From: Lachnospiraceae bacterium
GTDB taxonomy: Bacteria; Bacillota; Clostridia; Lachnospirales; Lachnospiraceae
Reading direction: 5' to 3'
DNA: 40,184 bases
Assembly: GCA_017620375.1 (NCBI GenBank)
Contig: JAFZQN010000150.1
Span: forward strand, 1-40,184
The position numbers and the translations under genes were made by a program. This document shows, one piece after another, positions 1 to 40,184 of this stretch. How positions within the stretch are numbered: the first letter of the stretch is position 1; the number at the start of each line of letters is the position of its first letter. The notes below the pieces were generated by a model that was not told the origin of the DNA, made no database searches, and worked only from the letters and a program-made list of their open reading frames with translations.

Positions 1-89
1 CATCGCCTTATCCCGGTAATTACCTTTACCTGGCCATCCCACATAAAGGATATTATTTTGTTTAGATATCTATCTCTTTGAAATATCAT
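1..89 (-). CDS. AAA family ATPase, N-terminal fragment (cut by window edge)
   Basis: Only the first 29 codons lie in the window; the gene runs off the left edge. The peptide starts MIFQRDRYLNKIISF and reaches VKVITGIRR, which is the lead-in to the Walker A loop (usually ITGIRRCGKS) of the AAA_14/DUF4143 ATPase family. Start chosen at the ATG (87-89) because GGAGG lies 8 bases upstream on the minus strand. These proteins usually carry an N-terminal AAA domain and a C-terminal PD-(D/E)XK-like domain; their cellular role is unknown. Three related ATPases and one remnant occur elsewhere in the window. The promoter and flanking repeats lie at 104-216. Confidence 0.7.
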   Translation of the reverse strand, partial: MIFQRDRYLNKIISFMWDGQVKVITGIRR

Positions 90-103
90 ATTTCAAGCCT
101 CCA

Positions 104-216
104 TTGCAAACTTTGGCAACAAATTGCACAACCTGTCAATTGAATAATATCGCATTGCAATCAGAAAGTCAACAGATTAATTGCAAACTTCAGCAATTAG
201 TTGTGAAAGTTTGCAG
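104..216 (-). promoter_or_regulatory. promoter with private repeats for the left-edge ATPase
   Basis: On the minus strand a sigma-A-like promoter is seen: TTGACT (167-172), 17-bp spacer, TATTAT (144-149). It is flanked by copies of a motif starting TTGCAAACTT: 104-127 and 181-204 in plus orientation, and 193-216 (CTGCAAACTTTCACAAC) in minus orientation, overlapping the second copy. The layout, with repeats upstream of -35 and between -10 and the start codon, looks like operators. The sequence facts are direct; operator function is inference. Confidence 0.6.
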
Positions 217-223
217 TACGAAA

Positions 224-247
224 ACAAGCCGTCGTAAGACGGCTTGT
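224..247 (-). terminator. hairpin, probable terminator of the 367-1578 gene
   Basis: A perfect 10-bp stem (ACAAGCCGTC / GACGGCTTGT) with a GTAA loop, followed on the minus strand by only a short T run. It lies between two minus-strand genes and is probably the end of the upstream transcript. The weak T run keeps confidence moderate. Confidence 0.5.
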
Positions 248-284
248 ACTCATTTTGCGTATAATCCGCTGAAAAGTACTGTTG

Positions 285-360
285 AGCAGAGTGCGAAGCG
301 TGTCATGCTGAACGGCATGTACGGTGGTGTGAGAGGGCGGTTAATTCCGCCCTACTCGAT
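285..360 (+). mobile_element. group II intron 3'-end remnant (domains V-VI)
   Basis: The stretch resembles the end of a bacterial group II intron: a domain V-like hairpin (CATGC, TGAAC loop region, GCATGTACGGT), then GTGTGAGAGG, a domain VI-like stem (AGGGCGG 334-340 / CCGCCCT 347-353) and the typical terminal CTACTCGAT. No reverse transcriptase gene or intron 5' end is present; only about 110 bases separate it from the hairpin at 224-247. The lower domain V stem pairs poorly, as expected of a decayed copy. Recognised from general knowledge of intron ends, not from a search. Confidence 0.45.
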
Positions 361-366
361 TGGGTA

Positions 367-1578
367 TCAGTATAATATCCCAAACATCCATAAAGGAATC
401 TTATTGCCTCTGCCGATTTCGGTGTCATCTATAGCAAGGTAACTGTCAGGGATATCTTTGATCTGCTTAAAAGATTTATCTTTACCTCCAACCTCGAACA
501 GATATTTACCGTCTACGATAAAGTCGCCGGTTATCGGATATAATACTTCAGCGTTGGAAGCTTTTAGCTGATTCAGAAAAAAAGTTTCTCTTTTGGTTCC
601 GACATTTGTGTTTTCTGTCAGGGAATACATTATATTTGTATTATCACAGTATATTTTATCGGGCTTTGCCATATTTTTCAGGTTCGCTTTTTCAGAAGAA
701 AGAATATTAAGCAGGTTTGCTCTGTCCAGAACATTCAGCATTTTTAATCCATGATTTCTATCTGTTTCCAGCTGGCGATATAATTCGACCATATTAGGTG
801 TCTGAGGACAGCTTTGTGCTAAGATATACAGCATTTTTTTGATCTTCTGTATTGTTGGATAACTTATGGCTTCTACAGCAGGATAATCACTTTCGAGAAT
901 CTGGTTTGTTATCTGAGATAATCTTTGTCCATATCCCGAAAAGACTTCTTTGTAGAAGGGGTAATATCCTTTCACAAGGTATTCCGAGAAATGCTTTAAT
1001 ATGGGGATATCTGATAGTATATCCATAGCTATAGTCCGATGTTCTTTAAGTAGAACAGGAAGAGATACGGCATTCCAATCACATATATCTTCAAAATACA
1101 GATATTCCCTAAAAGATAAGCCGGGAAGTTTATATGTGACCTGTCTCCTTGATAGGTCTCCGCTGTTATAATCTATTTTAAGAAGAGAAGAACCGGTATA
1201 CACAATATTTAGTCTGGGAAAGTCATCATAGATGTTTTTAATAACAAGCTGCCAGTCTTTATGATAATGTATTTCGTCGATGAAAACATGGGTACCGCCG
1301 TTTTTATAATGAGTGTCAATTAGATCAAAAAGTGAATGGGTTTCAAACCAAAGATTATCTAATGAGATATATAATGCATTATCCGGACAGTCTCTGAATG
1401 CATCTTTTATATGCTGAAGTAAAAGTGTCGTTTTTCCGGTGCCTCTGGACCCGGAAATGCAGATCAAGCGATCTCTCCAATCAATTTTATGTATCAGAAA
1501 ACGTGTGGTAGTCAGGATGTTTTCCCGTATTCTTCTGTTTGAAAGCTCTAATATTTTATAGTATTCTTCAATCTCCAT
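367..1578 (-). CDS. AAA ATPase with DUF4143-like C-terminus
   Basis: A 403-residue AAA ATPase of the AAA_14/DUF4143 type. Walker A is GSRGTGKT (about 43-50), Walker B is VFIDEIH, and YTGSS looks like the sensor motif. The C-terminal part has the GDFIVDGKYLFEVGGKDKS pattern (Asp, then Glu-x-x-x-Lys) of the nuclease-like fold of this family. Start chosen at the ATG at 1578 (GAGG six bases upstream); a longer frame from GTG at 1611 has no ribosome site and would overlap an operator-like repeat. Family function is unknown; roles in DNA handling or toxin-like systems have been guessed. It stands alone, with its promoter in the 1599-1643 repeats. Confidence 0.8.
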   Translation of the reverse strand: MEIEEYYKILELSNRRIRENILTTTRFLIHKIDWRDRLICISGSRGTGKTTLLLQHIKDAFRDCPDNALYISLDNLWFETHSLFDLIDTHYKNGGTHVFIDEIHYHKDWQLVIKNIYDDFPRLNIVYTGSSLLKIDYNSGDLSRRQVTYKLPGLSFREYLYFEDICDWNAVSLPVLLKEHRTIAMDILSDIPILKHFSEYLVKGYYPFYKEVFSGYGQRLSQITNQILESDYPAVEAISYPTIQKIKKMLYILAQSCPQTPNMVELYRQLETDRNHGLKMLNVLDRANLLNILSSEKANLKNMAKPDKIYCDNTNIMYSLTENTNVGTKRETFFLNQLKASNAEVLYPITGDFIVDGKYLFEVGGKDKSFKQIKDIPDSYLAIDDTEIGRGNKIPLWMFGILY

Positions 1579-1598
1579 ATACGACCTCACGAAAAAGA

Positions 1599-1643
1599 TG
1601 TTTGTAAACACTATTATATATCATAAAATAATGTTTGTAAACA
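1599..1643 (-). promoter_or_regulatory. promoter with paired TGTTTGTAAACA operators
   Basis: Two identical near-palindromes TGTTTGTAAACA lie at 1599-1610 and 1632-1643, 33 bp apart (about three helical turns, same face). A minus-strand promoter runs through them: TTTACA (1636-1641, inside one palindrome), 17 bp, TATAAT (1613-1618); the second palindrome begins just downstream of -10. This is a classic repression layout, probably autoregulatory. Confidence 0.65.
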
Positions 1644-1703
1644 TCTTTTTGTGACTTTTAAATATTTATATTTTTGCATCTTTTGGCAATATTTTTATGA
1701 AAA

Positions 1704-1802
1704 TTTTTTGTCCCTTTTTTGGAGTTCATACGTTATATTATTATAGAGGGGGACATAGAGCTTTTTATGATCCTATCTAACAATATTGGTAGTGCACACC
1801 AA
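1704..1802 (+). promoter_or_regulatory. R1: ECF-like promoter plus structured leader, copy 1
   Basis: First of five near-identical elements. TGTCCC (1709-1714), 16 bp, CGTTAT (1731-1736) form an ECF-type promoter; an A/T tract precedes it. Transcription probably begins around 1743-1746, so the RNA starts in stem 1: TAGAGGGG (1744-1751) pairs with CCTATCTA, with CATA/TATG inside it. Stem 2 is TATTGGT (1784-1790) / ACCAATA (1798-1804) around the invariant loop AGTGCAC. It drives the helveticin-like gene. An alternative sigma-A reading (TTTTTG, 17 bp, TATTAT) cannot be excluded. Confidence 0.75.
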
Positions 1803-1843
1803 TAAAAATCAAAAATAATAATCGGCTTTTTGGAGGTATGAAT

Positions 1844-2989
1844 ATGAGTAAAATAACTGAATCAAATGAAATTATCCGGGAAAGAATAAAGGTAGACAGA
1901 GATGGTTTTGATAATCAGGAAGATTATAATAAGTATATAGAAGAACATCCTGAAGAAATGCCAATACCACAGGAAATGATAGAAATAAATGCAAATTATA
2001 ATATAAATGTTACTGCTACACCACTATATAAAATCGTGGACAACTTATCCGGGGCATGGACGAATGCGGTTCAAAAAACGTTTATTCTGGGAAGCGATAT
2101 TTATATTCTTCAGCGTAATGGGGCAAATATGAGACTTACAAGATGTCATATTTATTTAAATACTGCATCAGCTGTTGACCGTATGACATTAAATAATTTC
2201 GGGCATAGTCAGACACTGGATTTTATTGATTATGATAGTGAAGGTCATCCTCGTTTTATCATTGCTTGCAAAGCGGGTTCTACGGATTATAAGTGGTCTT
2301 TGAGGATAGGCAGAATAACTTACATTGCAGGAACTACTAAAAACGATACTGATATTCCGACGCTTTCCTCTATAGAGTATGCTAATATCGGGGGATCTTC
2401 TTTTGGAACATTATTAAGAGTAGATGCTGGACTTTCAACTAACAAATCAAGATTAGTTATATGGGCAAAAAGCAGTACCGGTAAAAATCAATATAGTGTT
2501 TATAACATGAGTCAGATTTCCTCAATATTTGATGCTAAAGAAACTGCTCCATCGGGAAGCAAAGATACACCTTGTACAAATTCATCAGTTCAAGCAGCTT
2601 TGTTGTCGAGTGTTATACAAAACGCAACGAATGTTATGTTACCCAATAATTCTTTTCAGGGATTAGATTTAAAAAATAATGATATAATCTTTATTGATGG
2701 AGGAAAGAGTACAGATATCCCGAAAGTTGGATATATTACAACCTATATTTTGTCTTCGGGGACTCTTTATATGACTTGGCTTTTTAATGCAACGGTAGTA
2801 GATAATGCGGGAGAATTGACTAGTTCAGGTGTTGAGATAGAATCCCCGCAAGTGATTGGAGATACCTTGTATTGTACCTTTTTCTTTAGCAATAAGACTG
2901 TTGCAAATGGAAGGTTTTATATATATACTATTCCTATATCAGCATTTTCTTTGCCAAATTCTGTTGCGGAGGGAAAAAATGAAGACTAA
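1844..2989 (+). CDS. helveticin J-like class III bacteriocin family protein
   Basis: A protein of 381 residues with no signal peptide or membrane segment. From memory its order of motifs parallels Lactobacillus helveticin J: GHSQTLDF (GHTQTWEF in helveticin), NDTDIPTLSSIEY, then SFQGLDLKNNDIIFIDGG (SIQGYDLDNDGNIYIS) and IESPQVIG (VESIQIIG). Helveticin J is a large heat-labile bacteriocin with a beta-propeller-like fold. The N-terminal ~50 residues are acidic and lie outside the similarity. Start chosen at 1844 (GGAGG seven bases upstream); the ATG at 1838 is too close to it. The 3' end overlaps the next gene by 11 bases, implying coupled translation. Bacteriocin activity is inference; no immunity gene is obvious unless it is the coupled gene. 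Confidence 0.65.
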   Translation: MSKITESNEIIRERIKVDRDGFDNQEDYNKYIEEHPEEMPIPQEMIEINANYNINVTATPLYKIVDNLSGAWTNAVQKTFILGSDIYILQRNGANMRLTRCHIYLNTASAVDRMTLNNFGHSQTLDFIDYDSEGHPRFIIACKAGSTDYKWSLRIGRITYIAGTTKNDTDIPTLSSIEYANIGGSSFGTLLRVDAGLSTNKSRLVIWAKSSTGKNQYSVYNMSQISSIFDAKETAPSGSKDTPCTNSSVQAALLSSVIQNATNVMLPNNSFQGLDLKNNDIIFIDGGKSTDIPKVGYITTYILSSGTLYMTWLFNATVVDNAGELTSSGVEIESPQVIGDTLYCTFFFSNKTVANGRFYIYTIPISAFSLPNSVAEGKNED

Positions 2990-4289
2990 GTATAGGCTTT
3001 TAGTCATAATTGGGACGATATTTTTATACTTCTGTATAAATAAGGGGATAGCAGTATATGCAAATCCGATAGAACCTGAAGGATGGACAGTATATAATAA
3101 GTCCATAAAAGAATGTGGAGATTTCCAATATTATATTCAGGAAAGTACAGGAAGAGCATATATTACAGGCTATCTTGGACAGGATGAGAGCCTTGTGATA
3201 CCGGATTGCCTAGATGGGATAATAGTTGAGGGTATTATTGATATGCATCGGAAAAACCCGATTAAGTCAATAACACTCGGAAAACACTTCGGAGAGATGT
3301 ATGCAACCGGAAAGTGTACAGCATCAGAGTTTGGAATAGAAGAACTTGAAACTATAAAGGTTTCAGAAAAGAATGAATATTATAAGGCGTACAAAGGCAT
3401 GCTTTTTAGTAAGGATAAGAAAACACTATATTATTGTCCTAACAGCATAAATGAAGATGAGGTTGTGATACCAGGGGGAGTTGTTGCTGTTTCGGATGGG
3501 GCATTTAATGATAATCTTACGATTAAAAAAATAGTCTTTTCTAAAAAAACAAAGATAGCAAGTTTGTATAACTGTTTTAACAACATGCCTGCTCTTGAAG
3601 AAGTGGTATTTTCAAAAAAAATTAAATTGTTATCAGGTTGTTTTAATTCATGTCCTAAACTGCAAAAAATCCTGTTTAAAACAGGAATCAAAAAGATATA
3701 TGGAAGTTTTTGTTTCCTGGATAGCCTGAATTTTGTAGAATTTTCGGAAAGTTTGGAATATATAGGGATGGATGAAGAGCCGGCATTTGTAGCATGTCCT
3801 TTGTTGAAAAGTGTGGTTATTCCCCCAAATATTAGATATATAAACGGAAATTCCTTTGATAAAGGGACTGTTATTAAGTGTCCTGACTATATAATAAAGG
3901 GGGCTTTACCCGGTGACAACGGTTCATACTATTCTGCATTAATAATTAATGGGGAAACAATAAACTATGATAGATTAAAAAAAATAGTTCAAGCAGATAA
4001 GTTTACAAAAATGAATATAGGAACTAAAAGAAAGCTTTCTCTTTGGGCAACATATGCGGATGCGTTTTTTGATGATGAATTAATCTATACCGGAAAAATG
4101 TTGTATGGGGTTGTAGACTCCCGAAGTCTTGACACAGAATTGATTAATTTTATATCTGATCATCCTGAGATAATTAAAGTGTCTGAATCCGGTGAATTAA
4201 CGGCGCTTTCAAAAGGAGCAGCAACGATTACTGTGAAACTGGGAACAAATAAAAAACTAAAACTTCAGTTTATGGTAACGGTGATTTAA
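2979..4289 (+). CDS. secreted BspA-type leucine-rich repeat protein with Ig-like tail
   Basis: A 436-residue protein with an N-terminal signal peptide (hydrophobic core LLVIIGTIFLYF, cleavage after about VYA). Residues ~60-300 contain irregular BspA-like repeats (LRR_5 type: VVIPGGVVAVSDGAF, LEEVVFSKKIKLLSGCF, LKSVVIPPNIRYINGNSF). The last ~90 residues resemble a bacterial Ig-like Big_2 domain (VSESGELTALSKGAATITV). Start at 2979 has GGAGGG six bases upstream, inside the end of the helveticin-like gene, so the two are translationally coupled. Surface binding is the known theme of the family; a role as partner or immunity factor for the bacteriocin-like protein is only suggested by coupling. 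The operon ends at the hairpin 4305-4373. Confidence 0.75.
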   Translation: MKTKYRLLVIIGTIFLYFCINKGIAVYANPIEPEGWTVYNKSIKECGDFQYYIQESTGRAYITGYLGQDESLVIPDCLDGIIVEGIIDMHRKNPIKSITLGKHFGEMYATGKCTASEFGIEELETIKVSEKNEYYKAYKGMLFSKDKKTLYYCPNSINEDEVVIPGGVVAVSDGAFNDNLTIKKIVFSKKTKIASLYNCFNNMPALEEVVFSKKIKLLSGCFNSCPKLQKILFKTGIKKIYGSFCFLDSLNFVEFSESLEYIGMDEEPAFVACPLLKSVVIPPNIRYINGNSFDKGTVIKCPDYIIKGALPGDNGSYYSALIINGETINYDRLKKIVQADKFTKMNIGTKRKLSLWATYADAFFDDELIYTGKMLYGVVDSRSLDTELINFISDHPEIIKVSESGELTALSKGAATITVKLGTNKKLKLQFMVTVI

Positions 4290-4304
4290 ATCATATAGTA
4301 ATAT

Positions 4305-4373
4305 TATGGAGTTGACACTAATACCCCTGCCGCTATTAATCAGGCGACAGGGGGTATTAGTGTCAACTCCATA
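4305..4373 (+). terminator. very long inverted repeat at the end of cassette 1
   Basis: The arms TATGGAGTTGACACTAATAC... and its complement pair over about 23 bp before one bulge, then continue in CTGCCGC/GCGACAG around a short loop. No good T run follows directly. The inner part (CCGC ... GCGAC with a C-A mismatch) matches the hairpins at 6593-6630 and 8157-8196. Probably the cassette terminator; the unusually long outer arms may be a separate repeat. Confidence 0.6.
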
Positions 4374-4450
4374 TGTTATAATTATTGTCAATAGCTCAAA
4401 ATATTACTCAAAAAAATGCTCAAAAAAATTTTCAAAAAAATTTTTTGAAT

Positions 4451-4550
4451 TTTTTTGTCCCTTTTTTGGAGTTCATACGTTATATTATTATAGAGGGGTA
4501 CATAGAGCTTTCTGTGATTCCCTCTGAAAAGGTTGGTAGTGCACACCAAA
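4451..4550 (+). promoter_or_regulatory. R2: ECF-like promoter plus structured leader, copy 2
   Basis: TGTCCC (4456-4461), 16 bp, CGTTAT (4478-4483). Here stem 1 is AGAGGG with CCCTCT, a perfect pairing where R3-R5 have a G-A mismatch; the inner pairing is CATA/TGTG. Stem 2 is TTGGT/ACCAA around AGTGCAC. It precedes the secreted C39-like peptidase gene by about 44 bases. An A/T stretch with its own weak inverted repeat lies just upstream (4420-4457). Confidence 0.75.
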
Positions 4551-4593
4551 ATGCTTAACATATAGTCATTGTATTAAAGAAAGGGGTCATATA

Positions 4594-5328
4594 ATGAAAA
4601 AGATATTAAGTGTTATATTGGTTATCATTATGTTGCTTTCAATGAGCGTTAACGTTTTTGCAGCAGAAAACAACATTGATACTGCGCAGGCAAATATTGG
4701 AAACAAGTTCGGTGGCGAAATGGTACTGACAGATCAGCAGAACGCGGAATATCTGGCAAGTCTGTCGGAAGATGAGTTGCAGAAGATAGCTGAAAAAGAG
4801 AATGTTGCTACTCAAGTTTTGAGAAACAAAAAGACAAGATCTGGTAGCCTGATTATTGTTCCTAATACATACACAATGTATCAGCAGGAAACTGACACCT
4901 ATTGTATTCCCGCGACTATCAAAAGCATTTTGATGTATATTAATGGCACTTCTCCTTCTCAGTCTACCATTGCTGCAACTACGGGAACTAATCCTACAAA
5001 TATTCCAGGCTATCTGAATGATCGCCAGAATGAGTGCTATTATATTTATACGGCGAAGAGTGAATTCAATCAGGATGGTATGTGTTCCAAGCTGTATTCT
5101 ACGATTTTTTTTAGCCATGTTCCGGTGTCTATGGGTATTTCCGGAACTACAACTTCTAATTGGTATTATGAGACCGCCGGTCATAGTTTGGCTGTGTTTG
5201 GAATTTATGATGACTATTCCTACATCAGATTTGGTGATCCTTTGGGTGATAGAGTTGCTGGCTGTCCGTATTTTTACACTAAGAGTGCAAGTTTGAGTTA
5301 TAGTGTTTGTACGAGAATTGTATGGTGA
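4594..5328 (+). CDS. secreted C39-like cysteine peptidase family protein
   Basis: A protein of 244 residues: signal peptide 1-23 (cleavage near VFA-A), a ~65-residue charged pro-like region, then a papain-fold domain of the Peptidase_C39_2 type. Candidate catalytic residues are Cys104 (ETDTYCIPATIKS), His197 (TAGHSLAV) and Asp215 (RFGDPLG). This fold is used by exported peptidases and by GG-peptide processing domains; here there is no attached ABC transporter, so it acts outside the cell. The ribosome site AAAGGGG precedes the ATG. The next gene starts 24 bases downstream. It might mature or degrade another secreted product of the regulon; that is inference. Confidence 0.75.
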   Translation: MKKILSVILVIIMLLSMSVNVFAAENNIDTAQANIGNKFGGEMVLTDQQNAEYLASLSEDELQKIAEKENVATQVLRNKKTRSGSLIIVPNTYTMYQQETDTYCIPATIKSILMYINGTSPSQSTIAATTGTNPTNIPGYLNDRQNECYYIYTAKSEFNQDGMCSKLYSTIFFSHVPVSMGISGTTTSNWYYETAGHSLAVFGIYDDYSYIRFGDPLGDRVAGCPYFYTKSASLSYSVCTRIVW

Positions 5329-5351
5329 TTATTCCAAAAGAGGAAAATGAT

Positions 5352-6584
5352 ATGAGCTATAATGCTAAAACATTATTCGTTGCTTGTGCGTTGATGTTTT
5401 CCTTAGGACTATATGGATGTTCGCAAAAAGTACCTGAAAATGATATATCATCGGAGCAAAGATTGATTCCGAATGAAATGATTTCCATATATGATGCAAA
5501 TGATAATCTTCTTGTCAACATTGAGCATTTTGGTTCTATTACTCAAACTGACAAGGGCTTTATTTATTCAAAATTGGCAACTGGTTCAAGTAGTGAAAAC
5601 TATGTGATGGATTACTTCTATTATAATTTTTCTACGAAGGAACATCAAAAATTAGGCACTATTGAAAAATGGGTGTATGAAGCGTCATATGATTCATTTT
5701 CATACAATAATCATGTGTATATGCTTATTACTACCGGTGATGACTATAACTTTGATGAAACAGAAAGTTATTTATATGACATCAATTTGACGGAGAAATC
5801 GATGAGTTCCCATTTGTTGGAAAATGCAGGGTCTCCGTACAATTCAATGTCACTTTTTAATGATAAAATATATATTGTTTCACCTGGAAGAGAATTATGT
5901 TATGTAAACAGTTATGATATTCAGACAGGGAGTTTAAAAGAAATACAAAAGTATACTTTCGATTCTGAAACAAATTCTGGTGAAACCATACGACATATTT
6001 CTGCCGATAAGGATTTTATATACTTATTACGCTTGCGCATGAGTAATGAAGCGGAAGCAATAGTGTATATAGATATTTTTGACTCGAAGTTTTCGTTGAT
6101 ACATTCTCTGGATGTTACAGATGATATTACTGCAAACACTTTAGCGTCTGAGAGTAAAAACAATGAAGCAAGACAACTTGTTTCGCACTTTGAAGTAAGC
6201 AATACTTTTGTTTATTATGAAAATTTCAGTATATCAAGGGCACTGTTTGAAATACCAAACATAAGATTAGAAAAATCTGATAATGTACAATCCAGGCAAA
6301 TATTTGAGGCAAGTCCTGACTTATACAAAGCCGTAAGTACTTCTTCAAATGATAATTTGAGCATTTTCTATGAGGCATATCATAATAAAATATTCATCTT
6401 GGATGCTGAAACGCTTACAATAAAAGAAAGTTCATTTTTCATTGAGGAGCCTAATTACTGTATTACATATATGACGCACAATTCTCAAGGAGATGTTTTA
6501 CTTTTCTTAGATTATATAAATGCCAACGCTTCAGAAACATTTCCGCGTAAAATTTATTGTGTTAACATTTCAGAGTTCGATTGA
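5352..6584 (+). CDS. putative lipoprotein, beta-propeller-like
   Basis: A protein of 410 residues. The N-terminus MSYNAKTLFVACALMFSLGL ends in a lipobox-like LYGC, with Cys23 as the likely lipidated residue. The rest is a series of beta-strand-rich segments of the form 'DKGFIY', 'NNHVYML', 'NDKIYIV', 'DKDFIYLL', suggesting a six- or seven-bladed propeller. Start chosen at 5352 (AGAGGA eight bases upstream); earlier ATGs overlap the previous gene and would bury the signal sequence. It is the second gene of cassette R2. No enzyme motif seen. A membrane-bound immunity or sensor partner of the secreted peptidase is possible but unproven. Confidence 0.65.
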   Translation: MSYNAKTLFVACALMFSLGLYGCSQKVPENDISSEQRLIPNEMISIYDANDNLLVNIEHFGSITQTDKGFIYSKLATGSSSENYVMDYFYYNFSTKEHQKLGTIEKWVYEASYDSFSYNNHVYMLITTGDDYNFDETESYLYDINLTEKSMSSHLLENAGSPYNSMSLFNDKIYIVSPGRELCYVNSYDIQTGSLKEIQKYTFDSETNSGETIRHISADKDFIYLLRLRMSNEAEAIVYIDIFDSKFSLIHSLDVTDDITANTLASESKNNEARQLVSHFEVSNTFVYYENFSISRALFEIPNIRLEKSDNVQSRQIFEASPDLYKAVSTSSNDNLSIFYEAYHNKIFILDAETLTIKESSFFIEEPNYCITYMTHNSQGDVLLFLDYINANASETFPRKIYCVNISEFD

Positions 6585-6592
6585 AGTATAGT

Positions 6593-6630
6593 AAAATCCC
6601 CGCCGCTTTGAATCAAGCGACGGGGATTTT
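6593..6630. terminator. bidirectional terminator, CCCCGCCGC family
   Basis: AAAATCCCCGCCGCTT pairs with AAGCGACGGGGATTTT around TGAATC. T runs on both strands let it serve the lipoprotein gene (plus) and the ATPase remnant (minus). A single internal C-A mismatch is shared with the hairpins at 4305 and 8157. Confidence 0.8.
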
Positions 6631-6635
6631 CAGTA

Positions 6636-7046
6636 TCAGAACCATCTCCGCGATATTTCCCCAAACCTCGGGAGCTTCAATGACATGTATCCGTAATTGT
6701 TTGCTTTGATTATCCCGCGCTTCTTAAGACGGTCCCTGTATACTGACATCTGTCCTGATGTCATACCGAGCTGTTCACGTATATCTGCGATTTTTTCATC
6801 TTCACCCGTAAAAAGGATCCTAATTATCTCTCTTTCTTTTGGCGATAGTTCACTCCATATTTTTTCATAGACATAACTTTCCAGGTACTCGTCATATTCA
6901 GGTAAAAGGTCATCTATACTTTTAGATAGTCCTTTTTTAATATTCTTGTCCCAGTAGATAAATCCCAGTGCCTGATAGGCAAATGCGTAACCTTTCGTCA
7001 ACTTGGCCATACGATTGGCATCGGCAGTTGAGATTTTTATAACTTG
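6636..7046 (-). pseudogene. 3' remnant of an AAA ATPase gene
   Basis: The open frame encodes only the C-terminal third of an ATPase of the same kind as the gene at 21721: LTKGYAFAYQALGFIYWD matches the family's post-AAA helix, and LSPKEREIIRILFTGEDEKIADIREQLGM with MSVYRDRLKKRGII is a winged-helix DNA-binding tail. The P-loop half is missing. The frame stays coding-like upstream of the first ATG (7010) to a stop at 7047-7049, with no ribosome site, and 10 bases further the R3 element begins. The missing half was evidently replaced by the R3 cassette or lost with its arrival. Confidence 0.7.
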
Positions 7047-7058
7047 TTATAACTTTTG

Positions 7059-7180
7059 TCAATAAATCTTTTTGTTAAAATTTTTTGTCCCTTTTTTGGA
7101 GTTCATACGTTATATTATTATAGAGGGGGACATAGAGCTTTCTGTGATCCCATCTAACAATGTTGGTAGTGCACGCCAAG
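7059..7180 (+). promoter_or_regulatory. R3: ECF-like promoter plus structured leader, copy 3
   Basis: TGTCCC (7086-7091), 16 bp, CGTTAT (7108-7113). Shares an extra upstream tract (TCAATAAATCTTTTTGTTAA) and downstream bases (CCAAGAC...TTAACT) with R5, so R3 and R5 are the closest pair. Stem 2 ends in GCCAA rather than ACCAA, keeping a U-G pair. It drives the gene at 7241. Confidence 0.75.
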
Positions 7181-7240
7181 ACTAATTAACTGTTTTATCA
7201 GAATTAATTAGTTGTATTATATTCACGAAAGGGGTATATT

Positions 7241-8059
7241 ATGTTCAAAACCCGAAAACGAAAACTATTTATTTTGTTGATTCTTGCTGTAGTTGTGGTC
7301 TGTGCCCTCACTTTTGTGGTGCAAAAAGCTTTAAAAGCATACGCAGCGGGCAAACCCATTCGGACTATAACATCGTTCTTAAAAGAAAAAAACATCGATT
7401 ATTCAGATGTAAGCATTAACAATGAAACACTATCTGTAAATCTGGTATCATCAGGAGATGGACGTTGTACGATCAATGATATTAAAGCGGTGCAGGCAAT
7501 TTATGAAGTTGTTCATGCTCAAACGATTGACAGTAAGGTTAAAAATGTAAGCATTGAAATCTACGATATCAATGGCAAAATGATTTTTGATCATCATGAA
7601 AATGGCGTGTCTGCTCAGGTTCAAAATGTTGATAAGCTTGTGAAACAAGACCCTGAGCAAAAGACAGATATGACAGTGGATGAGATATTATTATATGCTG
7701 AAAACCTTGTCGCTGAATATCCATATACCATTCAGGAGTCGAAAATTGATACTGCCTCAGAGATTTCAGGTAAAAAACTTGAATTAACGTTATGTACGCT
7801 TAATAAAAACGGTATACCTTCTTTTTCTAACATAAGAGCCATATATGATAGAATTGAAGCTTTTTCTTTTTCGACAAAAGCAATAACTCAGTGTGAGATA
7901 ACGGTAAACAAAATTGAGGGTGACTGCGTTTTTTATATGGCAGGAGATTTCCTTTATGGAGAATGTATTGCTTGGGTTAGTCCGGAAGCTCAAAGTTCTT
8001 TTGTGAAAGAATATGGACCGCCTGATGGATATGAATCTTCTGATGAGCAGCTTGACTGA
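7241..8059 (+). CDS. membrane-anchored or secreted protein with two related halves, unknown function
   Basis: A protein of 272 residues. A basic start (MFKTRKRK) is followed by a strong hydrophobic segment (9-28, LFILLILAVVVVCALTFVV) that is either an anchor or a signal peptide (AYA-AG near 34-37). The exported part appears to contain a duplicated alpha/beta module: residues ~40-120 (FLKEKNIDYSDVSINNETLS ... IKAVQAIYEVV ... VSIEIYDINGKMIF) and ~150-235 (LVAEYPYTIQESKID ... IRAIYDRIEAF ... CEITVNKIEGD). I do not recognise the family. GAAAGGGG precedes the ATG by 8 bases. It is the only gene of cassette R3. Confidence 0.6.
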   Translation: MFKTRKRKLFILLILAVVVVCALTFVVQKALKAYAAGKPIRTITSFLKEKNIDYSDVSINNETLSVNLVSSGDGRCTINDIKAVQAIYEVVHAQTIDSKVKNVSIEIYDINGKMIFDHHENGVSAQVQNVDKLVKQDPEQKTDMTVDEILLYAENLVAEYPYTIQESKIDTASEISGKKLELTLCTLNKNGIPSFSNIRAIYDRIEAFSFSTKAITQCEITVNKIEGDCVFYMAGDFLYGECIAWVSPEAQSSFVKEYGPPDGYESSDEQLD

Positions 8060-8156
8060 AATATTTTATTCCGGTGATGTTGTAAAGGAAGATATTGTAA
8101 TACTATGATAAACGATATGGATGAAAAACTATAGAAAAGAATGAGGTACGTTTGAC

Positions 8157-8196
8157 AACAATCCCCGCCGCTTTGGATTAAGCGACGGGGATTGTT
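8157..8196 (+). terminator. terminator, CCCCGCCGC family, end of cassette 3
   Basis: AACAATCCCCGCCGCTT pairs with AAGCGACGGGGATTGTT, with the same internal C-A mismatch as the other two cassette hairpins. It lies about 100 bases after the stop of the gene at 7241. The bases between (8060-8156) hold nothing I recognise. Confidence 0.7.
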
Positions 8197-8335
8197 TAAG
8201 ATTTAAAGAGTACCCCGTATTTTCGCTCCAGTCAAAAGTTATAGTATGTCCGTATATTTCTTCTGCAGCGTCAAGCTGTTCTTCAAAAGAGCGGCAGATG
8301 GTTTTGGCCTTAAACGGTTTGATGATTTCAAATAT
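8197..8335 (-). pseudogene. unrecognised gene remnant cut at R4
   Basis: On the minus strand a coding-like frame reads IFEIIKPFKAKTICRSFEEQ then LDAAEEIYGHTITFDWSENT. It has no start codon (a stop at 8336-8338 precedes it) and loses coding character in the hairpin at 8157-8196. The upstream side ends about 20 bases from the R4 element. I do not recognise the protein. As at 6636-7046, an opposing gene seems to have been cut where a cassette now begins. Confidence 0.4.
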
Positions 8336-8354
8336 TTAATTTAAAAAAATTTAA

Positions 8355-8457
8355 AAAATTTTTTGTCCCTTTTTTAGAGTTCATACGTTATATTATTATA
8401 GAGGGGTACATAAGGCTTTTTGTGATCCCATCTAACAATAATGGTAGTGCACACCAA
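8355..8457 (+). promoter_or_regulatory. R4: ECF-like promoter plus structured leader, before the sigma gene
   Basis: TGTCCC (8364-8369), 16 bp, CGTTAT (8386-8391). Leader stem 1 TAGAGGGG/CCCATCTA has the inner pairing CATA/TGTG with the loop variant AGGCTTTT (shared with R5). Stem 2 is shorter here (TGGT/ACCA). Since the downstream gene is an ECF sigma factor, this copy is the natural autoregulatory promoter. Confidence 0.75.
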
Positions 8458-8514
8458 AACAATTAATTGAAGTTGTTAGTCTTTAACGAAAAAGGAGATA
8501 TATAGAACAGACAG

Positions 8515-9114
8515 ATGAGCAGACAATCAGATGATACTCCGGATATCATGCTTGATGAACTGTATACTAAATATATAAAGTTGGTTGCGGAAATAGCGTT
8601 CAGCGTGCTTAAAGATCATGAGCTCGCCAAGGACGCTACTCAGTCAGCTTTTCTTTCTGTTACCCAAAATGTCTGGAAACTAAAGGATGTACCGGAAGAA
8701 AAAGTTAAAAACTATATCATAAAAGCAGCCCGAAACGCGGCGATTGATATATACCGTAATAATCGATACATCCATAAACATGAAGTACCAATTCCTGAAG
8801 AGGGAGATCCGGAAGATATTAATAACCATGCGCGTAAAGGGAAGTTACCTAATGGGCTGTATACAGAATCCTTTGAAGATGAAGTCTTAAGAGGACTTGA
8901 CAGGACGGTATTACTAAAAGCATTGGAGAAGCTGCCACCCAAGCATATGAAATATATCAGGGATCGTTATTATGAAAACATGACTATGCAGCAGGTAGCT
9001 GAGAAATATGGCATAACAGAAGATGCGGCAAAAAAGCGTGTCTATAGGGGCATAGAAAAGCTAAAGGGATTGTATAAAAAAGAAGGGAGATGTCAGAATG
9101 AAGGAAGAAACTGA
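8515..9114 (+). CDS. ECF-type RNA polymerase sigma factor
   Basis: A protein of 199 residues. Region 2 spans ~12-85 (DHELAKDATQSAFLSV, the usual Asp-x-x-Gln-x-x-Phe helix) and region 4 spans ~132-188 (LEKLPPKHMKYIRDRYYENM and a helix-turn-helix around QQVAEKYGITEDAAKKRVYR). A ~45-residue acidic linker separates them. It overlaps the anti-sigma gene by 17 bases. The GGAG (8494-8497) is 17 bases from the ATG, unusually far; in-frame stops upstream rule out an earlier start, so translation may be weak or dependent on leader folding. It is the likely reader of R1-R5, its own promoter included; that link is inference from position. Confidence 0.9.
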   Translation: MSRQSDDTPDIMLDELYTKYIKLVAEIAFSVLKDHELAKDATQSAFLSVTQNVWKLKDVPEEKVKNYIIKAARNAAIDIYRNNRYIHKHEVPIPEEGDPEDINNHARKGKLPNGLYTESFEDEVLRGLDRTVLLKALEKLPPKHMKYIRDRYYENMTMQQVAEKYGITEDAAKKRVYRGIEKLKGLYKKEGRCQNEGRN

Positions 9115-9841
9115 GAAAAAAATCGTTACAACAGATAGAGGGGGGGGTGAAATGACTGATAATTCGAGGCCGGATTTAAAGGAAGTATTAAAAGTATATT
9201 ATGGAGAACCCGACCTAACCCCGGAAGAATCTAAAGAAGTTGAGCAGATGATATCAGAAGTAAAGGCATCAGGCTTTTTAGAAAAGTGTCATGAGATTTG
9301 CAAAAAGAAAGAAAAGAAGTATTGGTACATTGGAAAAATGGCCGTGAACAAAGCTGCCTGCCTTATAGGTGCTGTATGTTGCATTTTACTACTGTGTGGA
9401 TTTACGGTTTATTCTGTATATATCAAAAACCTTCACATGGAAAACAAGGGTGACCATGAAGAGATAGGATATACCCTTGATAAAAACGCTGATGTTAAAA
9501 GTCCTAAACGAATCGAAGTGTATTATGATCCTGCCTGGATACCGGAAGGATACCATCTTGAATCTGTCAATAAACAGGAAAAGGAATATACAATTATTTT
9601 TAGTTCCGATTCGGAAGAAGATGATTTCAATATATATTATATTCAAAGTCTACCGGGATTGAAACATCATTTAAGTACTGAAAACGGAAACCACGAAGCG
9701 GTTTCTTTTGGAAGATATTATGGAAAGTATGTTGATACAGACGACAGTAATTTTTTGATAGTGACCGATGGAATATATGTATATATTTTAATATCAGATG
9801 AAAATATCAATAAAGAAGACCTGATACGAATGTTGTATTAA
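9098..9841 (+). CDS. membrane anti-sigma factor, DUF4367-like
   Basis: A protein of 247 residues: cytoplasmic N-terminal part (1-80), one membrane segment (~86-107, ACLIGAVCCILLLCGFTVYS), and an outer domain with the DUF4367 signature (VYYDPAWIPEGYHLESV ... EYTIIFSSDSEED ... IYYIQSL). Such proteins hold the cognate ECF sigma at the membrane until a signal arrives. GGGAG lies 8 bases before the ATG at 9098. A second start at 9152, just after a run of eight G (9140-9147) that could itself act as ribosome site, would give MTDNSRPDL and leave the domains intact. The gene overlaps the sigma gene and is followed at 33 bases by a secreted protein gene. Confidence 0.8.
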   Translation: MKEETEKKIVTTDRGGGEMTDNSRPDLKEVLKVYYGEPDLTPEESKEVEQMISEVKASGFLEKCHEICKKKEKKYWYIGKMAVNKAACLIGAVCCILLLCGFTVYSVYIKNLHMENKGDHEEIGYTLDKNADVKSPKRIEVYYDPAWIPEGYHLESVNKQEKEYTIIFSSDSEEDDFNIYYIQSLPGLKHHLSTENGNHEAVSFGRYYGKYVDTDDSNFLIVTDGIYVYILISDENINKEDLIRMLY

Positions 9842-9873
9842 AAAAGTAAAAAGAAAAGAGGAAGAAGATTGTT

Positions 9874-10287
9874 ATGAAGAGAAAAATGTGGAAATCTGTA
9901 GTTGTGTTAGTTTGTATGATTATGTTTTTTCCCATATTGGAGTCAGGTAAAGAAATAAAAGCGGAAGAGTTACGATATCAATATGTTAATAATGCGGAGT
10001 GCTCGATTTCAATCACTTCCGTAACAGCAACTATTACATCAAACGTATATGGGAAAAGTGGAACAACATCGACCAGTGTTACCGTGTATCTTGAAAGCTA
10101 TTATAATGGAGAATGGCATTCCTATAATTCCTGGACACATACCGGAGGTAAAAATCAGGAAAATACGGATACTACGACGGTAGGGGTTGGGATATACAGA
10201 GTACGTATGTCCGTCACCGCGACATCGGGTGGAAATTCGGAATCTTTTAATGTAGATGGAAATATGACATGGTGTTTAGGTAATTAG
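9874..10287 (+). CDS. small secreted beta-sandwich-like protein
   Basis: A protein of 137 residues with a signal peptide (1-30, cleavage near IKA-EE). The mature part is rich in Ser/Thr and alternating strands (ISITSVTATITSNVYG, TSVTVYLESYYNGEW, GVGIYRVRMSVTATSG) and contains two Cys (in NAECS and TWCLG) that could form a disulfide joining the two ends. It resembles small secreted lachnospiral proteins of the DUF6147 kind, from memory. Third gene of the sigma operon. It could be the regulon's product or a ligand sensed by the anti-sigma; neither is shown. Confidence 0.65.
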   Translation: MKRKMWKSVVVLVCMIMFFPILESGKEIKAEELRYQYVNNAECSISITSVTATITSNVYGKSGTTSTSVTVYLESYYNGEWHSYNSWTHTGGKNQENTDTTTVGVGIYRVRMSVTATSGGNSESFNVDGNMTWCLGN

Positions 10288-10314
10288 TATGGGTAGCCAT
10301 CACTCGTAAAAGAC

Positions 10315-10437
10315 TCAATAAATCTTTTTGTTAAAATTTTTGTCCCTTTTTTAGAGTTCATACGTTATATTATTATAGAGGGGTACATAAGGCTTTTTAT
10401 GATCCCATCTAACAATGTTGGTAGTGCACGCCAAGAC
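10315..10437 (+). promoter_or_regulatory. R5: ECF-like promoter plus structured leader, copy 5
   Basis: TGTCCC (10341-10346), 16 bp, CGTTAT (10363-10368). Nearly identical to R3 including flanks; has the CATA/TATG inner pairing, AGGCTTTT loop and GCCAA in stem 2. It lies directly after the sigma operon with no hairpin between, so read-through from R4 into the transporter genes is possible. Confidence 0.75.
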
Positions 10438-10480
10438 GGGTTAACTAAGAATTATTGTTTATAATTAAGGAGATTTGTAA

Positions 10481-10879
10481 ATGAATACTATAAAAATAAA
10501 ACTAGTCATTATTGTTTTTCTTGGATTAGCAGTAATGTCAACATCGGTGGCTGCAAAAGCTACTGATCTTGGAAATAGACCGGTACCGGATAATTTTGGG
10601 CCAATGTATAAGAATACTTCTGATAACCACAGTACTTTGTTTGTAGGAGATATATCTTTATATGACACATTAAAAGCGCACATGACAGCGTATCTAGCTC
10701 CTGCGGGATATCTACAATTTACCCCTTCGGTTGAATTCACGGAAAACGATTATAAAAATTTAGTATACGGAGACGGATTACCCGCATATGTAGGACAAGC
10801 GGTTAAACTGGTGTTGTCAAAAACGTATTCTTGGTATAATGATTACGTAGTAGATATATATGATTGGAATTATAGGTAA
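10481..10879 (+). CDS. small secreted protein, possible transported or sensed product
   Basis: A protein of 132 residues with a signal peptide (core LVIIVFLGLAVMS, cleavage near AKA at ~27). The mature part has no Cys and ends in an aromatic-rich tail (YSWYNDYVVDIYDWNYR). It is the first gene behind R5 and lies just before an ABC ATPase and a large permease. That layout (small secreted protein, ATPase, multi-spanning permease) recalls lactococcin 972-type loci, but the sequence does not match that bacteriocin as I remember it. Product or substrate status is inference. Confidence 0.6.
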   Translation: MNTIKIKLVIIVFLGLAVMSTSVAAKATDLGNRPVPDNFGPMYKNTSDNHSTLFVGDISLYDTLKAHMTAYLAPAGYLQFTPSVEFTENDYKNLVYGDGLPAYVGQAVKLVLSKTYSWYNDYVVDIYDWNYR

Positions 10880-10938
10880 TTGCATTTTTATCCCGGGTGG
10901 GGTTTAAGTCCTGCCTGGGATATTTTGGAGAAAAAAAG

Positions 10939-11607
10939 ATGTTGATCGAGTTGACAAAAATCAGTAAAAGATACGGCAGTGGTGAAACAGAAGTTGAGGC
11001 ATTAAAAGATATAGATCTTAGGGTAAATAAAAAGGAATTTGTCGCTGTTATGGGAAAGAGCGGGTGCGGGAAAACAACGCTCATTAACATACTGGGGACT
11101 ATAATAAAGCCTGATACCGGTCGTTATATGTTTGACGGGAACGATATCACTAAATATTCTGAAAAAAAACTTGCAACTCTAAAAAGAAGCAGTATATCGA
11201 TTGTATTTCAGAGCTTTAATCTTGTTGATGAACTTGATATAAAGAATAACATAATACTCCCGTTTATATTTGATAAAAAAGAATATGATAAGGACTACCT
11301 TGAGAGTATAATTAAAGATCTTGAGATAAAAGATATCTTAAATAAATACCCGGACGAAGTATCCGGAGGAGAAAAGCAACGTGTTGCAATTGCAAGGGCT
11401 CTTTTGGTTAAACCCCAATTGATACTGGCCGATGAACCTACGGGTAATCTTGATAGTGAAAATTCTGAAAAAGTTGTTCGACTTCTTAAGAAATGCGTGG
11501 ATGATTACGGAAGTACGGTTATTATGGTCACGCATGATATTGATATGACAGAGTTGGCAGATAGGATACTCGAGATGAGCGACGGGAAGATGATAAAGGG
11601 TGAGTAG
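10939..11607 (+). CDS. ABC transporter ATP-binding protein, MacB/LolD type
   Basis: A protein of 222 residues with all ABC motifs: Walker A GKSGCGKT (39-46), Q-loop Gln91 (FQSFNL), signature VSGGEKQ (141-147), Walker B LILADEPTGNLD (161-172) and switch His199. The DEPTGNLD wording is typical of ATPases that pair with FtsX/MacB permeases and drive mechanotransmission rather than classic import. Start chosen at 10939 (GGAG 8 bases upstream); an upstream in-frame ATG at 10897 lacks a site. The permease start follows the stop by one base. Confidence 0.9.
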   Translation: MLIELTKISKRYGSGETEVEALKDIDLRVNKKEFVAVMGKSGCGKTTLINILGTIIKPDTGRYMFDGNDITKYSEKKLATLKRSSISIVFQSFNLVDELDIKNNIILPFIFDKKEYDKDYLESIIKDLEIKDILNKYPDEVSGGEKQRVAIARALLVKPQLILADEPTGNLDSENSEKVVRLLKKCVDDYGSTVIMVTHDIDMTELADRILEMSDGKMIKGE

Positions 11608-11608
11608 T

Positions 11609-14146
11609 ATGCTGAAACTTGCATTGAAGCTTATAAAAAAGAAAAGAAAAAAATACCGTGTTACCTTTTTATGCATAGTAGCATGTGCTTTTTTTATTGC
11701 CGTTATTGAAGGAATATATATGGGACACCACGCAGCAACTTTTGACGAGGCATATTATTATGCAGGGAAATATGATGTTGCAGCATATGTTGATCCTGAG
11801 ATATTGGCTAGTTATAACTTCTATAGTGAAAAAGGCAGTTTGACAGCGATCAATGAAGTGACCTATTCGGTAAGACAGGATAAAATACCGGATAATACTA
11901 TGTCAGAAGCCCAGAAAAGCTATATGGAATACAATTATATGAGTTTGATGGGCATAAGGGATGCCAGTGATGTCATCCAAACCTATGACTTAAGTGAGGG
12001 CAGGTGGCCTGAAAACACGGATGAATTAGTTGTATCGCTGAACTTCGTACTGGAGGATGGACGATCTGTAAGAAATGGAACCGTAAAGATAGGAGATACA
12101 GTAAGTATTCAATATGGAATAAGGAAAAATGAAGTAGGAGAAAGCCTGCAAGGTGAAATTACCGGTCCTGAAACTTTTGAAGTTGCCGGAGAAAAGGAAT
12201 TCCGGATATGTGGTATCTTTTCATATAAAAAGCTGCTATCCGGGCAACATATATGTTATGGATACTATAAATACGGTGCTTTGGAGCCAAAGGAAACTGC
12301 ACTGTACTATGTATTAAATGAAGAAAATTATGATGAACTTAAATCATTTGAAAAAAACCTTAGGGAGTATGGCTTTCAAAAAGTGGAAGCTAACGGGCAT
12401 ATAGAAACAGCTTTGAAATCTTTACAGTCTTCTGATTATATAAGCTCTATTGAAGACGGTATGTTTATCCTTGAAGCTATATTGATAGCTGTGGCTATGG
12501 GCATAATCGCAGTAAATCAATATCAGAATATACTTGAAGATTCTGAACAGATACGACTTTTTAGAAGGCTTGGAGCCGAAAGAAAGCATATCTATTTTTT
12601 GTATCTGACCCCGGGTGTAGTTTTTATTATTGTAGGGTTTGTGACAGCCTTTATTATTTCCGGGATGTTTCTAAAAGCATATGGAACGGTACTGTTAAAC
12701 AATTTATTTTCCTATGGGTATGCGCCGGATTACTTTAAGGTTGATCTGATAATGTATCTTATATCCTTTGGATTTATCCTTTTGGAATCGTTTTGTTTGA
12801 TATTGACGGTAGTAAAAAAAGAACTACGTATATATGAGGATGGACAGCAAGGGAGAAAAAGGAAAAAACAGGAGCAGATCAAGAACCTGTTTGGATTAGC
12901 CAGAGTCCTGAACAAAGGATTTTCTATAAGGAGGGTAGCTAAGACGACTATTGTTGTATTTGCTCTGACTATTATCCCGATATGTTTTATGACAGGTATT
13001 TCGGTGTATAGAGGAGCTGAAGAGCTGATTGTTGAGGGCGAGGTTGATTTCGTACTGAATTTAAGCGGAACAAATGTCTTTGCCGGAGAAGAAGAATTAC
13101 GAAATATTGGCGGGATTAAAAGTATAGAGAGATTTGCTAAGGCGGCATCTATAAAATTACCATTATCCAGGGAGGTGCTTGGAGAAGAAGTTTATCGAGA
13201 AATGAAGAGTAAGCCATGGTATACGGAATTATTTAATGAAGACGATGAATTAATCTGGGTGGTAGAAATAATATTCCCGGATGAAAAATCATATAATAAA
13301 TTTTATCATGATCAATATACTGGCTGTTTCCCTGAATATGACGAGTATATTAAAAGTGATAGTGTGATCATCAGTGTAAACTATTGTTTTGGTGAAGACG
13401 GAAGTGTGGTTGACATCGGAAAGAAGATAGCAGAACAGTACGGTGTGGTTAAGTTGCACTCGTTTGTCGATAATGATAAATCGGTAGAATTGAGTGTAAG
13501 TTCATCATATCTTGATAAACACAAAGAGTCTGATGGGGTATTTGCAACCATTATAGCTCCGCCGGGACTGTTTGATGAGTTTTTTTCCGGAGCGGAGTAT
13601 CATCATATGGTGCAATACGCAGTAAATGCGGAGCCCGGAAGTTATGAGGAGTTGAGCAGGGAATTAAAGGATTTCGCTTTTCATAATAATATGGCTATAA
13701 TGGATTATTATGATGCAAACAAAGAACATCGCAACTATCTTATTGTAAGGGTCACTTCATTGATAACAAGCTTTTTGATTGTCTTGATAGTATGTTTTAT
13801 AGTTCTATATTCAGTTAACGCACTTGAAAGGATCAGCAAGAGAAAACAGTACACGATATTTAGCCTACTGGGCATAAAGAAAAGTTCATCTGTTTTGTTA
13901 CGGGGATATGAGGATGCTATATATATCATAGACGGCTTGATCATAGCGCTGGTATTTCATATCATATCGGCAAATACATTTTTAGAAGGATTATATTTAT
14001 ATTATGGGTTACGTTTAAATCTGATATTTCTGTCTGCGGTTATCTGCCTTTTAATATATACAGGCCTGTTTTTCCTTTTTTCTGCACTTCCCTCTGTATC
14101 CGGTTCCAGACATGTTTTTTATCGGCACTCCAGAGGGGAGCTATGA
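11609..14146 (+). CDS. FtsX/MacB-type ABC permease
   Basis: A protein of 845 residues with the layout of two FtsX-like halves: a first membrane helix (~16-38), a large outer domain (~40-280), three helices (~285-400), a second N-terminal helix (~440-460), another outer domain (~465-700), and three to four helices to the end. Together with the preceding ATPase it would form a mechanotransmission-type exporter or an antimicrobial-peptide detoxifier. The ATG at 11609 has GGG eight bases upstream; GTG at 11600 would overlap the ATPase. Its last 107 bases overlap the convergent radical SAM gene, so the C-terminal tail after the last helix may be secondary. Confidence 0.85.
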   Translation: MLKLALKLIKKKRKKYRVTFLCIVACAFFIAVIEGIYMGHHAATFDEAYYYAGKYDVAAYVDPEILASYNFYSEKGSLTAINEVTYSVRQDKIPDNTMSEAQKSYMEYNYMSLMGIRDASDVIQTYDLSEGRWPENTDELVVSLNFVLEDGRSVRNGTVKIGDTVSIQYGIRKNEVGESLQGEITGPETFEVAGEKEFRICGIFSYKKLLSGQHICYGYYKYGALEPKETALYYVLNEENYDELKSFEKNLREYGFQKVEANGHIETALKSLQSSDYISSIEDGMFILEAILIAVAMGIIAVNQYQNILEDSEQIRLFRRLGAERKHIYFLYLTPGVVFIIVGFVTAFIISGMFLKAYGTVLLNNLFSYGYAPDYFKVDLIMYLISFGFILLESFCLILTVVKKELRIYEDGQQGRKRKKQEQIKNLFGLARVLNKGFSIRRVAKTTIVVFALTIIPICFMTGISVYRGAEELIVEGEVDFVLNLSGTNVFAGEEELRNIGGIKSIERFAKAASIKLPLSREVLGEEVYREMKSKPWYTELFNEDDELIWVVEIIFPDEKSYNKFYHDQYTGCFPEYDEYIKSDSVIISVNYCFGEDGSVVDIGKKIAEQYGVVKLHSFVDNDKSVELSVSSSYLDKHKESDGVFATIIAPPGLFDEFFSGAEYHHMVQYAVNAEPGSYEELSRELKDFAFHNNMAIMDYYDANKEHRNYLIVRVTSLITSFLIVLIVCFIVLYSVNALERISKRKQYTIFSLLGIKKSSSVLLRGYEDAIYIIDGLIIALVFHIISANTFLEGLYLYYGLRLNLIFLSAVICLLIYTGLFFLFSALPSVSGSRHVFYRHSRGEL

Positions 14147-14945
14147 GCAGCTTTTTGTCACCGTCACCGGTTAGGCGGTGGATGACTACATCATCCGGGA
14201 TGACGGAGATACATTTCTTTAACAAAGAGATATATTCATCTTCAGTGAGGGGCGTGACACGCCCCTCGTTGTATTCTTTCTCGAGGTCGGTGTCTTTCAG
14301 GATATGCAGCAGCTGGAGCTTGATGCCGGTGGCACCGTGAGCACATACATATTTTACGGTATCAACCATATCCTCTGTGCTTTCGCCGGGGAGGCCGAGG
14401 ATTACATGGGTAATGACTTCCAGGTTCCTTTCGCGAAGCTTTCTAACGGCTTCATCATATACCGGGAGGGCGTAGCCTCGCCTTATGTATTCTGCCGTCT
14501 TTTCATGGATGGTCTGTAGGCCGAGCTCCACCCATACGGGTTTTATCTTATTACATTTGTCTAACAGTGCAAGTACATCATCCGAAAGGCAGTCGGGTCT
14601 TGTGGCAACCGACATAGCCACAATATCGGGATGGTTGATAGCTTCTAAGTACTGTTTCTCCAGGCGCTCTATCGGTGCATATGTTCCGGTAAAGGCCTGA
14701 AAGTAGGCTATATATTTTCCATCTTTAATCTTGCCGGCTACACGCTGTTTCCCGCGTTCTATCTGCTCGGTTATGCTGAGAGCAGGTGCCTCCGCAAACT
14801 CACCGCTGCCCCCTTTTGAGCAGAATATGCACCCGCGCGTATCTAAGGTCCCGTCCCTGTTGGGGCAGGTGAATCCGCCGTTTAAGGCGATTTTATATAC
14901 CTTGCAGCCAAAGGTTTTCTTTAGGTAATCATTAAGCAGTGTCAT
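14040..14945 (-). CDS. radical SAM protein, YhcC/YtqA family (TIGR01212)
   Basis: A protein of 301 residues, full length for the family. The cluster-binding cysteines are Cys27, Cys39 and Cys42 (CPNRDG ... GCIFC), the spacing typical of YhcC/YtqA rather than plain CxxxCxxC. Further family marks: YFQAFTGTYAP, VATRPDCLSDD, WVELGLQTIHE, HVILGLPGES and HRLTGDGDKKLLIAPLWS. Function of the family is not settled; it resembles Elp3-like radical SAM enzymes. A TTGACA (minus, 15011-15016) may be its -35. Its 3' end overlaps the permease gene tail-to-tail by 107 bases, marking the edge of the accessory region. Confidence 0.9.
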   Translation of the reverse strand: MTLLNDYLKKTFGCKVYKIALNGGFTCPNRDGTLDTRGCIFCSKGGSGEFAEAPALSITEQIERGKQRVAGKIKDGKYIAYFQAFTGTYAPIERLEKQYLEAINHPDIVAMSVATRPDCLSDDVLALLDKCNKIKPVWVELGLQTIHEKTAEYIRRGYALPVYDEAVRKLRERNLEVITHVILGLPGESTEDMVDTVKYVCAHGATGIKLQLLHILKDTDLEKEYNEGRVTPLTEDEYISLLKKCISVIPDDVVIHRLTGDGDKKLLIAPLWSADKKHVWNRIQREVQKKGKTGLYILKGR

Positions 14946-15045
14946 GTGGGTGCTCCTTAAATAAGGCTCTTTTTTCTTATATACATTGTTTTAAAATAAA
15001 ATTAAAATATTGTCAAGAAAAGTCAGGAGAATTATCAGATTTTTG

Positions 15046-15074
15046 TTGACACCGTTCCCCTAAAGTGGTATTAT
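15046..15074 (+). promoter_or_regulatory. sigma-A promoter of the helicase gene
   Basis: TTGACA (15046-15051), 17-bp spacer, TATTAT (15069-15074), 40 bases before the start codon. The 169-base gap also holds the divergent radical SAM promoter. Confidence 0.75.
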
Positions 15075-15114
15075 AAATCTCTCACAACTTAAAACTATAC
15101 CAGGAGGAAACTGC

Positions 15115-18100
15115 ATGGGTAATCTACTACCGGGAAGACTGAACACCGAATCCGGCAAGGATTATGAAACTTGTTTTTTTAGGGAAGTTTCGGATTTGGT
15201 GCAAAAAGAAGTCGGTACCTTGGAAGAACGAAGCAAAACGCTTAAGGAAACCATAGCCGTGTTTCAGGAGCAATACGCCGAAGGCGACTATGAAGTGGCA
15301 TCCCTTATTGACAACGCAGCAAACAGTTACCGTGACACAGTAGGAGAGTTAAAGGCTATCACCAAGAAAGCTCAGAAGCCTTATTTTGGCAGGATAATCT
15401 TTGACAATGACTCTGTATATATCGGACGTACCGGTATACGGCGTGATCAGGCAGACGTACTTGTAGCCGATTGGAGAGCTCCTATTTCCAATGCTTACTA
15501 CGAAAACGGTCTTGGTAATGTCAGTTTTAAAACCCCTGTGGGTGATGATGTAAACATCAATCTTACTCTTAAACGTACTTTTGACATATCCGACGGAAAG
15601 CTGAATGATTATTATGATTCGGAAGCTGCTACGGATGATGAACTCTTAAACAAATATCTGGCCAAAAACAAACAGGCTGTCTTAAATGAAATCATTGCTA
15701 CCATTCAAAAAGAACAGAACGATATCATACGAATGTCCCCTAAACACAACTTAATAGTACAGGGTGTAGCCGGTTCGGGAAAGACTACTGTCGCTATGCA
15801 CAGGATATCATATCTGCTGTACAACTACGGAGATTACATAAAGCCCGAAAGCTTCTACGTAATAGGCAGCAATAAGATGCTCTTAAAGTATATCACCGGT
15901 GTGCTGCCTGACCTTGGCGTGGACGGATTCGGTCAGATGACCATGGAGGGGCTTTTTACCAGACTGATGTATACCGACTGGGATCATTTCCGGTATGCCA
16001 TAAGGGAAACGGATAACAGTGACCCTGCTGCGGCGCTTAAGGGAAAGGAAGAGTATTTTGAGGCGTTAAAGGCTTTCCTTGATAAGTACGAGAGAAACGT
16101 GATAAAGACCGAGGATGTGATGCTCTATCCCGATCAGTTTACGGAAGGCTTTGAGAACGGAGTGGCGGGCATATACGACAGGCGTGAAAACCCTACCGGC
16201 AGAAAGAGCGGTCCGGTGTGCCTGCTCAGGGGCTCAGCCATTAAGAAATATATAGATGACAACCCGCAGTTTTCCGTACAGACGAAGACGGATTTCCTGA
16301 ACAACGAGATAAAGGAGAACCTGGAAAACGAACTCTCATATAAGGGCATGTCCTATACGGAAAAGGAAAGAAAAGCCATCAGAAGCGCCTACAGATGCCC
16401 CATAGGGGAGAAGGAGTTTAAGGGCTCGATATATAAGATATATGATGACTTTATCAGTACCCTGGAAAACGCTGACAAGCTGAAGCCCACCTACAGGTAT
16501 GAGGAAAGAGAGGTTACCTGGAAGGCGGGGAAGAAGGCAGGCAGCAAAGGGCAGGAGACTCTGAAAGAAGCGAATACAAGATCAAGTGAGACGAGTAGCT
16601 CGGAAGATATAAAGAAACCCGTAAAACTTGCCCGTGTCAGGATCACGGAATATGATGTATATGACCTTGCAGCATTAGCCTACATCCACCACCGTGTAAA
16701 CGAGACCCATGTCATAAGCGAAGCTAACCACATAGTTATAGATGAAGCGCAGGATTACGGCATGATGGCTTATCTGGTGCTTAAGGAATGTGTGCATGAC
16801 TGCAAGTACACCATCATGGGCGACGTATCCCAAAATATCAGATACACCTCGGGACTAAACGACTGGACGGCGCTCAGAAAGCTTTACCTCACGGATGATG
16901 AGTACGACGGCTTTATGATGCTCAGGAAAAGCTACCGTAATACCATAGAGATATCACACTTTGCCACCAACATACTTAAACACGGCACATTTGAGATATA
17001 CCCAAGCGAGCCCATCATCAGACACGGGGAGGAGCCGGCATTTATCAAGGGTAAAAAGGCGGATCTCCCGGATAAGGTGGCAGAGCTTTGCAGAGAGTAC
17101 GAAAAAGAAGGCCTGTTCTCGATAGCGGTAGTCTGCAGGGACCAGAAAAAAGCCGACGCACTGAAGGAAAAGCTTAAGGGTAAGATAGAGCTGGTAGATA
17201 CCGATACGGAGGATGCCGAGTACGGACAGGGAGTCATGGTACTTCCGGTAACGCTTACTAAGGGTCTGGAGTTTGATGCGGTCATCATATACGACCCGGA
17301 TAAAAAGTCATACCCGGCTGACAACAGCCATGTAAAGCTGCTATTTGTAGCGGCCACACGTGCATTGCATAAGCTGTGCATCGTACACTCGGGTGACATC
17401 ACGGAGCTTTTTGATAAGGTGGATGAAGGCTCAGCCACCAGGTTTTTCGCTGAAGAGAAGCATCCCAAAGTGTTAAGCCGTGAGGAGCAGCGTAAGGCTG
17501 AAGACGATAAGAGAAACTTCATGGAGAATGAAGAGAATCTCTCAAAAGAGAAGGTGCTTGCGGAAGCCGAAAGAAGGACAAAGGAATATCTTGCGAACCG
17601 TACCGGAGCCTCCAGGACCGACGGAAGCTCGGAAGAGATAGAGAGAAGAAGAGCTGAGGAGAAGGAAAGGATAGCGGGAGCAAAGAAGACCACAGGATTT
17701 AAAAGTAATGAAAATGGAATGCCTTCAATAACCGGAGCGGAAAGAAATACAAAAGGAGGGCGTATTTCCGGTAAAGAAGATCAGAACGGCGGTAAATTCC
17801 AAAAGGATTTCCTCAGTGAAGTACCCCAGGAGCTTTTAAAACCTTCAGGACATGCGGTCGGGAGCTTTGCCACCAAGTGGATACACAAGAAAAATGACGG
17901 CATATATTTCCAGAGCCAGAACGGCATCATAAGGCTGCAGCCGATAGCGCCGAACATAGTGAGGGTAAGCTACTCCAAAGGGTTGATGCTGGATATACCA
18001 AAGTCAGATGCATATAAGAGCTTCCAGCTGTATAAGGATTTCGGTTACAAGGATTCATCCCAGACTGTGGAGATAACTCTAAAGAAGATGATGATACGGT

Positions 18101-18513
18101 ATGACAGGTACAGGGGAGCCTTCACATTCTATGACGGAGCAAAACGCGAGATACTGAAGGAAAGTCAGAACGAAGCCAGATACTACGATGAGAAAAAGAA
18201 GCCACCTGTAATGTATACCTTCTTTGAAGGAAAAAGCTCGGATGTGTTCTATATACATTCCGCGGGTGACGGAAGCCTCAATTACTTAGCCTCAAAGGCT
18301 CTGTATATCAATGAGGACGGCAAAATACCCTGTATAATAAAGAAGGAAAAGTACGCGATAATACCTCTCACGGTTTCCAAGGCAGCTCTCTGCAGGATGC
18401 CGGTAGTCGGTACATTCATAATGCAGGAGGATGCATACTCGGATTACTATCTGGTGGTGGATGACAACACCGACCGGTTGGTCGAAAGCTATCATAAGCT
18501 GACAGGGAAATAA
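15115..18513 (+). CDS. HelD/UvrD-like helicase fused to a GH31 N-terminal-like domain
   Basis: A protein of 1132 residues. The first ~770 are a HelD-type superfamily 1 ATPase: N-terminal coiled coil (~20-85), Walker A GVAGSGKT (217-224), motif II HIVIDEAQD (~539), and late motifs LTKGLEFDAVIIYDP (~710) and LFVAATRALHKL (~745). HelD recycles stalled RNA polymerase in Firmicutes. A long charged linker (~770-910) leads to a tail (~912-1132) that reads like the N-terminal beta-sandwich of GH31 glycosidases: GIYFQSQNGIIRLQPIAPNI with RVSYSK, YDRYRGAFTFYDGAKREIL, and YHKLTGK, the phrase that normally precedes the catalytic barrel, which is absent. GGAGG sits 7 bases before the ATG. The helicase part is secure; the tail assignment is from motif memory. 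Confidence 0.85.
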   Translation: MGNLLPGRLNTESGKDYETCFFREVSDLVQKEVGTLEERSKTLKETIAVFQEQYAEGDYEVASLIDNAANSYRDTVGELKAITKKAQKPYFGRIIFDNDSVYIGRTGIRRDQADVLVADWRAPISNAYYENGLGNVSFKTPVGDDVNINLTLKRTFDISDGKLNDYYDSEAATDDELLNKYLAKNKQAVLNEIIATIQKEQNDIIRMSPKHNLIVQGVAGSGKTTVAMHRISYLLYNYGDYIKPESFYVIGSNKMLLKYITGVLPDLGVDGFGQMTMEGLFTRLMYTDWDHFRYAIRETDNSDPAAALKGKEEYFEALKAFLDKYERNVIKTEDVMLYPDQFTEGFENGVAGIYDRRENPTGRKSGPVCLLRGSAIKKYIDDNPQFSVQTKTDFLNNEIKENLENELSYKGMSYTEKERKAIRSAYRCPIGEKEFKGSIYKIYDDFISTLENADKLKPTYRYEEREVTWKAGKKAGSKGQETLKEANTRSSETSSSEDIKKPVKLARVRITEYDVYDLAALAYIHHRVNETHVISEANHIVIDEAQDYGMMAYLVLKECVHDCKYTIMGDVSQNIRYTSGLNDWTALRKLYLTDDEYDGFMMLRKSYRNTIEISHFATNILKHGTFEIYPSEPIIRHGEEPAFIKGKKADLPDKVAELCREYEKEGLFSIAVVCRDQKKADALKEKLKGKIELVDTDTEDAEYGQGVMVLPVTLTKGLEFDAVIIYDPDKKSYPADNSHVKLLFVAATRALHKLCIVHSGDITELFDKVDEGSATRFFAEEKHPKVLSREEQRKAEDDKRNFMENEENLSKEKVLAEAERRTKEYLANRTGASRTDGSSEEIERRRAEEKERIAGAKKTTGFKSNENGMPSITGAERNTKGGRISGKEDQNGGKFQKDFLSEVPQELLKPSGHAVGSFATKWIHKKNDGIYFQSQNGIIRLQPIAPNIVRVSYSKGLMLDIPKSDAYKSFQLYKDFGYKDSSQTVEITLKKMMIRYDRYRGAFTFYDGAKREILKESQNEARYYDEKKKPPVMYTFFEGKSSDVFYIHSAGDGSLNYLASKALYINEDGKIPCIIKKEKYAIIPLTVSKAALCRMPVVGTFIMQEDAYSDYYLVVDDNTDRLVESYHKLTGK

Positions 18514-18521
18514 CTGAAAAC

Positions 18522-18548
18522 CCCTCTGTCCCTTCCCGGGACAGAGGG
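18522..18548. terminator. shared terminator between convergent genes
   Basis: CCCTCTGTCCC pairs with GGGACAGAGGG around TTCCC, between the helicase (plus) and the M56 gene (minus). The arm resembles the hairpin at 22887, a recurring local terminator type. Confidence 0.75.
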
Positions 18549-18554
18549 ATTATA

Positions 18555-21041
18555 TTATGATATGAACATGGTCCATCCTTCAAAGGACACTTCGCTTTCA
18601 GGTACGTTATCCTGAACTACTACAAATTCACCGTCTATCTTTTGCAGTTCGGTATATCTGGGGTATCCACTGTCGGTATCGTACTCCGCTATCATCGTGG
18701 CGACCTTTTCTAGCTTATTTCCATTTATGATGTACTGATTTCTTATGTTTCTGGCAGCATCTTCCTGATAGAAGTCATATATTTTACAGGTACGTGTATC
18801 AAATACTGCGTTGCATAACTCGGAATAACCTTCTAAAACCTCATACCTTAATGTATCATTATTCCAGATTATACATTCGCCCTTGCAGCTTTTACCTAAC
18901 AAACCATAGTCTATGATAAAATCCATATAGCTGTCACGCTGCATGTCAACCTTTGTTACCGGGGTACTGATGCTGTCCGGTTTGATATCAAAATCTAGCC
19001 TTCTTATCAGTGTCTGTCGGGTCTTGCCGTTGTTCCAGTGAACAAAGACCATTTTCCATTCAGACTTCTCTGTCTTTATGATTTGTATATCGCAGCCGGA
19101 ACCTTTTTCATAGCTTTCACCGCTTATGATCCCGCGATATGATATGACCTTTTCATCTACTTCCTTAAATGGGATATCAAACTCCGCACACAAGTCATCT
19201 TTAACTATCCTGTAATGACCGTCCTCCAACTCGCCATACATAAAAAGATTACATTTTATCTGTCTTTCTTCACCGGGATTAAGTATATACAAGAGTGAGT
19301 GAAAAATAACATTTGAGGCTGTCGGTATCCCATACCATTCATCATAAAGCTTCTGAAGAGTAAAGTCCTCTCCATATGTGAATTCTATACCGGAGTCATT
19401 GCGGTACTCAAGGGTAGCTACATTACCGTTCAAAGAAACCATCCTCAACGATACACCGTCTTTTTCGCTATATACTTCATTTGAGGCTTTATGACAATAT
19501 TTCAGGTCATATTTGCTAAGTATGGCTGCATTTGGCATTAGGATGCCGGAATCAAAAGATTTTTCCATAGTGCCTTCAAGTCCGGCTGCCTCGTCAAAAC
19601 ATTTTTCCAGGTCAAATTCCCCGCGATACAGGGAACTGTCGTTGGTCAGCCATAGACCGTCAGAATAGGTAAGCCATATATCCCCGTATCCTGAAGCATT
19701 TATACTTATACCATAGCATGGCTCATTCCAGTTCAGTAATTCATCCTTGCCAACCGATTTCAGTTTAATGCCGTTTACATCATCTATAACTTTCTGTTCC
19801 CATTCTTTGTCGAAAACAGTCCTTCGGGTTGTTTTCTCTCCATCAAATCTGTATAATTCAATACAGCTGGTTATGGGTGATGCATGCTCTAAAAGCTTTA
19901 CCTGTATTCCGGTATCTCCATCCCCTTGTCCGGTATCTTCAGTATTTCTTGAAAAAAGGAATATGGAAAGTCCTATCCCTGCTATGACTATTATAAGGAT
20001 CGAAATCCATAAAGCTCTTTTTTTGCAATTAACGACACTTTCAATCCTGTCCTTTATCTTTTCTTCACCAAAAGATACCAGTCCGGCTTCTTTATGTCTG
20101 TATCTTTTGGTATTGTCCAGTAAGACTTGGGCATAATCTGCCCTGTAGGTCTCATTTTTTCCCGATATCACTTTTTCATCACATGCAAGCTCTACATCTC
20201 TGCCAAACAGTATATAAGCCGCCCATACCCATGGCATGTACCAATACACAGAAAGTATCAGATATGCCAGAAGCTTTGTAATATGATCTTTTCTGGTGAT
20301 ATGTGCTCTTTCATGTGCAAGCACGAAGTCAAGCTGTTCGGAGCTGATAGAAGCGGAAACATATATCTTGGGGTTTAAGATACCAAAAATAAAGGCCGAG
20401 CTGATCGTTTCGCTTAAGTATACATCATCATAAGTGGTAAGAAGGGTTGCCGGTTTAAGGTTTTTCCTTATTTTAATATATCTTCGCGCCATCAACATAA
20501 GAAATATGCAGGTCCCTGCTAGCCAGATATACCCAAAAGTTGAAAAGATCAGGGCCACTTTGTCTATATCTTGTACGTGCTCGGCTGCCGTCTGTACATT
20601 ATCGGTAACAACCAGTTCATTATTTGCATTAGCCCGTATAGCGTCGTTTTCTATATTCTCTGTTGTTTTTTCTCCTTTGTTTTTAACAGTATTCTCCTGT
20701 TGGATAAACTCATTTACGGATATGGTCGCTTGACTTTCCGATACGGATACCGGCATGGTCATATTTGTCTGCGTAGTTATATCACTATATGTGTTCTCAG
20801 GCTCACCGTCATTTGTAAACATTCTTTCCATTATGTTTTCCGGTGAGATTTCCGGTATTGGTGCAAAGGCAGACTCTATCCTGAACGGGATTACCAGCCT
20901 GATAGCCGCAAAAATCCATAGAGCACACAATGCCGTCTTTGATGCCCTTTTCTTAAACACTATTCTCAATAAAACTATAATAAGGATTATCCCCAAAGAA
21001 TATATTCCCGTCTGTAACACAGCAGAAAAAATCCGATCCAT
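18555..21041 (-). CDS. BlaR1-like M56 membrane metallopeptidase sensor
   Basis: A protein of 828 residues. Membrane helices near 10-50 and ~170-190 flank a cytosolic M56 peptidase domain with the zinc motif HERAH (about 240) followed by ITRKDH; another helix (~345-365, WISILIIVIAGIGLSIFLFS) leads to a ~450-residue outer domain. That outer part is not a penicillin-binding domain: it holds an Ig-like module (TYGEDFTLQKLYDEWYGI ... LFMYGELEDGHYRIVKDD) like Pfam Big_14. In this family, signal binding triggers cleavage of the BlaI-type repressor. The gene starts one base after the blaI-like stop, same operon. The signal is unknown. Confidence 0.85.
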   Translation of the reverse strand: MDRIFSAVLQTGIYSLGIILIIVLLRIVFKKRASKTALCALWIFAAIRLVIPFRIESAFAPIPEISPENIMERMFTNDGEPENTYSDITTQTNMTMPVSVSESQATISVNEFIQQENTVKNKGEKTTENIENDAIRANANNELVVTDNVQTAAEHVQDIDKVALIFSTFGYIWLAGTCIFLMLMARRYIKIRKNLKPATLLTTYDDVYLSETISSAFIFGILNPKIYVSASISSEQLDFVLAHERAHITRKDHITKLLAYLILSVYWYMPWVWAAYILFGRDVELACDEKVISGKNETYRADYAQVLLDNTKRYRHKEAGLVSFGEEKIKDRIESVVNCKKRALWISILIIVIAGIGLSIFLFSRNTEDTGQGDGDTGIQVKLLEHASPITSCIELYRFDGEKTTRRTVFDKEWEQKVIDDVNGIKLKSVGKDELLNWNEPCYGISINASGYGDIWLTYSDGLWLTNDSSLYRGEFDLEKCFDEAAGLEGTMEKSFDSGILMPNAAILSKYDLKYCHKASNEVYSEKDGVSLRMVSLNGNVATLEYRNDSGIEFTYGEDFTLQKLYDEWYGIPTASNVIFHSLLYILNPGEERQIKCNLFMYGELEDGHYRIVKDDLCAEFDIPFKEVDEKVISYRGIISGESYEKGSGCDIQIIKTEKSEWKMVFVHWNNGKTRQTLIRRLDFDIKPDSISTPVTKVDMQRDSYMDFIIDYGLLGKSCKGECIIWNNDTLRYEVLEGYSELCNAVFDTRTCKIYDFYQEDAARNIRNQYIINGNKLEKVATMIAEYDTDSGYPRYTELQKIDGEFVVVQDNVPESEVSFEGWTMFIS

Positions 21042-21042
21042 T

Positions 21043-21408
21043 TTATACTCCTGTTCTTAAGTTGTCTATCATAGCTTGAAGTTCTTCTATATCCTTATCC
21101 GACAATTTTCCTTTTCTGATGAAGGCTGCCAGGAAATCAGGACTTGAGCCGTCAAATTTATTTGCCAACAGTTCTTCAACTTCAGCTTCCTGGGCTTCTT
21201 TTTCCTTTACGAGCGATGTCACTGTAGAGTTCTCGTTTTTAATGACGCCTCTCTCCGACAGACGTTTTATAACGGTATATGTGGTAGAATTCTTCCAGCC
21301 CAACTCCTCCGCACAAAGCTTGGAAAGTGCTCCGCTCTTTATGGGTTCGTGCTTCCATACGAGCTTACAAAAGCGATATTCACTTTCAAATATCTTAGGT
21401 GTTTCCAT
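21043..21408 (-). CDS. BlaI/MecI/CopY-family repressor
   Basis: A protein of 121 residues: winged-helix DNA-binding domain (~5-75; ESEYRFCKLVWKHEPIKSGA, LGWKNSTTYTVIKRLSERGV) and a C-terminal dimerisation helix region (EVEELLANKFDGSSPDFLAAF). GGAG lies 10 bases before the ATG. It should bind the palindromes at 21423-21496 and repress this operon until the M56 partner cleaves it. Confidence 0.9.
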   Translation of the reverse strand: METPKIFESEYRFCKLVWKHEPIKSGALSKLCAEELGWKNSTTYTVIKRLSERGVIKNENSTVTSLVKEKEAQEAEVEELLANKFDGSSPDFLAAFIRKGKLSDKDIEELQAMIDNLRTGV

Positions 21409-21422
21409 GTATTCAAATCTCC

Positions 21423-21496
21423 TTGTCTAATCTGTTAGACAAATTATAACAGCAACATTATAATATGTCAAGCATTTTTGTCTAATGTGTTAGACA
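21423..21496 (-). promoter_or_regulatory. blaI-type promoter bracketed by two operators
   Basis: On the minus strand TTGACA (21466-21471), 17 bp, TATAAT (21443-21448): both hexamers match consensus. Operator 1, TTGTCTAA-N4-TTAGACAA (21423-21442), touches the -10; operator 2, TGTCTAA-N4-TTAGACA (21479-21496), lies just upstream of -35. The arrangement fits tight autorepression by the adjacent BlaI-like protein. Confidence 0.85.
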
Positions 21497-21563
21497 TGCA
21501 GTTAATTCTCTGTGTCATACTAGATCAGGGACAATATTTATATCATAAGCTGACATCCAAATA

Positions 21564-21671
21564 CAGATTTTAGTGTTGAGTACAGATTTGACAGAAATTG
21601 CAGATTTGACAGATTTTGCAGATTTCAGATGTCAATGCAGAATTGACAGAAATCAAACCATGATGTATAAT
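21564..21671 (+). repeat. five-unit 18/19-bp repeat array containing the ATPase promoter
   Basis: Units begin at 21564, 21583, 21601, 21619 and 21638, spaced 19, 18, 18 and 19 bp, with consensus CAGATTTGACAGAAATTG; the first and fourth are the most divergent. The last unit contains TTGACA (21643-21648), the -35 of a consensus promoter with TATAAT at 21666-21671 (17-bp spacer). The units are adjacent, so this is not a CRISPR; it looks like a row of protein-binding sites upstream of the 21721 gene. Confidence 0.75.
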
Positions 21672-21720
21672 ATACAAAAAACTTGGAAAAAGATTATGTA
21701 AATATATGGAGGATATGGTT

Positions 21721-22875
21721 ATGTTTGAAAATCCGTTTTCACCTATATTCGGCGGAAAGCCGGGGGTATTCTTCGGACGCGAGTCAATATTGAAACTGTT
21801 TGATCATGCTATGATTGACACCGGAAGTGAAGATCGTGCTATCTTTGTTACGGGTACGCGTGGCAGTGGTAAAACTGCGCTTCTTGAACAACTTTCAATC
21901 AAAGCAGGAGATAAAAAAAGAGTTGTAATAGATTTAGGACCGGAAAATATGATAATGCAGCTTGTCCACGTATTGGCCGGATTTGATGAAGTAACAAAAA
22001 CAGTAAGTCCGCAAGCTAACGTGAATATTCTGGGAATTGGCGGTGGTGTTAGTACCGGATCGGTATCAAAGACTGAACGGATAGGAAGAGAAAACCTTCA
22101 AGAACTCTTACTGAAAGCGTGCTCAAATTCCAAAAAAGGAGTTCTTATTACGGTTGATGAAATACAAAAAGTTCCGATAGAAGATGTTTCGTCTCTTTGT
22201 AATGCATTCCAAATGGTGTCTCGAAAAGGCCATGATATCATGCTGGTTGTAGCAGGTCTCCCTTATGCTTATTCAGAAATCATCAGACACGAGGGATGTA
22301 CGTATCTAAGACGGGCAACTCATATAGAGCTTGGTTTATTCACATGGGATGAGGCAGAAGAAGCTTTTAAAAAAGCCTTCTCTCTCGTTAAGGGGTTAAC
22401 GGTCAACAAAGATTTAATTACAAAACTAAATCAGACCAGTTTTGGACATCCTTATTTAATGCAGCTTTTGGGATACCATCTTGTCTTGCTGATTAATGAC
22501 AAGGAAACAGGGAAAAAGCATCAGGTCGAAGAAGAAGAAATCGAAGAAGCTACAGCTAATGCCATATATGCATATGAACAACGTGCACTCAAGCCTCTCT
22601 TGGATGAACTGCCAAATAATGAAAAGATGTATCTTATAAAAATGTCGGAGTGTTTAAATAGCGACCGACTTGCATTATGTTCCGACATAGCCCGTAAAAT
22701 GGGTGTAAAGCAGAATAATCTGAGCAGAGCAAGAGCTTATCTCATAGATCATGGTATTATTGCTGCTCCCGAACATGGAAAGGTAATGTTTTGCATTCCT
22801 TATCTTGCAGATTTTGTTAAAAAGGATACGCAAGTTGCAGGAGCTGTAGAAATCGCTAGGCAACGTAAAGTCTGA
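21721..22875 (+). CDS. AAA ATPase with winged-helix tail
   Basis: A protein of 384 residues: an opening loop (NPFSPIFGGKPGVFFGRE) typical of this ATPase group, Walker A GTRGSGKT (45-52), Walker B VLITVDEIQ, and a C-terminal winged-helix DNA-binding part (LALCSDIARKMGVKQNNLSR with LIDHGII). Start chosen at 21721 (GGAGG eight bases upstream); the ATGs at 21706 and 21715 overlap or abut that site. It stands alone between the repeat array and a strong terminator. The winged helix makes it a fair candidate to bind its own repeat array. Biological role unknown. Confidence 0.8.
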   Translation: MFENPFSPIFGGKPGVFFGRESILKLFDHAMIDTGSEDRAIFVTGTRGSGKTALLEQLSIKAGDKKRVVIDLGPENMIMQLVHVLAGFDEVTKTVSPQANVNILGIGGGVSTGSVSKTERIGRENLQELLLKACSNSKKGVLITVDEIQKVPIEDVSSLCNAFQMVSRKGHDIMLVVAGLPYAYSEIIRHEGCTYLRRATHIELGLFTWDEAEEAFKKAFSLVKGLTVNKDLITKLNQTSFGHPYLMQLLGYHLVLLINDKETGKKHQVEEEEIEEATANAIYAYEQRALKPLLDELPNNEKMYLIKMSECLNSDRLALCSDIARKMGVKQNNLSRARAYLIDHGIIAAPEHGKVMFCIPYLADFVKKDTQVAGAVEIARQRKV

Positions 22876-22886
22876 AGCCAAGATTA

Positions 22887-22923
22887 TTTCCTCTGTCCAA
22901 CCCGGGACAGAGGAAATTTTTTT
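22887..22923 (+). terminator. strong intrinsic terminator after the ATPase
   Basis: TTTCCTCTGTCC pairs with GGACAGAGGAAA around AACCCG, then a T7 run. Confidence 0.9.
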
Positions 22924-22927
22924 AAAT

Positions 22928-23422
22928 GTAAAAAGCTGTTACGGACATACAGGTGAGCCGACATTATATTGGCAGCTGCGTGAGGACCGTGAGTTATACG
23001 GTTCCCCTGTTTCGTTCACGGTGGTAGACAAGGATACCCTGGACAGAATATCAGACGAGATAGCACACCTTGACATTGAATTAAACAAAGTATACAGTCC
23101 TGAGAAGGGTGAGTATTTGTATGGTTGCGTTGATTACGATAAAGCGCTTCCAAAAGTAAAAGATATCCTGAACAAGTATGATCTTGTGACACTGGATTTC
23201 GAGGCCATGCCTTCGCAGGTTATTGAAACCGCGAATTGCACATTCATATTCGGCAGGACAGACGGTATATTGAAATATAACAGCAATGAATTTGATGCTG
23301 ACAGCTTTGTGATCAAGAGAGAAAACGGCGAAGGAAATCTTGTTGCACGGTATAATTACGGTTTCATATTGGGTGCAGATGAAAAGGTATCTGTAATTAT
23401 AAACGGAAAGACATACAAATAA
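22928..23422 (+). pseudogene. 5'-truncated paralogue of the downstream anti-sigma gene
   Basis: The frame is coding-like from right after the terminator (CYGHTGEPTLYWQLREDREL) without a start codon or ribosome site; a GTG at 23021 is the first candidate start but cuts the domain. It matches the C-terminal third of the protein at 24110: ILNKYDLVTLDFEA versus LLDKYDPRSIKTIDA, DADSFVIKRENG versus DIDSFILRRDDG, and GFILGADEKVSVIINGKTYK versus GFVLGKDEKVTIEVDGETYR. Membrane anchor and sigma-binding part are missing. Probably a leftover of duplication or recombination. Confidence 0.65.
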
Positions 23423-23443
23423 TAAAGGATGATATCAGAAAAG

Positions 23444-23487
23444 ACCGGTGATGCTTTCTTCGGACAGAAGGATGTCACCGGTTTTTT
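23444..23487 (+). terminator. intrinsic terminator after the remnant
   Basis: ACCGGTGAT / ATGTCACCGGT arms enclose a CTTTCTTCGGACAGAAGG inner hairpin and are followed by six T. Confidence 0.8.
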
Positions 23488-23613
23488 AGTTTGGTGAATA
23501 AGGCGAAAGTATATTTAAAATTTTATTAATATATGATATATAATAATGTCAGGTTTTGATTAATAAATGCGTATTTATAGTGTAAGGATATCCAAACAGT
23601 GTTAGGAGGATAA

Positions 23614-24117
23614 ATGGACAAGGATGAATTTAACCGTATAGTGAGGTTGTTCTATGACGATGTTAAAAGGGTCGCATTTGTCGGATGTAAGGATATGTAC
23701 GATGCGGAAGATATCACGCAGACAACATTTATAAGACTGTTCCGTACATCCAAGACCTTTGAAACGGATGCTCATATAAAGAATTGGCTTCTACGGGTTG
23801 CCATAAATGAAAGCAGGTCGTTATGGAGGAATCCGTGGAAGACTAAAGTCAGCTTTGACATTCCGGAAAACATTTCACAGGGCAGAAACGAAAGTGTTAA
23901 ACAGCCGGAGGTTTTCGAAGCGATCCTGAGCCTAAAGCCTAAGAACAGAGAAGTAGTACACCTGTTTTATTTCGAAGAATACAGTGCAAAGGAAATAGCA
24001 GAAATGCTTGGTGTATCGGAAAACACTGTATTTAAGAGATTACAAAGAGGCAGAGATCAGATAGAAGAGTATATTCTTCGAAAAAAAGAGAGTAAAGGAG
24101 ATAAAACCGATGAGTAA
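23614..24117 (+). CDS. ECF-type sigma factor (second pair)
   Basis: A protein of 167 residues with region 2 at ~5-72 (MYDAEDITQTTFIRLFR, HIKNWLLRVAINESRSLWRN) and region 4 at ~100-155 (LSLKPKNREVVHLFYFEEYS, EIAEMLGVSENTVFKRLQRG). This is the usual clostridial ECF wording and compact length, unlike the longer sigma at 8515. AGGAGG lies 5 bases before the ATG. It overlaps the next gene by 8 bases. No TGTCCC/CGTTAT element precedes it, so it does not belong to the R1-R5 set. Confidence 0.9.
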   Translation: MDKDEFNRIVRLFYDDVKRVAFVGCKDMYDAEDITQTTFIRLFRTSKTFETDAHIKNWLLRVAINESRSLWRNPWKTKVSFDIPENISQGRNESVKQPEVFEAILSLKPKNREVVHLFYFEEYSAKEIAEMLGVSENTVFKRLQRGRDQIEEYILRKKESKGDKTDE

Positions 24118-25375
24118 ACTGAATGATGAAGAATTAAAGCAAAGCTACCAAACTATCATGAACAGTATGGAAGCAGGGGAAGAAGAAAAAAATAGAGTCC
24201 TGGATCTATGCAGTAATGAAAACGGAAAGACGACTCCGAAACGTGTAGGGTGGCATATTTCCAAAGTTGCGGCAGCCGTATTGGCAGCAGTATGTGTTTT
24301 GGCATTAGGCGGCGGTATAGTATGGGCGAGAAACAGATCATTGGTAAATGATGCTTTCTACTCAAACTTCTCAAACAGTGAAGTGGGTGTTGAAGAGATT
24401 TTACAAAATGATGAAAATACAGAGGCCGTTACGCCTACGGATATCGACAAGGATAGTGAAACTACCATATCAAACAATAACAGTGATGATACAACTATAG
24501 ACAGCGGTGTGAGGAAAGAAATAAAATACGCATACAGTGGTGAAGAATTCACTATTGGGGATTATACCGTTGTCTGTGAAGGTGCCGGTTATGACAGTGC
24601 ACTTTTAAGGGGATATCTGTTTTTCAGCTTTTGGGATAAAGACGGAAATCCTGTAGATCAAGAACAGCTTATTTCCACAAGTAGATCACATATGGGGGAT
24701 ATGACGTTAACAAGAAAAATAATGTCGCATTTTATTCCTCTGGGTGATGATGAAGTGAATTTTACTTTCTATGAATCAGGCGGTATGTTTATCATTAGGA
24801 GTGGTAATTGCTTGTGTTTTACCTATGAGAGATTAAATAACAAAGGCTCCGATCCTGCACAGGATTATGGTGATATTAAGTTTTTAGTGCTTGATAAGAA
24901 AATTACGGAACAGATAGAAGAGGAACTTCAAGAGTTATGGGATACCGGGATATGTTCGGTTACAGCTTGGGACTTTGAAAAAGACAGACCTGTTCTCAAC
25001 TATGATCCGGACTCTATCCAGCCGGAGGTTGTTGAACTTCTGGATAAATATGATCCGCGAAGTATCAAAACTATAGATGCTGCTCCACAGATCATAGAGC
25101 TTCCAACATTAAAAGTGACAGTAGGAAGACTTGATGTCAGATTGGATTATAATGTTAATGATCTGGACATTGACAGTTTCATCTTAAGAAGAGATGACGG
25201 AACCGAGATTAAATTTACATACGGAGAAGAACGCTGGAAGGTTGAAGCAGACATGTATTACCTTACCGGAAACTTTATTGAAGGTGAAGACAGACAAGAG
25301 GTATATAGTTTAGGTTTTGTACTTGGTAAGGATGAAAAAGTAACTATAGAGGTAGATGGAGAGACATATAGGTAA
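24110..25375 (+). CDS. probable membrane anti-sigma factor
   Basis: A protein of 421 residues: cytoplasmic N-terminus (1-50), one membrane helix (~51-72, VAAAVLAAVCVLALGGGIVW), an acidic Ser/Thr-rich stalk (~85-140), and a large outer beta-rich domain. Position overlapping an ECF gene and topology indicate an anti-sigma or sensor. The last ~90 residues match the remnant at 22928-23422. The outer part gives no recognised ligand-binding motif. Confidence 0.75.
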   Translation: MSKLNDEELKQSYQTIMNSMEAGEEEKNRVLDLCSNENGKTTPKRVGWHISKVAAAVLAAVCVLALGGGIVWARNRSLVNDAFYSNFSNSEVGVEEILQNDENTEAVTPTDIDKDSETTISNNNSDDTTIDSGVRKEIKYAYSGEEFTIGDYTVVCEGAGYDSALLRGYLFFSFWDKDGNPVDQEQLISTSRSHMGDMTLTRKIMSHFIPLGDDEVNFTFYESGGMFIIRSGNCLCFTYERLNNKGSDPAQDYGDIKFLVLDKKITEQIEEELQELWDTGICSVTAWDFEKDRPVLNYDPDSIQPEVVELLDKYDPRSIKTIDAAPQIIELPTLKVTVGRLDVRLDYNVNDLDIDSFILRRDDGTEIKFTYGEERWKVEADMYYLTGNFIEGEDRQEVYSLGFVLGKDEKVTIEVDGETYR

Positions 25376-25389
25376 TAGGAAAAAAGTGC

Positions 25390-25685
25390 TTGCATTTTTT
25401 TGAGTTATGTATTATCATACATTCCAAGGCAATGAAGGAAAAGAGTAGTTACAGGGAAGTCTTAAGAGAGTGTCCGGCCGGTGCGAGGACATGGCGGAAA
25501 TGTTACGAATACGTTCCGGAGCCGCTTCCTGAAATGTTCAGTAGGGATAGACGGGTGCGCCCGATATTGCGCAAAGTGTGTGATGGCACATGATGAGGAG
25601 TGTTTTGTGAGAAGCACTTAAATAGAGGTGGTACCGCGGATTTTTCGCCCTCTGTTCCATAACCGGAGCAGAGGGTTTTATTTTT
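25390..25685 (+). promoter_or_regulatory. tyrosyl T-box leader with promoter and terminator
   Basis: Promoter TTGCAT (25390-25395), 17 bp, TATCAT (25413-25418). The T-box AGGTGGTACCGCGG (25626-25639) is unmistakable; its TGGT would pair with an ACCA tRNA end, matching tRNA-Tyr with discriminator A. The terminator CCCTCTGTTCC / GGAGCAGAGGG (25648-25675) with a T run follows, and the antiterminator would form with the T-box half. Uncharged tRNA-Tyr should open the switch. The specifier codon was not resolved by eye; tyrosine is inferred from the gene downstream. Confidence 0.9.
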
Positions 25686-25729
25686 GCTCCGAGATCAACA
25701 GGTATTTGTTTTACGAAAGGAGAAACACA

Positions 25730-26953
25730 ATGGGAATCTATGAAGAACTGATTGAGCGTGGACTTATCGCTCAGACTACCGATGAGGCACAGATAAGAGA
25801 TCTGGTCAACAACGGAAAAGCAACATTTTATATCGGGTTTGACTGTACGGCAGACTCTCTTACCGCAGGTCATTTTATGGCACTTACACTTATGAAGAGG
25901 CTTCAGCAGGCAGGCAATAAGCCGATAGCTTTGATAGGAGGCGGCACCACTATGATAGGTGACCCTTCCGGCAGAAGCGACATGAGAAAGATGCTTACAA
26001 GAGAAGATATCGATCACAATGCGGAGTGCTTTAAGAAGCAGATGGAGAGATTTATTGATTTTTCCGACGGAAAAGCTATGATGGTCAATAATGCCGACTG
26101 GCTTATGAACCTTAATTACATTGAGCTGCTCCGAGAGGTTGGTGCCTGTTTCTCGGTTAACAACATGCTTAGAGCCGAGTGCTACAAGCAGCGTATGGAG
26201 AAAGGACTTTCCTTCTTGGAGTTTAACTACATGATCATGCAGTCCTATGACTTTTATTACATGTTCCAGAAGTACAACTGTAACCTGGAGTTCGGCGGCG
26301 ATGACCAGTGGAGCAACATGCTGGGCGGTACAGAGCTTATCAGACGTAAGCTCGGCAAGGACGCTCATGCTATGACTATTACTCTTCTTACCGATTCCAA
26401 CGGCAACAAGATGGGCAAGACCGCAGGCAATGCAGTATGGCTTGATCCCGAGAAGACTTCACCTTACGATTTCTACCAGTACTGGAGAAATATCGGTGAT
26501 GCCGATGTGGATAAGTGTATCAAGATGCTTACGTTTCTTCCTATGGAGCAGATCCGTGAGATCGAGAAGTGGGATGGTTCACGTATAAATGAGAAAAAGA
26601 TGCTGCTGGCACATGAGCTCACTGAGCTTGTACACGGCAAGGAAGAGGCTGATAAGGCAGAGGCTACAGCTAAGGCTCTTTTTGCAGGCGGCGGAGATGA
26701 TGCAAATATGCCTACCACTACATTAAATGCTGCTGATATCCCTGCTGAGGGTCTCGGCATCATCGATCTTTTAAGCCAGTGCGGACTTATCCCTTCCAAG
26801 GGCGAGGGCAGACGTCTTGTAGAACAGGGCGGCGTAAGCGTGGACGGCGAGAAGGTACCTTCTTTTGATTTCAAGGTATCTAAGGATGCTTTACTTGCAG
26901 GTGTTAAGATCAAGAAGGGTAAGAAGGTATTTCATAAGGCGATCGCAGAGTGA
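25730..26953 (+). CDS. tyrS: tyrosyl-tRNA synthetase
   Basis: A protein of 407 residues, class I synthetase of the short bacterial TyrRS type. The HIGH-like site is in FDCTADSLTAGHF (~38-49), substrate-binding motifs include GGDDQWSNMLGG, and the KMSKS equivalent is KMGKT (~226-230). A C-terminal S4 RNA-binding domain spans ~340-405 (RRLVEQGGVSVDGEKV). It charges tRNA-Tyr with tyrosine in the cytosol. Start at 25730 follows AAAGGAG; the open frame extends upstream into the T-box terminator and should not be used. Regulated by the T-box. Confidence 0.95.
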   Translation: MGIYEELIERGLIAQTTDEAQIRDLVNNGKATFYIGFDCTADSLTAGHFMALTLMKRLQQAGNKPIALIGGGTTMIGDPSGRSDMRKMLTREDIDHNAECFKKQMERFIDFSDGKAMMVNNADWLMNLNYIELLREVGACFSVNNMLRAECYKQRMEKGLSFLEFNYMIMQSYDFYYMFQKYNCNLEFGGDDQWSNMLGGTELIRRKLGKDAHAMTITLLTDSNGNKMGKTAGNAVWLDPEKTSPYDFYQYWRNIGDADVDKCIKMLTFLPMEQIREIEKWDGSRINEKKMLLAHELTELVHGKEEADKAEATAKALFAGGGDDANMPTTTLNAADIPAEGLGIIDLLSQCGLIPSKGEGRRLVEQGGVSVDGEKVPSFDFKVSKDALLAGVKIKKGKKVFHKAIAE

Positions 26954-26988
26954 TTGACATAAAAGTTGTATTATGTTATATATACAAC
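26954..26988 (+). promoter_or_regulatory. promoter of the dlt-like operon with inverted repeat
   Basis: TTGACA (26954-26959, overlapping the tyrS stop codon), 17 bp, TATATA (26977-26982). An inverted repeat GTTGTAT (26965-26971) / ATACAAC (26982-26988) covers the spacer and -10 and may be a repressor site. Confidence 0.65.
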
Positions 26989-27030
26989 ATATAGTATTAT
27001 TTAATGTCAATATAGTAGTTGGAGAAGAAA

Positions 27031-28512
27031 ATGGATTCAATAGTACAGGCACTCAGCATCCATGCTAAGGAAACTCCGGACCGTATAGCGGTCATAGCGG
27101 ATGATGAGCAGATAACCTACGGGGAACTTTGGAAAGAAGTACAGGGCTTTGCGGAGTTTTTACGTAAGCAAGGTTTTGAAAAGGGTTCAAGGATAACCGT
27201 TAAGGCAGCCCCTTCCATATGGTTTGCGGTTTCGTGTTTCGGTATCCATCTTTCGGGAAATGTACATGTCCCGATGGAGAAGACCATAGGTCCCGAGGGT
27301 ATAATAAATATTGCGGATGAGCTCAGCGCATCCATGATCGTGGCAGATACGGATCTTTCGGACAGGATCTCGGAAAATGACGGGAAATATAAGTATATTT
27401 CATCGGCGTTAGTCAGGGAGACAGCGAAAGAGTATTATCGTGACGGGCTTGTGTTCGACTTCCCTACTTTGGATATGACCTGTGATATCATGTTTACTAC
27501 CGGTACTACAGGAAAATCAAAGGGTGTTATGGAGTCGCACAGGGCGGTTGTGGCTGTTTCTGAAAATGTTCAGTACGGTGCCGAGATACCTAAGGACAAT
27601 ATCTATCTTGTGCCCGCACCCATCAATCATGCTTCAGCCATAAGAAAGCTGTATGTGAGTATACTTACAGGTACTACTGTGGTACTGCTGGACGGCTTTA
27701 CCGATGTTAAGAAATTTTTCAATTACGTGGAAAAATACAAGGTTACTTCCATACTTATGCCTCCTGCGGCAGTCAGGATGATCCTGCTTTTGGCAGAAAA
27801 GAACCTGGCTAAGTATTCGGGGCAGCTGCATCATATCCATACCGGTTCTGCAGCATTCCCGGAGGCAGATAAGGACAAGCTCTGCGAGATACTTCCCGAG
27901 ACCAGGCTTTATTTCGCTTATGGCTCTTCCGAAGCAGGCTGTGTTTCCATGTATGATTACTCTAAGAACAGAGGTCTTATCAGCTGTGTAGGTAAGCCCA
28001 ATAAGAATGCGAATATCTTTATAGTGGATGAAAATCGTAATCCCATAAAGTCTTCCAAGGAAAACCAGGGACTGATCGCTATCTCCGGCGGTATGGTAAT
28101 GCAGGGGTATTACAATGCACCCGAGCTTACGGGCGAAGTACTAAAGGATGGCGTGGTCTATACCAACGATATCGGTTACATAGATGATGAAGGTTTTGTA
28201 TATATGCTCGGAAGACGCGGCGACGTTATCAATATCGGCGGCTTGAAGATAGCTCCCACCGAGGTTGAAAACGTGGTGCTCCGTTACCCGGACATCGCCG
28301 ACTGTGCATGTTTCGCCAAGGAAGACAGGATGGGCGGCGTAGTGCCGAGACTTAATGTTGTTATGAAAAAGGGATGTGAGCTTGATGCGGCTAAGCTTAG
28401 AGCACATATGGCAGAGCATCTTGAGGCATTTAAGATCCCGAAGCAGATAGTTGCGGTTGATGAGCTTCCGAAGACTTCGAACGGTAAGCTGGACCGTAAG
28501 AGGCTCGTATAA
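27031..28512 (+). CDS. DltA-like AMP-forming adenylating enzyme
   Basis: A protein of 493 residues of the ANL superfamily: P-loop-like FTTGTTGKSKGV (~154-165), YGSSEAG (~297), the hinge segment LGRRGDVINIGGLKI and a C-terminal lysine motif NGKLDRKRL. Followed by a carrier protein, an MBOAT protein and an SGNH protein, it fits the step that activates an acyl or D-alanyl group and loads it on the carrier. Length is close to DltA (~500). Substrate cannot be read from the sequence: D-alanine is likely by context. Start 27031 has GGAG 6 bases upstream; TTG at 27019 overlaps that site. Confidence 0.8.
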   Translation: MDSIVQALSIHAKETPDRIAVIADDEQITYGELWKEVQGFAEFLRKQGFEKGSRITVKAAPSIWFAVSCFGIHLSGNVHVPMEKTIGPEGIINIADELSASMIVADTDLSDRISENDGKYKYISSALVRETAKEYYRDGLVFDFPTLDMTCDIMFTTGTTGKSKGVMESHRAVVAVSENVQYGAEIPKDNIYLVPAPINHASAIRKLYVSILTGTTVVLLDGFTDVKKFFNYVEKYKVTSILMPPAAVRMILLLAEKNLAKYSGQLHHIHTGSAAFPEADKDKLCEILPETRLYFAYGSSEAGCVSMYDYSKNRGLISCVGKPNKNANIFIVDENRNPIKSSKENQGLIAISGGMVMQGYYNAPELTGEVLKDGVVYTNDIGYIDDEGFVYMLGRRGDVINIGGLKIAPTEVENVVLRYPDIADCACFAKEDRMGGVVPRLNVVMKKGCELDAAKLRAHMAEHLEAFKIPKQIVAVDELPKTSNGKLDRKRLV

Positions 28513-28516
28513 GAGA

Positions 28517-28622
28517 TTACACCTCATCCGTCGCCTGACGGCGACACCTTGTCTTCGCCAGACGGGCATCGCACTACTACGTGATGCGATCAGCCCCTCA
28601 AAGGGGAAGGCTTGGGGGTGAG
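28517..28622. repeat. intergenic repeat with nested hairpins
   Basis: CACCTCATCCGTCGCCTGAC ... CCCCTCAAAGGGG ... GGGGGTGAG resembles a widespread Clostridia-type intergenic repeat (recognised from memory). It contains three short hairpins (CGTCGCC/GGCGACA, GCATCGCAC/GTGATGCG, CCCCTCAAAGGGG). It sits inside the operon between the adenylating enzyme and the carrier protein genes. Confidence 0.55.
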
Positions 28623-28650
28623 TGGAGTATATATTTGAAAGGGAATTATC

Positions 28651-28884
28651 ATGTTAGACAGAATTATTGAGATCTTACAGGGTATCCGCGATGACATTGA
28701 TTATTATTCGGAGGATTCTCTGATCGATGACGGTATCTTTGATTCATTTGATATCGTAGGACTTGTTAGTGAATTAAAGGATGAGTTTGATATCGATATC
28801 ATCATCGACGATCTTACACCTGCAAACTTTAACAGCGCAGAAAGCATCTGTGCTCTGGTAAAGAAGCTTCAGGACGAGGACTAA
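28651..28884 (+). CDS. DltC-like acyl carrier protein
   Basis: A protein of 77 residues, acidic, all-helical carrier type. The phosphopantetheine attachment serine is Ser32 in GIFDSFDIVGLV. Length and the Asp-Ser-Phe site match DltC-like D-alanyl carrier proteins. It would accept the activated group from the upstream enzyme and pass it to the MBOAT protein. AAAGGG precedes the start. Confidence 0.85.
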   Translation: MLDRIIEILQGIRDDIDYYSEDSLIDDGIFDSFDIVGLVSELKDEFDIDIIIDDLTPANFNSAESICALVKKLQDED

Positions 28885-28930
28885 GGAAGTATTTAGCATA
28901 CGTCCTTAAGGGAAAGAAAATGATTTCTAA

Positions 28931-28976
28931 ATAAGGTTTAACGGTTTTCTTAGTAAAGGAAAACGCTAAGCCTTAT
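28931..28976. repeat. imperfect inverted repeat in the dlt-like operon
   Basis: ATAAGGTTTAACGGTTTTC (28931-28949) is complementary, with a few mismatches, to GGAAAACGCTAAGCCTTAT. No T run follows, so it is more likely an mRNA-stabilising or processing hairpin than a terminator. Confidence 0.5.
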
Positions 28977-29031
28977 AGTTATGTGGTGAAATACATGACC
29001 GCTTACCCGGTCTATGTATATGGAGACTTTT

Positions 29032-30633
29032 ATGGCTTTAACTTCATTTTATTTTCTTGTATTTCTGGCAGTGGTGATCGTGCTGTACTATCTGGTCCCT
29101 AAAAAGATCCAGTGGGTATGGCTGCTTATTGTCAGCTACGCCTTTTATCTGTACAGCGGTATAGGCCAGGTATTTTTCCTGCTGGGTACCACCATTGTCA
29201 CATACGGGTCCGGTCTTCTCATGCAGAAAAGACGTGACCGGTATAAAGCTGAGCTTGCTTCCGATCCGTCTATGGATAGAGAGAAGAAACAGGAGCTTAA
29301 GAAAAAGGCAGGTAAAGACATCCATAAGATACAGGTACTTACGGTAGTGCTTGATCTGGTGGTGCTGGCTGTGGTCAAGTACAGCGGCTTTGCGATCAGC
29401 AATATAAACAGTATCTTAAAGAGCTTAGGCTCTGAGTCCGCTATCCCCGGTCTTAAGATCATAGTTCCCTTAGGTATATCATTCTATACGTTTATGGCCA
29501 TGGGATACGTTATAGATATCGGCCGCGGTAAGTACGAGGCTGAGAAGAATCCCGCAAAACTGGCTTTATTCCTTTCTTTTTTCCCTTCTATAGTACAGGG
29601 TCCCATTTCCAGATATGATGATGTCGGGAAAAAACTTGTCGAGCAGCATAAGATTAATTACGAAAACCTGACTTACGGCGCACAGCTAATCATGTTTGGT
29701 TTCTTTAAAAAGCTTGTTATAGCTGACAGAGTGGCTCCCGTAGTCACACAGATATTTTCCGTAAAGATGTTTGATAAGCTGTCCGGTACCACGATGTTTT
29801 TCGGTATGCTCTGTTATGCGGTACAGATATATTGTGACTTTTCCGGTGGTATAGATATCACTCGCGGTGTTGCTCAGATGATGGGCATAGAGCTTCCGCT
29901 CAACTTTGAAAGACCTTACTTCTCTACTTCTGTAGCGGAGTACTGGAGAAGATGGCATATCACGCTCGGTGCATGGATGAGAGAGTATGTTTTCTATCCC
30001 ATCATGCTTTCAAAGCCCATGTCAAAACTCAGCAAAAAGGTTAAGGAGAAGCACGGACAGAAGGCATCAAAGTATGTTCCGTCGGTTATCACTCCTTTTA
30101 TAGTATTTATACTTATAGGTATCTGGCACGGCGCCAACTGGAGATATGTGGCGTTCGGTCTTTACAATGCCGTGATAGTGGCAGGAAGTGTGGCTTTGGA
30201 GCCGTTGTTTAAGAAATGGGCCGAAAAGCTTCATATTAAAACGGATTCAAAGGGCTGGAAGGTATTTAAGATCATAAGGACTTTCCTGATCCTCGGTATC
30301 TCTAAAATATTAGTTAAGGCAGCGAGCCTTAAGATGGCGATAAAGACCATCTTTAAGATATTCACCAGCTTTAATCTTGCGTTCGGCAGTGAAATGGTGA
30401 AATACGGGTTTGACCTCGGATACAAGAACAATATTGTTTTAGGTCTTGCGGTACTTTTCCTGTTTATCATAAGCTTACTGCAGGAAAACGGCATCAAGAT
30501 CAGACAGTCCGTAGGAAAATGGTTCATCGTATTCAGATGGATAGCATATTTTGTACTTCTGATCATCATCCTGGTATTCGGTATCTACGGTCCGGAATAT
30601 GATGCAGCCAACTTCATATACCAGACATATTGA
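29032..30633 (+). CDS. DltB-like MBOAT acyltransferase
   Basis: A protein of 533 residues with about ten to twelve membrane helices. MBOAT marks are VQGPISRYDDV (~185), FERPYFSTSVAEYWRRWHIT (~302) and the catalytic histidine in GIWHGANWRYVAFG (~365). It would pass the carried group across the membrane. Longer than typical DltB (~400), closer to alginate O-acetyltransferase-like MBOATs, so the acyl group is not certain. Start chosen at 29032 (GGAG nearby). Confidence 0.85.
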   Translation: MALTSFYFLVFLAVVIVLYYLVPKKIQWVWLLIVSYAFYLYSGIGQVFFLLGTTIVTYGSGLLMQKRRDRYKAELASDPSMDREKKQELKKKAGKDIHKIQVLTVVLDLVVLAVVKYSGFAISNINSILKSLGSESAIPGLKIIVPLGISFYTFMAMGYVIDIGRGKYEAEKNPAKLALFLSFFPSIVQGPISRYDDVGKKLVEQHKINYENLTYGAQLIMFGFFKKLVIADRVAPVVTQIFSVKMFDKLSGTTMFFGMLCYAVQIYCDFSGGIDITRGVAQMMGIELPLNFERPYFSTSVAEYWRRWHITLGAWMREYVFYPIMLSKPMSKLSKKVKEKHGQKASKYVPSVITPFIVFILIGIWHGANWRYVAFGLYNAVIVAGSVALEPLFKKWAEKLHIKTDSKGWKVFKIIRTFLILGISKILVKAASLKMAIKTIFKIFTSFNLAFGSEMVKYGFDLGYKNNIVLGLAVLFLFIISLLQENGIKIRQSVGKWFIVFRWIAYFVLLIIILVFGIYGPEYDAANFIYQTY

Positions 30634-30678
30634 TCGCATTTGACCAATGGGGAAAATGTTTCTTGAAAGGTTTGAGAG

Positions 30679-31881
30679 ATGAATTTTAAACAGATCATCA
30701 AAATAGTATTATTTACTCTTATATTCGGAGTGATACTGTATTTCTTATGTGATATCTTCGAATATAAGAATAATTATATGGCCAAGGGCTATGAGAGCTA
30801 CAAGGCTTGTGAAGATGATACGGTAGACGCTGTATTTATCGGCACGAGCGGTGTCAGCCGTTCATGGATAGCGGTACAGGCATTTGAGGATTACGGCATG
30901 ACGGTCATGTCGTTTGCTGTGGATGCTCTTCCCTGCTGGCTTACACTCGATATGATCAAGGAAGCGTATAAGTATCAGACACCTAAGCTTCTGATCCTTG
31001 ATATGCGTATGTTTACCTTATATGATCCGTCAAAGGTACCCGATCTTTCGGTTACCCGTTCGAGACGTGTGATCGATACGCTGGATTTCTTTTCTTTAAA
31101 CAGGCTGGACGCGGTCAACAGAACACTGGAGCTTGCAAGTTCCTTTGAAAACTACGACATGTCAAGGTTTGATCCGTCTCTGTTCTTAAGCTTTATCCAG
31201 TATCACGGGATGTGGGCCGATGACGGGTTTGATCCTTTTGAGCAGATCGGAAGTCCTGTGGCAAAATACCTCGGCTTTTATGTAAACGGAAAGAACAGTA
31301 TTAAGAAAAAGAAGCTGAATAAACCCGAGTGGAACGCCGAGACCACCACGCTTACACAGATCTCGCTGGACTGTCTCGAGGAAATACTTGCATACTGCGA
31401 TGAAAACGGGATAGACCGTATTTTCGTGGATACTCCCCATTATCTCTCCAAGATCGAGAGCAAAAGAAATAACGAGTTCTGCAGGATCCTTGATGAAAAG
31501 GGCGAAAAGTACCTGATGCTTTCAGATGAAGAGTGGTATCTGACAGACGAAGAATTAGCAGCAGGAAGTTCCGATGAGCTTAAGTTTAACAGAAATGAGC
31601 ATTTCTATGACAGCTCACATGTAAATTATTACGGTGCGGTCATATTTACAAAGCTTTTTTCAAAATACCTTAGTGAGAATTATGATCTTCCCGATCACAG
31701 AGGTGACGAAAGGTGTCCCGAATGGGAGGGAAAGAATGAGAAGCTTATAAAGAAGATGCAGTCCCTGGAAAAGGAAAAGGCAGATAAGAAAGACGAAGAC
31801 GCCGGAAGCTCCGCCGAAGCCGACCAGGAGGAAAAGGAAAGACAGGAAGCCCTGGATGCTGCTAAAGCAGCGGGTGAATAA
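30679..31881 (+). CDS. DltD-like SGNH protein, membrane anchored
   Basis: A protein of 400 residues: one N-terminal membrane helix (~6-25), then an outer SGNH-hydrolase-like domain with the serine block FIGTSGVSRSW (Ser57) and the Asp-x-x-His block DSSHVNYYGA (~311-314). The tail (~345-400) is highly charged and repetitive (EKEKADKKDEDAGSS). It takes the DltD position in the operon and probably completes transfer of the acyl group to the envelope polymer. Confidence 0.75.
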   Translation: MNFKQIIKIVLFTLIFGVILYFLCDIFEYKNNYMAKGYESYKACEDDTVDAVFIGTSGVSRSWIAVQAFEDYGMTVMSFAVDALPCWLTLDMIKEAYKYQTPKLLILDMRMFTLYDPSKVPDLSVTRSRRVIDTLDFFSLNRLDAVNRTLELASSFENYDMSRFDPSLFLSFIQYHGMWADDGFDPFEQIGSPVAKYLGFYVNGKNSIKKKKLNKPEWNAETTTLTQISLDCLEEILAYCDENGIDRIFVDTPHYLSKIESKRNNEFCRILDEKGEKYLMLSDEEWYLTDEELAAGSSDELKFNRNEHFYDSSHVNYYGAVIFTKLFSKYLSENYDLPDHRGDERCPEWEGKNEKLIKKMQSLEKEKADKKDEDAGSSAEADQEEKERQEALDAAKAAGE

Positions 31882-31890
31882 ACAAGATTT

Positions 31891-31934
31891 ATATGGTCCA
31901 AATAGGAAAGATTCTTATTTGGACCATATTTTTG
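31891..31934 (+). terminator. terminator of the dlt-like operon
   Basis: ATATGGTCCAAATA pairs perfectly with TATTTGGACCATAT, followed by TTTTTG. Confidence 0.9.
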
Positions 31935-31989
31935 ATTTATGGATATATTTCGAATGACAGCATACATATCTATATAATCAAAAAAATCC

Positions 31990-32040
31990 TTGACATAATG
32001 GTTGGTTGGTAGTATACTTACCATATAAGGTTGGCAACCA
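31990..32040 (+). promoter_or_regulatory. promoter and operators of the second blaI/M56 operon
   Basis: TTGACA (31990-31995), 17 bp, TATACT (32013-32018). Inverted repeats overlap it: TGGTA-N7-TACCA across -10 and GGTTGGCAACC (32029-32039) just downstream. They differ from the TTGTCTAA sites of the first pair, so the two repressors should not cross-talk. Confidence 0.7.
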
Positions 32041-32100
32041 ATTTATCAAAAAGTATATTATATTTCTAATGTTAGTGATATGGATAGAAAGGAGTTTGAT

Positions 32101-32460
32101 GTGGAGGATTATAGTTTAGGAGTGATAGAGTCGAAGTTTGCGGATATCATTTGGGAGAATGAACCTCTTCCTTCAGGGCAGTTGGTAAAACTGGCACAGG
32201 AAAATCTTGGATGGAAAAAAGCAACAACTTATTGTATTCTTAAGAAACTTTGTTTAAGGGGCTTATTTAAAAATGAGAACTATATGATCAGTTCCCTTAT
32301 TCCGAGAAATGAGTTTTATGGAAACCAAAGCAGTATTATGATCGATCGGACATTTAACGGGTCGCTACCTGAGTTCATGGTAGCGTTTGCGTCAGTCAGA
32401 AAGCCGGATAAAAAAGATATAGAAGCTATAAAGAAGTTGCTTAAAGAATGGGAGAAGTAA
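32101..32460 (+). CDS. BlaI/MecI-family repressor (second)
   Basis: A protein of 119 residues with the winged-helix pattern SLGVIESKFADIIWENEPLP and LGWKKATTYCILKKLCLRGL, then a helical dimerisation tail. Start chosen at GTG 32101: AAGGAG is 6 bases upstream, whereas the ATG at 32080 lies before that site and would add residues not seen in relatives. Followed at once by its M56 partner. Confidence 0.9.
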   Translation: MEDYSLGVIESKFADIIWENEPLPSGQLVKLAQENLGWKKATTYCILKKLCLRGLFKNENYMISSLIPRNEFYGNQSSIMIDRTFNGSLPEFMVAFASVRKPDKKDIEAIKKLLKEWEK

Positions 32461-32461
32461 T

Positions 32462-33625
32462 ATGCTGATAGAGCTATTTTTAAGGATAGCGGATCTAAGC
32501 ATGATATCCTGTATTATGATACCATTGGTTATGGTATTAAGAGCATTGCTTCACAATACTCCGAAATGGACAAGGTATTTATTATGGAGCATGGTGGCTA
32601 TTCGACTTATAATCCCGGGTTTTATAAATTCGAAAGTAAGTATTCTGCCTACTGACAGTATACTTACAGCTACAGGAATAAAACCAGATAAAGGTTACAC
32701 CTTTGGGGAATTAAGCAGTGTTGTGAGTTATAGTGACAGCAAAAAGAGCATTATTTTGGTTCTTACAGTTACTTGGCTTACAGGGATGGTTTCTTTGGTG
32801 CTGTGGTTTTTATTGGAACATATCAAGGTACAAAGAAAGTTAAGATTTGCGGTTGAATATGATAAAATCAGTGAAAAGAATGGGCAAATTCAAAAATTAC
32901 ATAGGTGTAAGGTTTGTTTTTTAGATGGAATCAGCTCGCCGTTTATTAAAGGCGTTATTCATCCGGTGATATATTTGCCTTCGGGAACGAAACAATGCGA
33001 TATACCATTTATTCTAGCACATGAAAATGTACATATATTAAGAAAGGATTATCTATGGAAGCAGTTCAGTTATATAATTGCTGCAATACATTGGTTTAAT
33101 CCATTTGTGTGGATTGCTTATGATTTATTCCTTTGCGATATGGAATATGCATGTGACGAGAAAGTGGTTTTAGAGCATGAAGAATCATTTAAGGTAGGAT
33201 ATCTTAATGTTTTACTGCGTTATATAGAAAAGGAACATAAGGTATCATTTAGTACTGTTGCATTTGGAAGAGTATCTATTAGAAGGAGGTTGAAAGGAAT
33301 CATGAACATTAAAAAATTTTCTTTTGGTGCGACAATAGTAGCTGTAGTGGTAGGAATAGGTGTTGGAGCTTTTTTTGCAACCAGGCCTGTGAAAGGCGAT
33401 GAAGTAGTAGAGACGGAACAGATTGTACAGACTACAGATGATAATACAGGAAAAGAAGTCACAAAAACAATTGTTCCCAAAGAAGAATGGGATGAGCTTG
33501 ATTTTGTTAAGGAGGGGCACTTGAGTACAGATCCTTTTGGAGAAACAAAAGAAATTATCAAGATTGAGAAATATGAAATGGAAACTGAAGATGGAATAAT
33601 AGTGAATTATGCTGTTACTCAATGA
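32462..33625 (+). CDS. BlaR1-like M56 sensor peptidase, short form
   Basis: A protein of 387 residues. Three N-terminal helices, the M56 domain with zinc motif HENVH (~187) and RKDYLWKQ, a fourth helix (~290-308, FGATIVAVVVGIGVGAFFA), and only ~75 outer residues. Lacks any penicillin-binding domain, so the signal must be sensed otherwise, perhaps via the secreted protein encoded next. The start follows the blaI-type stop by one base. Confidence 0.85.
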   Translation: MLIELFLRIADLSMISCIMIPLVMVLRALLHNTPKWTRYLLWSMVAIRLIIPGFINSKVSILPTDSILTATGIKPDKGYTFGELSSVVSYSDSKKSIILVLTVTWLTGMVSLVLWFLLEHIKVQRKLRFAVEYDKISEKNGQIQKLHRCKVCFLDGISSPFIKGVIHPVIYLPSGTKQCDIPFILAHENVHILRKDYLWKQFSYIIAAIHWFNPFVWIAYDLFLCDMEYACDEKVVLEHEESFKVGYLNVLLRYIEKEHKVSFSTVAFGRVSIRRRLKGIMNIKKFSFGATIVAVVVGIGVGAFFATRPVKGDEVVETEQIVQTTDDNTGKEVTKTIVPKEEWDELDFVKEGHLSTDPFGETKEIIKIEKYEMETEDGIIVNYAVTQ

Positions 33626-33678
33626 TTTAGTTATGAGGGTATTGATAAATTTAGTATTAGAAAGAGAGGTGTACGTGT

Positions 33679-34140
33679 ATGAAACGTTTGTGGGTCTTAG
33701 GAGTAGTCTTTACAGTAGCCATGATATTCTTTGCTTTGCCTAATAAAGAGATACATGCTGAAGAAAATGTTTGGTTAAACGAGGAAAGCTTTAGCGAATG
33801 CTCAGTTGAAAACAACTCAACTGATGATGCTAATAATCGGTATATAAATACAATTTCTGATTATACTACATTTACCGATTATGATGGATCTGGTACACTT
33901 CAATTTTATGTTAAATTGACAGCTACTTTTATATATGATGGAAGTAGTGCAACTTGTATAACAAGTGGTGCGTCAGACAATATTTTAAATTCTGATTGGC
34001 AGTGCGTATATTTAACCACAGGGAGAACGGGGAATGTTGCATGGGCGAGTTTTAAATATACTCATACGCCATCAGGATTTACAGTGGAAGATACAATTCA
34101 TATGTCTTGCAGCGCTACAGGAAGTATTGCGAAGTACTGA
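33679..34140 (+). CDS. small secreted protein, BlaI/M56-linked
   Basis: A protein of 153 residues with a signal peptide (1-27, IHA-EE). The mature part is Ser/Thr-rich and beta-like (TLQFYVKLTATFIYDGSSAT, GNVAWASFKYTHTPSG) with four Cys. General style resembles the secreted protein at 9874, but the two are not clearly homologous by eye. Third gene behind the blaI/M56 promoter, so likely part of that response. Confidence 0.65.
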   Translation: MKRLWVLGVVFTVAMIFFALPNKEIHAEENVWLNEESFSECSVENNSTDDANNRYINTISDYTTFTDYDGSGTLQFYVKLTATFIYDGSSATCITSGASDNILNSDWQCVYLTTGRTGNVAWASFKYTHTPSGFTVEDTIHMSCSATGSIAKY

Positions 34141-34193
34141 TAGTTCGAATATTTTGGATGATTGTACAGCAAACAATAATTGATGTGGGTATT

Positions 34194-34230
34194 GAGAGCC
34201 GCCTATTGAGAGCCGGCTCTCATATTTTTA
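34194..34230 (+). terminator. terminator after the secreted protein gene
   Basis: GAGAGCCG (34194-34201) can pair with CGGCTCTC (34214-34221), and an alternative palindrome GAGAGCCGGCTCTC competes; TATTTTTATT follows. Confidence 0.75.
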
Positions 34231-34243
34231 TTATAGTTCGATA

Positions 34244-35665
34244 TTATTGGAATAAATCTTCGGCAGTTAGTTCATTTGTGACTACTCCACTGTGACTGTT
34301 GCGGGCGAGCCCGTTTGCGGAGATGAAGGTAAGATGAACGGCTTTTGTTGTTTTGGTTTCTCTGCGGAAGGTTTCTATTTTGTTGCGGAGGTTATTGGCA
34401 TAAAGTGCATCAATTGAGTAGGCTCCGGTTGTGTACTTTATTTCTGCAATATTTATGACATTGTCAGATCTGTCAATTATTAAATCTACTTGTGCTCCCG
34501 GAGTTGATACTGTACTTCTCCAAGCGTATTCTGAACTTTCTACTCCTGATATCCCCAGAGCAGTCTTTATCTGAACAATGTGGTTCAGACATACCGTTTC
34601 AAATGCCAGTCCGCTCCATGCATAATAACTGGGTGTTCCTAAATATTTTAACCAGGATGAAAACTTACGCTTGTCAGGAAAAGCCAAGCAATATAGAGTA
34701 AAAGGATCGATTATCTGGTAGTAAGCATTATTGACCTGATGTTTAAAGTTATTATATTTTCTTATGAAACCACATTCGCATAGTTCTTTTAGTGCTTTGG
34801 TCAAAGGGGCACCGTCTTCTAATTTGGCTTTTTCTATCAATTCAGTTCTTGTCATACCACAGCGACGTTTTGCAAGGGTTTTTATAATATGAAGATGTTT
34901 TTTGGGGTTTTTAAAAAGAGAACCGAAAAGCCGGTCAAACTCATTATAAAGGGCTCCTTTTTCATTGAATAACAGAGCGTCAATATTTTGAGCAAAACTC
35001 ATCCTTCTGCTGACCAGTCCCATATAGTAGGGTATTCCGCCAAATATCATGTAACTCTGGATTATATCCTGACGGTCTATATCTATCCCGTTTCCTTTAT
35101 AGAATTCTTCGCATTCTCTTAGAGAAAAGGGCATCAGATGAAGTTGTTTGGTGATACGGTTATAAAATCCACCGTTATCAGTGAGAATATTTCCTATTAT
35201 CCAGGAAGTGGCAGATCCGCATACAATCAGAAGGATATCCGATTGAGATGAAGCCCAACTGTTCCAAAAGAAATCAAGTGCGGTTTTAAAATTGGATCTT
35301 GCGGTATCAAACCATGGGAGTTCGTCAAGAAATATGACGCGCTTTCCCGACACAGGATCTCTATTGACTTTGTCACTGTTAAGGAGTGCTTTAAGCCTGC
35401 TGAATGCTTCACGCCAGGTTTTTGGAGGTTTTTTTTCCGTACTCCCATATTCTGACAGGCTTTCATGAAAGTATTCCAGCTGTTCTTTAATGCCTACTCC
35501 GTTAACACCTGTAGCATAAAAGGCAAATCTTTGATCAAAGAATTCTTTTATAAGGAAGGTTTTTCCGACACGTCTTCTTCCGTATACTACAAGAAATTCG
35601 GGACGGTTTGATTCTAAACAATCCATGAGGTTTTTTTGCTCTTCTTTACGACCGATTATATTCAT
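34244..35665 (-). CDS. AAA ATPase with DUF234 nuclease-like C-terminus
   Basis: A protein of 473 residues. Walker A GRRRVGKT (29-36), Walker B VIFLDELPW, sensor CGSATSW, then a winged-helix-like middle (GMTRTELIEKAKLEDGAPLT, LCECGFIRKY) and a C-terminal DUF234 part with GAQVDLIIDRSD ... IAEIKYT, the Asp / Glu-x-Lys core of PD-(D/E)XK nucleases (~395-410). Family members are common in archaea and anaerobes; activity is unproven. GGAGC precedes the ATG by 5 bases. It stands alone behind its own repeat-bearing promoter. Confidence 0.85.
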   Translation of the reverse strand: MNIIGRKEEQKNLMDCLESNRPEFLVVYGRRRVGKTFLIKEFFDQRFAFYATGVNGVGIKEQLEYFHESLSEYGSTEKKPPKTWREAFSRLKALLNSDKVNRDPVSGKRVIFLDELPWFDTARSNFKTALDFFWNSWASSQSDILLIVCGSATSWIIGNILTDNGGFYNRITKQLHLMPFSLRECEEFYKGNGIDIDRQDIIQSYMIFGGIPYYMGLVSRRMSFAQNIDALLFNEKGALYNEFDRLFGSLFKNPKKHLHIIKTLAKRRCGMTRTELIEKAKLEDGAPLTKALKELCECGFIRKYNNFKHQVNNAYYQIIDPFTLYCLAFPDKRKFSSWLKYLGTPSYYAWSGLAFETVCLNHIVQIKTALGISGVESSEYAWRSTVSTPGAQVDLIIDRSDNVINIAEIKYTTGAYSIDALYANNLRNKIETFRRETKTTKAVHLTFISANGLARNSHSGVVTNELTAEDLFQ

Positions 35666-35692
35666 AGATGCTCCTTTTTGTGAATATTACGC

Positions 35693-35783
35693 TATAATTG
35701 TCTGAAATTGGGGTTTCTATATATATTTCAGACAATTATAAGTATAAAAACAGCATATAATTGTCTGAAACAATTATATTATA
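35693..35783 (-). promoter_or_regulatory. promoter with three TAATTGTCTGAAA repeats
   Basis: The unit TATAATTGTCTGAAA lies at 35693-35707 and 35756-35770 (63 bp, six helical turns apart) and inverted at 35726-35740. A minus-strand -10 TATAAT (35778-35783) abuts the last unit; TTGCAA 16 bp upstream may be -35. The same design, with different sequence, precedes the other ATPase genes. Confidence 0.65.
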
Positions 35784-35830
35784 CACTAAAACAGATTTTT
35801 TGCAATATATAATTAAATAAAAAATAACGA

Positions 35831-35859
35831 TTGACATAATGATTAAATTATGCTATACA
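35831..35859 (+). promoter_or_regulatory. sigma-A promoter of the TRAP permease gene
   Basis: TTGACA (35831-35836), 17 bp, TATACA (35854-35859), 44 bases before the start codon. Confidence 0.75.
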
Positions 35860-35902
35860 TAAGCTATTGGTAATAATGCTATAAGAAAGAAGGATTACTT
35901 TT

Positions 35903-37261
35903 ATGGGTATGTCATTTGCGTATCTGGGAATTATGATAGCCGTTACGCTTTTATGGGTACTTCTTTTAAAAAGGCCCATCTACGAGGCTATACTGGTTAG
36001 TTTCCTGACAGTAGTTACCGTCGGAGGAAAGTGGGGAAATATATTTGATTATATTCTTTCCGGTCTTAAAACCTCACTTCTTTATTCAATGTTTGTATTT
36101 ACCGCTATGTCGATCATACTTACCAAAACAGGTATCATCGATGCAACGGTTGAGATAATCCTTGCACTGCTCGGACGTTTTACCGGCGGTGCCGGATATG
36201 TGGCAGTTATCTCAAGTACCTTTATGGGTGCTCTTTCGGGTTCCGGCCCCGGTAACGTTATGGCTACCGGTTCCATCAGTATCCCCGCTATGAAGAAGTC
36301 CAATTTCCCGCCCGAGCTGGCAGGTAATATCGAAGTGGCTTCAAGCTGTCTTGGAAATATGATCCCTCCTTCGGCTACCATCGTTGCAGCGCTCGGCGTA
36401 TTAAACGGACTGTATCCCGAGGCGGAATATTCGACAGGCCAGTTCTGGATGGCATGCTGGGGATGTTCTGTATGGTTCATCTTACAGAGACTTATAATGG
36501 TATATATCTTCTGCAAGAAGTACAAGGTTAAGCCTTTGCCTAAGGAGGAAATTCCCAAGCTTGGCGAGACCATCAAAAAAGGCTGGAGAGGTTTACTCCT
36601 TCCCTTCATTATATTTATACCGTTCCTTCTTGACTATCTGTTCAAGGACAGCTTCTTTACCGACAGACTCGGAAAAGACGGTGCCAAGTTCATGTCAAGC
36701 TCACTGTTATACTTTATAGCAGGTATCGCTGTTATCTACGCTATGATCGTAGTAAAGAAGAAGGATCATGTTAAGCTTCCCGCTATGGTTAAGGGCTTTG
36801 GCGAGAGCATCAAGAGTATAGTTCCTACCATCGCAGTATGTCTCGTAGGATATATGTTCGGCGCACTGTTTAACGACCTTGATATCGCAGGCGGTATTCA
36901 GGCAGGTATCGGTTCTCTTAACTTAGGCAGAGTAGGACTCAGTATCATCATCCCGCTGCTTACATGTATTATGGGTATCGCTATAGTAGGATCCTCCATG
37001 GTAGTAGTATTCGGTGCGATCTTTATCTCGCTGTTTACCGCTGTAGGTGTAGATCCTCTGCTCGTAGCAGCTATGCTTCCCTGTATCTGTGCGGTTATGT
37101 CGAACATGGTTCCGCCCATCGCTCCTGCATTCCTTGCCGGTACCACACTATCGGGAGGAGATTTCAATAAAGCAGTAAAAAACGATATCTGGTGGATCGT
37201 GGTACAGTATGTTCTTGAAGTAGTAATACTTCTGGGTGCACTTCCCGTATTCGGAGTGTAA
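35903..37261 (+). CDS. TRAP-type transporter large permease (DctM-like)
   Basis: A protein of 452 residues with about 12 membrane helices. The conserved loop STFMGALSGSGPGNVMATGS then IPAMKK and SSCLGNMIPPSA is the DctM/fused-permease signature; a second copy-like loop VMSNMVPPIAPAF lies near the C-terminus. It imports an organic acid or similar solute driven by an ion gradient. No solute-binding protein gene is in the window, which is unusual; the following small membrane protein may stand in for the DctQ subunit. Confidence 0.85.
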   Translation: MGMSFAYLGIMIAVTLLWVLLLKRPIYEAILVSFLTVVTVGGKWGNIFDYILSGLKTSLLYSMFVFTAMSIILTKTGIIDATVEIILALLGRFTGGAGYVAVISSTFMGALSGSGPGNVMATGSISIPAMKKSNFPPELAGNIEVASSCLGNMIPPSATIVAALGVLNGLYPEAEYSTGQFWMACWGCSVWFILQRLIMVYIFCKKYKVKPLPKEEIPKLGETIKKGWRGLLLPFIIFIPFLLDYLFKDSFFTDRLGKDGAKFMSSSLLYFIAGIAVIYAMIVVKKKDHVKLPAMVKGFGESIKSIVPTIAVCLVGYMFGALFNDLDIAGGIQAGIGSLNLGRVGLSIIIPLLTCIMGIAIVGSSMVVVFGAIFISLFTAVGVDPLLVAAMLPCICAVMSNMVPPIAPAFLAGTTLSGGDFNKAVKNDIWWIVVQYVLEVVILLGALPVFGV

Positions 37262-37323
37262 CATAAGGATCATAAGGACATATGTTAGAGCAGGACTACC
37301 TGCAGAAAGGAAAAGGACAAGAT

Positions 37324-37602
37324 ATGAAAGATAAGCTTGTTAATATTATAAAGATAATATTCGGTATAGGCACTGTAATATGTCTATTAGTCGGCGGCTT
37401 AAGTTTCTTCGGATATCTGGCAGCCATTATAATAGGAGGAGATACAGCGGCTTCCATATGTAAGTTTATATATAAGGATATGTATCCGGTACTGGTACTT
37501 ATATCTACCAGTATGATCATCCTCGGAGTGATCAAGCTTTATATCTGTGGCGAAGCAAAGAGCAGCTTCAGTAAGAGCAAGAAAGAAGAAAAAGCTGAAT
37601 AA
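37324..37602 (+). CDS. small membrane protein beside the TRAP permease
   Basis: A protein of 92 residues with two to three hydrophobic segments (IIKIIFGIGTVICLLVGGLS, FFGYLAAIIIG, VLVLISTSMIILGVIKLYI) and a Lys/Glu-rich tail. Start chosen at ATG 37324 (AAGGAC upstream); an ATG at 37282 has its ribosome site too close. Placed 62 bases after the permease gene. Too short for a normal four-helix DctQ (~160), but a reduced small subunit is possible. Confidence 0.6.
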   Translation: MKDKLVNIIKIIFGIGTVICLLVGGLSFFGYLAAIIIGGDTAASICKFIYKDMYPVLVLISTSMIILGVIKLYICGEAKSSFSKSKKEEKAE

Positions 37603-37624
37603 GGATAGAACAGTTCTTAGTACA

Positions 37625-39793
37625 ATGAAAAAGATATATGAAAAAACAAGGGTTTTGGTCGGCGGGATCATTGAGAAAATGAAGAGGCTGCTTTCAAAGC
37701 CCTTTGTTTTTGAAAAAAACAAAAAAACCAAGATCATGCTGATCGTCAGACTGGCGATATTTTTAGTGTTCGCCCTGGTCTTTATATTTAATAAGGATCT
37801 GTATTATGTAGTAAAGAAATCCGGTGCGAAGAAAATATATTTTGACAGGATCGTTTTCTTAAGCCTGATATCCGCTGTCAGTATTTTGCTCCCGGTGGTC
37901 AAACTGAAAGTATCAGAACGCGCCTCGTATACTATCCAGTTCTTCATGATACTGGGCGGTATGCTTGCGGCACTCGGGACGGGTGAATCCGTATTTAGAT
38001 ATGACTGGAGGGATCTGAAGCTTACTCCCATCATATTTAACCTTATGATCATGTTTGCCATATTTACTGTATTTTATCTTATCAGCAACAGGATCAAGTT
38101 CGGAGTGCTATGCGTATATGCGATAACGGTCCTGTTTGCCGTAGTGAATTATTACGTGGAAAAATACAGGGGCGAAGCCATCAGCGCAGGCGATCTTTAT
38201 ACTGTCGGTACAGCACTTAATGTCATCGGTGATTACAGTATCAGGATCACATGGCCGATCTTTAAGGCACTTTGGTCAATCCCGGTGGTATTTGGTCTGC
38301 TTACTTTTCTGCCCGCTGAACACAGGAGGGTTTCGGGATGGAAAAGACTGTATTATGTCGTCCCCGGGGTAGTCTTGGTCATATTTGTATTTTCGTTTTT
38401 TGTAAATTCCGATTATCCTTTGGAACAGGGGATAAAGGTAAAAACGTTTAATCTCAAAAAAACTTACAAGAGTAACGGTGAACTGTTGAATTTTGTGAGG
38501 GGCTTTTATTACATGCGGATATTCCCGCCGGAAGGGTATTCATCCAAGGCGGCTGAGGAATTGATGAACACCAGCGGATATGTCAGTGACAGAGCTGACT
38601 ATGATGACGGGCAGGAAAATCCCAATATCATATTTATTATGAATGAAAGCCTGACCGACTTTACCCGGTTTGAAAATGCGCAGTTCTCGGAGGATCCCAT
38701 GCCGTTCATACATAGCCTTACGGGGCAGGATAACGCCATCGTCGGCAGGCTTGATGTGGATGTGTTCGGAGGTAGGACCGCGATCACGGAGTACGAGACC
38801 ATTACCGGTAACTCGGCTGCCTTTTTCCCGGCGGATGCAGTACCGTATGCACTGTATGTAAAGAAGCTTCAGCCTTCGATGACCTGGAATATGAGAGATA
38901 TCGGATATTCCGGAAATATGGCGTTTCACCCTTATAAAGCCAACGGTTACAGCCGTCCGAGGGCATATCCTCTTCTCGGATTTGAGAAATTCGTGGCACT
39001 GGAGGATATTAAAGGCAGCCTGACAAAGGATGATTATCTGAGAAAAGTGGTTTCGGACAGTGCGGATTATAAGCAGCTGATAAAACTGTATGAGGAGACA
39101 AGAAAGACTTCTGACGATCCATTCTATATTTTTAATGTGACCATGCAGAACCATGGCGGCTATGATGCTGATTTCAGTAACTTTACGCAGACGATAACGC
39201 TGTCAGGAAAAGCTTCATCATACAAGGAGTTCAAACGCTTTGTAAACCTGATGAATTATTCGGATAAGGCGTTTGAAGAGCTTACATCATATTTTTCGAA
39301 TGTGGATGAACCGACGATCATCGTTATGTATGGGGATCATATGCCCGGGCTTGGCAGTGCTTTATACAAGGAATTGTTAGGGTATTCGAAGGGACAGGCA
39401 GAATCGTACAAACTTTTCTCATATTACAGGACACCGCTCATAGTCTGGGCCAATTATGATATCAACAAGGACGGCCGGTATAACGAGAGACTGCAAAACA
39501 TCAGCGTGAATTATCTGTCGGCGGTTATCATGGATATAGCGGGGCTCCCTATGACGGCATATCAGAAGTTTTTATCGGATATGCAGAAAGAGATACCATC
39601 CTTTACCCAGCACGGCTATATAGACAAAAAAGGTGTATTTTACGAGCCGGACAATACTAACTCACCTTATTATAAGAAGTGGGTATACCGGTATCATATG
39701 TTTGTACATAATAATCAGTTTGATGAGGAGGATCGGACAGACTCATTCTTTATGTTACAATCGGATGAAAACGAAATGAATAAAAATGACTAA
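37625..39793 (+). CDS. LtaS-like lipoteichoic acid synthase / sulfatase-fold enzyme
   Basis: A protein of 722 residues from the ATG at 37625. Five membrane helices fill the first ~260 residues; the outer sulfatase-fold domain follows with metal-binding Glu341 (FIMNESL), nucleophile Thr385 (GGRTAITEYE), the motif TITGNSAAFFP, His in QNHGGY, and Asp571-His572 (YGDHMPG). It would polymerise glycerol-phosphate from phosphatidylglycerol into lipoteichoic acid outside the membrane. A GTG at 37547 in frame, overlapping the small gene, would add 26 basic residues; neither start has a well-spaced ribosome site (AAGGA is 18 bases from the ATG). Together with the dlt-like operon it points to envelope polymer synthesis. 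Confidence 0.85.
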   Translation: MKKIYEKTRVLVGGIIEKMKRLLSKPFVFEKNKKTKIMLIVRLAIFLVFALVFIFNKDLYYVVKKSGAKKIYFDRIVFLSLISAVSILLPVVKLKVSERASYTIQFFMILGGMLAALGTGESVFRYDWRDLKLTPIIFNLMIMFAIFTVFYLISNRIKFGVLCVYAITVLFAVVNYYVEKYRGEAISAGDLYTVGTALNVIGDYSIRITWPIFKALWSIPVVFGLLTFLPAEHRRVSGWKRLYYVVPGVVLVIFVFSFFVNSDYPLEQGIKVKTFNLKKTYKSNGELLNFVRGFYYMRIFPPEGYSSKAAEELMNTSGYVSDRADYDDGQENPNIIFIMNESLTDFTRFENAQFSEDPMPFIHSLTGQDNAIVGRLDVDVFGGRTAITEYETITGNSAAFFPADAVPYALYVKKLQPSMTWNMRDIGYSGNMAFHPYKANGYSRPRAYPLLGFEKFVALEDIKGSLTKDDYLRKVVSDSADYKQLIKLYEETRKTSDDPFYIFNVTMQNHGGYDADFSNFTQTITLSGKASSYKEFKRFVNLMNYSDKAFEELTSYFSNVDEPTIIVMYGDHMPGLGSALYKELLGYSKGQAESYKLFSYYRTPLIVWANYDINKDGRYNERLQNISVNYLSAVIMDIAGLPMTAYQKFLSDMQKEIPSFTQHGYIDKKGVFYEPDNTNSPYYKKWVYRYHMFVHNNQFDEEDRTDSFFMLQSDENEMNKND

Positions 39794-39797
39794 AATC

Positions 39798-39829
39798 AAG
39801 GCTGCAGCGGGATTGTTGCAGCCTTTTAA
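39798..39829 (+). terminator. terminator after the LtaS-like gene
   Basis: AAGGCTGCA pairs with TGCAGCCTT around GCGGGATTGT, then TTT. Confidence 0.85.
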
Positions 39830-39869
39830 AAAATTAAACAAAAAAATCAAAAAAAGATTAAAAAAAGTG

Positions 39870-40151
39870 TTGACAATCAAAAATACGGGTGATATAATAC
39901 CATTTGCTGACGCGCTCCGGAGTGTTGTTTAAAAGGAGTGTAGAACAGCACAGAACCTTGATAACTGAATAGCATGACAACCTTGAAATTTCCTAAAATT
40001 TCATCACATGATAAAACATGTGAGTCACTTGAGATAGTGACGAGTTGAACGTTAACATATAGCGATATATGTTAAACCCAAACACAGTAATAACGGACAT
40101 TAATGAAAGCTTACTAAGTAAGCTGGCGTTGATCCGACAAAGAACAAACTT
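39870..40151 (+). promoter_or_regulatory. rRNA operon promoter and leader
   Basis: TTGACA (39870-39875), 17 bp, TATAAT (39893-39898): full consensus as expected for rRNA. The ~250-base leader holds no gene; GAACCTTGATAACTGAATAG (39954-39973) is a phrase often seen before clostridial 16S genes, and small hairpins (for example ACATGATAAAACATGT, 40006-40021) are present. Confidence 0.85.
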
Positions 40152-40184
40152 TAACATGAGAGTTTGATCCTGGTTCAGGATGAA
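40152..40184 (+). rRNA. 16S ribosomal RNA, 5' end only
   Basis: AGAGTTTGATCCTGG at 40159 is the universal 16S start; by E. coli numbering base 1 falls near 40152. The gene runs off the window. Position 40174 (E. coli 23) is T where most bacteria have C (GGTTCAG instead of GGCTCAG). Confidence 0.95.

Follow-up and report, generated by a model that had tools for sequence, protein, structure and literature searches.

Five ECF-type promoters with a shared, predicted two-hairpin leader at a single sigma factor locus of a Lachnospiraceae bacterium

Group V sigma factors of the TcdR/UviA type drive toxin and bacteriocin genes of clostridia, the multi-operon plantaricin (pln) bacteriocin loci are controlled by response regulators and a peptide pheromone, and the aprE leader of B. 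subtilis is a stabilizer formed by a 5'-terminal stem-loop. Each resembles in part the locus described here, which lies in a 40,184-nucleotide stretch of contig JAFZQN010000150.1 from a Lachnospiraceae bacterium (the whole stretch is hereafter 'the window'). TcdR/UviA systems are like the window in that a small sigma factor acts on a handful of similar promoters, close to its own gene, that drive secreted products; they are not known to have a membrane anti-sigma factor of this type or a shared leader. The pln loci likewise combine several operons and near-identical regulated promoters in one locus, but use a response regulator and pheromone where the window has an ECF sigma factor. Leaders of the aprE type begin with a stem-loop, as the window leader is predicted to do at its inferred 5' end, whereas the latter has a second predicted hairpin with a palindromic loop, would be common to five transcripts and may or may not be stabilizing. 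Group IV (ECF) sigma-70 factors with a membrane anti-sigma factor, as described in PMC8103513, share with the window a two-domain sigma, an adjacent anti-sigma factor with one transmembrane segment, CGT in the -10 element, a promoter before the sigma's own gene and a small target set; the same source already describes ECF sigmas that regulate themselves and have few targets. In contrast to the classical AAC of the -35 element, the window has TGTCCC, and it packs five near-identical promoters into 9 kb together with the shared leader. The regulon type, an ECF sigma with a DUF4367 anti-sigma, is already known, and the unusual part is the leader. A first-pass annotation had claimed no described system of this make-up, which was too strong for the promoter part, as such autoregulated sigmas are known and the genus has several local arrays; the leader is unmatched in Rfam, and a limited search of paper listings found no description of it.

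The five ungapped elements (e1 to e5) have -35 starts at 1709, 4456, 7086, 8364 and 10341, and are ECF-type (stress-type) promoters of a gut bacterium, one in front of the sigma gene and the others in front of four nearby gene sets. Their 43-base core, TGTCCCTTTTTTNGAGTTCATACGTTATATTATTATAGAGGGG, has five exact matches in the window, all on the plus strand, and none in 100 dinucleotide shuffles, which bears out the annotated five near-identical elements in one orientation; the N16 spacer between TGTCCC and CGTTAT was also correctly described, and the annotated 40–60 bases to the start codon are close to the 41, 44, 61, 57 and 46 nt that separate the leader end from the start codon in e1 to e5 (ATG 1844 in e1). 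No indels occur between the -35 element and the CCAA at the close of hairpin 2. The promoters agree at 41 of 42 columns (one variable) and the leaders at 37 of 51 (14 variable), while the flanks are near-random, with 35 of 45 columns variable upstream and 34 of 40 after the leader. All five -10 elements (CGTTAT) contain the CGT of ECF promoters, and all five -35 elements (TGTCCC) lack the classical AAC; ECF membership stands nonetheless, because the definition was later restricted to domain make-up, according to PMC8103513.

The genes served by these elements, all on the plus strand, are as follows. Unit 1 begins with e1 (promoter 1709–1750, with the -35 at 1709–1714, the -10 at 1731–1736 and AGAGGG from 1745; leader 1743–1802, with predicted hairpins at 1744–1779 and 1786–1802) and comprises genes for a helveticin-J-like protein (1844–2989) and a BspA-type LRR_5 protein (2979–4289; LRR_5 above and Ig-like below the cut-off). 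In unit 2, e2 (promoter 4456–4497, with the shared core; leader 4490–4549) precedes a C39-like peptidase gene (4594–5328; signal-peptide-like start by eye) and a gene for a lipoprotein-like product (5352–6584; by eye, with no confident family). The third element (promoter 7086–7127; leader 7120–7179) precedes a gene for a membrane-anchored protein, as judged by eye (7241–8059), and the fourth (promoter 8364–8405; leader 8398–8457) lies directly 5' of the sigma gene (8515–9114), which is followed by a probable anti-sigma gene (9098–9841) and a small secreted protein gene (9874–10287). Unit 5 carries e5 (promoter 10341–10382, again with the shared core; leader 10375–10434) before genes for a small secreted protein (10481–10879; signal-peptide-like start by eye, no family), an ABC transporter ATPase (10939–11607) and an FtsX-like ABC permease (11609–14146). 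Two hairpins are predicted in every leader. GC-rich stem-loops follow units 1, 2 and 3 (4322–4355, 6595–6628 and 8160–8193); the first is terminator-like by eye, and the terminator scan called none of the three. The sigma operon is itself one of the five units, a small correction to the earlier annotation.

Among the annotated gene labels, those of ECF sigma, C39-like peptidase and ABC/FtsX transporter score above Pfam cut-offs, and that of helveticin falls short (PF17312, 23 bits against 25.5); the homologs L071 and L043:7618 of the unit 1 protein are likewise unmatched by PF17312. With that score, and no match for the same protein in a PDB sequence search or PADLOC, the bacteriocin label of the proposed arsenal is weak. 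As a second small correction, the helveticin-like product has no signal peptide by eye, whereas its 49%-identical paralog on contig C123 has one.

The product of 8515–9114 has only sigma-70 regions 2 and 4, as ECF factors do (Sigma70_r2 38.3 bits and Sigma70_r4 43.9 bits, both above the Pfam cut-off; TIGR02937 93.2 bits, cut-off 42.9). The gene at 9098–9841 overlaps it and encodes a protein with one hydrophobic segment by eye and a DUF4367 match (43.3 bits, cut-off 22.1), so that the adjacent product is, by its sequence, a probable membrane anti-sigma factor. The position of e4 before the sigma gene points to autoregulation, as does the same motif at the head of the orthologous operon of G007, a relative of the same genus whose sigma is 71% identical. 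G007 has one such promoter, heading a single operon. Element e3 precedes the same gene as this promoter (L040:8656; 94% DNA identity over 807 aligned bases of the unit 3 gene), and e4 has the longest match to it (65 bases, 86%). Synteny with G007 is shown only over 7227–18574, because the left-flank matches turned out to be an inverted stretch (180–247) and a 29-base hairpin (223–251); a shared left flank was dropped.

Across the genus, the motif follows the sigma clade. The pattern TGTCCCTTTTN12CGTTATN8AGAGGG, allowing up to two mismatches, has eight matches in 24 congener genomes and none when reversed: six in the own genome (the five elements and one on contig C71), one at the G007 sigma ortholog operon, and one in G004, 5.7 kb before a sigma gene of the same clade on its contig. 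By eye, a motif variant lies within 0.2 kb upstream of 11 of 14 sigma-clade genes; in L040 (G007) and L047 it heads the operon, while L048 shows no clear variant. Extra promoter copies occur in six of the ten other loci queried (L047 and L048 were outside the query): five carry copies with 32–42 of 42 bases alike, against none in shuffled controls, and L049 is the sixth. Of the seven additional copies, five stand in front of small secreted protein/ABC-exporter genes or of a gene whose product is homologous to the unit 1 protein. The regulon reading is supported at sequence level by these motif variants at related sigma genes and by the company of the extra copies, and one ECF sigma, that of 8515–9114, very probably drives all five units, as the first-pass annotation had proposed. 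Its own check, whether elements lie mostly away from the sigma gene, also came out in its favour: all five full elements lie in the sigma locus, and the C71 match is promoter-only.

Looser patterns were less informative. With up to one mismatch, TGTCCC-N16-CGTTAT has 13 matches in the own genome against seven for the reversed control and is therefore too loose to define a regulon; exact matches number seven (the five elements, C71 and C86:8602). A three-part motif with up to four mismatches has 31 matches in 14 sources (the window and L040–L052) against 6–14 in five shuffles, so that single weak matches mean little; the window's nine include two reverse-strand readings of elements, and the L050 promoters, with their longer spacer, are absent. 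The sibling loci L041–L051 are like the window in their sigma clade, in an anti-sigma-like ORF after the sigma gene (DUF4367 where tested, in L043) and in extra promoters mostly before secreted-protein/ABC genes. They are unlike it in their short 5'UTRs (10–65 nt after the promoter block in those shown) and in copies that mostly diverge soon after AGAGGG, with no leader match.

In the collections searched, the leader itself was found convincingly in one genome, whereas promoter copies occur in relatives. A leader model (R2) recovered the five own copies in 24 congeners (E <= 3.1e-19); with 150 first-look candidates scored per genome, the 23 others gave eight matches in six genomes (E 0.08–0.97), taken as noise. 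A search of 397 family genomes again recovered the own five; in the 396 others, 11 matches in 11 genomes (E 0.0105–0.078, 20–24 bits) were also taken as noise, the stricter filters and 13 candidates per genome being such that weak relatives can be lost. A gapped exact leader pattern has no match in genome_contigs (a species-level collection, from which near-own records may be absent) or viral_contigs, a search that diverged leaders would escape, and e3 has none among plasmids and phages. The C71 promoter has no leader.

Each leader is predicted to form two hairpins, one close to the expected 5' end and, after it, one whose GUGCAC loop is self-complementary. The leader fold is more stable than expected in all five copies (z = -1.67 to -2.75), against z = +1.24 for the same stretch of G007; for the whole UTR plus start region z is -0.64, -2.68, -1.88, -0.82 and -1.36 in e1 to e5, the values of e1 and e4 making that signal weak in these two. 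Of ten distinct substitutions in the stems, eight leave the base pair intact (P = 0.0008 to 0.02 with transition weights of 2 to 8; 0.016 when conditioned on type; 0.09 with transitions only). An earlier model, R1, of promoter plus leader was discarded after RNAalifold paired promoter with leader bases.

We favour, with moderate confidence, a local self-amplifying ECF sigma regulon in which promoter and structured 5' leader have been multiplied jointly into five copies, the leader acting at the mRNA level. By analogy with its family, the DUF4367 membrane protein would hold the sigma until an envelope signal frees it, and the freed sigma would then use the TGTCCC-N16-CGTTAT promoters to transcribe its own operon and the four units nearby, a step to which the comparison with relatives lends support. 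Each mRNA is predicted to start at or near AUAGAGGGG, so that hairpin 1 would begin about one base from the 5' end, as placed from the -10 position, followed by hairpin 2 with its GUGCAC loop. In the last and weakest step the leader may work in cis as a common mRNA-level element; in the simplest form the 5'-terminal stem-loop would shield transcripts from RppH/RNase J decay, and induced messages would therefore last alike. According to PMC3997798, B. subtilis RppH requires at least two unpaired 5' nucleotides with G in second place, while the inferred start offers one unpaired base and a U in place of the G. A start 2–3 nt further upstream would weaken this argument.

That the leader is a 5' mRNA element common to the regulon is the most likely reading, and its retention between two near-random flanks counts for function. 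The main rival, which we regard as possible and rather unlikely, is that the promoters are real and the leader a functionless passenger, copied with them and still similar among the units because duplication was recent and gene conversion occurred. Two sibling promoter copies do carry remnants of their original downstream sequence: downstream of L043:3912 lies a truncated sigma of 99 aa and downstream of L050:156 the sigma start region, with copy-pair similarity extending over all 120 bases and about 70 bases, respectively. The window elements also look mosaic (16 of 28 informative column pairs cannot be fitted to a single tree unless changes recurred), e3 and e5 have an upstream flank in common (z 4.8), and a column-shuffle pairing control was non-significant (168 of 500 shuffles score at least as high as the real alignment; one pair only changes on both sides). 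Against co-duplication alone, the similarity of the five copies breaks off at roughly one position past hairpin 2, stem changes mostly preserve pairing, and four of the six other copy pairs are no longer alike beyond about 50 bases from the -35 start. Downstream of its leader, e3 is followed by sequence similar to the G007 5'UTR (a score reached by 0 of 500 shuffles); the five leaders themselves show no such similarity (scores reached by 97 to 968 of 1000 shuffles).

It is less plausible, and in our view unlikely, that the leader is a regulated RNA, acting like a riboswitch or bound by a protein or small RNA that tunes the regulon. The invariance of TGGTAGTGCAC in all five leaders and the self-complementarity of the loop (duplex -7.9 kcal/mol) would suit such a role, and the e2 and e3 folds, though not all five, have the start region base-paired. 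On the other side, Rfam gave no leader match at gathering score in the whole window (the passing match was a T-box elsewhere) and sub-threshold matches only for e1 and e5 under relaxed thresholds, e2–e4 being covered by the whole-window scan; no terminator was called in the leaders; and a search of the own genome with the hairpin-2 pattern, allowing up to one mismatch, returned the five copies alone (control 0). In one form of this idea the GUGCAC loops would let co-induced mRNAs pair among themselves or bind a shared partner, and the five messages would be stabilized or translated as a group; the leader would then be a new regulatory RNA marking every transcript of the regulon, an RNA layer on top of sigma control. 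We hold this to be quite improbable. CsrA-type binding was dropped as a candidate, the GGA loop being absent by eye.

Read as DNA, the invariant 11-mer, with its 6-base palindrome at a fixed distance from the promoter, might be an operator bound by a repressor or activator around GTGCAC in all five units, but by eye the larger inverted repeat is not centred as DNA symmetry would require, and an operator would have no use for the mostly retained pairing of hairpin 1; we consider this very improbable. Just as doubtful, or slightly more so, is control by another sigma: the genome has further ECF genes, but that at 23614–24117 in the window is 25% identical and has no such promoter upstream, upstream of the C40 paralog stands a different variant (TGTCCAAAA...CGTTAT) that belongs to that gene, and the G007 ortholog has the window-type promoter. 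Five dispersed, sharp-edged copies could suggest a small mobile element carrying the promoter, a scarcely credible reading that we rejected given the lack of terminal inverted repeats by eye, the single orientation and the absence of a leader copy outside the sigma locus in the own genome.

Returning to the favoured regulon with a functional leader, the array would have grown by duplication of the promoter-leader segment and exchange between copies. The step from one promoter and one operon in G007 to five promoter-leader units suggests growth of a sigma regulon by copying of the sigma promoter before other genes. If the leader is an RNA element, the sigma targets would share both a promoter and a post-transcriptional handle, and the co-evolution of regulon and 5'UTR becomes a question that can be asked; its occurrence in one genome makes the age of the leader and selection on it hard to measure. 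As a separate observation, the small secreted protein gene at 9874–10287 recurs after the anti-sigma gene in sibling loci, where a secreted protein of about 140 aa is encoded in 6 of 12, and these loci point to it as a possible partner of the anti-sigma factor.

The five elements that the first-pass annotation called near-identical are borne out by five matches in the window against none in 100 shuffles, a recurrence that is real and far beyond chance. From their −35 sequences (starting at 1709, 4456, 7086, 8364 and 10341; e1 to e5) they align over 93 bases without an indel, with variable columns at 1 of 42 promoter positions and 14 of 51 leader positions, and at 35 of 45 and 34 of 40 positions in the flanks before and after. 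This likeness runs from promoter through leader, whereas the upstream A/T tract, at which it had been said to begin, is only loosely shared; some 27 upstream bases are common to e3 and e5. Directly upstream of e1 lies an AAA_14 ATPase gene (367–1611, minus strand) with PADLOC PDC-S01 matches of up to 90 bits.

The sigma gene behind e4 (8515–9114) encodes sigma-70 regions 2 and 4 and no others, and the gene after it specifies a DUF4367 protein that has a single hydrophobic segment, a putative anti-sigma factor; ECF sigma genes are usually arranged in this way. The TGTCCC/CGTTAT pair, with 16 bases between, is most likely the promoter of this sigma factor, because such a promoter, found once in the same-genus genome G007, heads the operon of the 71% identical ortholog there (JAFRSU010000091.1, a goat omasum Lachnospiraceae MAG; membrane protein, sigma, anti-sigma, secreted protein), because the strict pattern has eight matches over 24 congener genomes against none for the control, and because motif variants precede most of the sigma-clade genes inspected. 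The eight matches comprise six in the window's own genome (e1 to e5 and one on contig C71), that of the G007 operon, and one in genome G004, where a gene of the same sigma clade follows 5.7 kb on. By eye, a variant lies within 0.2 kb upstream of 11 of 14 sigma-clade genes and at the operon head in two (the G007 locus and sibling locus L047), while one gene (L048) has no clear motif upstream; CGTTAT or TGTCCC is altered in several variants (e.g. L043, L044, L046, L049). In most sigma-clade loci a third block is conserved 7–9 bases after the −10, with the sequence AGAGGG or a slight variation on it; it is probably the start region, and could double as a ribosome site in loci with short 5′UTRs. 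The six sigma loci at least 43% identical (five further matches at 24–27% were left out) all come from Lachnospiraceae MAGs, and since four of them derive from ruminant stomach (goat, sheep and, twice, water buffalo), the window most likely comes from this environment too. A second ECF sigma gene (within 23614–25375), with a 421-aa partner ORF, is 25% identical to the first and has no TGTCCC promoter upstream.

Promoter copies, unit structure and leader conservation are read from the sequence itself, and control of the units by the adjacent sigma factor (8515–9114) is supported by comparison with other loci. This kind of regulon is known; its local promoter array is unusual. The products besides the unit-1 protein include a C39-like peptidase, a BspA-type LRR protein, a lipoprotein-like protein, a membrane-anchored protein, small secreted proteins and an FtsX-type exporter, with secretion signals judged by eye. 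Of the proposed bacteriocin-like or envelope-active arsenal, an envelope/secretion regulon is a fair reading from these product types; a bacteriocin arsenal is not established, as the Helveticin_J match of the unit-1 protein falls below cut-off and its tested homologs have none. The C71 promoter (L052:16417, C71:44416), with no leader after it, precedes genes for a BlaI-type repressor (83.5 bits) and an M56 peptidase (124.5 bits), a pair that also has, by eye, a TTGACA-type promoter sequence; it is possibly a distant regulon member. Two M56 (BlaR1-like) peptidase genes also occur in the window (18555–21408, adjoining a BlaI-type repressor, and 32462–33625).

Comparison with G007 bears on how the regulon may have grown. 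The match spans 7227 to 18574 in several blocks (7227–8029, 94% identity; 8515–10107, 79%; 14089–14956; 15021–17687; 17804–18574), and upstream of e3 the two differ, the window carrying units 1 and 2 and G007 an HTH gene and a HipA_C-like gene whose match, at 22.2 bits, stays under the 30.5 cut-off. Just before e4, window 8234–8320 matches a portion of that HipA_C-like gene at 77% identity, and of the five elements it is e4 that aligns with the G007 promoter over the greatest length; this fits a promoter region that was duplicated in tandem, with later loss. The copies also look like mosaics, with 16 of 28 informative column pairs incompatible, which fits exchange between them. Possible remnants lie beside e4 (8234–8320) and beside e3 (6636–7010, a short ORF whose winged-helix-type matches stay under the cut-off).

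Extra promoter copies occur in five of ten queried loci of other species, with 32–42 of 42 bases alike; L049 is a sixth such locus, and L047 and L048 lay outside the query. They precede a homolog of the unit-1 protein (L043:7498; 39% over 193 residues, with no Helveticin_J match), a truncated sigma gene (L043:3912), FtsX permease and ABC ATPase genes (L045), a 230-aa protein (L046) and a small secreted protein and, beyond it, ABC genes (L049, L050, L051), the ABC and FtsX assignments in L045, L049, L050 and L051 being confirmed by Pfam. Two of seven copies (L043:3912, L050:156) keep the sigma gene start attached, so their source was the sigma promoter itself. In L043, three repeats of about 103 nt (3861–3963, 7447–7549, 10344–10446), each with a stem-loop and ECF promoter, precede the truncated sigma gene, the unit-1 homolog and the intact sigma gene, respectively; the middle copy shares 87% and 90% identity with the two outer ones.

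The gene next to that of the anti-sigma factor encodes a secreted protein of about 140 aa (9874–10287), which is found again in 6 of 12 other sigma loci, truncated in G007. At another G007 locus (L042, contig C23), a 238-aa ORF after a promoter at 3051 (minus strand) joins it to an N-terminal part of anti-sigma-like type and a TM segment (38% identity with the window's own copy; no DUF4367 match). This recurrence and fusion suggest that it may work with the anti-sigma factor, which would release sigma on a signal, as part of a sensor.

The 69-nt leaders each fold into two predicted hairpins (z −2.75, −2.02, −1.67, −1.84 and −2.14 for e1 to e5; +1.24 for the equivalent G007 stretch); with UTR and start region included, z is −0.64, −2.68, −1.88, −0.82 and −1.36 (G007, +0.94). 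With the named structure in place 97% of cells pair, compared with 43–52% when it is slid, but the observed pairing values are also attained by 168 of 500 column shuffles, and covariation proper is therefore not demonstrated. Of ten distinct substitutions in paired columns, eight preserve standard pairing (P = 0.00005, 0.0008, 0.005, 0.02 and 0.09 at transition weights of 1, 2, 4, 8 and practically infinite; 0.016 with substitution types kept), in a test that favours the structure, since it had been derived from the very sequences scored. Downstream of the e3 leader the sequence is similar to the G007 5′UTR (score reached by 0 of 500 shuffles); none of the leaders is (97, 821, 411, 774 and 708 of 1000 shuffles for e1 to e5, over the first 55 nt). 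Across collections that include few or no further strains of this species, a leader model recovers all five copies and nothing convincing in a filtered search of 23 other congeners and 396 other family genomes, the exact gapped pattern is absent from a species-level collection and viral contigs, and plasmids and phages have no copy; no Rfam family matches, making the leader new to the collections and Rfam searched.

Transcripts would start near 1743 and its equivalents, so that hairpin 1 would sit at their 5′ end, where it might shield them from decay. Bacillus subtilis RppH is described in PMC3997798 as needing at least two unpaired 5′ nucleotides, preferably at least three, and G in second place, whereas the leader at this predicted start has one unpaired base and U second. 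Leaders could also pair with one another through the predicted GUGCAC loops of hairpin 2, the six-base duplex having a calculated −7.9 kcal/mol. Elsewhere in the window, a T-box leader (25423–25655, 129.9 bits) precedes a tyrosyl-type tRNA synthetase gene.
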